DNA from: Paracyclopina nana
Lineage: Eukaryota; Arthropoda; Copepoda; Cyclopoida; Cyclopettidae
DNA: 64,000 nucleotides
Assembly (NCBI GenBank): GCA_019096065.1
Contig: JAGUCH010000002.1
Location: 12,350,501 to 12,414,500 of the forward strand
Reading direction: 5' to 3'
Shown: one piece after another, positions 1 to 64,000 of the stretch
Numbering within the stretch: the stretch's first letter is position 1
Layout of the letters: each line of letters starts with the position of its first letter
Made by a program: the position numbers and the translations under genes
Notes under the pieces: generated by a model
Database searches by the model: none
The model's input: only the letters and a program-made list of their open reading frames with translations
Told to the model about the DNA's origin: nothing

Positions 1-358
1 TATGTAGAAATATAAGCGTTAGCATGCTGATATTAGAAGAGTACTGAATATGCTTGTGCTACTTGGATCATGATGGCTGTTGAGCAAATGATATCGATTG
101 TCCTCTCGTTAGAATCTTTTATACTTTTCGCTGCTTCCAATTGGATGTTTATTGGATCTGGGGTTTTGCTTCGAAAAATGCCTGACCTGATTTTTTATTT
201 GACCAAGAAGAGCAATAGAATTGCTTGGTCAGGCTGTAAGAAACGTCAACTTTAGTTATGTTTTATTGCCATGTTCTTTACTCTGCTACTCGCATTTGCA
301 TTGTAAGGAAGTCATGCTCTGATCAAGGCTTCTTTCAATCACTTCCTCATCTTTTCAG

Positions 359-1186
359 GGAATTTATTCACCAGTCCCTCTCGTTGAGGACTTGGAAAGT
401 GTTTGCCTCTGTGTCAAGCCCAACTATCAAGTGGACCACGAGACTCACCCTGATGAGAGACTCCGGGCAGTGTCAACCAAAGACATTTTCTTTTTCTCCG
501 ACGGCTCAGTCATTTTCTGGAATGTGCCTCATCTGGAGCGGGACACTGTGTTGAACTTTCTCAGATCAAGTCGTGTCATAGAAGACGAGCCCTTTGAGGA
601 AGCCACAATTTTGGAGGAGTCGGAAATGATGACATACGCGTGCACAAACCCTGAAACGAATGGCCACACTCACTTCTCGAAAGGTGCAATCAAAATTTGT
701 CCAGACCAGTCCGAAGACAACCGACTGTTGGAGAAATACGCATTTTCTAATGCGATAGCCAGCTCTGTAAAGCTAGGCATGCTCGAGTCCAAATTGGATC
801 GGATCATTGACTCCATAGAGTTCGTCGCCGAGGATCTCAAGCAGGGTGGCATTCAAATGAGCCAAGGCGAAGTCTTGAAAAAAACGGGGGAAATATTCGC
901 CCTGCGGCACGTGGTGAACCTTTCGTCTGATTTGCTCGACACTCCAGATTTTTACTGGGACCGTGAAAACCTGGAAAATTTGTTTCATGTCACGTGCGCT
1001 CATCTGGCCATAGGAAAACGCACACGAGTGATGAATGAAAAGCTGACCCATTTGCATGACCTCATGGCGCTCTTGACCACCCATTTGAATGACAAGCACC
1101 ACGTGCGGCTTGAGTGGTTTATCATTGTTCTCATCATGATAGAGGTCGTGTTCGAAGTGATGCATTTTGCAGAGAGATACTTCTAG
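359..1186 (+). CDS. RMND1: RMND1-like protein (DUF155), 3' part
   Basis: Last coding exon of an RMND1 homologue, a mitochondrial inner-membrane protein needed for mitochondrial translation. The exon opens after a 3' splice site (cttttcag, ending 358) and runs 275 codons to a TAG at 1184-1186. The FFFSDGSVIFWNV, ENLFHVTCAHLAIG and TPDFYWDRENLE stretches match the conserved DUF155 core, and the protein ends with the usual C-terminal membrane helix (residues like RLEWFIIVLIMIEVVFEV). The N-terminal targeting part lies in exons upstream of the window; nothing in 1-358 reads as one of them, so 1-358 is taken as intron. No clear AATAAA is visible just after the stop. Confidence 0.93.
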   Translation, partial: GIYSPVPLVEDLESVCLCVKPNYQVDHETHPDERLRAVSTKDIFFFSDGSVIFWNVPHLERDTVLNFLRSSRVIEDEPFEEATILEESEMMTYACTNPETNGHTHFSKGAIKICPDQSEDNRLLEKYAFSNAIASSVKLGMLESKLDRIIDSIEFVAEDLKQGGIQMSQGEVLKKTGEIFALRHVVNLSSDLLDTPDFYWDRENLENLFHVTCAHLAIGKRTRVMNEKLTHLHDLMALLTTHLNDKHHVRLEWFIIVLIMIEVVFEVMHFAERYF

Positions 1187-1458
1187 CTTGCTCTACCTAA
1201 TTTCAGCTCTGACTCTGTTTGAATTATATAACGCTCAGATTTATTTCTTTGTAAAATCGATGCGCTCCCTCAAAGTTGTTTACTGGCAAATGGGGTGTAA
1301 TTTGATGGGTGTATGACCAGTTTTTCGTTGTCACGTTGTCACGTGTGCTCATTGTTGCGGCACGTTCATGTATCAATGAGCAAGGGCAGCATATTTGAAG
1401 ACTTCCCCGCACTCATAAATGCACCATATATGATCCGGTCCTTCTAGCTTTGCATTCA

Positions 1459-1517
1459 TATAAAAGGACAATTCCAGCTCAGCAGTTTAGTTTCTCGCAA
1501 AAAATCTAGACAGTCAA
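1459..1517 (+). promoter_or_regulatory. TATA promoter and 5' UTR exon of small coiled-coil gene
   Basis: TATAAAAGG at 1459 is followed about 25-30 bp downstream by an AG-rich start region (about 1483-1490). A short untranslated exon then ends at 1517 before a consensus donor, GTAAGT. The intron 1518-1732 ends in a T-rich AG two bases before the ATG. Confidence 0.6.
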
Positions 1518-1734
1518 GTAAGTATTGAAATAAACGAGTTCTACGAAGCTCTTCAATTTCAACAATTTTTGCTGGAATTGGTAATTAAAGTCATGGAATA
1601 CGAAGGAAAATGGGTATTCATGCTCCTGAGTTTTCATAAAAAATATAATTATCATCAAAACATTTTAACTACGCCCAATTATGCTAAAAAGCTAAAAATT
1701 CCGTTACCACAAGACCATAGTTCTACTTTTAGCC

Positions 1735-1989
1735 ATGCCTTCCGACCAAGATGAAGAAGCTCGACTGAAGCAACTAATGTATGAAAACGAGCAGCTGAAA
1801 AAAGCTCAAGCAGAGGCTGACAGGAGGTTGGAGTAAGTGCCGTAAACTACATAAAAAGTATGGCTTCGTATTTCTAATTTGAATGCTTTTTTCAGGGAGG
1901 CCAGACGGCGCAAAGAAGAGTCGGAAAGACGCGTTACTGCTGTTCAAGCTGAGCTCAATCGTCTGAAGCAATCCCGCGGTGATAATTGA
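1735..1989 (+). CDS. 63-aa charged coiled-coil protein
   Basis: Two coding exons, 1735-1832 and 1896-1989, joined by a 63-nt intron (GTAAGT...TTTTTTCAG) in phase 2. The product is about 63 residues, starts MPSDQDEEARLKQLM and ends RLKQSRGDN. It is almost entirely a Glu/Lys/Arg/Gln-rich amphipathic helix with leucines in heptad-like spacing, so a coiled coil is likely. The gene has its own TATA promoter, a 5' UTR intron and an AATAAA at 2040-2045, which argues that it is a real gene despite its size. I do not recognise the family. It could be a short relative of a larger coiled-coil protein. Confidence 0.7.
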
Positions 1990-2232
1990 TGGCTAGTACA
2001 CTCAGACTATTTTAGGCTATTTTTCTAGAAGCTTGAATGAATAAAATGTCATGACAGCATTTTTGATTTGTGGTCGCATGTGTTCAAGGCTTCATTACTT
2101 CAACCACCTGAGTTGCAAAAAGGAGAAGGCAGACTTGCGTCGAAAACCAAATGAAGTTTTCTCGAAATAATGCCCTTTTCGAAATTTTCTCAAATTTGAA
2201 ACATTAGAGTTGCTTTGGTAAAGAATAATAGT

Positions 2233-2420
2233 TCCCTACCGCCTCAGCAAAAGTTAGACCCCAAGAAAAATCCCTGAGAGGTCGGGAAAAATTTGAGAAC
2301 CGAGCAACTATTTTTCATCCGAGCGCAGCGAGGAAATGAAAAATGTGCGAGGTTCTCAAATTTTTCCCGGCCGATCAGGGATTTTTCGAGGGGTCTAACT
2401 TTTGCTGAGGGTGGTAGGGA
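2233..2420. repeat. Perfect-looking foldback hairpin (~190 bp)
   Basis: The arm starting TCCCTACCGCCTCAGCAAAA at 2233 returns inverted as TTTTGCTGAGGGTGGTAGGGA ending at 2420. The inner part (GAGAACC...GGTTCTC and TTTTCAT...ATGAAAA) is also palindromic, so nearly the whole segment folds on itself. No protein-coding content is visible. Confidence 0.85.
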
Positions 2421-2425
2421 TTCAT

Positions 2426-3145
2426 TTTTCTCTACCGGTAACCGAAAATCCCAGGTTGGTTGAAATTCCAAGACAAGCACGACTTATTATTTCGATCTAT
2501 TTTAAAGTGACCTAAGTCAACTCGCGCTCGCTCGCTTGGCTGGTCTGTGGCCAGTGGCCACTACCCACTGACTCATCAAAATTCAGCACTCTACTGGCTT
2601 CTAGCTGAAATGCTGAATACTGAAACTCAGTTAGAAGTTAGAATCACCGCCGATCGACGCCATTGCACATTTTTAACCGGCAGCGTCTTCCGCCCCTGGC
2701 AGCGTCTCCCGCACCCGGCAGCGTCTCCCGCCCCCATCAGCGTCTCCCGCACCCAGCAGCGTCTTTAAATTCAAATTGAGGCTGCTCAAGACCAAGACGG
2801 CAATTTGAAGCTCCCGCACCCAGCAGCGTCTCCCTCTCCCACACCCGGCAACGTCTTTAACTGCCAATTGAGGCTGCCCAAGACCAAGACGGCAATTTGA
2901 GTTTCTCCCGCACCCGGCAGCGTCTCCCGAACACGGCAGCAACTCCCGCACATTGTTGCTACTCAAGACTATGAATTGTGTGGGAAAAAAATTCGCCTGG
3001 TGATTTTTTTTCCCGGGAAAAAAATTCCCCTGGTTAATTTTTTTCCCAATGTGTTTGTTGACATTTAGTCTTGGTAGAGAAATAAACTGAGAACTATTTG
3101 GAAATTGAAACCTAACCAGGGATTTTCGGTTACCGGTAGAGAAAA
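2426..3145. mobile_element. Non-autonomous inverted-repeat element (MITE-like)
   Basis: A roughly 40-bp terminal inverted repeat frames this segment: TCTACCGGTAACCGAAAATC near 2431 and its reverse complement GATTTTCGGTTACCGGTAGA near 3121-3140. After the shared core the arms diverge by a few bases. The interior is a GC-rich tandem array plus two copies of a GGGAAAAAAATTC..TTTTTTCCC palindrome (about 2981-3046). No transposase is present. I could not settle a target-site duplication, so the superfamily is open. Confidence 0.6.
2684..2960. repeat. GC-rich composite tandem repeat
   Basis: Repeats of about 19-20 bp built on CAGCGTCTCCCGCACCCGG. They are interrupted twice by a roughly 45-bp block (ATTGAGGCTGCTCAAGACC..GGCAATTTGA, near 2770 and 2857), making a higher-order unit of about 100 bp. 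It lies inside the inverted-repeat element. Confidence 0.8.
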
Positions 3146-3817
3146 TATTTTTTGGCATTCTAAGGACTTTTGTATTTGTATTCACATAAGTATCATAACA
3201 ATAACATTGATGTAGGGCGATCCCAGCGGCCTTTATGGGCAACATTTGTGATTTTCAGCTGACACTGCTCGAGCCAAAAAACTGAGTTAGCGCGTTTTTG
3301 CGACTCGTAAAGTAGTTCGAAATAAAGACCCAAGCACAGAAGAGTTATCAATTTTTGTGAAGGATTACTTTATGACGGTAAAATAAAATGGTTTTAAATC
3401 TATTGTACCCAATAAAACTTAAAACATCAAGACGTTAGAGTCCTGAAGCTATGCATTTGTAAAAACAAAGTAACCATTTACTATAGCTATTTGCCCTAAA
3501 TAAAGTGGCTCGACTAATGCATACAAAATGTGATTTTGAACTCGGCTCACAAGTGTTTCTTCAAAAAACTCGGTAGATGGAGTGTCTTTGTTATGATGCT
3601 GCTGTCTATTGTATTACTGCTTCAAAGACCCTTTGCATGTTAGTTGAGTTAGAGACCTTTCTTATGAAGATTTTTCGGAGCTTCACTAATAAGTACTAAC
3701 AGTCTAATTTAGCTGGCGCAGATTCTTCTGAATTTCAATGAATGTAGCATAATAGAAGCTGCGGAATTCGTTCTAACAACCAAGTGTGCAATCCAGTAAT
3801 AGCAGTTGGCTTGCTGG

Positions 3818-3851
3818 TATAAAAGAACCCTAAACTAGATTTTCGTTCAGT
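3818..3851 (+). promoter_or_regulatory. TATA box and initiator
   Basis: TATAAAA at 3818-3824 and an arthropod initiator TCAGT at 3847-3851, with the A 31 bp from the TATA start. It directly precedes the secreted-protein gene. Confidence 0.75.
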
Positions 3852-3871
3852 CAGCACAAGTAACCCTTGAA

Positions 3872-4396
3872 ATGACCATGAAACTCATCATCATTGCCGC
3901 TGTCTTGGTTGTCCAAGCTTTGGCTGAATTCAGTTGCCCACCCAATGACATCTGCCCCAAGGGAAGTTGCCTTTTCATAGTGAAGCCTAATAAAGATGGG
4001 AGTTGTCCAGATGATCTGCCAACTGTTCCTAAGCCTGGTGGCTTGGACATAAACCCATGTGAATCTGTTAGTATAGTTAGATAGTTAAATATCATACGTA
4101 TGCTTATTGATGTCTTTGCAATATTTCAGAAAAATCCCCTAAAAGAGCTTTGTGCAATTTGCGTGGAGTTCGGACCTCAAGGAAGCTTCAATACATCAAT
4201 AAATTCTCAAGTGGACTCCAAAACTTGTCAAGTTGGATGCGATGACAACAATGAACCCACATGCACGTTCAAAGCTACCCAACCCAAAAATGAAATTGCT
4301 ATTGCTAGAGACTTGGCAGAACTTGATGAACGTTGGGCCATCATCATTAGAATCAGGATTGGTCGTTGGACAGTTATAATCATTATTCATGATTAA
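3872..4396 (+). CDS. Small secreted cysteine-containing protein, 153 aa
   Basis: Exons 3872-4066 and 4130-4396 join in phase 0 (GTTAGT donor, TTTCAG acceptor, 63-nt intron). The product has a clear signal peptide (LIIIAAVLVVQALA) followed by about ten cysteines, including CPPNDICPKGSC, CAICVEFG and CQVGCDD. This looks like a compact disulfide-rich extracellular domain. The last 25 residues are odd: alternating Ile/Arg (IIIRIRIGRW) then IIII before the stop, which looks strand-like or membrane-seeking. The promoter is a textbook TATA/initiator pair and an AATAAA lies at 4418-4423. The family is not recognised; a cuticle, immune or venom-like secreted peptide are all possible. The region 4424-4800 holds nothing I can support. 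Confidence 0.75.
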
Positions 4397-4804
4397 CTAA
4401 TTAAATGATAAGCAAATAATAAACTTTATAATACCTTTTAATAAAAGGGCGCCCTATTTTACTGAAATAGACATCTCCTTTAGCAGCAATTGATTGAAAT
4501 GTTCTCAATATGAAATCAACTCAATATAGCTATTTACCTGCATCTTGTCAAGGCTCCTTATGTGGATTTCCCCCTTGCAATGGGAAAAAAGTGAAGAAAG
4601 CTTTGAAGTAAAAAAGCTCAATTGCGGACGTTAATTAACAATATCAAATTTTATTCTTCTCATGAAATGAACTAATTTAAGTCGACATAGTATCTATTAG
4701 GTAAAGGGAATATTGCATAGCTACCTTAAAATACCATGCAATAAAGATGATTGCATAGTATCTGACATTATTGCACTTGTGAGAATAAATGATGTATATA
4801 CTTT

Positions 4805-7800
4805 TTAAGTTTCTCGTATGCTGGAATCAGGTCCTGATTTGGGCACCCATTCACTCTCATCCATTGATGCACTCACATCAGTCCTTTCTAATTCACCAGA
4901 CTTGAGCTTTCTAAGAGGGCGCCAAGTTTTGCCATCTCTGTCAAGGTTGTAGTGCTTCAATGCAAAGTCTTTTGAGTCAACTTCAGAATCATGAGTATTA
5001 GTGGGAGGAGTGAGCTCCTCCAGGTTGAGGGTTGCACTTTCAGGGTCAGCAATCATTTTGGATTGCCTCTCCTCGTTGTAGTTTTCAAAGTTGATGAAGG
5101 CAATTGGTCTGTTTCCCTCAACATGTTGATCATTTGCATCCTCTCCGTGATTGCTCATTCTGTACCCTTCAGGTTCATCAATATTCACATTACTGCCCTC
5201 AGAAAAGTCTATGGCTTTGTACATTGGGAATGAAGTATTGATAATCATAGAGGAGGCTCCAAAGTCAGCATCTTCAACAACTTCTTCATCTACTTCAAGG
5301 CCTCTTTGATTAGAGCCAGCAAAAAGTGCAGCTACTTCAGAGGCAGTTTTTTCACCTAAACGCTTTCCTCTCTCCTCAGGAGCATCAACAATCATGTGAT
5401 GGTTTTGTGATGAAGCAAAAGGCATGTCATGGTGGGGCGAACTTTGTTTAGGCTCCTCTTGAGTTGCTGATGGAACACTATCACAGATGTTCATAATTTG
5501 ACACAAGCTACCTCCACCCTCACTCTCAGATTTCTTCCTTCTCCTTGGTCTGTTCTTCCTTTTTCTAAGAGCAAGAGGCTGGGGCTGAACTGGGGCTGCT
5601 ACTGATGAAGGCAAAGGGTTCAGCAGTTGAGACTTGCTCTGACCCAATAGCTTGCTCAGCATGCTGAGACTATCCTCACCAGAATCACTCCTCCTGTTTC
5701 CAAGCAGATTGGAGAGCACTAAATCATCAAGAATTAGGCTGTCTAACTCTACATCTGAGCCAGTGAGAAGGTTGAGGCCAGAATTTGAATCAAATAGACC
5801 AGAGTCCACATTGTTTTGGACTTCAGAAATGGTATCGATGGGAGGTGGTACATTGAGGTTGGTTGCCTGGGTGGGGCTAACTCCTTTTTCAAGCAGCAGT
5901 AGATCAAGGTTGAGGTCATAGAACTCTGTGGCATCTTCACACTTGACATTGTACCACCAGTCACATACTCTATGCTTCTGGTTAAAGATGGTTCCCCTAG
6001 GACACAAAAAAGATGATTGCCTCTTCCCTGACTCACAAACATGGAAAACCTAAAAAAATAAAACCAATTCATCAACAATATTGAATGAGCAATAGTGATT
6101 AATAGTACCTGGCAAGAAGTAAAGGTGTCAGCATAGAAACCTTCAAGCAGAAAATTTTCACAAGAGAAATCAGTTGCTGGGATAGTCTTAAAGTCAGGGT
6201 AGTCCACACCTGGCTTACCAGGAATTTTTCCATCCTGACCACTTTGGGTTCTTATATTTGATTGAAGTTGTTGCAGAACTGAGGGTTGGAGCTTCTCTAG
6301 GAATGGCAAGAAACTTGAGGGCTGTGGTGGAAGAGAATTTACTGATGGGACAGTTGGTATAGGGGGCAGTTGAGGTCCTTTTGGCTTCTCCACAAGTTTA
6401 GCTAACTTTTTAACCTCATCTCTAAGCTCCTCAAGCTCCTTCAAAGACTTCTTTCTATCAACATCAACAAGCTTTGCAAGACCAAGGAAAGGCTGCTCTG
6501 TCAATTGCTCTGCAATGTCTCCAACTTGTTCTGGAACAGAATTAGGGCTTGGAGGACTTGGGAGACCAGCATCATCAAGAATGTCTATAGTGCCAAACTC
6601 ATCAACCTCAGAGATAAGTGGTGCATCAAAGGCATCCTCAGGCCTTACAAAATTCTTAGGAACATCAAATTTTGTCTTGGGTGGGATATAGTGCTCTTTT
6701 GTTCTGCCGGGAGGAAGTACTTGGCTATTAAGAATATCCTCAATGTCTGGATTGCTTGGTCTTCTAGGCGGAGATGCATAGTCTTTTTCTCTTTGTATCC
6801 TGAATTGTTCACTGGTTGGGAATTGTGGACCTCTAGATGGCAAGCCATCATCTATGTCAGCAGGTAGAGATTCAGGATCAGGAGGACTAGGAATTTCTAA
6901 TTCCTCTTTTTCAGAGGGTGGTAAATAGTCTCCTTCATCCCCAGGGGGTATATACCCATCCCCCTTGACTGGAGCACTGACCTCCCCTGGTGCAAGGTAA
7001 TCCTTGTTAGGAGGCCTTAATTGTTGCATAGGATTAACAGGGTCCTCCAATTCAAATTCGGGATCATTTGTGCTATGTGATGGCTTCCTTGAGGGGCTTC
7101 GATACACTAAAGGATTGGTTGGTAAGTACTCTTTGGGATGAAGTTCATGATGTATTGGGTGGTACTGTCTTGGTGGAAGGTGATAATCCAAGTGCTTTGG
7201 ATATGAGCCATAGCCATCAGTATGAGTTGATAATGGCGGTGGGATATAGTCAGGCAGAGTAGGAGGAGGCCCAATAAGACTTTTGGGATTTTTGCTATGA
7301 GGCAACATGTGAGGCATAATTTTGCCATCATACCCCATCTTTTCTGCATGAACATGTGAATGTGGCAGCATATGTGGCATGATCTTGGCCTCTTCCGTAT
7401 GGTCCACTGGCAGAATATTTGGCATCACCTTTTCAAAATTGTCTTCAGGGTGATAGACTGGTGCATCTGATGAAAAATTGGGTGGCTTTGATGTCCTGAA
7501 CAGTGTGGGATGGGGATCAGGCCTTGGTGAGCCGCCATGAACCTCGTGATGTTTATCTGGCATATTGATTTGAATGTTAATGGAATGTGGACCCACTTCA
7601 GAATGATGAGTCATTGAATGGTGATCAAGTCCATTGTTCAGGGTGGCAGTTATGTGGTAATCTTGATTGTGCAAAACAGTATGAGTAGGATTTCTAGCTA
7701 TCTCAGGGGGAGCTGTGACATGGTGCTCATGATGCTCTGCTATGTGAATTGCATGCCCAATGGTTTCAATTGCAGTTGAGGGAGGAGGAAGATATTCTTT

Positions 7801-10800
7801 GCTCGGAGGTTGAAAAGAGTGAAAATTTTGATCTACCTTATGAGGTTCAACTTGAGTAGCTTGAGGAGGTATGTACTCTTTTGATGGAGGCCTATAAGAA
7901 GTCATCACATTCTGATGTATGTCCAGAACAGCTTCTGGAGTTGGAGGAGGAATGTAATCATGACTTGGGGGTAAAAACATGCCATGTGACTCAGTATTTT
8001 GTTGATAATGTATATTGGGTGGATGATTGTCATTAGATGGTGGAACCATTTGAGCATGATTTTGAGATTGATGGTGATTTGAAGGAGGGATGTAATCAGA
8101 CTGTGGTGGGGTAAGTTGTGCATTGTGCCTGTTGTTGGTGTATTGTGGTTCTTCATGGTGGCTTTTTGGGGGAATATAATCTTTTGAAGGTGGTTGGATA
8201 AGTGCACCTTGATGTGAATTTGGGTTTTTCTCAGAGTTATGTGCAAAGGCGTCATGAGAAGGAGGTACCATGGGGACCATGTGTGTCCTATCATGGTGTT
8301 TTGTAAGATCCCTATTAGATTGAGGAACCAAATAGTCAGAAGAAGGGGGTAGCAATGAAGCCCCTTCAATTGTTATTGGTGAGTCATTTGAGTGAGGCAG
8401 TGCGGGTATGTATTCATCTTGAGGAGGAACCATTGGTACTTTATCATTCCCATGAATTGGAGTTGGTGGTATGTAATCCTTTGATGGTGGGCGAAAATGT
8501 TCACCACCACTAAGGGAGCTAGGTCTAGGTAAGTGCTCTTCAGTAGGTGGAATCATAGGTACTTTTGCAGATGCAAGTGCTCCTCTTGAGAAATGTACTG
8601 GTTTCAAAGTGGTGGTGGTGTGTGCAAGTTCCAAGTGGGCATTTTTTGGTGGTAAATAATCCTTACTTGGTGGGCCAAATCTTGTCATTCCTTGGGGCAA
8701 CCCATAGCTAGATGATGGAGGTCTAAATTGGTTGAGATATCTTGGTGGGCCATAATCTGACTGTGGTGGTGACATTTCATACATATCCTTGGGAGGGTGG
8801 TAGTCCAAAGCTGGTGCCTGATACTTGTTGATGTGGTCAGGTGGAAGATAATCTATTGTTGGAGGCTGATATTTGTACATCTTATCAGGCAAATGATGCT
8901 CTTCTAATGGTGGCTGAAGATGTGACATTTTTTGTGGTGCACTATAGTCATCTGAGGGTGGTTTATATTGGGTAAACTCATTGGGAGGCAAGTATTCATT
9001 TGAGGGTGGGTGAATGATATCACTACCCTGATGGCGCAAGTAAACATTTTCATGTGCCACTTCATATCCTGACACTGGAGGAAGATAATGAGTGCTTGGC
9101 TTTTGCAAATCTTCAATTTCTTGATCAGTGTAAGAGGGCAGCTTGTAGCCTTCTGATGGCGCCAAGTAATCTCTATTTGGAGGTTGATAGTGAGTTTCCT
9201 TTTCTTCATGATTTTGATAGTTATCTTGGGGAGGTCTGAATTCAAGAGATGGTTTTGACCTGGGAAGTTGGCTTATTATTGGAAGCCCAGGCAACTCTTT
9301 AGATTCCTCAGGATTTTCTAGCTGTGGATGAGCATAGACAGAGTTTGAGGGTGGTAAATATTGTTGAGCAGGCTGCTCAGGCTCTTCCTCATTTCTACGC
9401 TTTGAAAACAGTTGACTCAAATAAAAATGTTCTTGGCCAGGAATCAAATAAGCTGGGTTAGGTGGTACATGTAACTCAGTGAATATTGGTGGCCCTGTGT
9501 GGGGAGGAAGGCAGGCATTGATGCATCCATTGAAGCAACACAGTCCAGATCCTGGACAATTGGTATCTGGCAAACCAACATTACCACATTGATGCTTGGA
9601 GTATTCACATTTGGCATTTTTGTTTGGAGGTGGACAAATTGTCCTCAAAAGATTTGGAGAACTATGCTGTGCTTTATAACCTTCCTCAGGTGGAAACAAA
9701 GACATCATCCTAGGATCTTTGGGGTAAGTATACTCTTGCTTTGGTGGATTCATGCTACCAAAATTATTTTTGAGAGGCACCAAATAATCGCCAGTTGGAG
9801 GCTTCAATTTGCTTTCATGCTCTTTCATAGGTGTTAAGTAATCTGTGTGTGGTGGTTTCAATGATGGCTGTTTTGGAAGGTGCTCTGTCTTGGGTGGCAA
9901 AAGTTGAGCCATATATTTTTGGATAGGAGATAAGTAGCTGGCTAGTTCAGGCAATAGCTGATTTGGCTCTGAATAATCTTTGTCAGGAGACTTCATTGAT
10001 GACAAATAACTTTGAGCTTCAAAGGCCACTGAAGGAGGCTTCATTTCATACATTGTTTTTGGTGGCAAATAGTCCTTGTTGGGAGCTCTATAAGCACTCA
10101 GGTAGTCAGAAATGTGGGCTTCATAGTCAGTAGTTGGAGGTTTCATGTTTTGCTTTTCAGGTGGTAAGTAACCTTGCCTTGGAGGTTGGAAAGGGCTCAT
10201 CAATTCTTTGATCTGAGATGAAGGATTATCATAGCTTGGAGGACTTGGAGCAAGGTATTCCTTTGATGGAGCTTTCATATCCTTCATAAACTCTGCCATC
10301 AAATCTAAATAGTCATACTTTGGAGGGTCACTTTCAGGTACCTTGTATTCTTCAGATGGGGGTAGGTAGCTCTTCACTGACATTGCATGCTCAAGATACT
10401 CCTTCTCAGGAGGTGATAGCTTAGCCAGGATATTTTTCATTCCTTGGTCATAGCTGCTATTTGGAGGATAAATCTTAAAGATGTGATCATCTTCTTGAGT
10501 ATTATCCTGAGTTGTACCATATTTGGGAGACAGATAGCTTTCTTTTGGAGGAGGTGTTAGATTACCCATGTGGGTTTGAATTCCCTGCTCATAGCTGTGA
10601 GCTGGAGGCTTTAAATGACTCATACTCTTATCAGCAGGTTTTTCATACAAATGAATTGGTGGTTTTAAGGTACCCATGTGAGTATGGATGGGTCCATTGT
10701 AGCTCTCGCTTGGTGGGGTCATTGTGGAATATTGACCTTGAATACCTGAGTGGTAATCTTGTTTAGGTGGAGACATAGTTGACAAGTAAGCATTCATTGG

Positions 10801-13800
10801 GTTGTTGTAATCCTTCTGTGGTGCTGTCACATGAGATAGATGCTCATAGGAGGGCTTGATGTTGTCAATTGTTTGTGGTGCCAAAGAAGAATAGCTTTGA
10901 GGTGGGGGTCTCATAGTTGACACATAGGAAGGCTTAGGAGTTGAGTAGCCTTGGTCTGGTGGAGAAATTGAAGACACACTTGCTGGAGGTTGATATGAAA
11001 CCTGCTGTGGAGATGCAGTTGATGCATATGGTGGTGGCTTATAAGCACTTATATAGTTTCCACTTGAAGGAGGAACATATCCCTTATTTGGGGGGTACAT
11101 AGAGGACACATATGAGGGCCTTGGCATGTGGTACGCCTGCTGAGGTGGCTCTACTGCAGATGGAGGAGCTCTATGTCCAACAGGAGGGATTTGACCTCTC
11201 ACAGGTGGCAAAAGGCTTGATACATGTTCAGCCTTGGGATTTGTGACTCTGTGGTGATTGGGGTCTTGATATGGTTCTGGTGTTGTGGAATCGTAGGATG
11301 GTGGTCGATATGGAGGTGGAGCATAGGTCCTGGGAGGTAAGGTCTTGAGAGTGTGAACATGTTCTGGGCTTTGAGGAGCAACTGTAGTAGTTGAGTAAGT
11401 TGATGCAATTTGATGGGCTGGATAAGAAGTAGGCTTGGGGGCATTCTTTGGAGTGACTTCAATATGTGGAGGCTTGGTGATGTGATCTTCATCAAACCTT
11501 ATGTTTGGTTGCTTGTAGTCATAGCTTGGTGGAGGATACTGGGGATAAGTGGCTGGAGCATATTTCTTAGAAGCTCTTGCTTCTTTGGGTCCCTCTTCTT
11601 CATATGCACCCCCAATGGGCTGAATAGGCTGCCTATAAGTATTTGATGGAATGTATTTGTTTTCAAAATCATGCTGTGGCTCCAAGTGAGGGGCAACCAT
11701 ATCTTTTGGAGGTTCAGGGTTATGGCCAGCTTTTGGATCAAAGTTCCCTGGAACATGTTTGTCTGAGTAGAATGGAGGTGGAGGCAACTCCTCCTTGTGG
11801 TGATCAGGATGTCCAAATCTGGGTGGCATTGTTGTGAAGGTTGGAGTTGGTTGATGATATGGATGCAACTCCTTAGTTTCTGGAAAAGGATCACTGCTTT
11901 TATAGCGACTGGGTTTGTAGCCTTGTAATCGTGGCCCATGCCTTTGAGGAAGTTGCTTAATGGCTGTATTGCTTTCTTGCTTCTCATTGTAGTTATTGGT
12001 GAAGGGCTGAGGAGTTGGTATAGCTTCATCAACATATCTTGGAATGATGGGCCTTTGGTTATACTCCTTACCAGCCAAATTAGGTGCATCAGTTGCTGGA
12101 GTGATATAGTCTTTGAGATTCATAGATGGTATATGTGCTATGCCAGTGCTTGGCCTGAGCCTGGTGAGCTTGGGATGGATGACCTGTCTTTTGGGCTTTA
12201 AGTCATTATTTCCATGCGAAGAAGTGCCTGGGGGAGGAACTGGTCGTTCAGGCAAGGAATTAGATCCTTTGGATTTCACACTGAGGCCATCCAAATCAAG
12301 CATATCATCCAGATCAAGTCTATGCATACCAACCTGCATGTCTCTCAGTTTTTCTCCTATCATTTCACTAACTTTGTCAATATGCAAGGGAGCTGAAGTA
12401 GTGTGATATAGTCTGAGTTCCTCTTTGTCTCTCCTAGATTGTATCAACGGCTCATCTAAATTCTTGGTGTCAATTGTGTTGACTCCAGGCCGAGATTGAG
12501 ACAGCTTGTATTTTAAGTTTTCAATCATAACTTTCATCTTATCCGTTTTCTCCTCTGCCACCTTGATTTCTGCATCCAGGGCTGCCTCTTTGTCTTCCAT
12601 AGAAACCTCTTTAGTCTTCTCATATCTTTCAGAAAGTTTGGCTAGGAGAGCTTCCATTTTCTCTCTCCTTTGTGCAGCAGTGGCAAGCAGCTCATGGTTC
12701 TGTTCAGGAGATATGGTTGTGGTAGTGAATAAATGATCAGTGTTGTTGATTTTGCCTTCCTCCACAAGGTCGTCAGCATGTTGAATTTGCTGAATCCCAG
12801 GTCTATGATAGATTACTAGACTTTCTCTTGTATTTGAACCCAGGAGAGCGATTCCTTGGGAGGAAGGATTGGCGTTTTTTGACTCATCTTCCTCTTGATT
12901 GAATTGTGGAGGTCTTCTTGACTGAGGTGTAGAAAACTCCAATGTTTGCCTTACATTATCATCAGTTCCATTTGGCAAGTCATCCTTCAAGTCCTTGATT
13001 GCATCCTCACCCACCAAAGTGGACAGGAAATCCACTTCTTCAGGGCTGAATATGTTGAACAGCATCAGAGTGGTAGGCCCACCTCCCTGGCCCAAATCAA
13101 AGCTAGCTAAGTCAGGCTCCTCTGCTTCATAGTACTCAGGCTCCTCTTCGTCATACAGACTGAAAGCTTCCGCTAGGTCCTCAGAGGTTCCATAGGACTC
13201 AATGCTGCCATCCTCATTGAGGACTGCATAGTCTGAGGTGTCAACAAAATCCAGGTCAGCTAGGTCTGCCTGTTGCTGGCCCTCTTCTTGGTTGTAGGCC
13301 TCTGCAAATTGAGGGAAAACAGCTTCTAGCTCAGGATCATTCACTGAGACCACACCTTCCTCTTCAAAGGTGCTCCAGGATGTCTGACTGGTCCTGTCAG
13401 ATCTAGGCTGGAGTGGCATAGTTGTGGTAGATTCCTCTGCTGCAGCAAAACTGATGGCACTACTTGTACTGGAAGATATACTCTCCCCAATGACCTCTTC
13501 AATGTCAGAGTTGGTTTCATTAAATTCACTGAAGTCAAATGCGTCTTCAAGTGATCTTGCTTGAGGTGCACTGTTTCTCTCAGCAATAGTATCCATTAAA
13601 AGCTGAGCATTGTAAGTGTCTAGGTCAACCTTTTCACTCATCTCTTCAGCTGAGCCAGAGTTCACAACTATGGCTGATATGGCTAAAACAATCAACCAAG
13701 TTCCTGCAAGTAAAGAATAAACAATGTATCAAATGTGATGCCATGTGCACTCTGCCAAAAATAGAATGTTGCATAATTCTAATTTTCAGGCTGATCATTA

Positions 13801-14072
13801 AAAAGCCACAATTTATATCAATATAGTGTCTAATCACTAGGAATGATAAATTACTGAACGTCAGCAGCTGCAAGATGAAAAACTTATTTACTTAGTTAAT
13901 GGGTTACTTTCAAAAGAAAAGAACATGCGATGTTTTCAAGACATCCAGCCATAAAGTATTTTCCCATACATTTCTTGCACACTTTTTATTAACTAATTTG
14001 ATGATGTCTGGCTTGTGTGACCAGAAGTGCAGTCGTGACGTCTTTTATGAACTCATTACCTTTAATTGACAT
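4805..14072 (-). CDS. Giant secreted PPxxY-repeat matrix protein with WAP-like and chitin-binding domains
   Basis: Three exons on the minus strand: 14072-14060 (13 nt), 13703-6109 (7595 nt) and 6049-4805. They total 8853 nt, about 2950 aa. The first exon gives MSIKG and joins in phase to TWLIVLAISAIVVNSGSA, a signal peptide. An acidic region follows, then dozens of copies of a roughly 20-30-residue repeat built on PPSKDYIPP / PPSNEYLPP. At about residue 1360-1405 an eight-cysteine module (CPPPNKNAKC..CPGSGLCC..C..C) looks like a WAP domain. Across the second splice junction (about 2510-2560) lies a CBM14/peritrophin-A chitin-binding domain (GFYADTFTSCQ-VFHVCESG..CDWWYNVKC). The acidic C-terminal tail has RKRKNRPRRRKK. 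Such YLPP-repeat proteins are typical of arthropod cuticle or extracellular matrix; that role is inferred. The start exon is my splice reading. Confidence 0.85.
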
Positions 14073-17000
14073 TTTTATGTCTGTGCAGCTTAAGCCCTTT
14101 TTTCGCCACCTCAGCCAAGCTGAAGGTGGCTTCGTGATGATTTTCATGGCTGAGATTTGTCTCTAGGTTTGTTTTCTCCTGTGGTGCCACTTGGTGTTAC
14201 CTGAAAACAGAGTGATTAATTAATTTATTGCTTTAATTTTCTCATTTTTCCCATGCAATATTAGCAGTGGCTCTTTTTGCACGCTACTTTTTCCCAAGTA
14301 GGCACAAGTCTCGAGATTTCTACGTTTTTCTGGTAAAGACTGAAATAGTAGATGAAGCAAATAATTCAAACTCAAATTTTTCTGGTATGTTGACAATATG
14401 TAATGGCCAGGAAGGCAAACTTCTGCTCTGCTTACAAGTTTCACCTGGAATTTCCTGTTTTACTTTAAAATGCCATCATGAAAAGAAATGCAAATGTTTG
14501 TTGCTTGATTTTCCTTTAATTGCTCATGCTCATGAGATTTTCTCCTTCAGAATCATCTGCTATTGTTTCAGAAAAATTAAGCATCCCAAATAGCATGGAG
14601 TAAATTATAAGAGATTTCATTCTTGACATGAAATTGCCGTCGTCGAGCCATGAGGGACAGAGCAAATGAACAACAGATGGGATCTCCGAGAGGCGAAAGT
14701 TACCAAAGTGTATAAGAAAAAAAGTCCATGTTTCTCTTTATTGAGGAGCTCAATTATTCGATTCATCTACCGAATCAGCTTGCTTTTAAGCAGGTTTTCC
14801 CTCCTCTTTTTCACGGAATCCTATTAAGAGTTGATAAAATAGCATCTCGCCGAAATCCACTTATTTCCTCATCTTTGCTGCATTTCAAGAGATGCACTTA
14901 AAAGTAGATATCGACGATTAAAAGCCATTGCATGAATTGGTAGAGTGTGTGAGAAAGTGAAAATGATCGGTCAAGATAAAAGCTCTCGGCGTAAAAATCG
15001 TCACTCAATAGTAATTACAATAATCATCCCATTGTTGTGGTCAAATAGCAACTAGGTAGCATGAAAGGCAATTTCTCTCCATTTTGGCACTCAAAACGCC
15101 GCTGAACTAGTCACCACAGAATTCCATTTGTGCTTACTGAACTGTCATTTTATTGATTATTTTGAGCTTCCCATGGAATTTTTCAACGGAGCGGAGATGA
15201 GCTTTTTGAACAAAAAGCTCATTTAAAATTCCTCTATAAGCAAGCACGCATATGGTTTTTATGCGTTCTCCAAATACTATGCGTACTGCAAATGCTCTGC
15301 TTTGTATTATTTTCGAACTATGTCCATATAGGCAGTAAAGTTTTATACAGAAAGTGAAATTGTTCCGTGATCCCGAGGCTGCTGCCGCTTTTATGCTACG
15401 TACGGCGTCATATGGTCCGACAATTTGGAACTTCCACTTCTTCGTGTATATCTATCGAGAAATTCTCTACCAAGAAATTATTATCTGAACATGAGCAAAT
15501 GGCCGCCATACGTTGCCTAATTGCTCCGCGCAAAAAATCAAGATAATCCGCAATTCTTAGCTGTAAACAAGTATCTTTAACTCTCTTTGCATTGTCATGT
15601 TCAAGAATGGAAAACATGCCTTCAAAAACGCTACAGCAGATTGACGGCTCCTTTGTCAAAACAGTTAATAATGAGTGAACGAGCTTAAAAGAAAACATGA
15701 CAAGCATCTTCAACAGTGGCGCGTGCCATCTAATTATTTGCTCACTGGAGATTTCAACGCTAGCACGACCAGAGCACAAGTTCAAGTGACGCAAAAAAAT
15801 CACCTCGCACCTTGTGAAGTCAATGCAAAACATTTGAACTTAAACAGAGCTTTGTCAAGCTGAAAAATCATGCAGCAGGGTTGCATTGACTGGCAATAAA
15901 AGTGCTACGGGCAATTTGCAGACCTTACAGCAATTAGACTATGAAAATGGAAACCAAGCGAATTTGACTTGCAGCAAAAGGCAAAAGGTCCAGCTGCGCC
16001 ATTATTGAGTAACATGGGTTATTTCCAAATGCGCGACACATGGTGACTTATTCGTAAAGATTCATGCCAATATCGCAACTTACCATAACTGATCCGATTT
16101 CCGTGGAAGATTCACATTTTACACAGGTTTGCTACCACTTTTTTGGAGTAAAAATTGTTTTCCCTTCAAACTGGAGTTGGGTGAAATTAAGGGAAACTTC
16201 TTTATGCGGTTGACGGAACTGTGGACTGAAAATCGGCTAAGAAACTCGCGCCGCGGAACTTTTACACGGACGATAGCGCGCACTTCTGCCGTTCGCTTCT
16301 GGTACGAAAAGTACGCGCCGAACGTCAGCCTAGAACTCTAATTTGAAGGCAGCCATAAAAAAGCAGCGATGGAGACCATAAAACAATGCAAGCCGATTGA
16401 TGCGCTCAAAAGAGAAAATTATGCACTGGCCAAAAATAACTGGACCACCGTGTTTGAGATGTTCCATTTTCGGCAACTTGATTACATTTTGCAAAAGCTA
16501 GGAGATTTCTAAAAAGCCACTTAAAATGCAGCGAGACCACAGATGCCGCAAAAGAAGATAAAAATTCAGCATGTTCCGAAAATATGGCCGATTTTTGAAC
16601 TTGTGAACTGGAGGAAAACAATGATCTTCTCTCCTATTTTTATGCATGGCAAAACTTTTTTTCGGATCATTGCAGAGCTTGATCAATATTGAAGCATTTG
16701 TTGACATTTTTGAAGTTGCTGCAAAAACCGCAGTTTTCATCACGATATATGGAATTAGGCCTTTAAGGAGGTGGCAACAATATGGCGAGAACATTTTAAA
16801 CGGTTCGAAACGTTTGGCAACATATTTGTGAGTGGCCACACATGTACACATCAACCTGAGGGCTATTGCAACCCAGAAAAAATTGCCCACCCAAAATATA
16901 TACATATTCTGAAAGCTTATGGTCTGGGGATTCATTTGGTAGTAATTTTAAAATCCTGGCCTAGCGCTTCCCATAGCATAAAATTTTAAAAAACTTCTAG

Positions 17001-17711
17001 CCCCGAAAGCATTGACTTGATCGGATTTTGTATGCTAATATACCCCCCCTAGAATTGCGAGATCTATATTTCTTTACTTCATACAAAAATTGCTAAGATG
17101 CCCAGGAATCGAGATATTGTGGTCTGATCATCCACTGATAAACTCATGCCATTTGACAAAGAAGAAACCTACCACCACTGTATCTCGATTCCAGGGCATC
17201 CTAGCAATTTTCTTATGAAATAAAGAAATATAGATCTTGCAATTTTATTGTGGGTATATTAACAGGCAAAATACGACCAAGTCAATATTTTCGACGCTAG
17301 GAGTTTTTTAAAATTTTATGTTATGGGAAGCGCTAGGCCAGGATTTTAAAATTACTACCAAACAAACCCTCAGAGCATAAGCTTTCAGAATATGTATATA
17401 TTTTAGGTGGGCAATTTTTTCTGGGTTACAATTGCCCTCAGGTTGATGTGTGTAATGTGTGTTGCTCTGATTTTCACTTTCACTAGAAGATGTAAAGGTT
17501 TGCATGATAAAAACCAAGACACTCAATCATAACTAATGAAATGCATGCCTTCGAGCTTTGCTTTATGTGAACTCAGAATGAAGAACGATGAAAGTTGTCC
17601 TGGAAATGAATGAAGAGTGTATTTATAAAAAGTTGCAAATGTACTGAAGGAAGTAAATAGCAGTCTCTAAGTTTGAATGAAATCATCGAATGACACGAAA
17701 CATTTACAAGT
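14073..17711. other. Long intergenic region
   Basis: Upstream of the giant matrix-protein gene (-) and downstream of MAD2 (-). It is AT-rich with scattered short ORFs of up to 141 codons (15408-15833 minus) that lack a recognisable family, splice context or compositional support. The only structure I can support is the foldback repeat near 16.8-17.5 kb. It probably holds the promoter of the matrix gene in its first kilobase. Confidence 0.6.
16845..17456. mobile_element. Long-arm foldback element (~610 bp)
   Basis: Two inverted arms of about 270 bp face each other around a spacer of about 80 bp. ACACATCAACCTGAGGGC at about 16846 returns inverted as GCCCTCAGGTTGATGTGT near 17434-17451. Further in, ATCCTGGCCTAGCGCTTCCC mirrors GGGAAGCGCTAGGCCAGGAT. 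The arms are roughly 90% identical and both translate to the same meaningless peptide on opposite strands. There is no transposase. It is best read as a MITE or foldback transposon. Confidence 0.8.
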
Positions 17712-18751
17712 TTACAAGTCAGCTTTGTAGCTCACAGCAGTCTCCACCCTGAAAAGTAAAATAATCAATGTAGTCATGTATAGCCATAAAATTACTAGCA
17801 TAATATTATTACCTATGAATGTTGGTTGAGAAGGACCTGAAATTGACAGTCTCAGGATTGGCAATCAAACAGGCCTCACTTTCACCCCATTCTTCATTGG
17901 GCACTTCAAGATCACTGTGGGAGGTAAAGAGCAATGAATTTACAATGTGATAAATTAGCCCCATAAATCTGATTTCTAGACGATAGAAGATCGCATCCTG
18001 GTTAAGGCCCGAAATTGAGAAATCTCTACACAAATTGCCTGCAGGCTTGACATTTCAATGGGAAACATTTCACTCACGAGAAGGAAAACTAATTAGAAAC
18101 TCAATTAAGTTTTGACCATTACAACTCACTTGTTAGTATGGATGAGAATGTCAAAGGAGCAAATGCAGTCCAAAAGCGGCAAAAAGGTGACACTGGCAGT
18201 GATCTGCCGAATGACTTCTCGGATCTCTTGCTTGATTTTCTGCTCATCTTTGTCAGTTTTGGTGGGCTTCTTCGAATTGCTGCCAAAGCTGCTGTTTTCC
18301 TTATCATCCTCTCCCTCGTATTCAACATTGAATTCCCATCGCTCCAGAGTTTCCTTGGTTTCCACACTGGCCAACACAAGCACCAACTTTTTTACTTTGC
18401 GATTTTCCAACCATTCCTTTATTTTTAGAAAAAAAATCGTTCAATGAATACCCTCCAAAATTTGCTAAAAACAAAACCTGAATTTGGGCGAGGACTCTTT
18501 TCATGAAATTGGCCACTTTTTCATCAGTGCTGACCCAGACTGTCAATCCATATTCTTGCCTTCTGGTGAATGACTCTGGAGAAAAATGTTACAAAATTTC
18601 CCAAAATAATTGGAGCTTTTTCAATTCTCCTACCGGGCGGGTAAATCCCTCGTTGGTACAAAATGGAGTTGATGCCGAAATTGAAGAATTCTGACACCAA
18701 CTGAGCCGATCCCTTGAGAGTTACTTGAGATTTGGTCGCTTGAGTCGACAT
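17712..18751 (-). CDS. MAD2L1: Mitotic spindle checkpoint protein MAD2 (HORMA domain)
   Basis: Five exons (18751-18634, 18575-18478, 18416-18130, 17914-17813, 17748-17712) join in frame to 213 aa, close to the usual 205. The N-terminus carries [20 protein letters not shown] and YQRGIYPP. The middle has [18 protein letters not shown] and the C-terminal safety-belt region has [20 protein letters not shown]; all are diagnostic of MAD2. It forms the mitotic checkpoint complex with Cdc20, BubR1 and Bub3 at unattached kinetochores. An insertion of Ser/Lys-rich residues ([18 protein letters not shown]) sits in the loop before the RQITA helix. The first ATG is upstream of all conserved sequence and has no competitor. 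It is convergent with nothing and stands alone upstream of methionine synthase (270 bp gap). Confidence 0.95.
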
Positions 18752-19020
18752 TGTTCTTCTCAGAAGTCAGATCATAAAACTGAATTTGAATTTTGTTTTC
18801 GTTGGCGCTTTGTTTTGATTCTTTAGCGGAACTTTAAATTTACCAACTCACTAAACCTTTATCATTTTTTACCTCACTGAACTTAGCGTAGCGTTCAGAC
18901 TCAGTAAGCCAGTTGAAACAAGAAAAGTGAAAACTGAGCAAAATCTAAAAATGATCGAGTCTTAAAGAAATGGTTTATTCAGCTGATTCATTGCCCGAAT
19001 GCGAATACAGACTTAATTTT

Positions 19021-22000
19021 CTAGTAAGCCAAGTTCACTGATAGCCACTCCTCAACTTCACTCACGTCAACTCCTTTCCTGTGAGCATAATCCTCCACCT
19101 AAGAAAAAATATGAAAAGACTTTTCTGGGCATCTTTTTAAAGCTAACTCACTTGATCTTTTTGAATTTTCCCAACTGAGAAGTAAGTGGACTTTGGATGA
19201 GCAAAGTACAGCCCTGAAACAGATGCAGCTGGGACCATGGCCAAGGATTCAGTAAGGGTGATTCCGGTTTTCTCAGCAATTTGTAAAAGCTTCCACATAG
19301 TCAACTTTTCAGTATGGTCAGGCTGAGTTGGATAGCCAGCTGCTGGCCTTATGCCATCATAGGCAACTTTGAGTAGATCTTGAGTGTTTAGGTCCTCATC
19401 TGGTGCATATCCCCAATAGGTCTTTCTTACATCTACATGCAGTTTTTCTGCTAGTGCCTCTGATAGCCTGTCAGCGAGAGCCTTCACCATGATAGAGCTG
19501 AAATCATCATGCTCCTTATCATACCTAAAGGAAGACTTGTAATAAATTGAAACTAAGCCAGGCTTTGAGCATGCTCACTTTTCACTTAGCTCATCACTTC
19601 CAAATCCTGCAGAAGTGGCAAAGATGCCGACATAGTCTCTTTTGCCTGAGCTTAGAGGGGCCACAAAATCAGAAATGCAATGACAGTGCTGATTTTCAAA
19701 TTGTTGCCTCAGCCCATAAAATGTAGCTATTGGCTCCATAGACTGCTCATTTGAATAGACTAAAATGTCATCACCTACAGAGTTGGCCGGATAGAATCCA
19801 ATGATGGCTCTAGCTTCAAGGAGCTTCTCTTTAATGATTGTTTGAAGCATGGCTTGAGCCTCATCAAATAACTTTTTTGCCTCTTTGCCTAAAGAAATGG
19901 TCATTTGGAAGTTGATAATTCATTCAACCTCAAATTAAATATTCTCAAGTATTACCAACTGTCTCATCATTGAAAATCTTTGGATATTTCCCATTGGGAT
20001 GCCTTCCTCTCAGCTGCCATACATCAAAAAAATACTTCCAATCTATCAGGGGCACCAGCTCCTCCAAGTCATAGTTTTGAAAAACTTTAGAGCCCAAAAA
20101 TGTGGGCCTAGTTGGCCTAAATGCACTCCAGTCAAGATGAAGAGCCTTAGCTCTTGCTTTCTCTAAAGTTAAATAAGTTTTGTCAACCAAGCTATCAAGG
20201 TAGTCCTCTCTCAAATCTTCATACAGATCCATGACATCATCCAAAAAATCATCTCTTCTGGTTTCATCAAGAAGATTAGAGCACTAAAAAAGCCCAATGA
20301 GTTTCAAATCAACCAACTTTTTTCATCTAATTACTACTTACCACAACAACACTCTTTGAAGCATCAAGAACATGAATAACAGGCTCAGAGTATCTAGGAT
20401 CAATTTTGACAGCTGTGTGTTGCCTTGAGGTAGTTGCTCCTCCAATTAAAAGAGGAATTTTCATGCCCAGTCTCTCCATTTCTTTGGCTACATGGACCAT
20501 TTCACCCAATGAAGGTGTTATAAGGCCAGAAAGTCCAAGGATGTCAGCACCTTGCTCTTGACAAGTTCTTAGAATGACATCACATTGAACCATGACCCCT
20601 AAATCAATGACTTTGTAATTATTGCATCCAAGCACAACTCCCACAATATTTTTGCCGATGTCATGGACATCTCCCTTGACAGTAGCCAGCACAACCTTTC
20701 CTGCATATTGGGGCTAAAGGAGAGGCATACATTTAAATCAAATGACTCAAAACAGTAGGTGCCATTTACCTCAGAGGTTGAGGTATCTCCATTTAAAGCC
20801 ATCTGTTCTTGCTTCTCTTGTTCCATGTATGGGATTAGGTGAGCCACTGCTTTCTTCATGACTCTTGCTGATTTGATAACTTGAGGCAAAAACATTTTAC
20901 CTGACCCAAAAAGGTCACCCACTACAGACATCCCATTCATTAAAGGACCTTCTATGACATGTAGAGGTCTTGGATATGCTGTTCTATTGCTTCTAGCCTC
21001 CTCAGTGTCTTCCACAATGTATTTGTCAATTCCCTTAACAAGTGAATGTTCAAGCCTTCTTTCAACACTCCAATGCCTCCATTCAGCATCCTTAGTATTA
21101 TTCAATGAGCTGGAAGTATTCTTGGACTGGCAATAGCTAAGCATTTTTTCAGTGCCATCTTGGGTCTTGTTCCACAAAATATCTTCACATAGTTGCAGAA
21201 GAGTTGGCTCAATGTCATCATAGACTGGCAAAGCTCCAGCATTGACAATCCCTGAAAAAGACACTGTTCAAGTCCTTAATTCCCTTTAAAAAAATATTGC
21301 TTACCCATGTCCATTCCAGCTCTAATTGCATGATACAAAAAGACACTATGCATTGCTTCTCTCACTTGCTCAAATCCTCTAAATGAGAAGGAAAAGTTAG
21401 ACACTCCACCACTTACTTTAGCTCCCGGGCAAAGTGCCTTGATTCTTGAAGTTGCTCTGAGGAACTCAACACCATAATTGTCATGCTCTGACATGCCAGT
21501 GGCCACTGTCAAAATGTTGGGGTCAAAAATGATGTCACTGGGCTGAAAGCCAACAACATTGACCAGAATGTTGTAGGATCTGGTACAGATTTCCACTTTT
21601 TTGTCTTCATCAGTGGCCTGACCTTCTTCATCAAAAGCCATGACTACCACAGCAGCTCCATATCTTTTGATAATTTTGGCCTTTTTCACAAAATCTTCAA
21701 CTCCTTCCTTCAATGAGATTGAGTTGACAATGCATTTGCCCTGAATGCACTTGAGACCAGCTTCAACCACTGCAAAGTCTGAAGAGTCTATGCACAATGG
21801 AACCTTGGCAATGTCTGGCTCCGAAGAGATCAAGTTGCAAAATTTGGTCATGGCAGATACTCCATCTAACATTCCTTCATCCATGTTAATATCCAAAACT
21901 TGGGCACCATTCTCGACTTGAGTCTTGGCAACAGCCAATGCATCCTGAAAAGCTACCTTTGATTTGGCTGGCTCTACCAATTTTAACAATTATACTCACA

Positions 22001-23416
22001 TCATAACAATTTGTCTTGATGAGCCTGCAAAACCGCTTTGAGCCAGCTACATTACACCTCTCTCCAATGTTGACAAAATTGGTATTTTTGTCGATTCTCA
22101 TGGGCTCCAAACCAGACAAGAGCATCTCATCTACATTGAAGGCTTTTTTGGGTTGCCTTGGGATCACTCCTTTGACAGCTCTGGCTACTGCACCAATGTG
22201 GTCAGGAGTAGTGCCACAGCAACCACCCACAATGTTTACTAGCCCAGCTTCTGCAAACTCTCTGAGATGTGCTGCAGTTGTATTAGGGCTCTCATCATAA
22301 CCTCCAAAAGTGTTTGGGAGTCCTGCATTGGGATAGCATATGACATAAGCCTCAGTTGCATTGCCAATGGCCTCAATGAATGGCCTCATTTCAATAGCAC
22401 CAAGGGCACAGTTAAGGCCAATGCTGAAAGTAGAAGGGAAGGCCTGGAATATAACATTAAAACACTTTTTTATTTCCCCTACCATAATGGCTGAGAGTGT
22501 GACACACTGATGACAAAGGCTTCTCCAGTTTGGCCTGACAATGTTCTTCCACTTTTGTCCACAATTGTTCCAGAAATGAGAATGGGCACTTTGCAATATT
22601 CACTGTCAAATAATTGCTGAATTGCAAAAAGAGCTGCCTTGCAATTAGCAGTGTCAAAAACAGTTTCCACAAGCAAAACATCAACACCACCATCTAGAAG
22701 TCCTCTAGCTTGCTCTCCATAAGCCTCCACAAGCTGATCAAATGCTTCAAAATGAGAAGAATGAGTAATGCAATGAAGGAGAAAAAATTGACTTTTTACT
22801 TATGTTTCTGAACTCTGGCTTCTCAACAGAGGGTGAAATAGACAAAGTTCTGTTGGTTGGCCCCATTGCTCCAGCCACATATCTTTGAACTCCAGTTGAG
22901 GCAGTGACATCATGGGCAGCTTGTTTGGCAATCAATGCAGCTTCATAGTTAAGCCTGGAATAAAATGAGCATCTTACAGTGTATTTTGAAAGATTTACCA
23001 TTGTATAACATGCCTATAAGTCAAATGTTCCATGCCATAGTCAGCTTGAGCAATGGTAGTGCTTGAAAAAGTGTTTGTCTCAGTGATGTCTGCCCCAGCC
23101 TCTAGATATGCTTTATGGATATCATAAATGATTTGGGGTTGAGACAAAGTCAACATATCATTGTTTCCCTTCAATGGCTTGGAAAAGTCCTTGAATTCAG
23201 TCCCTCTGAAGTCTTCTTCCTCAAGATTTTTCAATTGAATCATTGTCCCCATGGCTCCATCAAGAACCAAGATCTTGGATTTCAAGCTGTCAGCCAAAGA
23301 TTGTCCAAGATCTGCAATGGATAAATTCAAAACTCAAGCCCCACACACACATTTTTGTTTCAGCAATTCATATTACTTGAAGTTGCCTTCTTTTTATTGC
23401 TGTCAGATTTCACCAT
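19021..23416 (-). CDS. MTR: Cobalamin-dependent methionine synthase
   Basis: Twelve exons join without frame loss to 1258 aa (human 1265): 23416-23377, 23311-22999, 22954-22800, 22744-22483, 22423-22000, 21944-21305, 21251-20770, 20713-20342, 20283-19956, 19888-19579, 19524-19152 and 19098-19021. The enzyme transfers a methyl group from methyl-tetrahydrofolate to homocysteine through methylcobalamin. All four modules are present. The homocysteine domain keeps its zinc ligands (GLNC, VGGCCG). The folate domain has NVAGS and NILTVATGM. The B12 domain has GDVHDIGKN, with the cobalt-ligand His near residue 789. The C-terminal AdoMet reactivation domain has [15 protein letters not shown]. The start exon ([13 protein letters not shown]) is a 40-nt exon with a GTAATA donor. 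No defects were seen. Retention of this gene suits a crustacean. Confidence 0.96.
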
Positions 23417-24146
23417 TTTGAGTTTTTGATCTGAGGTCACACCACCACGTGTCAACAATTTGCAATGATCACTGAGTCCTGTGAGCTCTAAAGTACACAG
23501 TCCAAAGAAAAGTTAGTAGCACTAAGAATCATAGTTGCCACACAACTATTCTGTTTCATAAGCATAGTATGGTGCACACAGAGATGAGCTGATAAGTATT
23601 GAAGAAAAGGGGGGGATAAGAGAGCAAGTTTCCCACATGACACGATGGAATTTTCCAGCTATTTTTGCAAAATCATCCATAATCCCTTTAGTATTTTTTT
23701 GAATTTTTTTTTTAAACTTAATGCCATAGTGTATTGAACATGTGTCCAACTGAGTTAAGCCATGTTGCTGCTTGATTGCAAAGTTCCACAACATTTCCAC
23801 AGAATATAGTTAATTCAAAAGGAAGTAATTTTTGTAAAATCAAGCTACATCTACAAATGTTCCCAGGTAGAAAAGCGTGAGGCCCAATCATCAGACCATG
23901 AAGTTGCCACTCTTTTCTGAGCTGACTCACCAATTAGGTGTAACTCAAATAAAGCGTGCTACTTATTTGTTTAAAACGTACTTTCAGCTATGTTTTCCCC
24001 CTTCAACGATGTATCTTAAAAGTAGGCCGGGCTTCTAATTTAAGGTTTTAGCCTGGTTGCAAGCTTAATTGAGCAATACTTTGAAACTGCTTAGTAACCA
24101 TCTCAACTGTCCAACCATTGCAGTTTTATTCAAAGCCTCGATTACG
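23417..24146. other. Divergent intergenic region
   Basis: 730 bp between the starts of methionine synthase (-) and the sulfotransferase gene (+). It presumably holds both promoters and 5' UTRs. No clear TATA box, repeat or ORF with support was seen. Confidence 0.5.
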
Positions 24147-25657
24147 ATGGCAGGTGCATTGTACAAAATAGCTGCCACGCTTATAATTCTAACATTAGAG
24201 CCCACCTTTGCTGAAGATCAATTTTGCCCCTCTCAGCAGGGCGAGCTATACAAAAGCCCAATATTTGCATACCAACGAGACCTCACAAATGATTATAACC
24301 AACAAGAATTTTTTGATTGGCTTGAGGCACAAAAAGAGAACAAAGCAGTGACATTTTGCAAATCTGATGCTAAAGTGGCCAACTTAGAAGTCTCTTTTAA
24401 CCATCAAAGTCCAATCAGAGGGCCGTTTGATTGTCCACCTCAGGGAACCCTGACACGATTTGAGGGGAAAAGGGACAACCAGAATCTGCCAAAAGGAAAT
24501 GGAAGATTGTCAACTTTGCATCTGCCTGAAACAATTGATGGCACAGCTTGCTATGACATGCTGCCCCCTATTTCTTCCATCTTTGGCAAATTTTCCAAAG
24601 GCCTTCTGGAGGGCAAAGGTAAAATTGAGTACATCGATGATGGCTCCAGATTGGAGGCAACCTTTGAGAGGGGTGTCATTCATGGAAAAGTGAGGCTGTT
24701 TGACCACTACGACTTTTTGCAAGGAGTTGGCCAATATGTTGGCGGACTTGCGCATGGTCCTTTCCTAATTCACTCGCGGTTCTACAATCAGTGGATCCAG
24801 ACTCACTTCAACGAAGGAAAGTTGGTGCCAGAAAACTCGATTTTGCTAGATGTCAAAACAAAATCAGCCATCTTTGGCAAGATCGTCAACCAGTCTTACA
24901 TTGAGGGCACCGAATATAATATTAAATTTGTTGGTGAGCATAACTGCCTTTACTTGATGAAAATGCCGGATTTAAACTGCAGTGAAGTGACAACCGCGAA
25001 AGAATTACCAGTGAAGATTGTTGATGTACCAGAGCATCAACGAATTATGGTGAGGCCCAAAAAATTCCTCTATTTCAACAGAATCACGAAAACTGGAAGC
25101 CAATCTTTAACAAGAATGATGTATGAGCTGGGGAAAACCCATGAGTACATAGTGCAACCTAAAGTTCGAGAGTTCGAAAGGATTAGCGAATTTGATGATT
25201 TGGCCAGTCTGTATGCGGAAATGGACTCAATTTTGAAAACCAATGTTCCAATGGCTTTTGTCAGACATTATGCTTTCATTGATTTTGCCAAGTTTGGCTA
25301 CAAGTGGGCACCTGACTGGTTTAGCATGGTCCGAGACCCAGTTGAAAAAGTTATTTCTTGGTTTCACTACATGAGAGCTGATTGGAACATTGCTGATAAG
25401 GTCAAGCAATTTGCCAACTTTAAACCGCCTACTGAAGAGTACTTGGAGAAAGACTTTGAAACATGTGTTCTTCAAGGTAGCGATTACAATTACATTCAAC
25501 TTTGCTTTGCTCAAGATTGATTTTACTGTAGGTGATCCGGAGTGTCAATATATTCAAGACACTGACCCCGAAGATTTCCCAGGAGACCATAGAAGTCAGA
25601 TCATACACTTTTGTGGGCATGAACCGATTTGTAGGAAATTCAACAATCCATTAGCCT
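24147..25657 (+). CDS. MORN-repeat / 2-O-sulfotransferase (HS2ST/pipe-like), 5' part
   Basis: Exons 24147-25476 and 25532-25657 are joined by a 55-nt intron (CAAG|GTAGCG...CTGTAG|GTG). The ATG at 24147 starts a signal peptide or anchor (MAGALYKIAATLIILTLEPTFA), unlike an upstream TTG. Residues about 135-230 carry MORN-like repeats (GKFSKGLLEGKGKIEY, GVGQYVGGLAHGPF). From about 300 a Sulfotransfer_2 domain follows, with the PAPS motif RITKTGSQSL (about 312-321) and MVRDPVEKVISWFHYMR (about 393-409), as in heparan-sulfate/uronyl 2-O-sulfotransferases of the Golgi. The coding sequence reads to ..HFCGHEPICRKFNNPLA and is then cut by a transposon at 25658. The matching C-terminus lies at 33774. 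MORN repeats in front of this domain are unusual. Confidence 0.85.
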
Positions 25658-26123
25658 CCCCACAAATATATTTTTTGGCTTGATTGATGATAACATGGTC
25701 AGAATCTCTTCAGAAATATCGACTGGATCTGATGCTTTTTCGTCAGCTATGTTCAAAACCTGACACTGATTTTTAAGAAATCTGACGATGGACCTTTTGG
25801 ATTTCACCATTTTTCTTGTCTTGATCTGCCGAGAATCAGACTTTAAGTCTCGAGATTTCTGACAATGTGAGCAAATGCAAAATCAAACTAGGTAGCCATT
25901 TTGATGAGAATCTAATAGATACAAATTAGATTCTTGTGAGAACTAGATGCGAATAAATTGAAAACCTGACATTGCCCAAAATAGTCATTTATTTACTTCC
26001 AGGCCTTTTTAGGCCGATAAGCGTGCATGGTCACTGTTAAATTTTCATTTCTATATTCATATTTATATTAATTTATTTTGTCTTTCCCGTACTTTATTGT
26101 CCATATCTCTTGATACCCATTTG

Positions 26124-29039
26124 TTATTCGTCCGACGAAGACGTCAAGTCACCTGGGGTTTTCTTTGGTTTCCCAGTTGAGGTGCTTGGCAATGCGTTAA
26201 AGAAAGAAAATCTATGAGTTATTCATTGTGGTTATCATGAGATGAATGACCTACAGGTGGGACAATAATGGCCGATTCAGGACTCTTCTTCTTTTTTGCA
26301 GGCTGGAAGTCGTCATCGCTGCTAGGGTCAACAGCTGCCACTCTCTTCTTGGAGGCCAAACTCTTTGCCTATTACAAATATGCTTGCACTTAACAGTAAT
26401 TATGATATGAGATGAAAATATACCTTTTCAACAGCATCGTCATCTTCGGACTCAGTCAGCAGTTCGTTATCCAGGGACCTAATTGCAGAGGCTTTCTTTG
26501 AAGATCCTGACGTCTTCTTTCCTGATTTCACGGCTTTAGTAGGACTCTGAGTGGCACCCAAGAATACCTCTGGTTGGTATGAGACGCCTTCACTGGAGTA
26601 CTGAACAAGGAGGTCGTTGATGTTGTCTCCTATCTCATGGCACACATCGGCATACAGTTGTGGGAGCTGCTTTGGAAGAGAAGAGTAAGTATTTCACGGT
26701 TACGTTAGGTTCTCGTCATTACCTCAGGCACAGTGATTAGCGAGTCGAAGGTCAAGTTTCGGAAGTTGAGGTTGAAACAATGGGCTGCGGCGCAGATCCT
26801 TCTAAGCACCTCTTTAATCTCAAGTTCCTCTCTGATGCAATTCTTCTTCATCTCGTCAAAGATGTTGTCCTTATCAACGCTGTACAGCTTCTTGAACGTG
26901 CCGTTATTCTGAGCCGTCTTGGCAACCGTAAATTGGCTTCTTTCGAGAAGGTAGCGCACATGCTCCGCAAAAGTTGGGATTTTCATGTTCTTCTTGAGCT
27001 GATGCTTGTTGAACTCGTAGAACTTGAAATCCTCGTCAGCAGCAGCGATAGCCGCTTCAGCAACAGTGTTGCTGGAATCGACGGCAAGTTGCAAGAACTT
27101 GGACCTGTCCGTGCTGAAAGCTGTGGTGCAAGTTTGACGCATGTCAGTAATGTGGCTACGGTGAACTTGAGCAGCAAGGTTAAACATCTCCTCAATTGCA
27201 AGGACGAGGTACTTATCAACCATTTGGTGCAATCCATCAGGTATTGCCCTCTTGCAAAACATCAAATTTTTCATAGAGCTACAACAGGTTCTCGTCAGTT
27301 ACAGGCCGAAACGCTTACAAGAAATGGAACTTACTTGTCGCCTTTTCCATAAATCAAATGGGCCCTTGCCAACGGCGTAAAGAAAGTAATGGCACACGTC
27401 TTGGCCAGCGCGAAGTTAATGCCGGAGAATTGCATTTTGTGCAAGAACGGGACGAGAAACGCACACATTTGTTCCTGCACAAATGGCGAGGAGAAAAAAA
27501 CGTCACATGCTTTTCCCATGTAGTTGAAAGGGACAAGCCTAAGAAGGATGTATCGACCCCTAGTGTTTGTCTGGATATGCAGTGAAAGAGACTTCTGGGG
27601 AGAATTCCTTGCAACCTGCTCCGTGACTCCAACGAGTTTACTGCTCATACCTTTGACCTCACGCTTGATATCCTGTAAGTATATAAGTTAATAGTGCAGC
27701 ATTTTCAGGTTCAACGACGAAAACAAACTTACAAGGACATTAGCAAACTTGTTATCAAGTTTTTTGTCCAACTTCTTGTGTTTATCGTCAGCATCTTCTA
27801 AGACAAGTTGAATCAAATCATAGATCTGGGTGTACAGGTCATTCAGGGCTCGGTCCAATTGCGATTTAGTCACAAACGTTGTCGGGTCAGTGGAACCAAA
27901 ATCCTACATGATGATAATTTACATTGCATGCTTACACTGCCATTATGCCTACTTGTTGTAAGCTAAGAATTTGACATTTATTCGCAAGATACTTACCAGA
28001 ATAACGCCCTCAGACGCCGTGTACGTTGTCGACTGGTTTCCTTCATTGAACGTGAAGTTGACGTTGTCAGGCTCCTGTCGACCAGCCTCACCCGCAGTGT
28101 CTTGGTTCTTGTCAGATTCTGATCGGGCTGCCTCCATAAAAGTTGTTGAGAACGTCGTTGATGGAGCTGCAGCAGCAGCAGTCACAAAGACAGAGCTTGG
28201 GATGTCATGTATCTCTGCCTGACTGATGTCAATGATTGCTTGATCAAGTACATTGGTCGCTGACAAGCTATCAAGAGATCCAGGTGTCTCCACTGATGAC
28301 GCAGAGGGCGCTTCTTGAAAGGGGGCACCAGCAACACTTGGGTTGGGTCCACTACTGGTGCTTGCAAGATCCTTTTGGGCAAGCAGCCGCTCAACCTCGT
28401 CCAATGACTCTTGAGCAATATCCTGAGCAATCTTCTTCCTTGGTCGCAAAGTCCTCTGAGTTGGGTTAGTCATATCCATTTCTGGCGCTGACTGATCCTC
28501 CGTCAATGCAGCCTTACTTGGATCAACCGCTGCTCCACTCCTCGTTCCCACAGACCAAGGCCGGAATTGAAAAGTTTTGGTCTCCTTGTCCCGCCGCTCA
28601 TAGAGAAACTCTCTCGAGATCCGCTCGAACCAGTTGTAGACCATGTCATCCCTATAGACTTGCATTCGTCTTTCGAAAGGAACAGCGGCGATTTCATTGT
28701 TCAATTGCCGGAGTATAGCATCCAAGCGGAATTGTTCCAATCCTGAAAGCCAAGAAAATCAAAGGCATCGCACGATATAATGATGAAAAATATACCTTTC
28801 TCCACTCTTGCGAAGTAGTAGAAGGTCTTCACTTTCCCGTTGACCTTGATTGTAACTGGTGTGGACCAACGCAAGTCGCCAATCTTCTTCTCGACATTAA
28901 TGGCCGTCTTCATGGCATCCGCAAACGTGAAGGTGCCGTCAATTTGCATGTCGAATGGAAAAAACGAGAAGGCCTCTTCATCTTCAATGCAAAAAACGAC
29001 GCCTCTGTCGTATTCCAGCTTGCTTTTCGGCTTTTCCAT
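26124..29039 (-). CDS. Accessory protein of the CMC transposon, unknown function (~815 aa)
   Basis: Seven or eight exons: 29039-28796, 28742-27997, 27903-27733, 27672-27335, 27278-26723, 26669-26424 and 26368-26255, plus a short tail. All junctions have GT-AG sites and keep frame. The 3' end is ambiguous: either read-through of the GTAGGT donor to a TAA at 26221-26219, or a final exon ending TAA at 26126-26124; AATAAA lies at 26098-26093. The N-terminal 130 residues are globular (FAFF/PFDMQIDG-type strands). A low-complexity Ser/Thr/Ala-rich linker (about 150-320) follows, then a charged helix (DDKHKKLDKKLDNKF), a large helical region (about 390-690) and a Lys/Asp-rich tail with AKKKK, possibly an NLS. 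No known family is recognised. By analogy with the two-product Spm system (TnpA/TnpD) it may be a terminal-binding partner; that is inference. Confidence 0.7.
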
Positions 29040-29430
29040 CTTGAAATAATTTTCAAGCAACTTATTCTCTAGGAAAAAATTAACGATTCACGATTTAGCA
29101 AGAAAAATAATCAATTCGATTATTTTTTAAGGCAGCGTCAAATTCTCACCAGTTATCGTTTGGATCTCGTGAAACCGTAACGTCAAACTGACATAAGCAA
29201 TTTTCGGTTGCTCTCAGCAAAACTCAGTTCGCGCCAAAATATCAGCGTCAGATTTCTTATCAAAGATCACCATTTTCTGACGATAAACACCACAATAAAC
29301 TGGCAATCAATTTGTTTCAGGCATAACTGGTTTTTCAACTCAGCAGCGTTGACTCAGCAATTCAATTTCCAAACTGCGCACAAAGCTCACAGCGAATAAA
29401 TCGTTTTACAATTTTCAAAAACGCTGCAAA
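29040..29430. promoter_or_regulatory. Shared divergent promoter region of the transposon genes
   Basis: 390 bp separates the two ATGs (29039 minus, 29431 plus). On the minus side a 5' UTR intron is suggested (donor ..AACTG|GTGAGA near 29147, acceptor TTCCTAG near 29070). No TATA box is evident on either strand. Confidence 0.45.
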
Positions 29431-32186
29431 ATGCCCGGAAAACGAAGGAAACCTCGAAAGAGAAGTATGTACGAGGCTGTGGACAAGCGACGAACGAATA
29501 GGTTACTCCATCAGATCCAGAACAAACTCGAAACGGTGAAAAGTTCGATTGGCAATGAAGCGGCAAATATCAACAAGATTTTGCAAGGAAATGGCGATGA
29601 GTAAGTAAAGATTCATTATGGCCTTTAATCAAATCACGATTCAAATGTTGCAATCTTAGGTCAGGGATCAATTCCATGGCAAACTTACGGCTGCAAGAGG
29701 AGCAAATTGAACATGTTCAGGGTCAACTGAGCAAAGCAATGGAAGCCATCATGTTGACATCATCCACTGAAAGTGATGATGACTTGCCCCCTAAACGTCC
29801 AATGCCTATGTCGCCAATTGCGGTCATTTTGTTGTCAGACACGGATGACAAGGACGAGCACCCAATTCGACGTCGATTGAATGCCACACGTGTTCAAGCT
29901 CAGAAACTTCGTGATGGCAAATGCCAAACTTCACGTTTCGCTGAGTATCCGACAGCATCGACATCCAGAGCATCATGTTCTCTTCAGTTTTCGGCTACTA
30001 CAGTCCCGGACGGATACGAATCTTCAGTCAGTGTTGTTCCTGAAACGGAAGGATTTGTCATTGATGGCGAGCTTCTTGTTGATGCCAACCGGCCAACATT
30101 AAAGATAGCTGATGACAATGAGCTATCCTCTGGCGATCCTGAAGAGTACGACTACAACAAAGCATCTACCAGCTCGTCTTCTTCTGGCGAGGAGACACCA
30201 ATTGAGGAAGACTACGACAGTCAAGAGTTGAAGAAGCAAGGAAAGGTCAAACCAGACTCGTCCACAGATACTGCGGCTGACAGTGACGTCGTCCCTGATG
30301 ACCAAGCTGAAGTTGCTGGCTCGTTCTTACTGAACATCAAGTCATTTAGAGCTCATGCTCGAAAGGTCAGGAACTTGCCACTTTGTGATAAGAATCAAGC
30401 CTTTTATGATGTGTTCGACAATATCGCTATCAGAACCTGTGTTTCTGACGAGGCCACCAAGCTCTTCTACGACTTGTTCAGAGCTCAAACTGAGATGGCT
30501 GAACGAAAGCTTCCAAACATCATGACTTATAGGTTCAGAGCGGAGTCAGCGCAGCCAAAGATGACGATTGATTTCGAAATTTTGGATCTTGAAAGTAACG
30601 AGATCATTAAGATTGATGGTGCGATCAAGTACCCCCAAAAGCAGTATCCAAGGCACCGCTACTTGAAGGTTAGCGAGTATGGGCATGTCAAATTGTACGA
30701 CCTATGGCTGTATGCTCAGAAATGCCACTCTCATTGCCCAGGTTATCACCAGTCCAGGACAGTAATTCTGTTCATGGACGGATTGCCCCTCTCTCACTCT
30801 GGAAATGAGAAATTGAACATGGTCCAAATTGTAATCCCACCATGTCAGACAGTGTACACTTTGGGCATGCACATTTATAGGGCTCAAAGTCAGCTGGATT
30901 CGAACAAGATCATGGCAATGCTTATCAAAGAATTCCAAGAATGTGGCCTATTTATTGGCAGAGTTGTTGGCGATGCCCCTGTTCGCGCTGAATTGAGCGG
31001 GCTAAAGTTGCATAGTGGAACATTCTCTTGCATGTACTGCTTTGCTGAGGGCGAAAATTGCAATCACCGTCAGGTTTTCCACCCGGACTCGCGATTTGCT
31101 GAGGAGCGAACTGATCAGTGGTATAAGGAGATGGCTAGTCGACTTGACAGACTGGGAAAGCAGGCGTTCGAACGAAACGAGTTGGCAGGACTACAAGTTG
31201 CAACTCCGCTGGCACTCCTTGAAGGCTTCAAGTTACCACGAGATCTAGGGCTTGAACCGATGCACAATTTGTCAGGTTGCTGCAAGCAACTACTGAAGCT
31301 CATGCTCGGTTTCGCCGGCAAAAGCAAATCAAAGAAACTTACAGCTGTGCAGGAAGCCATCATCGGACGTTTTGACCACAGATGGCAGGATATGGCGATA
31401 CCTCGAGAATTCAACCGACGAACCAGAGGCATGAAGGACAACTATGCGCATTATAAATCTCAAGAGATCATGTCCATCACAGTGTGTGGCGTCCTCGCAT
31501 TCGGAGAAGCTTTTCATGGAGACTTCTACAAGGGATTCGTCGGTACGTGGTATACCTACGCATTCATTGTCCATGCATCTCTCTTTGATGATGAGATGTA
31601 TATGTACATCGATGGAAAGTGCAATATGCTTCAGATGGCTGGAATCTTCTATGAGATGTTCTACGAAAATTTCGGGCTAGTTAACTGCTCATGGAACATC
31701 CATACGTTCTACCATCTCTACAAAGCTCGCCAGAACTCAAGGCTTCCGCATCTCAGCTCACTCAAATTTGAAAGCGACCTCAGCACTGTCAAGAGGAACT
31801 TGAAGCCGGGGACAAGATCAGTCCCGAAACAGGTCATTCGAAAAATGTTTCGCCGCAACAACGCCGGCCACAATTGCGACAATCGAGTCTCATTTTCGGC
31901 TGTTGAGATCTCACGATACTGCGACGACATCATCTACACAAACGAACGAAAGTTTTACAAGATCGTCCGTATCTCAGGAGAGCACTACATTGCTCATGCC
32001 TACATGACCAAGCCATTCGAAACACCTGAAGCTCCGCACTGTAAGTGGTGGACAATCGGAGTCGTCGTGTGCATCAAGCTGGATACGAAAGAGGAGCATT
32101 GCATTGCCAAAAAGGATTGTATTGGGAAAGGCTGCATTGATGGAAAGTATCTCATCTCCATCCCATTCGATGCCTTTTTCACATGA
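29431..32186 (+). CDS. CMC (EnSpm-like) transposase, 898 aa
   Basis: Exons 29431-29600 and 29660-32186 (59-nt intron, GA|GTAAGT..CTTAG|G). The N-ter is basic (MPGKRRKPRKR) with coiled-coil and acidic Ser-rich stretches to about residue 250. The catalytic core follows the animal EnSpm/Transposase_21 pattern: LFMDGLPLSHS (first Asp about 430), then RVVGDAPVRAEL (second Asp about 495) and SGTFSCMYCFAEG, a Cys pair resembling the GYFGCEKC motif of relatives. Next come LEPMHNLSGCCKQLL and a C-terminal zinc/cysteine-rich segment. It should cut and paste the element through its TIRs in the nucleus. The reading frame is uninterrupted, so it may be active. A non-transposon origin is unlikely given the TIRs. 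Confidence 0.85.
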
Positions 32187-32727
32187 ATTTGACAAGAATA
32201 TGACTTATACATGACTGCTGTGATTAACAATGTGATTGCTGCCATTGGCAATGCCAATGGCACTCCTTGATTTGAAGAATAACCTACAAAGGTCGATGTA
32301 TCGTAATTAACGTAATAATTAAAAATGCAGTCATGATATTGTCAGAAAATAAAGCATATGATATCTGAGACTTGTGACTACTTTCATCTCCCTTAACATT
32401 TTTTGACTGGCCTGAAAATAGCCCAAAGCCTGAAAAGAAAGTTCAGGCCCGACCCGACTCGAGTCCTTTTTAGAAAGCCCAAGCCCAACCTTTTTTTTGT
32501 TTGGTTCTCTTTCCAATCTGTGTCTAAGAATACCTAACCAACTTAGCATAGCTCCTGAGTTTTAAAAAAATGAGATATAAACATACATAATGCTTGAATC
32601 GAAAACGTTACCATAATTAGCACAATTGCTTAATTAATTGGAATTGGCGAATTCCATTCACTGGGTATTTGGTGAATTCCATTGTCTGAAGCGCAAAACA
32701 TGGAGCGCTTTAGCATTGACGTGAGTA

Positions 32728-33444
32728 GTCAATATATATTTTATGAAAACTGTGGTTTTCATAAATAAAACCTTTCATGATAAAAAAATGTGGTGCTTTT
32801 ATGCTGTTTTTAGGCTTTTTGTAGCCGGCATTTTTGACAGCTTGTCCACAGTTTACCATTTGTGAGCCTCAATTTTTGTTGACAAGTTTGATTTGGATGT
32901 TATTCTAATAGTCGTGAAAATGGCGGATCAAAAGTTGCTTAAGCTGGCATTATATTTCGAAAACAGTCAATATATATTTTATGAAAACTGTGGTTTTCAT
33001 AAATAAAACCTTTCATGATAAAAGAATGTGGTGCTTTTATGCTGTTTTTAGGCTTTTTGTAGCTGGCATTTTTAACAGCTTGTCCACAGTTTACCTTTTG
33101 TGAGCCTCAATTTTTGTTGACAAGTTTGCTTTGGATGTTATTCTAATAGTCGTGAAAATGGCGGATCAAAAGTTGCTTCAGCAGGCATTATATTTCAAAA
33201 ACAGTCAATATATATTTCATGAAAACTGTGGTTTTCATAAATAAAACCTTTGATGATTAAAAAATGTGATGCATTGATGCTGTTTTTAGGCCTTTTGTAG
33301 CCGGCACTTTTGGCAGCTTGTCCACAGTTTACCTTTTGTGAGCCTCAATTTTTGTTGACGAGTTTGATGATTAGGATGTTATTCTACTTTTTGTGAAAAT
33401 GGAGGATCAAAAGTTGCTTAAGCTGGCATTATATTTCGAATACA
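32728..33444. repeat. Three 238-bp tandem repeats inside the transposon
   Basis: The units start at 32728, 32966 and 33204 (each GTCAATATATATTTTATGAA or a near variant) and are about 95% alike. Each contains the palindrome ATGAAAACTGTGGTTTTCAT and ends ..GGCATTATATTTCGAA. They sit between the transposase stop and the right TIR, where CMC elements keep transposase-binding subterminal arrays. Confidence 0.9.
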
Positions 33445-33773
33445 GTCAGTGTGCGCCTATTCCATTTTGAAAGACTCGCCATGACTCTGTTTTAAGATTT
33501 GTTGCCGAAAACCTAAGATTGAAATTATAAAATTTTCTCATGAGAACCTAACGATATATCAACAAGATTTCATCATTTTTCTAGATTATATATGACGAAA
33601 AATTCTCGCGAGAACCTGAGGTTCATTCTGACGAAAATATTATCGTCAAAATGATCTCGCAAGATCCTAAGACACATTTTCAACCGGTTTTCGTCACTTT
33701 TCTTAAATGACGAAAACCTGACATAGTGGTCATGAGATCCAGACATAGAAAATTCCCAAAAATATTTGTGGGG

Positions 33774-34083
33774 CTTGCAATTGGCCAAAGCTAATGTTGA
33801 AAAGCATTACCCTGTAGTTGGAGTGCTCGAGATGTTTAATCAAACCCTGAAACTCATGGAGCAAAAATTGCCACAGTATTTCAAGGGTGCATTTGACTTA
33901 TACCACAATGATTTAGAAGTGAGCAAATTCCAGCATAAAAATAACCAAACCAGACCAGTGTCAGACAGGGTGAAAAATCTTGTGAGAGCTAATTTCACCT
34001 ATGAAATTGAATTCTATGAATTCTGTAGGCAAAGGCTGCAAAGCCAGTTTGAAGATTTACATTTAAACCAGTATGATAACTGA
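33774..34083 (+). CDS. 2-O-sulfotransferase gene, C-terminal part beyond the transposon
   Basis: In the frame set by joining 25657 to 33776, this segment encodes ..LQLAKANVEKHYPVVGVLEM and continues through TLKLMEQKLPQYFKG to YEIEFYEFCRQRLQSQF and a TGA at 34081-34083. These are the expected C-terminal motifs of the HS2ST/UST/pipe family (LxxAKxNVEK, vVGVLEE, EFYxFxxQRL). Together with 24147-25657 it gives about 587 aa. The segment has no start codon or promoter of its own, so in this haplotype the gene is physically split. Whether RNA spanning the element exists cannot be told from DNA. Confidence 0.88.
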
Positions 34084-34736
34084 TCCGCGAGCAGGGCATT
34101 TTGAAAGCATTGCTGCGCAGTTTTGAAACTCTTACATTTAGCTATAAGTGCATACTAAAACTGAGCATAAATAAAAACTTAAATCTATTATGCATTTGAG
34201 TAACAGGGCAATAAAAAGATGCTGAAGCAATCATATTACTGCATGGGTTTCAATTCTTGGAAATTCCATTGCTTCTGCAGAACTCGATTAAGAATGAGAG
34301 AAAACTCGAAAATGAATTGATTCAATGGAAGTCCAGCCTGCAAAAAAGGCACATTTTTTGTGAGATGATTTAGCGCACTCTTTTGTGTCCCAACAAATAT
34401 TAGATGCATTCTTTTCTACAATGAGGCACTAGCCAAGCAACCATAACGTTCTTCTTGCATATATACTGTATGTCCCATAAATGTTGGATGGCTTGATAGT
34501 TTTGAACTGAAATGACGAAATTCTGCTCTTTCTTAAAAGATATAAGCCTCAAATAAAAAAAACCAGTTGAGAGCAGTTTACAAAGTAGTGGCTTTATCAA
34601 ATCGTTTGAGCTTCCTGGGAAATCTGTCAAAATTCCCGAGACACAGAGCTTGCACTACAGATCGAGAGGCTCACCTGAACACTATATAAAATTTGGCAGT
34701 TAGCTCAAGTTCCAGTTGTTTCCAAGGAGCCGAACA
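34084..34736. other. Intergenic region with TATA promoter
   Basis: An AATAAA-type signal near 34170 probably ends the sulfotransferase transcript. TATATAAA at 34683-34690 lies about 30 bp ahead of the likely start of the icarapin-like mRNA. Nothing else was seen. Confidence 0.55.
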
Positions 34737-35630
34737 ATGAAGACGAGCACACTTATGTTGACTGCTTTCGCCTTTGGCAGCGTTCTAGCTGCTCCAGTCG
34801 GTAAGCACTACAGCTTATCCCAAAGCAGAACACCAACTAAAAGTGCAGTTTTTCAGATCCCGACGACGAGGTGGAATTGGTGCCGAATTTAAACACCAAA
34901 GTAGCGAGTGATGACCAAGACTACTACTCAGATTCTGACACGGGATACATTCCCATCATAGTGATCAGACATCAGAGCAGATTCCCTTTGTTTGGCAGCG
35001 TATTTGGCAACCAAGGATCTCCTTTTGATTTCTTTGGGGATAGTGACAGTTCTGTTGACTCATCTAATGAAGAGGATTATGGAGATGCACCAGCTTTTGA
35101 GGGAGCAAGATTCCCGGGATTCTTTGAGCAACCTCAATCTGAGTTGTGCGGCTTATTGTGCACCATTCTGCGAGGATTTCAAATGCGTCCCATAAACTCC
35201 ACAGAAGGATATGAAAGCGACAACGACTTTGATGTCAACAATACCACATACACTGAAAAGGTAAAAGAAATCCTAAAATGTGACTTATAACAACTACTCA
35301 AATAGCTACTATATTGAACTGTAGGTTTTGCCCGATGGAACCGTTGTCAAAGTGAACAGAACGGTCATTTCTGACTCATCAGATGATGGATCCCACTTTT
35401 TCTTCCAATCTACCTCATTCCACAATGTGGAGAGCCCCAAAATTGACTCTGAAGAGGAAACAATTGCAAGCACAACTGAGGAGGACGTGAAGGAACCTGA
35501 GAAGGCATTTGAAGAGTTCCCAGAGGCAACCGCCGAGTACGATGAGGATTCCAACCAAATCCCTCTTCTTGATGATGCCCTTAATGAAGTCATGGATGCT
35601 AATGTAGGAATTGATGGCATTGCAAAATAA
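34737..35630 (+). CDS. Icarapin-like secreted acidic protein, 257 aa
   Basis: Three exons (34737-34800, 34857-35260, 35325-35630) join in frame. A signal peptide (MLTAFAFGSVLAAPV) is followed by a very acidic chain. The core NNTTYTEK-VLPDGTVVKVNR and TVISDSSDDGSHF resembles the conserved block of insect icarapin (venom allergen Api m 10 family: N-T-T-x-T-x-K-x-x-D-G-x-V-V-x-I-N-x-T). The remainder is rich in Asp, Glu, Ser and Phe. Icarapins are secreted proteins of unclear function, found in venom, cuticle and other tissues. One Cys pair (ELCGLLC) is present. A TATA promoter precedes the gene and AATAAA lies at about 35652. Confidence 0.75.
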
Positions 35631-35699
35631 CTTTCATCTCTACAAGCTTCCAATAAAATCATAATTTGCTTCATGTAGTTTTTAGGCCTAACACTACTA

Positions 35700-36056
35700 A
35701 TGCTTCCCAATCTAGCCAGAAGTAATGTAGAAATCGCAAAAATGTAGTTGAATCACTCCCTACAGGCAAAACGATCAAAAAGAAGCAATGATGACGCATT
35801 TTTCCAACAAAGGGTTCTATTAAAGAAGCATTACGAGGAAAAGAAGAAAAACGTTAAGCCACCTCCATTAGAGCCGGGTTGGATTCCCCTGCATCAAGAC
35901 ACACTTGTCAACGAGATAAAAACACAAAATCACAAAAGAGGAGGCTTGATCAGAATCGAGCCAGACTCCGAGTTCATTCGAGAAAATCCTCATACCGGAG
36001 CTATTGAAGGTTCTAATAGTTACGTACCTTGGAACCAAGAGGATTTCCACCATTGA
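35700..36056 (+). CDS. Small basic protein, ~105 aa, unknown
   Basis: The second exon, 35766-36056, is well supported: it has a clean acceptor (CCCTACAG) and 96 coding residues of non-random composition (QQRVLLKKHYEEKKK, LEPGWIPLHQDT, EFIRENPHTGAIEG, YVPWNQEDFHH). It has no internal Met, so a first exon is needed. The best fit is 35700-35726 (MLPNLARSN), joined through a 39-nt intron with donor GTAGAA in phase 0; that intron is shorter than its neighbours, so the start is tentative. The gene begins only about 45 bp after the icarapin poly(A) signal. The protein is basic and hydrophilic with no signal peptide. Family not recognised. Confidence 0.55.
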
Positions 36057-36772
36057 CTTCTCATTGCTTTGATTTCTTGATAATACAATACCGAAATAAA
36101 AGAACGAAGCCGAAGTGTAATTCTAACTTTTGCTCATTTTGCACCAAGTCCGCTCCGGATTATTGGTTATTTATGGAGTGTCAAGCGTGGCGATTTGTCG
36201 AGATTTTAAATTACGTGGAATTTGTCATTGTTTACGTTATATTGGGCAGGCTACACATATTGAGGCAATGCTAAGAAAGATTAACTTGCTGACAACTGCA
36301 TTGAATGCAAATTATAATTATTAATTATCTTGAAACCACATAGTTTAATACAATTAGGAATTATAACGGATTAATGCGCATTCATTAAGGCAAATAGGTG
36401 TTTGAAAACTATCCGCGATGCGTCTCGGCTTTGTTTCCGATCTCATTTTGGGTCGAAAATGTTGCACACAAAACTGACTGCAACGAACAGTTAAAGGGCG
36501 CATTTTAACTTGACAGTTTTATGAGAGATCTCCGATTTTAGCCAGCTCCATTTGCTCACTACGTCTTTGCGCCCCATGATTGTTTTTTATTGAAGGTGAG
36601 TCAGGTGTCAATGCCTATTCCAAGAAGGTGAAAAATCATTTAAGCCATTTTTCCTCTTCTTTGAGGCTCTGCCGATGTAAAAAAGTTCAAAGTTCACCAA
36701 GCGCTAAACCGGATTTTATTTTCATTCTAGCACGTTTTAAAATCTGCCGACGACATCCGCATCGCGACCAAG
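36057..36772. other. Intergenic region and 5' UTR of GPAT
   Basis: A likely 5' UTR intron lies at its end: donor TTGAAG|GTGAGT near 36596 and acceptor TTCATTCTAG near 36730, with the GPAT ATG at 36773. No other feature was seen. Confidence 0.5.
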
Positions 36773-39451
36773 ATGTCCATCTTGTCCGTGTTTCTCACAT
36801 TTCTCTATCACTTCTTCATCCCTCCGTTTGCTATTGTTCTGACACTTGTACTTGGCCTGGCCTCATTTGGAAAGTCGTTGGGAATTCGAAAAATGTATGT
36901 CCATTGGTTGCTCAAAGTATTTAAGGTGAGATTAGCGTTAAGACTTTTTCTTTTATTTTGATGGCGTTGTGCTGACGTAATGCGCTACTCTTGTATTACT
37001 ACGCCTCTTTTTGCAGTTTGCTACTAAAGTTGCTGATGAGGCGAAAGCCAACAAGCGGAAAATGTCCGATCACTCTGCCTCATTTGAAGTTGGTGGGTAT
37101 GATGATGATGACGAGGACGAGAGTGACCTGGAAAAGACTGAGGATGAGCTGAATAGCAATGCCGAACTGAACAAAAGTACAAAGAAGAATGGAGTGATTT
37201 CGAACCATGTAGTAAAGTTGCTCGGTTTTCGTTCGTTTATCATGTAAATACCTTTTCCTGTTAGGATGAAACTGATCGCCAAGAGATCAGGAAGAGGAGA
37301 GACGCCCTGAAAAAGTATGGGAAAGAGTCCAGGCACAATGTCATCAGTAGGAAAGATAATTTGGTGCTGAGCCCAGATAAGCCACCAAGGATTCAAGAGG
37401 TTGAAGACGAAGATGTAAGCTAAAGAGAAACTTCGGCAAAGAAAAATCACTTGATCATCATCTTGCTTTTTCAGGGTGAATCCAGTCCGTCTCAGCTCCA
37501 CAAGGAAATGTCAGCTTCGACGTTCCAACGGGAGTTTCAGCTCGATGCTGTGTTTGACTATGTCAAGACTGGCATTGGATCTATCATTGAAGACGAAGTA
37601 ACTCAGAGATTCGTGGCAGAAGAGCTTAAAGTATGCTGACTTGACATTTAGCAAAGAACACGCCTTTAAAAGTTATCAATTGTTTTAGATGTGGAATCTA
37701 TTGACCCGAACGAGTCAGAGCTTTGAATTTGTCAACCTAAAGCTTACTGTCATTTGGATCATGGGCTTTGTCGTTCGATATTGCATCCTGTTGCCAGGAA
37801 GAATGTGCATTCTCTTCGTTGGGGTAAGCAATCTTTTCTTAATTGTTTTATCGTGTTGATCTGCATCATGTCATCACCTTCAAGTTCTTGTACCTGGCAA
37901 TCTTGTCATTGCTCCTGAGCTTGCTGCCCAGCTTCTTTGACAAAATAAAGCAGCCCATTTATTCGCATGGAGCAAAAACCTGCTTCAGAATCCTCACGAG
38001 GAGTTTCTCCGGTGTGGTTAGCTTTCACAACAAGCAATATCGGCCGAAATCCGACGGAATTTGCGTGGCCAACCACACAACTCCAATTGATGTGGTGGTT
38101 CTGTCATGCGACAGAAGCTATGCGTTGGTAATTTCCATGGGCAGTCTGGATATAACTCATGGGACTAACACAATATTCTAGTTGTTTTGGGGTTAATGTT
38201 GCATGCTGAAGAGTTGAGTTTTTTTCCAGCTTCTATGGATGGCCATGGGCATGGCCTTTGTCGGGCAGCTGCCCGAGTGCGAATTCAAGCGTTGGCTCCA
38301 CTATCAAGTGTACACAGTGAGCTTCCAAATTCTCGGTGGGGTTCTTTCAGCAGTCATTACCTACCATAATCCTGAAAATAAACCAAAGAGGGGAATCTGT
38401 GTTGCTAATCACACCTCACCCATTGATGTCCTAGTCCTTGCATGTGATAATGCCTATGCTCTGGTAAGCCTTCAAATTTGGCCTCTAACATCATCCTTAA
38501 TATAATAGTCGTACAGATTGGTCAAATGCACTCCGGATTTTTGGGGAGTGTTCAGCGGATGTTGTCCCAGTCCAGCTCACATATCTGGTTTGAACGGTCC
38601 GAGGCGAAAGATCGTGAAATCGTGGCCAAAAGGTAAGTGATGGAATCATCAGGGTTGGCATGTGTCTCACCAGTGTGCTTTTGTCCGAATCTTCAGTATG
38701 GGCGTAATTGGCTGATGGGTTAACAATGCAAACTGTTTTAAAACCGAGCTACTTTCTGATGTGCAGCCCTATTTTAGGTTGGCCAAAAGCATGGTGGTTT
38801 ATTTGGACTGATCCAAAGAGCGTTAGGACGAGCTTCGTCTCACATTTGGTTTGAGAGGTCTGAGGTCAAAGACCGACTTTTAGTAGCTAAGCGGTTAGTC
38901 CGTAGTCGTTGATCATCTTTTCACTCTGGATCTAGCTATCTCTTTTGCTATAGGTTGAGAGAGCACGTGGAAGATCCCACCAAGTTGCCCATATTAATTT
39001 TCCCCGAGGGCACCTGCATTAACAATACCTCTGTGATGCAGTTCAAGAAGGGCAGCTTCGAAGTGGGCGGAACAATTTACCCAGTAGCCATAAAGTATGA
39101 TCCCATTTTCGGAGATGCTTTCTGGAACTCATCCCAAAATGGCATGGCTTCATACATCTACCTGATGATGACTTCTTGGGCAATTGTGTGTGACGTCTGG
39201 TACCTGCCTCCCATGACAAGACGGCCAAACGAGGATGCTGTGGACTTTGCCAACCGGGTCAAGGCTGAAATTGCCCAACAGGGTGGCCTAGTTGATCTCA
39301 TGTGGTAAGTTCTCCTTGCCTTCTTGCATTTAATGTATTGATTGCTTAATTCTCTTCTTAAAGGGACGGCAATTTGAAGAGAGGAAGTGTGAAATCAGAA
39401 TGGAAGGCAAAGCAGCAAGAGGCCTTTTCTAAATCACTCAAGTTTGAATAA
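36773..39451 (+). CDS. GPAT4: Glycerol-3-phosphate acyltransferase 3/4 with two pairs of alternative exons
   Basis: ER-membrane enzyme making lysophosphatidic acid, the first step of glycerolipid synthesis. Exons: 36773-36925, 37017-37208, 37265-37414, 37475-37630, 37689-37823, then 37885-38127 (6a) or 38230-38463 (6b), 38517-38632 (7a) or 38778-38893 (7b), 38954-39304 and 39364-39451. With 6b/7b the product is 524 aa. N-terminal helices, an acidic cytosolic loop (DDDDEDESD) and two further helices precede the acyltransferase domain. Motif I is NHTSPID in 6b (about 322-328) and NHTTPID in 6a. Motif II is HIWFERSE in both 7a and 7b; motif III FPEGTCINN and motif IV follow in exon 8. Exons 6b and 7b are nearest to human GPAT4. 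Exons of a pair share phase and cannot both be used without duplicating a motif. Confidence 0.93.
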
Positions 39452-39873
39452 GGCAGAATATGGTATTTTTGTCAGATATCCTATAAGCACATGTGCCTCA
39501 CTCGTGTTATTTGTACTATAGTACTATTTTGAAAAGCCATGATTTAATCCTTTTTTATTCGGAAAATATATTCTTTCCACTTTTATTACAACAATCACGA
39601 AAAGCAGCACTTCATTACCGAGAGTGACGAAATTATTCGATCATATTGAATCGCTGCCTAGATCGAGCGAGTTTCGATAAGGCTTATCAGTTGTTCACTT
39701 GTTCCGCCATCTTGCTAGGTGAAGAAGCTGGAATCGCCGAACATGCCCAGCATGTCGAAATTTCAGAAGAATTTGTGCGACAAAAAAATTATAGGGACCA
39801 AGCCAACCGCGACAACGACTTCCAGCCAAGGTGTTACAACTTGAAAACATTTTTAAAGAAATACATTACGAAA

Positions 39874-40418
39874 CAGGCACCATTTACAGGAAGTGGCTCT
39901 TATTCTGGGTCTACTGCTGACGGAGCCTATGGAATGAACGAAATCTTAGCCCAGAGTTACTCAAATCCTCATGGAGAACTTGTCTTAGAAGGTCTGCTTA
40001 ACGTAATCGCAGAAGAAGATAGAAAAGCTGGCGAAACTTCTTCTAATGATCCCGATATTACGAGCTACGATCAAGTCGGCAATGTTTCAGCTCAACCTGT
40101 TTAATTATTTTCAGACCAAATGCTGAATTCTCCCCCTCAATTCCATGTCCCTGAATTGCTGGATCTCATGATGGCTCCCAACGACCCACAGGCACCATTT
40201 ACAGGAAGTGGCTCTTATCCTGGATCTACTGCTGACGGAGCCAATGGAATGAACGAAATCTTAGCCCAGAGTTACTCAAATCCTCATGGAGAACTTGACT
40301 TAGAAGGTCTGCTTAACATAATTGCAGAAGAAGATAGAAATGCTGGCGAAACTTCTTCTTCTAACGATCCCGATATTACGAGCTACGATCAAGTCGGCAA
40401 TGTTTCAGCTCAACCCGT
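39874..40418 (+). repeat. Tandem duplication at the 5' end of the unknown gene
   Basis: A block of about 230 bp starting CAGGCACCATTTACAGGAAG occurs at 39874 and again at 40189 (offset 315). Both encode ..GSYxGSTADGAxGMNEILAQS, SNPHGEL and SYDQVGNVSAQPV, with few changes. The first copy ends in TAA at 40104, just before the ATG (40120) of the next gene. An open frame of 75 further codons without Met precedes the first copy (39646 on). The region 39452-39873 otherwise shows no feature. Confidence 0.85.
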
Positions 40419-41229
40419 TGGTAGTCAAAGCCTCAGTGTGATACTTCCTCAAATTGTGGGAGGGGACCAGGGAAGTTACCACAAGACCAAAGGTAATTTA
40501 GCGCTAGTATGGTGCTATGAAAAGAAGGTATTTTATTTTCCTCTTTTTACAGGAAAAGACGGCAGTGATCTCTATGAATTTGCGAGAGGGAAAAAAGTTG
40601 GCATTCAAGTCAGCCAATCCGTGGTGACAGGAGAGTGTTTTGTCGCATTTGTCAAAATTAACCCCAGTTCTTACAAGGAGACTATTTGCATGCCTGGTGA
40701 TAGTGACAAGCCCGTTTTCTCTATCTCCACTGAGAAAATCCCCAATGGCAAATTGATCAAGAACAAGAGTCCAATTTTTGGTGACATTTTGGGCTTTTGG
40801 ATTCCTCTGGCCAATGAGAAGCAGCTCTTTCTGAAATGTGAAATAACTTCAAAACAAGCAGGTAGCGTTGAAAAAAAAAATCCTAATCTCATTTCGTAAC
40901 TTGAATGACCATAAAATGTTCAATGAAATATTAATTTTTTGCTTATAGATGCTGGAAAGGAATTCAGTTTAAGTGGGTGGCAATTGTTGTGTTGCTTCAA
41001 AGCATATGATGACTGGGATTGGAATTTCGACGAGGCTATCGAAAAATCCAGAGAGTCTAACATTTGCTTTAAGGTTATGGTTGTCCTCAGAAAACGCAAG
41101 GCAGATAGCCAAGACGATTTCAAAATTGCCCAGAAGGACATAGTCAAGAAAGTGAAAATGATGAACGCCAACCAATTACAAAAATTGGATGGGGTCATCG
41201 ATCACATTTTTGCTGAAAACAGAACCTAA
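40120..41229 (+). CDS. Unknown protein, 320 aa (possible divergent p53-type domain)
   Basis: Exons 40120-40492, 40553-40861 and 40949-41229 join in frame to 320 aa. The 60-nt first intron is itself open, so retention would add 20 residues. The N-terminal third is acidic and low in structure (ELLDLMMAPND, LDLEGLLNIIAEED), like a transactivation region. The middle is beta-rich (SDLYEFARGKKVGIQVSQ, ILGFWIPLANEKQLFLKCEI). Then comes CFKVMVVLRKRKADSQDD and a C-terminal helix. The order acidic N-terminus, Ig-like strands, VxVxxRKR turn is reminiscent of p53-family proteins, but the zinc ligands and R/K contacts are not recognisable, so this is only a hint. AATAAA lies at about 41300. Confidence 0.65.
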
Positions 41230-42339
41230 GACGAAAGACAAGACTACTCTCTATCTGATATAACACTCAAAATCTTCATTATGGTGATATTACTGAAAAT
41301 AAAGCATTTTTGAACATTCGGTTTTTTTTAAGTACACTTCACAAGGCTCGCCAGCGATAGAAAGACAAGCTATAATGCATCCCATTGCAGATAAGAAGCC
41401 CATTGTACTGAATCTCATCAAAAATTACATATAGGTGGATGAGTCATGCATTATAGTCGAAACAACTTGCTAGTCACCAAGCTTAAGGGTGAGAATCTTA
41501 CTAAATTGAAGAGTGAGTCTAGTGGCACCAAAAGCTTTCTGGAAATGTTATGGACCACTTGGAGGGTCTGCCCTTTCACTGTGCCAAAAAGTTTTGCCCT
41601 TGAACTCCTGGGAGTGGAGATATGGGCCCCCAAAGTTTTGCGGAATTCTTATGTAGTAAAACTTTGCACACACCCTCCTGTCCATATGAAACAACATTTA
41701 TGAAACAATTTTTTGACCATGTTAGACACCTTAAGTGCCTCTCTGGAAATGGCAGATAAGTTGTCATCATGAGTGCCCACTGTGGGGCAAAACATGATTT
41801 TTTGGGGGTAACTTTGGAGCAAAATTGAGGAACCTTCCCCCGGATGAATTTTTTTCATTTTTTGCACAGAGTCAGCCAAAGTAGTACTTTCAATAAAAAG
41901 AATAAAAAAAGACTGATTTTTGTTTGAAGCCAGATAAGCCAGGCTTAGTGGTTGGGTTGCCGATGCTCTACTAGACAAATAAGTAATTTACGTACATTAA
42001 AAAAATTAACCTAGTACTAGTGAGCATAAGTTTTCCCTTTCTCCTCGATTCGCCAGAGCGTTGGCTTGATTTGATACGTACAGAAATTCTTTGAAACTGA
42101 AATTGGACTATTTTCATTGGTTTTACTCGATTAAGTAAATATTATCTTTTCCAAGAACTCAAATTTCGTTGCACAAAAAAATATTACAAAAAATATTAAA
42201 TTTTCAGTGAGAGGTTGCGTTACGAGTTTTTAATTTGTTACGATGGAAACTTTATTTACGTAATCAAAATTTTGCGCGAAATGGGCTGATGCATAGAATT
42301 GTATCAACATAATATTTGATTTATTTCTTGACTAGAAGA
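41230..42339. other. Intergenic region
   Basis: The poly(A) signal of the preceding gene is at about 41300. A weak inverted pair TATAATGCAT / ATGCATTATA lies at 41370-41457. Short ORFs here have no support. Confidence 0.5.
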
Positions 42340-43970
42340 ATGGCTCCAAAACGAGGACGAAGTGAATCTGGACACGTCAAAGTTGATGAAGACATATCTG
42401 ACTATGAACTAGTGCGCCTGAAAAACATCCAACAACGGAATTCAAAGTTTGACGAGCTCAACATCATCACTCTGAAGACTGAAGTGTCCGCCACGAATAA
42501 GAGAATAGTTTCCAAAAGAGGCCTTTCAGCCCAAACTTCTGAAAACACCAGTCAAAGTCATGAGCCTGTTCGCAAATCATTGCGACTCCAAAAGATTGAT
42601 GCTGACACCGGCCTTAGTTTGCCAGAAAAAGAACCGACCAAGTATTTCACCGACGAGTTGGAAAATAGGGAAAGGCTACCCTTGACTGAGTTGGAGCTGC
42701 AAGATCTCTCTGACGATTTTGAAAGGATTGGAGCATACTTGGAGAAACTTAAGCCCGTCATCCGCAATTCGAAAGACAGCCATACAGGATCAAGAGACAC
42801 TTCAGTCCTCAAGAAGGCATTGAAATCTCTCAAAATTTCGGCAAGTTAACTAGGTACTTACATGGCAGAAAAACTAACGAGTTGATTTTAGCCTGAGCAA
42901 GTTGCAAAAGTTACTCCAGATCGGATATTTTCCTTGGCTATTCACCCCACTGAGGACAAGTTGCTGGTGGCTGCCGGTGGTAAATGGGGTACTATAGGAT
43001 TTTGGGATGTCCTTGATACAACCTCATCTATGCATGGAGTAGAAACATTTAAGGTACATCATTTGTAGGTCTTCCATTTCAGTTTACGACTAAAAGTTGC
43101 TTTACAGCACCACTCAAGGCCAGTGAATTGCCTTACGTTCGACAACTATGACTCAACTCGGCTCGTCTCTACTAGCTATGATGGTACAGTGCGTATCTTT
43201 GACATCAATGCTCAAAGATCCTCTGTGCTATTTGCTTTCCCAGAGGAGGACTCAAATGCCTACACTACTTATCACAGCCAAATTGACCAGCACAGTTTCT
43301 TGGTGACTATGGGTAGATCTGGAACTATTGGTCTGGTGGATACTCGGAAATCAAACCAGAAGCCATCAACCACTATTAAGGTTTTCGAGAAATGCTCCCC
43401 CAAAATGGTTCACATACATCCACTGAAAAAAGAAATGTTTGTAACTCCAAGTTCCAAAGGCGAGTGTGGAATTTTCGACATGCGAAATTCTGGTAAGAAA
43501 CCAGTCATGTGGCTTGAAGGCCATACTAAGGCCCTGAGCTCGGCCTTTTTCTCTCCTCTCACCGGAAATCAGGTCCTTACAGTGGCCTACGACAATAAAG
43601 TGAGGATATTTGACACTGAAAAAATGACCAAAAATTGCCGACCCCGATTGAGCATCAATCACAACAATCAAACTGGAAGGTGGCTGACGACCTTCAAAGT
43701 AAGCCAAAAAAAAGCACAGCATGAAAAAGCTCAATTCTAATATGTCTAAATTGATGATTACAGGCTGAATGGCACCCTAATAATGAGGAGCTTTTCTTTG
43801 TGGGATCAATGAGCAGTCCGAGACAAATCGATATGTATACTAACAGTGGGGAGCATATGTGCTTCAAAGGGGAAGATTTAGCCTCCATTTGCTCAATTGT
43901 GAAATGTCACCCATCTCTAAATGTGGTCGTTGGAGGAAACTCATCGGGTCGAGTTCACGTTTTCAAATAG
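42340..43970 (+). CDS. WDR76: WD repeat protein 76 (Cmr1-like), copy 1
   Basis: Four exons (42340-42840, 42892-43053, 43108-43698, 43764-43970) give 486 aa. The N-terminus has the family motif DISDYELVRLKNIQQRNSKF and KSLRLQKID. WD-repeat blades follow (SLAIHPTEDKLLVAAGGKWG, LVSTSYDGTVRIFD, MRNSGKKPVMWLEGH). The C-terminus has the typical AEWHPNNEELFFVGSM and VVVGGNSSGRVHVF. WDR76/Cmr1 is a nuclear chromatin-associated protein linked to DNA damage response and CUL4 or Ras turnover. The first intron must be GC-AG: TCG|GCAAGT..TTTTAG|CCT. The only nearby GT donor (one base-pair set later) leads straight to a stop. A paralogue lies 1.6 kb downstream. Confidence 0.92.
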
Positions 43971-44800
43971 CTGACTAAGCTACCTTATTTTGACAATGAA
44001 AAGTGCTATATCATAAGAAAAGTAAAGGTTACGTTTTCTTTTAAACAGCCATGAATCTTCAGGCTTTAAATCATCCAAGTTCACTTCTAAACTTCGAAAA
44101 GATGTGTTTACGGGGCGAATCAAGAATTTTTCCATTAAAAAGATAATCCCGTAAGATGGAATTAAATCTGAATTTTTGGACTTTTAGAGAGATGAACCAG
44201 AACTACGATAGTGACCTAGACCTAACTGTCATTCTACTACCGATGCAACTAAGGCTGACTAATGTTCCCAATTGGTGACTTGTGTAGCTAGGACAGATCT
44301 TGGGACAGACATGAAAAGCGCAGACTTGCGCAAGCCATAAACTGACTTAATGAACCAGGTCTGATTTGGTTTATGGGGGCTTGCTTAGTTTGAAGGTGTG
44401 ACAAAGGAATGACTCGGATAACCAGGACTGACTTGAGTTACCAAGACTTACTTGGTTAGTCCTGAATGACTCGCGTAATTATAACTGAATTGGGTTACAA
44501 GGACATGCTTGGTAAATTGGTAAAGTTAGTTGGGAAGGTCCCTATCTGTAACTTAAGTCCAATAGCAAGGCCCGGGTCAACAAGCAAATTAGCTGGTTTT
44601 AGTGCAAGTATGGCGTGCTACTTGGTCCTGGTATAAAATTGATCAAGGCCTTGGTTCGTCTCATTTGGTTTGAGTCTGTTTTAAGTATCTTGAAGCCATC
44701 TTGCCTTCAAATTCAATTCACAAAAACTGATAAACGGATACAAGAACTACGAACTAATAAGGCAAACAGTAATGAAAAATTGAAAATTGGAGAATAGAGA

Positions 44801-45293
44801 CGTACATACTAAATACCGCACACAAACGCACCGCAACTCACACTACTAATTCCGCACACTACCAAATACCATACACAGCAAAAAAATGCAAATCAGACCT
44901 CCAATTTCTAATGAATCAGTTTCATATCTCAAATATGAAAAGTTGGCTTTTTGCCTTATTCTATTTCCAACTATTTCAAAGAAATTATTTTGCACGGGTC
45001 AACTTTGTTTTCTTACGCTCAAATGCAAGGCTTACAGTGTGCGGTATTTAGTAGGCAAACATGCTAAATACCGCACACATCAAAACCGGCAAAAACAGCT
45101 ATCAGGATTCACACATTATTATATTTATTCATGCTTACTTGTTGGTCTAGTCACTAAAAATGATTAGTGTTTTCCTCCAGCCAGTTTCATAAGTTCATTG
45201 ATATAATATAATATAATATAATATAAAAAGTAGTGTGCGATATTTAGTAGAGTGTGTTGCGTTGCGTTTGTGTGCGGTATTTAGTATGTACCG
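44801..45293. mobile_element. 493-bp MITE with 8-bp target duplication
   Basis: The left end is CGTACATACTAAATACCGCA and the right end (reverse complement) CGGTACATACTAAATACCGC; similarity continues for about 60 bp. The flanks carry AATAGAGA at 44793-44800 and 45294-45301, an 8-bp target duplication. A further internal palindrome (GTGCGGTATTTAG..CTAAATACCGCAC, about 45030-45078) and a TAATA microsatellite (about 45205) lie inside. Eight-bp duplications suggest hAT-like or P-like mobilisation. The remainder of 43971-45584 is AT-rich; 44200-44560 has degenerate repeats of ACTGACTTGGGTTAC type. Confidence 0.9.
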
Positions 45294-45584
45294 AATAGAG
45301 AACTAGATTTTGCGGAGAGTATAATCTTGTTGAAAAGCTGCCAGACTTGAAACTCAGAAGCCATCTACTATTGTCAAGTTTAGTCAAAATAAGCCATTTA
45401 CAAACTTTATTACTCCTTAGCAATAACTCTTCACTTAATTTTTTTTGTAAATAAAGCTACTAAGCTAGTTTAGCTACCCACTACCTTGTACGGCTACGGC
45501 AGAAAAATTCCGTGAAATGAGTAGGGCATAAAAACCGTTTGAGATTGAAGAATATTCAATAAATTCACCGAATTGAAGTTAAAT

Positions 45585-47215
45585 ATGGCTTTTGACTTGA
45601 AGCTGCGTAATGGTGAGCGCGAAGATATTTCCGATTACGAGCGTATTCGCCTCTTTAACATCACAGAGCGGAAATCCAAGTACGTCGAACTTAATCTGGA
45701 TCAACTCAAGTCAGATCTCAAACGGAAGCAGAAGCAATCGAGCAAAGGGCCCAAAAAGGTTTACACGCCCCGCAAATCCTTGAGGCTCCAAATGAAGCCC
45801 CAGAAGCAATATGCTGAAAAAAAGAAGCCTCGCGACACTTCGAGGGCAATGAGCGATGACTCGGAGTCTGAGTCAGACTCCGATCAAAGCTATCCAACAT
45901 GGGAACTTGACAAGTATATCTCAACTGCTGACAACATGGAGAGACTTCCAATGGCACACCTTGACTTGCAATATATTTCTGAGGATTACGAGAGTCTGGG
46001 AAAGCTCTTTGAGACTGCAGGTTCTTATATCAGTAATATGGAACTTCCGCAAAAGAGGCAACTAAGAGATGGCGTGTCCATAGGAAAGTCCCTGGAAGCT
46101 CTCAAGAGAGACGTAGGTTTTTAAGATTTAAGATATACACCACCTAAACTCTCATTTCATAGGATGACTACGCCACCAAAATTATGTTCGATATCATGAC
46201 TTCCATGGCTATTCATCCCACTGAGGACGAACTTTTGGTGGCTGCTGGAAACAGATGTGGCTCCATTGGAATAAGAGCTATCAATGCTGAAACCGCCTTG
46301 CACAGAGTCGAAACATTTGAGGTGAGCCAGGAAGTAACATTAATCGCAGATTAGATGCTTAACACTGTTTACAGCATCACACAAAGAAAGTGAGCCACCT
46401 TTCTTTTGATGAGTACGATGCTGCCCGCCTTTTGTCAGTCAGTCATGATGGGACTATACGTGTATTTGACATCAATGCTCAAAAATCCTTGGATCTGTTT
46501 GCCTTCCACGAGGACGATGCTTCTGCCTACGCCAATGACATCGGCCAGATTGATCGGCACTGTTTTCTGATGACGATGGGCAAATCTGGAAAAATTGGAC
46601 TTGTGGATGCGAGAAAATCCAATGTGCAAGCAGTTGCCATTTTTAATTTGTTCACCAATGGGCCTCCTAGAACTGTTCATGTTCATCCCGTGAAAAAGTA
46701 CCGCTTTGTTGCTCCTGACCAAAAAGGGTCTTGTGGAATTTTCGACTTGCGGAGCTTGAGCAAAAAGCCAACCTTATGGCTACGCGGAAACAGCAGGGCT
46801 GTTCGTTCAGCTTCTTTTTCCCCTGGCAATGGATCAAAGGTTTTGGCTCAAAGTAATGACATCATTGCAGTATTCAACTTGAAAGAAGAAAGCAATGGCA
46901 TCGACAAGCAACCCAATTGCACAATTGAGTCCGGCGGTAGCAATGTCTTTAGGGTAAGTATTGTTTTTTTTCTATGAACTCGCAGCTTGATTATTGCTAT
47001 CGCTGTAGGCTGAATGGTACCCTAGGAATGATGACCTTTTTCTCGCGAGCTTGGTCGGCAACCCTCGGCAAATTGAACTAATCAATACCATCAATCTTGG
47101 CCGGCATACCCTTGATGACAGCACAACAAGTATCTGCTCTTTTATGAAATGCCACCCAACTTTGGATGTTGTGGTCCTTGGAACGGGATCTGGATATCTT
47201 AACGTCTTCAAATAG
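45585..47215 (+). CDS. WDR76: WD repeat protein 76 (Cmr1-like), copy 2
   Basis: Four exons (45585-46112, 46163-46321, 46375-46953, 47009-47215) give 490 aa. Intron positions and phases are the same as in copy 1, so the pair arose by tandem duplication. Shared landmarks: DISDYERIRLFNITERKSKY, RKSLRLQMKP, MAIHPTEDELLVAAG, LLSVSHDGTIRVFDINAQKS, MGKSGKIGLVDARKS and the final AEWYPRNDDLFL..FLNVFK-type end. The two proteins are clearly diverged (roughly half identical by eye). Here the terminal GGNSSGR motif has become GTGSGYLN, and a Ser/Asp-rich insert (SDDSESESDSDQ) precedes the blades. All introns are GT-AG. One copy may have a specialised role; that is inference. Confidence 0.92.
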
Positions 47216-47365
47216 CTTCTTTTCGTCGACTTTTCATTCAATTGGAATTATTATGTTAATCAACCAAATTCGAAGTGGAATTACAAAATGAACCATAAGC
47301 AGGGATAAATTTGGTGTATAATTTCCCTTTTTTCATAATGTAAAACTTTTAAAAGAAATCTTAAG

Positions 47366-50300
47366 CTAGTGATTGCTTCTTTTGGCAAGCTCAGGGAAAA
47401 GCTCTTCGAGGACGACATCTAATAAAATATAGGTGAGCTGTAAGAAAAAGTTAGGACTCAAAAGTTTGACAATTTATGATCTTTTATAGCTGACCTGTTT
47501 GCTAAGGATCGGGTCTTGAAGGCTGTCGAACACAAACTGTATGCCATCCTCGTACTGCGCTTGACCAGCCAAAGGCTGAACAAAAGGCCTGAGAAAATTG
47601 CGAAAGTTATCCAATGCTTGCTCCTTTTTGAGTCGTTTTTCTATGTCAGCCTGCTCCTCAGTGACATTTAGGCGGCTGCTATCAAAGAGTGAAGCCTCCA
47701 CAAGCTTCACCAAATAGGCAACCCTATTAGGGCATAGCACGGCAGCTAGTTTTGACCTTATGCCATAGTCAACCAGATGATCAAAGCTTTTTCTGACGAC
47801 GATTCCCACCCCATGCAGCAACTGCAGCAGGAACGGAGAGACTTTGAAAAGTGTGGCAGCCAAGTAGAAAATAACATTGAACACGCCAGTTTCTTGGCGA
47901 ATTTTGTGCGTTTCCACGCTTGCAAAAACTGGGCCTTGACGGGGATATTTGACAAGGTTGAAGATGTTGGCAAACACTTTATGTGGCTCTATCACTCTGG
48001 CAGAGTGGTCATCATGTTCATCGTAGCTTCCAATTACGCTATCGTACCTGCAAACAGCAATGATCCTCATGAAGACTGTAAAAGTCCTAAATTCAAATAT
48101 TACCTTGGCTTGGAGGGTGGGGACAAGGTTGAGGCCACAAAGTTGTCAATGAACAGCTGTAAGCTCTGGCCTCTCTCTTTGGAGGTCAATTTTATGGGGT
48201 TCACTTTATTGATGATCTTGCCAACGCCAAATGTTGTGGAGTTGGCAAGAGTGAATTCTTCCGAGGAAGTCAGAAAAGTGAACAAAATGTCCGATTCCTT
48301 TAAAAATGGCTTCCTTAGTAGCCCACCCAGGAACTCTTCAAAGGGTTTCATTTTTGATTGCAATACATCGAGGTCTTTGGTGACAAATAAGTTCACCTTG
48401 GGTGGCAAATGCAAATCCTCAAATTGGCCATGAAACTCTGTCAGCTTGGATTCCAGAGTGTAAAATTCAGAGTACTTGCGAAACACTGTCCACTGCAAGT
48501 CTTCTGCATTTTCCATAGTTGAGGTTATGTCAATTCTTTGCACCTAAAAACCACTCAATATGACGAGGGAAGTTAAATGAGACAAATCTGAAGGATCACC
48601 TCTACCACAAAAATGAAGAACTTCTTGCCATTTTCATCTTGCTTGGTAGCCACGCGAGGAATTTGGACTCTCCAGGCTGACAGGTCTTTGTATTCCAGAA
48701 TGCTGCCCAATCCAGGCTTGATGCTCGTTAGTGTTTCATCTCCTTCGTCACCATCCATGATGTCTTCAGTACACATGTCAGCAATGTCAAAGGCAGGATC
48801 AGTTGGAGCATCAATGATACCCTCCATGGATTTCCCCAAAACTCCTTGCTTCAACTTTGATAATCCTTTGCCAATCCCGGCTTTCACATTCATATCTTTG
48901 CTCCTGGAAAAGAATAAGATTTTCAAAATGGCATATCTTTGGCTCGCATAAAAATAAAGCAAGAGGAGGAAAAAGTGAAATAGCAGAAGCTAGACATTAT
49001 ATGTGCAATAGGACATTTTTTGTACAACAAGCCCAGTTTTATGTGCAGAGTGAACATGGAATTTCTTTAATAACCTTGAGAGCACACTAGAAACAGGGGA
49101 AACCCCACCCATAAATGAGGGCGTGGCGGTCATGAAAAGTTTCATGGGAGAAGACATTGTGTTATAGCCAGCTTTTTTCATCCTCCTCCCAAGGCTGGTT
49201 GTCGTTGAAGACTTTTTTAACACAGGCGGTCTCGATTTCGGAAATGTGTTGGATTTCTGGCTTGTTTCATCCATTGGCTCAATGGGAAATCCAAAGCTAT
49301 CAAGGATTGCAGTGGCTCCAGTTGATTTTGAGCTATCATCAAGTAAGCACGGTAGGGTCATTTTTGTGCCAACCAAAAAGTTATTTTTTAAACTGCTATG
49401 GTCCTACCGTGCATGCTTGAAAGTGTTGCCATCATCCTCTGAGCCTATGGACAAGCTTCTGGACTTCTTGCTCATCAAACTTGTCAAGGAGACAGACCTG
49501 TCTCCAATGGAAGCCAAAGCTGAAGATCTTACCAAGTCGATTTCTGAGGAGCTCTTGCTTGGATTCTCGTCCTCTTCGTCAGTATCATAAAATTTACTCA
49601 TGCTTTTGTGAGGGGAAGGAGTTTTCACAAAAGGCAGCTTTCTCACGTTAGAAAACCAGAATTTCCATAACATCCTCAATTAATGAAACAAAGGGTGAAA
49701 TAAAAACTAATAAGCTGATTAGAGCTAAACTAATAAAAAGTCGAGCTAGGTGTGCATGTTATAAAACATGTGAGCTTAATGGTTATGCTTACTTTGACGC
49801 ATTTTTGTCTGTTCCTTCGGATGCCCCCAAATCTCGCTTTCCAAGCAAGTACGTGAAATACTGCATGATTGATTGATTGAATTGGATAATTTTAAGATTT
49901 TAATGAACACAACTCACCTCCTCGCTTTTGAAGAAAGAAGGGCAGTACTTAGATTCGAGGCTGCTGTAGACTTCCTCATAAGCCTTGAACAAAGGAGGAG
50001 TAGACCTAAGCTGGACCACGTTGCTCATAGGACCACTCAAAACTGAAATTGAAACCAGACTGACATAGTCATGGTGAGCATTATAAAATGGGCATACTTA
50101 GATGAATTTCTGCCACCAAACTTGGGCTGACATTCACTTTATGCTCAGCATTGCTCTTGAAATGCAAGTTATAGAGGCTCATGGCATCATCGTGTAGGTT
50201 TTTCATGTCATCCTCACTGAGCTCTGGGCTCATAATTTTCTTATTGAATTCCTCTATCAAAACAATGAAAAAATAAAAATTGTTCGTTTCAGCTTCATAC

Positions 50301-52582
50301 AATCTTTGCAAGTGGAACTCACCAACTGCTAGGCAAAAATGCAACTGATCAATAGCTTGCTTTTCTTTCAGAAAGTTCATAAATGCAAAGAGAGACGTTT
50401 CATTTTTCAGGATGGTTGACATATCAATGCGTAGGGCCTGCAACCAAAAAAAGTAGTCAAAGTTAATAAAATACGGATTTGAAATAGAGAGCATGCAAAC
50501 GCACGGAGTTTTGCGAATTTCCATGCGTCTTCGCAAATTTGCCCAATAATTCCACTTTAGCTCCAGAGGCTGGAGGAAACTTTCGGCTTGGTCCGGGATG
50601 AAATGCTAAGGCTAAAATTGGATTGGCTGTCATGTCAGGATTCCCAACCAGGTCAAGAACAGGCTGCAAAACTGCTCCAAATAATAGATCTTTGATTAGA
50701 TCATTCATCGTCCTACGAATCATGAATGTTGATTGGATTTTTTGCAAACATGACATAAAGCGTGTAAATACTTGGAAGATCTGTATCTGGGAGGCAGCAA
50801 AAGAGGCACCAACGACGAGGAGATTTCATGGACATAATCAACCTCTTTGACGCGACTTAATGCAGCTGGATGGAGACGAGGCCCAACAAAGTCCATGTAA
50901 GCTTCTCGCAACTCCAGGTTGATTTCTCTCGTGTTGAGAGGGGATCTGACAAAATTATCCGCATGGATCAGAGCATCAATGTGGCTCAGCCCTATTGGAA
51001 TGACTCTTTTGACAATCAAATCAGTGAGGTCCACCTGAAATCGAAATGTATCACAGAGAAGACATTAACATATTTCGGGAGCTTTATTACCTTAAGAAGC
51101 CTTTTGGTCAAAATGGCCACAGAATGCCTGAGAACATATCGTATTTCTTGCATAAAGTCCTCATCGTAGGAGATTTCTCTGTACCAAAAATAGACATACT
51201 CTTCTAGAAGTCTCTCAAAGAACTCCCCTAAGGCAGAGTCCACCTCGACAGGAACAGATAAGTTAGAGTAAGGCTCAAAATCTAAATGAGCCAAGCAGTT
51301 TTGCTTTTTGCACTGGCCACACCTGAACCCATCATGGAGGCTTGGAGCTACCCAACTTGAAATGAAATTAGGTAATTGGTGGCCTTGGCTCAAGCTAAAA
51401 GGGACTTTGATCAGATAGGAGCTCATGCACTAGCATTTTTCTTACTCTAAAGCAATCGAGAGCAATGTGGCTCCGAAGCAAAAAGATGTGACCAATAAGA
51501 CCGCGGCAGAAACGCTGAAAAAAGAAGGAAATTTATTCAGTGATGTCTTTCTTAGACAAGCATTTTGCCTCGATTCGAGCAATCAACTTTCTGCCATAAA
51601 AATCCCTAAATTCTTCGGGCAAGTCATCTAATTGGTGCCAAACATTATCAAGCATTCGGAGGGCTTTAGCACCTGCAACAACATCCTTATTTCCATATGG
51701 ATCTTTCTTGTCATAAAAGTCATTCGGGAGGTTTTTCCAAAACACATTGACAGCTATGCCAGCCTCGATGGCTTTCATGTTGTGAAACCAAAGAGCAGGG
51801 ATGAAGAGGATGTCACCTGGCTCCAGATGAGCTCTGAAGCTGGCCGCATTTTTCAGCCTCGGAAACTGTGCGTCAAGATCTGGATCAGAAAAATCAATCA
51901 CCCTGGACTTGTCTCCATCCAAGTAGAGATTGAAAGCTTCATTGGGTGGCCATAAAATGGCTGTTTTCCTGCCAACGACTTGAACATAGACATTATCCAT
52001 GATGTCATAGTGAGTCCAAACCCTCACACCAGGCGATGAAAGCCTCAACACAGACGAGAAAAATCGATCAGGATCGAAGAAGTGTGAATTGTCAAACTTG
52101 AAGTCGGCTTGCAGACCGGGGAAATCAGCTCTGAAGTCAGCCTTGACTTGTCCTCGTGGATCATCTCCGAGTGATCGAAGGTAGTACTGCTCCTCTCCAG
52201 AATTGTCAATGAAAATCTTCTCGACCAACTGCTTCAAATTCATAGACATGTACTTGAAATTTTTCGCCAAAAAGTCCATTCGGTTCACTTCGGCTTTTGA
52301 CACTTGATGAACTTTGGCGTCTTTGTCTTCAATGTTGGCCATTAAATGGACCGGATCTGCCCACAGCTCCAGACACTGGCCAAGATCATAGCCCTTGAGG
52401 ATGGCCGGCAGACGGGTGTCGCCCAGGTGGTCCCGAAATTGGGACAAGCTCTCAAAAATCTTGACTGATTCAGTCGACATTTCTTACCTCACGGCGAGAG
52501 ACAGGGCAACAAAGGCCAATATAGTGACGACCAAAACGCGGTGGACGAAGACAACTTCAAGATGAACACCACCAACTCGCAT
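47366..52582 (-). CDS. SNX14: Sorting nexin 14 (PXA-RGS-PX-nexin_C)
   Basis: Fifteen exons join in frame to about 1098 aa: 52582-52488, 51514-51446, 51394-51091, 51034-50772, 50712-50505, 50437-50323, 50253-50098, 50042-49918, 49860-49793, 49674-49408, 49332-49075, 48903-48600, 48543-48104, 48047-47495 and 47437-47366. SNX14 is an ER-anchored lipid-transfer/lipid-droplet contact protein. Two N-terminal helices (VLVVTILAFVALSLAV and VSAAVLLVTSFCFG) are followed by RCGQCKKQNC and a PXA domain (YVYFWYREISYDEDF). Then come an RGS-like domain (LFAFMNFLKEKQAID), a PX domain (VFRKYSEFYTLESKLTEFHG) and nexin_C ending LTYILLDVVLEELFPELA. Exon 1 is assigned from phase, consensus AG|GTAAGA and hydrophobicity. 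Intron 1 (52487-51515) contains the entire TYW5 coding sequence. Confidence 0.9.
51533..52480 (-). CDS. TYW5: tRNA wybutosine hydroxylase TYW5 (JmjC)
   Basis: A single uninterrupted 315-aa frame from ATG 52480. TYW5 is the Fe(II)/2-oxoglutarate JmjC enzyme that hydroxylates wybutosine on tRNA-Phe. Seen: YYLRSLGDDPRGQVKADF, SPGVRVWTHYDIMDN (Fe ligands His157 and Asp159), LEPGDILFIPALWFHN (His233), then VFWKNLPNDFYDKKDPYGNK and the final LPEEFRDFYGRKL. It lacks introns and lies wholly inside intron 1 of SNX14 on the same strand. Its ATG is 7 nt from that intron's donor, and its stop is followed after 18 nt by the intron's acceptor. In an unspliced transcript the SNX14 frame stops at TAA three bases before this ATG. 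Confidence 0.95.
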   Translation of the reverse strand: MSTESVKIFESLSQFRDHLGDTRLPAILKGYDLGQCLELWADPVHLMANIEDKDAKVHQVSKAEVNRMDFLAKNFKYMSMNLKQLVEKIFIDNSGEEQYYLRSLGDDPRGQVKADFRADFPGLQADFKFDNSHFFDPDRFFSSVLRLSSPGVRVWTHYDIMDNVYVQVVGRKTAILWPPNEAFNLYLDGDKSRVIDFSDPDLDAQFPRLKNAASFRAHLEPGDILFIPALWFHNMKAIEAGIAVNVFWKNLPNDFYDKKDPYGNKDVVAGAKALRMLDNVWHQLDDLPEEFRDFYGRKLIARIEAKCLSKKDITE

Positions 52583-52924
52583 GATTGGGCTCTTAAATCG
52601 TCATTTTGAAGCTGGGCGTTGTTATTCTTGCTACTTCAGCGATTTGTTTACACATACGTTGACACAACAGCGTTTCCCGACAAAATTAAAAAGTAGACCG
52701 CTTGCTGTTAAGAAAATCGGGCCACAAATCAGTTGCTGCTCTACTTTGCCTTAACTGCTCGAATTGGCTTAACTGGTCTGGGCGGTCTGGGCTGATACTG
52801 ATTTGTGATTAAATATGAGTTCCCATGAAGCAAAGTGAGGCATTCAAAAGCACAAATGTCAAATTGTTGGTTAAATCAGGTTTATTATAGCTGACACAGG
52901 CTCCTTCTGGCATTTCTTTTTTAT
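52583..52924. promoter_or_regulatory. Upstream region of the SNX14/TYW5 locus
   Basis: 342 bp between the SNX14 start (-) and the stop of the Thr-rich protein gene (-). It must hold the SNX14 promoter (and perhaps that of TYW5) plus the 3' UTR of the Thr-rich gene; TTTATT near 52872 reads AATAAA on the minus strand. No TATA box is evident. Confidence 0.45.
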
Positions 52925-53405
52925 TCAACCCAATTGAATAGTTCCAAAAGTGGGGCTGTTAAAGTTCAGGGCATTTCCCAGTTGTCCCAGCACTGAAGAG
53001 AAGAATCCTGGCTGCTGTGTGGTTGTTGTTTCCTCAGTAGCTGTTGTTGTAGTGGTTGTGGTAGTTGCGGTAGTAGATGTGGTGGTTGTGGTTGTGGTTG
53101 TAGTAGTAGTTGTGGTTGATGTGGTGAATTCAATTTTCTGCAGGACTGGTAGGCTGTTGTCCACCTTCACAGGTGTCCCTTGAACAGCATTCACGAGCAG
53201 CTTGAGTTCATCTGACAATTGGGGCTCCTCTTTTGCAGAGATTGGAAGTGAGCTCACATCTTCACCTTTGACAGGCCTAAAATTTAAATGCCTTTGATTA
53301 GCTGAATTAAGTCTATGGGTATAGTTTTTCTATAATTTACTCTTGAGGCCTAGACGTTCCCCTATGCAAAATGAGGAGTAAAAGGAGGGTTTTGCACCAA
53401 ATCAT
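52925..53405 (-). CDS. Secreted Thr-rich (mucin-like) protein, 138 aa
   Basis: Exons 53405-53341 and 53276-52925 join in phase 2 (GA|GTAAAT..TTTAG|G). The signal peptide is MIWCKTLLLLLILHRG. The body is short and acidic (KEEPQLSDELKLLVNAV), then a run of about 45 residues that is almost all threonine (with a few Ser/Ala), then EETTTTQQPGFFSSVLGQL to the end. The poly-Thr segment is coded by mixed ACC/ACT/ACA codons, so it is not a pure microsatellite. Dense O-glycosylation is expected. No family is recognised; similar small mucin-like proteins occur in arthropod cuticle and gut lining. Confidence 0.7.
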
Positions 53406-53623
53406 GGTTAAAGTTACACTGAAGCACCTCGAGCTTATTCTGTGGCCAAAAACAGTTAGAAGAGAAACTCCAACTGGTATTACCAGTTTGCATCCAGGTT
53501 TTTTCTGATGGGCTATGTATGGCAACATGGGCAGGCTCCAGGGCATTTTTTGCTGCACTAGGTGCTGCTATGCAGTTTAAAGATATATCGCGAAGATTTA
53601 CCTTTTTGGCAAGGTTATGGCAA

Positions 53624-54280
53624 TTATCCAACTGGCCTCCTTAATTGACCCAAGGCATCATAGGCAGGCTCTAATGGGTCCCAAGCATTACTTGCATTGC
53701 TTGGAGGGCTGATTTGGATTGTGATTGAAGGAATTGCAGGAGTTACCTCCACTGCTAGTACAGGATTATTGCACTGGTATTTCTCTATCCTCTCTTGCTT
53801 TAGTCTGTTGAGGGCTTGGGCACAGGCCACCATAATCACTAGACCCTTGGCTACATGAAAGCTTAGACTGATGCCACCCACAGATAGGTATGGAGTCCTA
53901 TAATTAAATCCACCATTGACGCTGTCAACTTTTAGGGTACTTCATAGAAAAGCAAATCTGGGTGGGTACGTGAAAAAACTCATTGAAAGCGAAATTATTT
54001 TTTACCTATAGGTGTAAATGATCCATACAATGGAAATGGCCACCAAAGGCCCCAGCCTGAAAGCTGCTACAGCCAACAAGTGGCCAAACTTGCCCTTGCT
54101 TATAAAGATCATCTCCAGCAGAGACAGCAAAACGCTGCAGCTGGCTGAGGCTAAAACAAGGCTGTGAACCAGAGGATTTGGAAAAGGTACCAGATTCTCC
54201 ACCAGAAAAAGAATAAAAGACAACACCAGATCAAGCTGGCTTAGAGTTGTCAGCACTTTGATGCTTATGCAACCAGCCAT
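53624..54280 (-). CDS. Four-helix membrane protein, 182 aa
   Basis: Exons 54280-54006 and 53897-53624 join in phase 2 (AG|GTAAAA..ATTATAG|G). Four hydrophobic stretches are visible: LDLVLSFILFLVENLV, LVLASASCSVLLSLLEMIF, LLAVAAFRLGPLVAISIVW and ISLSFHVAKGLVIMVACAQ. A hydrophilic tail of about 75 residues follows, rich in Pro/Asn/Ala (IPSITIQISPPSNASNAWD). The layout resembles the small four-helix proteins common in arthropods (for example DUF4728), but no diagnostic motif is seen. It lies on the same strand as, and 218 bp upstream of, the Thr-rich gene. Function unknown. Confidence 0.65.
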
Positions 54281-54900
54281 TTTATGCTTACTGTCATTTA
54301 GAAAGCCCCTTGTGCTACTGAGGAAAGAAAGCCTTTAATTTTTGAGCAAGCTAGCAAGCAACAGCTGAACATTAACGCACCTCCTGGTTTTTCTACCGAA
54401 AATTTTCCACAAAGGGGCAAAACAAAACTTTTTAGCAATGCAGATCAAATAACGGAATTCAGGTTTAAAAATACGGTGGTATCTGATCCAGTCATGGTTG
54501 ACTAGAAACTAGTATAGCAAAAAAGGAGGCACTCTTATAAGTGACCTTGGTCTATCAAATAATCGATGATATAATGCATGTGGTCAAGTTTCGAGTTTGG
54601 GCCAGGATTAATTAAAACGAAAGCTAGTAAATGCCCTTGTGATAGAGAATCCGATCAAAGTGGAGTGTACTCTATAAAATGGTGAAATGGATACAACAGG
54701 ATGAGAGAGAGTCTATTTCGCATAAAAACTGCACTTGTGCTCTAAGCTGGAATAATAATTAAAAACAAAATTCATTTGGAGGGCGGGGGTAAAATGCTAC
54801 ATAAAAAATCGGATCCATCACCAATGTGTAGTAACAGTTGATCATTTCTTTTTACAATTGGACTTCGTCACAGCTCATTACACGAAAAACGCCAGTGTTT
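54281..54900. other. Intergenic region
   Basis: 620 bp between the 3' end of SURF4 (-) and the start of the four-helix protein gene (-). AT-rich; presumably the promoter of the latter. No further structure seen. Confidence 0.5.
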
Positions 54901-56405
<1,505 letters not shown>

Positions 56406-57692
56406 TGCCCTGATATGTCACTGAAATCTTCACAGAAACCGACCCCAACTCGAGTAGCAGTGAGCAGTTCCAAAATGGCTGCGGACAAGTTAATTTTCTT
56501 CCTCCGTCTGCTGAGTTGACCGCTGAGCTCGACCAAGAACAGCAACAGATTTCACTCAGTAAGATTTTCCAATTTACTCTGGGTCGGAAAAGACCCGAGC
56601 CTGTAAAAAGGACATGAACATGAACATTTCACATTTCAGTGTTTCACACTTTCTTGTTGTTCGACCAAAAATGTCTTGTAAAATGGTAATGTAAGGCCTT
56701 CAATTTTTGTTCGCGAGCTACCTTTAGGGTGACAGCAGGTGGAATTTGAATTATTTCATAGTTGCCAATTCGCGAGAAATTCATTAAGCTTATTGAAAAC
56801 TTAAAATAGATCCTGTACATTTAATTTTTGTTTACTATGTTAATGAATCAATAAATATGAGCAAATGTTATAAACTCAGCAACATTTTTTCCAGTCTCGT
56901 ATTAATTCACGTACAACAGCATCGATGCCTTAAAAGATATGATACAATATTTGTCGTTTTTGACAGCGTAGGTTGCGTCAGCGGAAAAAGCGACTACGTG
57001 AGTCAAAATAATGTAGCTTACAATGGCATTCTAGGATAAGCCCTGTGTAGGCTTCTTTTCAATTGTTTTAGCTTTCTTGTCTTGAAATCGTTAGAGAAAA
57101 ACTCACATTAATTGGATTTCTTATCAAATGATCTATCAATCAAAAATTGACCAACTTAAAAGTCTTAGTTCCATGAAAAATGTTCAGTGATTTTATTCAA
57201 TATAAAATATTAACACATATTACCTTATGATAATAAATTTACTTTTACGTATGTAACTATTATTTGTATGAGCATCAGGCAGCTAGGAATTTTAATGTTT
57301 ACACATTTCATTATAAAGCATCAATGTCAGCTGACGTGAATCCATATTTATTGTGCGAAAGTAACGAAACCCTCTACAATTGACTGTAATGCTTCAGATT
57401 ATTTTTCCGTCAAATCACAACATTGTTTTCTCCGGCATTCTTCTACCGATATTTAATCGTTGTGATTTTTTTGTTTTACAGAATTCCAAGGGCGGCTTTT
57501 GAGTGTTTCACCGGCGAATGGAGAGGTTAATCTTCTTAAGGTAGTGAACAAGACAGTTAAAAACATCAGCCTCAGGTAAATAATCTCGACCCTGGTGTAG
57601 CATAGATCTGTGGCAAGAAACTACTTTTCTAATAAAAAATCATTTGGGTGACTCGTGAATGGCAGCTATGATTAAACCGATCAATTTTCAGC
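56406..57692. other. Divergent intergenic region with PNISR 5' UTR intron
   Basis: 1.3 kb between the starts of SURF4 (-) and PNISR (+). A 5' UTR exon of PNISR likely ends CCTCAG at 57575 (donor GTAAAT), with the intron reaching the acceptor CAATTTTCAG at 57691, one base before the ATG. The middle is AT-rich with no supported gene. Confidence 0.55.
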
Positions 57693-59492
57693 ATGTGGAA
57701 CAATGGGAATCCGTATGCCGCCAATCCCATGATGGAAAGCCAGTGGTCAGCTTACTACCAGACGATGCCTACTAGCCAAGTTGACTGGGCTTCACTGGCT
57801 CAACAATGGATTGCCATGAAAAATACTGTTGCTCCACAACCACCTCTTCCGCCTCCAATGCATTTTCAGCCCACACCAATGCCTTCCCTGGTCACTTCTC
57901 AAGCTGCCTTGAGCAACGAGGGCGGTGTGGCAAACATGGATTTGGAAGAAGATGTGGAAGAAGCTACTACGCAGCCTTCGCTAGAATTGTCATCGTCGTC
58001 TACCGGATTTTCAGACGTGTATCACACTAGACCTCATAAAAGTTTTAAGCCAATTGCCGAGGGTCAGCATCCAAAAAGAATTCATCCTCCTCCTCGTAAT
58101 GACTTTGCTCCAATGCCTTCTCATCCTCATCCAATGGGATTTCCAATGGTCGATGATCCTGGTCTTGATGCTGCTGCTCGGAAAAAGCTGCCTGCTTGGA
58201 TCAGAGAGGGCCTGGAAAAGATGGAGAGAGAAAAGCTTAAAAAGGAAGAGTCGGAGTTGAAAGCAAAGCTGAGGGAAGAAAAATTGCGAAAACAACGAGA
58301 ACTAGAGATGAAATCTGAGACAAGTCCACAAAAATCCAAATTTGATGATATGAAGTCAGATGACGAGGAGAACGAGGGAGATGAAGATGAGGAAGTGCCC
58401 GAGGAGCAACCAAGACGAGCCTCTAGGTTTGACCTAGAGGGAGAAGAGGAAACGGCTGCGGAAACGGCTGAGGAAAAGGTTGATGTGGAAGTCACGAAAG
58501 AATGGACCAAAGAAGAGATCCTTGAAGAAATGACTCATGTTCTGCGCAGATGCATGACTGAAATTTTGCTTGAGGTAACCAATGAAGAAATCCATGCTGT
58601 TGCCTCTGATGTGCTCAATGCTGAAATCAACAAAAAGTCTAAGAAGAAGGCTGGACTTGTAATGAATGTTCTTGCTAACTATGGTAGCGATAGTGATTCA
58701 GACAATGAGCAGTCAAAAAAGAATGGTGGTGCATCACCATCATCTGACTCTGATTCTGACTTGGAGAGCAAGATCAAGAAAAAGAAAAGGCAATTCGAAA
58801 AGCTTGAAGTTAACATTTTGGCTGATTGTGAATCAATGGAGAAAAGCTACGAGGAACGCGAAAAGCGTTGGAAAGATGGAATCAGCAAAGATTCTCCTGT
58901 GTTGCCGAATGGAAACACCAATGAGGAGAACGCTGTTACAAACGATAGCAGCTCAAAACCAGAGCCTCCATCTTCATCCAGACGCGAATCTCGGTCAGAG
59001 GATTCAAAGAGGCGCTCAAGGTCCAAGGATCGATCAATTAAAAGAACCAAAAGGAGATCCAGATCTCGGAAGCGGTCGTCCTCAAGATCAAGGAAACGGA
59101 AAAGGTCTGCATCAAGATCCAGAAAAAGGTCTAGGTCTAGATCAAGGAAAAGGTCTAGGTCTAGATCAAGGAATAGGTCTGGCTCTAGATCTAGGAAAGG
59201 TTCTGGCTCCAGATCCAGGAAAAGGTCTAGATCAAGGCAAAGATCTAGGTCAAGAAGGAGGCGATCTGGATCGAGAAAACGCTCTAGGAAGCATTCTTCA
59301 AGGGAACGGAAGTATTCGACATCAACCAAAGAGCTGTCCAAGGATAAGCACGCATCCAGAAGTAGAAGATCCTCTCGATCGAGTGAGCGAAGGAATCGAT
59401 CCAAAGATAGAAAGAAAAAGCATCAAAAGAGAAGACATTCCTCGTCTAGCAGAAGAAGTAGTTCGTCCTCTTCTTCTTCATCTTCAGCTTGA
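57693..59492 (+). CDS. PNISR: Arg/Ser-rich splicing-associated protein PNISR
   Basis: A single coding exon of 599 aa with ATG at 57693, immediately after a 3' splice site. The N-terminus has the family pattern (MWNNGNPYAANP..QVDWASLAQQWIA; human MWDQGG..QIDWAALAQAWIA). The strongest match is KKLPAWIREGLEKMEREKLK (about 160-180). Then come SKFDDMKSDDEENE, EEMTHVLRRCMTEILLEVTN, YGSDSDSDNE and a long RS domain (RSRSRKRSRSRS-type, about 430-590). PNISR is a nuclear-speckle SR-like protein. It is shorter than the human protein (805 aa), mainly in the Pro/Gln-rich N-terminus and RS tail. AATAAA follows at 59494. A 279-codon ORF in another frame is a by-product of the RS repeats. Confidence 0.9.
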   Translation: MWNNGNPYAANPMMESQWSAYYQTMPTSQVDWASLAQQWIAMKNTVAPQPPLPPPMHFQPTPMPSLVTSQAALSNEGGVANMDLEEDVEEATTQPSLELSSSSTGFSDVYHTRPHKSFKPIAEGQHPKRIHPPPRNDFAPMPSHPHPMGFPMVDDPGLDAAARKKLPAWIREGLEKMEREKLKKEESELKAKLREEKLRKQRELEMKSETSPQKSKFDDMKSDDEENEGDEDEEVPEEQPRRASRFDLEGEEETAAETAEEKVDVEVTKEWTKEEILEEMTHVLRRCMTEILLEVTNEEIHAVASDVLNAEINKKSKKKAGLVMNVLANYGSDSDSDNEQSKKNGGASPSSDSDSDLESKIKKKKRQFEKLEVNILADCESMEKSYEEREKRWKDGISKDSPVLPNGNTNEENAVTNDSSSKPEPPSSSRRESRSEDSKRRSRSKDRSIKRTKRRSRSRKRSSSRSRKRKRSASRSRKRSRSRSRKRSRSRSRNRSGSRSRKGSGSRSRKRSRSRQRSRSRRRRSGSRKRSRKHSSRERKYSTSTKELSKDKHASRSRRSSRSSERRNRSKDRKKKHQKRRHSSSSRRSSSSSSSSSSA

Positions 59493-59579
59493 AAATAAAA
59501 TATGAGTTTCTTGCCACAGATGTCATTTCGAGGCTCAAAACGTATACTGTATCCATAAAACCGCTTTCTATTTCTAGTC

Positions 59580-62040
59580 ATGTTGAGAAGAGCTATAGCA
59601 TCCTGGAGATACAGTCGTCAGCTACCTTTGTCAGCTCAGAAGTTTCGTCAAAACTCAAATCCAATGACCAGGGTCATTACAACACAAAAGAAGCAAAGCA
59701 GGCCACTGCACAGTAGGGTCACTCCTAATAAAAAAGTCGCATCATTGAAAAGTACGTGAAAATGCACCATAACTTTAAGAATGCCAAAAATTGGCATTTT
59801 CTCGATAAATCCCCTTCTAAATCATATGAAAGTCATTCTAAAGCCAGAAAAATGTAAATAAATTAGGTTTTTAGGCAGCCAATTGCCTAAATTGATCAAA
59901 AACATACCAATTTTAATAAAAATAGCCACAAGTCTGGTTTGCAAAAACTCCGCCATATCTCATAAGAATGTGGATATAGACAAAAGTATCATAACAATGA
60001 TACGCCATCAAGTGACATTACTGGAGAAATACTTGGGATTTCAGGGTTCACGGTTTACACAACCGTACTACTTTTTTGAGGCTGAATTTAAAAAGAAGAA
60101 TCAAAATAATCTCCAGACTTCTCAATTGGAGTGCCAAAAAACTGGCTCCATTGATCTTAATGATTTCTAACAGTTTAGAAAACTTGTAGCCAACACGAAA
60201 CTAAAAAAATTGCTAATGCACACAAAAATTGCCCTAAGATCGGTCCTTTTTTTTATCCTTTTCTTGTTAGACGATGTAAAAGATCCAAAATTCACTGCAC
60301 GCTCACATCAAGGGATCTTGTAGCACTGAATTTTGAATCGACTACTCCCTAATCCCAAATGTTTCAACTTTCCCTCCGCTAGGCGTGCTACTTGCGTTTG
60401 TTATTGTTATGTTACTGTTGTGAATATGAACACAACATGGGTACTAAATTATTACAAGGTGTCCTACTGAAGTTTTTTGGAAAGCATCTTTGAGGAATGC
60501 TGAGGTCCAAGGGATCTAGGCACATATAATTTTTTTCTGATTTTTGTGCAGCCTTTTGGGACAGATTTTCATAGACAAAATCTGAGTTTGATAAAATAAA
60601 ATCTCCAAAGATAACATTTTAGTAGCCCAAAAAAATCATGGAAGTCAATTTTGAGGTGTTAGCTTCAATCTAGAGCCGAATTAGTGATGGCCTTTTTCGC
60701 TTAAGTTTCAGTGAAAACGATGCGACTTTTTTGTTAGGAGTGACCCTTCTGTGCACTGGTTTTATGCGGCTCAGGCCTTGCAGCTTGGCTTGGACTTGAC
60801 AACTCTGGTAGTAAAGATGATGACGAGGATGACATTGACATACCAGATAAGGAAATAGTGGACACCATCAAACGCGCCGTTCTCGCCAAAATGGTAATGC
60901 CATGCAGCACATTGCGCTTCATTATTGCTGAATTTAATTTTCAAGGAAGGCCACACAGAGAAAGCTGACACAATTTTTCACGTTGCCTTAAGAATGGCTC
61001 AGGATATGAATCACTACAATGCCGTCTCGTATATCTATGCCCTCATGGGAAATATGTCTTTTGAGGAGGTAAAATCAAATTCAACTCCAACTCAGAGGTC
61101 GTTAATGGTCGCTTTTTCAAATCCAGGGGGACTACGTGAAAGCTGAAAGCCTGTTCAAGCAAGTCATTCAGAGGCAAATTCACAAAGGCGTGGATGAAAA
61201 GGACAACAGCATCATTGAGATGTCCTTGAAGCTGGCCAAGATTTATGGATCATGGAAACAGCATGAAAAGGCTAATATTGGATTCAGATATTGCATAGAT
61301 GCCCAGGAGCAAAAAATGAAATCAAGTATGGCCATAAAAGTTGCTCCCACACCAGAATGATGGCTCATTTCCTCGGATTTTTTTTCTTTAGAAGCAGACA
61401 CATCAGACGATACTCATGCCCTTTGGGGCATGTCTCGTGACTGGTATGCCCAATATTTGCTGGAACAGGGCAACTACCAGGAGGCCTTGAATCAGTTCCA
61501 GGAGGCTTTTCTCACATCTTGCGAGCTTTTCGGAGACGACCACCCACAGACTCTGGTATTACTTAACTCATTAGGTAAGTTGCATTAGCATTTGCTTACT
61601 TTCCCCTGACCGCATTTTTGACGCTGGCTTTACGTTGTTATGAGTAGGCTACTTTCTCTCAAGGCTTACTATGCTTTTATAGTAAAAACGTGCGGCATAT
61701 CGCGCTCAAAATGAACGTTAACTTCCAATAATGGGGTCATTTGAGCACGTTCTCCCCTAATGTACTGCTACCCATCTTTTCAGGCACTGTGGCTTCCTTG
61801 AGTGGAAATGACAATAGGGCTGTGGCCTACTTTCAAAAGGCTGTGAATCTGGGTAGGTCAACCAACTCCGAGAACCTCTCCACGTTTCTCACCAACATGG
61901 GAATGGCTAAGATCAAGCTCAATTTGAGATCCGATGCAAATTCTGCCTGCCAAGAGGCTTTGCAGTTGGCTAAATCCTTGGGGCTGTCGGAGGTCACTGC
62001 AGAGGCTGAAGAATGCATCAAATTAGCTGGAAGAGCCTGA
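59580..62040 (+). CDS. TTC19: TPR protein 19, mitochondrial (TTC19), first exon split by an inserted element
   Basis: Segments 59580-59707, 60758-60893, 60946-61068, 61127-61325, 61392-61574 and 61784-62040 give 341 aa once the element at 59708-60754 and one ACT are discounted. TTC19 maintains respiratory complex III (Rieske fragment clearance) in the mitochondrial inner membrane. The N-terminus MLRRAIASWRYSRQLPLSAQ is a classic matrix-targeting peptide. A membrane segment (LCGSGLAAWLGLD) and TPR units follow (EGHTEKADTIFHVALRMAQ, DYVKAESLFKQVIQRQ, DNSIIEMSLKLAKIY, GNYQEALNQFQEAF, DHPQTLVLLNSLG, NLSTFLTNMGMAKIKL). In this haplotype the insertion puts stops in the first exon, so function depends on RNA-level removal or another allele. 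The gene begins 87 bp after PNISR. Confidence 0.87.
59708..60754. mobile_element. 1047-bp inverted-repeat DNA element inside the TTC19 exon
   Basis: The left end reads GCACAGTAGGGTCACTCCTA.. and the right end (reverse complement) GCACAGAAGGGTCACTCCTA..; the TIR is about 36 bp with two mismatches and runs to ..AAAAAAGTCGCATC. It is flanked by ACT at 59705-59707 and 60755-60757, a 3-bp target duplication. Excision plus one ACT restores TTC19 coding (..S-R-P-L-V-L-C-G..). There is no transposase; the interior is AT-rich with one meaningless 95-codon ORF. A 3-bp duplication suits CMC- or PIF-type mobilisation. The ends differ from the 8.1-kb CMC element. Confidence 0.92.
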
Positions 62041-63247
62041 AACTGCCAGGGCAATAAAAAGTTAATTGTTTCCTTCATGCTTTATGGGAAAATCCTCTTA
62101 ATTATCGAGAAAAAAAGACTACCCACGAAGACTTTTGGAAAAGTCAGATCGGCATCAAGCATCTTCGGCAGGGGGAGTTAACACTAGATGTACTCATACA
62201 AAAGCACTCAGAAAATTGGCCTTCTAAAAGGTTAACGTCAAACTTTGGAATATCTCGTCTAGCATCTTGACAAGTGAAAGCTGTCGTTCAGCATGATTCC
62301 ATAAAAGTAGTTAGCTTACATGGTTTCCCAAGTCCTCTCAGATACTCGAGCCAATTTGATTAATTTAATTTCAAGGCTTCAATGGCACGTAACCCCCCAA
62401 AAATTAATTTTTTTTCTTTATGTCAGGCATTGTATTGTGAAGTACTGCCGTCTTTTCATGGTGATATTAATTATGATTTGACGTCAATTCCCAAGGTGAA
62501 ACTGGCCTTCTTGCCTAATGCCTAATTGTAGGTCGTTACTCTACGTGTCATTTGATATGATTGGCGTCAAGTCAAACGCAGAATGCTGCTATAATTAGGA
62601 TACACGCGCACATAAGGCCATATTTTACTTTTTTAGGAGACAGTACGCAGCTTTCCATTTTGTGAGTGCATTTTTTCACATTTCATGGCAGGCTTTAGTA
62701 GTTTTGCAGAGTTGTTATAATTCATTATACTAATGAGACTGTTGACCTAGATGGCTAAATAATGGAAGAGAGGGGGAATGTAAAGGCGTTCCAAATTGCG
62801 AGGCCCTTTGCTCCATAATAGCGAAGCTTTGATGGATTCTGACAAGTAGTAGGCCTAGTCAAAAAAGGGAACAACAATTAATGAATTTTTTTGGAAAATG
62901 GAGCACAGAGTTTATTTCAGTTTTTTGCTGTCCTTATGAGAGATACAAATGCAGTAAAGGTGTAATAAATACATAAATGCCTAATTATGTTTTATGTCAA
63001 CATTGATGAGAATTCAACATAGACTGTCCAAGTTCAACCCTATCGGTAGTTCAATATTTTCCTTTTGAGATCATAGAAAAGATGATTAGAAAAACTAACA
63101 GTAGTTTACACTGCACTATCAGGAGCTACTTCTAAATTATCAAGCATAGCTACTCTACACAAGGATTACTGGTAGTAGTATATACAACCAACCAAAAGGA
63201 TTTGATTTTGATTCCCTACTGATAATAATCTTCTTTTTGTCATGGTC
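62041..63247. other. Intergenic region
   Basis: The 3' UTR of TTC19 (AATAAA at about 62053) is followed by AT-rich sequence with no supported gene or repeat. Confidence 0.5.
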
Positions 63248-63319
63248 TTAGCACTCGATCCTTGTGCTAATAAGACGAACCAGTTTTCCACACTGAGAGA
63301 TATTTTTTCCACTGTCTTT

Positions 63320-63613
63320 GGTAAATGTTGGGTACATTTTAACATTGGCTGCTTTGAGGAGCTTGTGGCTTTTTATTGAAGCCGTGACAAAGCTCCTGTC
63401 ATTAGGTTCCGTTTCATCAGTAACTTCCAAATGTGATCTTCACTTGTGCAACTTTTGAGGCATCGCCAAGACGAGCCAGTTGTCACATAGGTCATTGGCA
63501 AAGGCTCTGCGAATGTCAGCAGAGCAGACGCAATCGACAAAGAGTTTGAGCATCAAGCCAATCAGCTCAAGGTTGTTGGCACATGCTCGATACACACAGA
63601 TACCCATATACGA
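63320..63613 (-). pseudogene. Decayed tandem copy of the GPCR 3' exon
   Basis: It matches 63665-63943 at roughly 75-80%: GICVYRACANNLELIGLMLK, CSADIRRAFANDLCDNW and, after a frame break near 63436-63440, TDETEPNDRSFVTASIKSHK and LLKAANV. The copy lacks the upstream helices and its hydrophobic seventh helix is altered (LKLFVDCVCS versus NFFVYCLCS). It is a partial duplication of the host gene that has lost its frame. Confidence 0.75.
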
Positions 63614-63664
63614 ATGTGCTACCACTAAAGGTCTCAAGCTGTCTTCGGCAAGAGTTGGGTACAT

Positions 63665-64000
63665 TTAAACATTGGCTGCCTTGAGGAGTTTGTGGCTATG
63701 TATTGAAGCCACAACCGCGCTCCGGTCAATGGGTTCCATTTCATGCTGTTCCTCAGAGACTTCCAAGGGCGATCCGGACTTGGCCAGCTTTTGGCGCATC
63801 CACAAGACGAGCCAATTGTCGAAGAGGACATCGACAAAGGCTCTGCGAATGTCCGCTGAGCAGAGGCAATAGACGAAGAAGTTGAGCGCAAAGCCAACGA
63901 GCTCAAGGTTGTTGGCACAAGCTCGATACACGCTGAAACCCACGTGCTTCTTGCGCTCAGCTGTGATGGACAGAGTGAGAAAAGCTGCTGGAGTCGTGCA
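63665..64000 (-). CDS. Rhodopsin-family GPCR, C-terminal part
   Basis: The frame is open from the window edge and ends TAA at 63667-63665, so only the last 111 residues are visible. A short piece of the preceding loop (AAFLTLSITAERKKHVGFSV) leads into helix 7 (NNLELVGFALNFFVYCLCS). This corresponds to the NPxxY region, here N-F-F-V-Y, followed by the helix-8 signature ADIRRAF and a cytoplasmic tail with DRSAVVASIHSHK. The pattern is like peptide (for example FMRFamide-type) receptors, but the ligand cannot be inferred from this part. The remainder lies beyond position 64000. Confidence 0.7.
   Translation of the reverse strand, partial: CTTPAAFLTLSITAERKKHVGFSVYRACANNLELVGFALNFFVYCLCSADIRRAFVDVLFDNWLVLWMRQKLAKSGSPLEVSEEQHEMEPIDRSAVVASIHSHKLLKAANV

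What the first reader, a model, noticed from the sequence alone, without database searches (positions are those of the whole stretch)
51515..52582. TYW5 lies entirely within intron 1 of SNX14 on the same strand, with a stop-start junction at the splice donor
SNX14 exon 1 (52582-52488) ends AG|GTAAGA and TYW5's ATG is 52480. If intron 1 is retained, the SNX14 frame runs into TAA at the donor and the TYW5 ATG follows after three bases (TAA GAA ATG). If it is spliced (acceptor TTCCTTCTTTTTTCAG ending 51515, 18 nt past the TYW5 stop), SNX14 with two N-terminal helices results in phase. One promoter could therefore yield either a tRNA-modifying enzyme or an ER sorting nexin, chosen by splicing of one intron. 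I know of no described pairing of this kind.
Basis: partly seen in the sequence, partly recalled or inferred. Interest (0 to 1): 0.82.

Follow-up and report, generated by a model that had tools for sequence, protein, structure and literature searches.

The report
TYW5 gene inside SNX14's first intron
In a compact, probably copepod, genome the complete gene for a tRNA-modifying enzyme fills the first intron of an unrelated membrane-protein gene so tightly that one RNA molecule can make only one of the two proteins; this is a tight new variant of a known kind of gene nesting, and how the choice is made still needs RNA data.

Summary
The anatomy is confirmed. On the minus strand, SNX14 exon 1 (52582-52488) is followed by a 973-nt intron (52487-51515). 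It holds an intact 315-aa TYW5 ORF (52480-51533): 7 nt from donor to ATG, 18 nt from stop to exon 2. A 15-exon, 1,098-aa SNX14 model fits. A relative's SNX14 (P0001, 71% identical over residues 1-420, on a contig too short for the introns) joins exon 1 to exon 2 at the predicted place. The other two SNX14 relatives found lack exon 1. TYW5 occurs once in full and best matches C2orf60/TYW5.

Because the donor lies 7 nt before the TYW5 ATG, almost any TYW5 mRNA must carry that donor unused; a spliced RNA loses TYW5. One molecule therefore makes one protein. An AATAAA overlaps the TYW5 stop. No RNA was available, so start sites, retention and poly(A) use are untested. The 'stop at the donor' is mostly automatic (5 of 14 introns). 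The kind is known: Su(var)3-9/eIF2gamma and VAChT/ChAT. New variant of a known kind; moderate interest.

The parts
52488..52582 (-). SNX14 exon 1, coding part: start codon plus first hydrophobic stretch (31 aa and two bases)
   Evidence: same start and same junction in P0001, 19 of 31 residues identical
51515..52487 (-). SNX14 intron 1, 973 nt, GTAAGA...TTTTTTCAG; the other 13 introns are 51-171 nt
51533..52480 (-). TYW5 coding sequence, single exon, 315 aa, stop TAA
51532..51537 (-). AATAAA overlapping the TYW5 stop codon; candidate poly(A) signal, cleavage expected near or past the acceptor (use not tested)
   Evidence: function inferred
51446..51514 (-). SNX14 exon 2, second hydrophobic stretch
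   Evidence: 21 of 23 residues identical to P0001
47366..51394 (-). SNX14 exons 3-15 (PXA, RGS, PX, Nexin_C), with their introns
52593..52604 (-). Three-codon upstream ORF ATG ACG ATT TAA before the SNX14 start
   Evidence: matters only if transcription starts upstream of it
52583..52860 (-). Inferred promoter and 5' leader interval between the upstream gene's end and SNX14 exon 1
   Evidence: geometry; no TATAWA and no TCAKTY in 52925-52480, one TCAGT at 52801

Best explanation
Two unrelated genes share one 5' region in a nested, same-strand unit. Transcripts start upstream of 52582 and carry SNX14 exon 1. If intron 1 is spliced, SNX14 is made, with the two N-terminal hydrophobic stretches encoded by exons 1 and 2 (the junction is shown in a relative at protein level). 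If the donor is not used, TYW5 is made from the unspliced RNA, most likely ended at the AATAAA that overlaps its stop codon (inferred). In that RNA the SNX14 exon 1 frame is a 32-codon upstream ORF ending 3 nt before the TYW5 start, so TYW5 translation depends on leaky scanning, reinitiation or start sites inside exon 1 (inferred). Per molecule the products exclude each other (follows from the geometry).
For: Complete 15-exon SNX14 model with GT-AG introns. P0001 joins exon 1 to exon 2 as predicted, on a 3,156-nt contig that can hold neither the introns nor TYW5. No SNX14 Met between residues 1 and 136. Exon 1 and leader DNA gave one match in the genome, TYW5 one full-length match, the SNX14 C-terminal exon one. 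The donor is 7 nt before the TYW5 ATG, which leaves no room for an acceptor. AATAAA overlaps the TYW5 stop. Fe-ligand positions are intact (H157, D159, H233 invariant in 18 of 18 aligned sequences; ligand roles recalled), and TYW1 and TYW3 domains are present (the other wybutosine enzymes were not searched), so TYW5 is probably functional.
Against: No transcript of this species was seen. Intron 1 has the strongest donor of the 14 and a strong acceptor, so it should splice well. In Drosophila, splicing usually beats intronic poly(A) signals (PMC3890989). An AATAAA after a GAA-TAA end needs only one following A, so it may be chance. Two upstream ATGs precede TYW5 if transcription starts above 52604 and three if above 52655. 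P0001 does not show that TYW5 lies in the relative's intron 1, and only 1 of 3 SNX14 relatives covers exon 1. RNA folding at the donor and acceptor is unremarkable (z -0.92 and -1.58). No clear core promoter was seen.
Confidence: 0.52

Rival explanations
1. Choice at the start site: TYW5 has its own start site(s) within exon 1 close to the donor, so the donor is too near the cap to be used and the AATAAA behaves as an ordinary exonic signal. The genes overlap but do not share a pre-mRNA.
For: PMC3890989 (abstract, passages and Discussion): in the Drosophila pairs tested the host ignores the intronic poly(A) signal and the nested gene uses it, and deleting the donor restores the signal. Such starts would also remove the upstream ORF.
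Against: The donor is only 7 nt before the ATG, so such leaders would be extremely short; starts further up in exon 1 still carry the donor. No TCAKTY initiator or TATAWA box in 52925-52480, and the one TCAGT (52801) lies far upstream; copepod promoter motifs are not established here.
Confidence: 0.27
2. Full-length bicistronic RNA: only intron 1 is kept, and TYW5 is translated from a long RNA that also carries the rest of SNX14.
For: Same strand, and the frame continues into stop-GAA-start.
Against: The TYW5 stop would be followed by about 3 kb and 13 further junctions, a classic decay substrate (recalled); a nearer AATAAA exists.
Confidence: 0.1
3. Spliced-leader trans-splicing supplies the TYW5 5' end, for example at the AG that ends exon 1.
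For: SL trans-splicing is reported in calanoid copepods (PMC4664967, abstract, passages and Table 1). Acceptor-like AGs further up, at 52758 and 52705, score 3.2 and 3.1 bits; a leader joined there would not remove the SNX14 ATG.
Against: The CopepodSL core gives 1 hit with 3 mismatches against 1 in the reversed control; the siphonostomatoid SL-like1a core gives 0. The paper's passages report none in cyclopoid and harpacticoid datasets. The AG at 52488 scores 0.82 bits, matched or beaten by 17% of AGs on the window's minus strand.
Confidence: 0.05
4. Misassembly or a wrong gene model: the two genes are not really interleaved.
For: Only genomic sequence of this species was available.
Against: Strong splice sites exactly flanking TYW5; conserved exon 1 peptide and junction in P0001; each piece found once.
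Confidence: 0.03

Closest known systems
Su(var)3-9 / eIF2gamma fusion of insects (PMC1435931; abstract and passages seen)
   Same: A single-exon gene lies in an intron of an unrelated gene, with a common promoter, shared 5' coding sequence and one product per mRNA.
   Different: There alternative splicing joins the shared exons to the nested exon, giving a common N-terminus of about 80 aa. Here no acceptor precedes TYW5: the shared exon ends in a stop and TYW5 has its own ATG.
Cholinergic gene locus, VAChT in intron 1 of ChAT (PMC3053374; passages seen)
   Same: A whole ORF in one exon inside the first intron of another gene; multiple promoters and alternative splicing.
   Different: As I recall, the shared 5' exon there is non-coding, and VAChT and ChAT share one pathway. 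Here the shared exon encodes SNX14's start, and no functional link is known to me.
Same-strand nested genes of Drosophila (PMC3890989; abstract, passages, Discussion seen)
   Same: Same-direction nesting is common: 727 of 1,651 nested genes.
   Different: Those counts require the whole nested gene inside the intron. Here there is hardly any intronic room for TYW5's own promoter or leader.
H13/Mcts2 (PMC13309782; abstract and outline seen)
   Same: A nested gene is linked to intronic polyadenylation of its host.
   Different: Mcts2 has its own intragenic promoter, controlled by DNA methylation at an imprinted locus.

Membership tests
TYW5 (JmjC tRNA hydroxylase) | Full-length similarity to C2orf60/TYW5 above other JmjC proteins | tested here: met
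   3al5 E 4e-85 over residues 11-311; next family FIH E 9.3e-17
TYW5 (JmjC tRNA hydroxylase) | HxD...H iron ligands | tested here: met
   H157, D159, H233 invariant in 18 of 18 aligned sequences; residue roles recalled
TYW5 (JmjC tRNA hydroxylase) | Hydroxylates the wybutosine precursor on tRNA-Phe | not testable with these tools
   TYW1 and TYW3 domains are present in the genome
SNX14 (SNX-RGS sorting nexin) | PXA-RGS-PX-Nexin_C architecture | tested here: met
   (PXA 23.8 bits on one exon, below its cut-off of 27); all four domains precomputed for P0001; P0001's PX best hit is sorting nexin-14
SNX14 (SNX-RGS sorting nexin) | N-terminal hydrophobic hairpin | tested here: inconclusive
   Kyte-Doolittle 19-residue means of about 1.9 to 2.8 for stretches starting at residues 10-37 in window and P0001: a long hydrophobic region, but two helices and their topology were not tested
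Nested genes with shared 5' exon (Su(var)3-9/eIF2gamma type) | Unrelated single-exon ORF inside a host intron, same strand | tested here: met
Nested genes with shared 5' exon (Su(var)3-9/eIF2gamma type) | Both mRNAs carry the same 5' exon from one promoter | not testable with these tools
   No RNA of this species; geometry favours it because the donor is 7 nt from the ATG
Nested genes with shared 5' exon (Su(var)3-9/eIF2gamma type) | Alternative splicing producing a common N-terminus | tested here: not met
   No room for an acceptor between the donor and TYW5's ATG; stop in frame at the donor
Spliced-leader operon | Known copepod SL gene and a good acceptor just before the TYW5 ORF | tested here: not met
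   (two published SL types only)

The most novel reading that the evidence does not exclude
A splice-gated two-protein gene in which the whole nested gene is the intron: donor, branch site, poly(A) signal and acceptor are packed into and around the TYW5 ORF, so the cell sets the ratio of a tRNA-Phe modifying enzyme to an ER sorting nexin by use of a single donor, with the host's first coding exon as the upstream ORF of the nested message, kept by selection across related crustaceans.
Probability: 0.25. Interest if true: 0.62.

Novelty: new variant of a known kind. Interest (0 to 1): 0.45.

Why it matters
If RNA data confirm it, this is an extreme, experimentally simple case of mutually exclusive expression of two unrelated proteins from one 5' exon: one donor, one intron, no internal acceptor. 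It would test how splicing, intronic polyadenylation and short upstream ORFs compete in a compact arthropod genome, and how nested genes survive with no private promoter or untranslated regions.

Tried and rejected
Spliced-leader reading: cores of two published copepod leader types were searched in the whole genome, without support, and the AG next to the TYW5 ATG is a weak acceptor; better-scoring AGs at 52758 and 52705 lie above the SNX14 ATG. Retrocopy with a surviving parent: no second TYW5, only 3 weaker JmjC-like hits, best E 5e-12 at 37% identity. Relatives with DNA: the TYW5 alignment found nothing in viral contigs (294 pattern matches, none confirmed) or genome contigs (22 pattern matches, none confirmed). 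So I could not ask whether TYW5 sits in intron 1 elsewhere. Regulatory RNA: no Rfam family at gathering score in 46000-56500, no exceptional fold. Promoter motifs: inconclusive. NCBIfam, a prokaryote library, gave no hits.

Literature: 0 papers with TYW5 and SNX14; 0 with three of dicistronic / shared first exon / nested gene / intron retention; nested gene / same strand / first intron / cholinergic gene locus gave 192 papers with two terms, 12 listed, of which I opened one; dicistronic / alternative splicing / unrelated proteins / common first exon gave 1, opened; nested gene / intronic polyadenylation / Drosophila / intron retention gave 50, 8 listed, two opened; TYW5 with intron gave 33, 12 listed, judged from the listing only; SNX14 with bicistronic gave 4, judged from the listing only as unrelated; spliced leader in copepods gave 32, 10 listed, two opened; a search meant to identify the organism returned nothing useful.

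'Probably copepod' rests on Tigriopus californicus being the best-scoring hit that bears an organism name in the listed 120 of 419 TYW5 relatives (54% identity) and on recalled small copepod genomes.

Full report
What is there. The minus strand at 52582-47366 carries a complete SNX14 gene. I fitted 15 exons with GT-AG introns, giving 1,098 codons with no internal stop. Exon 1 (52582-52488) supplies the start codon and the first hydrophobic stretch, exon 2 (51514-51446) the second. Between them lies a 973-nt intron, while the other 13 introns are 51-171 nt. Inside this intron is an uninterrupted 315-codon ORF, 52480-51533. It matches TYW5 (C2orf60, 3al5) over nearly its whole length at E 4e-85; FIH, the next family, is at 9.3e-17. 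In an alignment of 18 TYW5 sequences (the window and 17 of the 120 listed relatives) the three iron-ligand positions are invariant (ligand roles recalled). The genome also has TYW1 and TYW3 domains (the remaining enzymes were not searched), so an enzyme of the wybutosine pathway makes sense. TYW5 gave one full-length match in the genome, the SNX14 C-terminal exon one, and the exon 1 and leader DNA one.

Is exon 1 real? The best evidence comes from a relative. Of 7,995 scored candidates, two proteins matched residues 1-420. P0001 is 71% identical over that stretch and covers all of it; its first 31 residues match exon 1 at 19 of 31 positions and run into exon 2 (21 of 23 identical) with no gap. 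Its contig is 3,156 nt for a 920-codon protein. That leaves about 390 nt, too little for the introns and far too little for TYW5, so it is read as a spliced transcript (inference). It also lacks the residues of exons 10-11, as an exon-skipped isoform would. The other two relatives, P0002 and P0123, begin downstream of exon 1 and say nothing about it. Thus 1 of 3 relatives shows the junction and none contradicts it. P0001 does not show what lies in that species' intron 1.

Is it more than chance? The TYW5 match is not chance. The 'stop at the donor' is largely automatic: with intron phase 2, a donor starting GTAA or GTAG gives an in-frame stop, and 5 of this gene's 14 introns do so. What is unusual is the fit: 7 nt from donor to ATG and 18 nt from stop to exon 2, so without the ORF only 25 nt of intron would remain. 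A branch site should lie in the last codons of TYW5 or just after them; CACTGA around 51537 is a candidate by eye. AATAAA overlaps the TYW5 stop, though after a GAA-TAA end this needs only one following A.

What follows from geometry alone. An RNA spliced at intron 1 has lost TYW5. An RNA that keeps TYW5 has a stop at the donor and cannot yield SNX14 from exon 1; the next Met of the model is residue 136, probably inside the PXA region. So one molecule makes one of the two proteins. Because the donor is 7 nt from the TYW5 ATG, virtually any TYW5 mRNA, whatever its promoter, carries this donor and must escape its use, unless it starts in the last few bases before the ATG or receives a foreign leader.

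How it probably works. The simplest reading is one 5' region with two fates: splicing gives SNX14; non-use of the donor with cleavage at the AATAAA gives TYW5. The second half is inferred. Against it, intron 1 has the best donor score of the 14 and the 4th best acceptor, and in Drosophila poly(A) signals inside introns are generally ignored while a donor lies upstream, with rare and probably inducible exceptions (PMC3890989, abstract, passages and Discussion). That favours a low or regulated output of TYW5, or start sites so close to the donor that it cannot be used. In the shared-exon reading TYW5 is preceded by the 32-codon SNX14 exon 1 frame ending 3 nt before its ATG, and, if transcription starts higher, by a 3-codon ORF at 52604 and a 20-codon ORF at 52655 that ends at the same stop. 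The sequence around the junctions shows no exceptional fold. The leader shows no TATAWA and no TCAKTY, and one TCAGT at 52801.

Trans-splicing. Calanoid copepods use a spliced leader (PMC4664967, abstract, passages and Table 1). A core of that leader gave one 3-mismatch hit, against one in the reversed control, and a siphonostomatoid leader core none. The AG at the end of exon 1 is a poor acceptor, matched or beaten by 17% of AGs on the window's minus strand; two AGs above the SNX14 ATG (52758, 52705) score somewhat better. I find no support for it; an unknown leader is not excluded. [quoted passage not shown]

Comparison. The kind is known. In 20 of 22 insect species examined, a Su(var)3-9 exon lies in an intron of eIF2gamma and both proteins share an N-terminus of about 80 residues (PMC1435931, abstract and passages). 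VAChT lies in the first intron of ChAT (PMC3053374, passages). In Drosophila 727 of 1,651 nested genes run in the host's direction (PMC3890989). This case differs in having no internal acceptor, a host coding exon that becomes an upstream ORF, and almost no intronic sequence outside the nested ORF. The pair TYW5-SNX14 was found in no paper of the library searched. I therefore class it as a new variant of a known kind.

Limits. The arrangement's age, conservation and regulation are open.

Noticed in passing
52925-53329 (-): Upstream neighbour is a Thr-rich mucin-like ORF (weak Pfam Mucin match below cut-off); its stop codon is also overlapped or abutted by an AATAAA (52925), and a second AATAAA lies at 52886. 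It bounds the promoter interval of SNX14/TYW5.
   Followed up: partly
42313-43740 and 45549-46977 (+): Two neighbouring WD40 genes with similar-looking open frames, probably a tandem duplication.
   Followed up: no
5749-13728 (-): A single open frame of 2,659 aa, rich in Pro/Tyr repeats, with no Pfam match at E 1e-4.
   Followed up: no
29601-32186 (+): An 861-aa open frame with no Pfam match at E 1e-4; possibly from a mobile element (guess).
   Followed up: no
P0001 compared with 49674-49075 (-): In the alignment the relative's SNX14 lacks the residues of exons 10-11, as if both exons were skipped; flanking phases allow it.
   Followed up: partly
57672-59492 (+), 55327-56106 (-), 20599-21989 (-): Ordinary conserved genes: PNISR, SURF4 and parts of a probable methionine synthase (Pterin_bind, B12-binding).
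   Followed up: no
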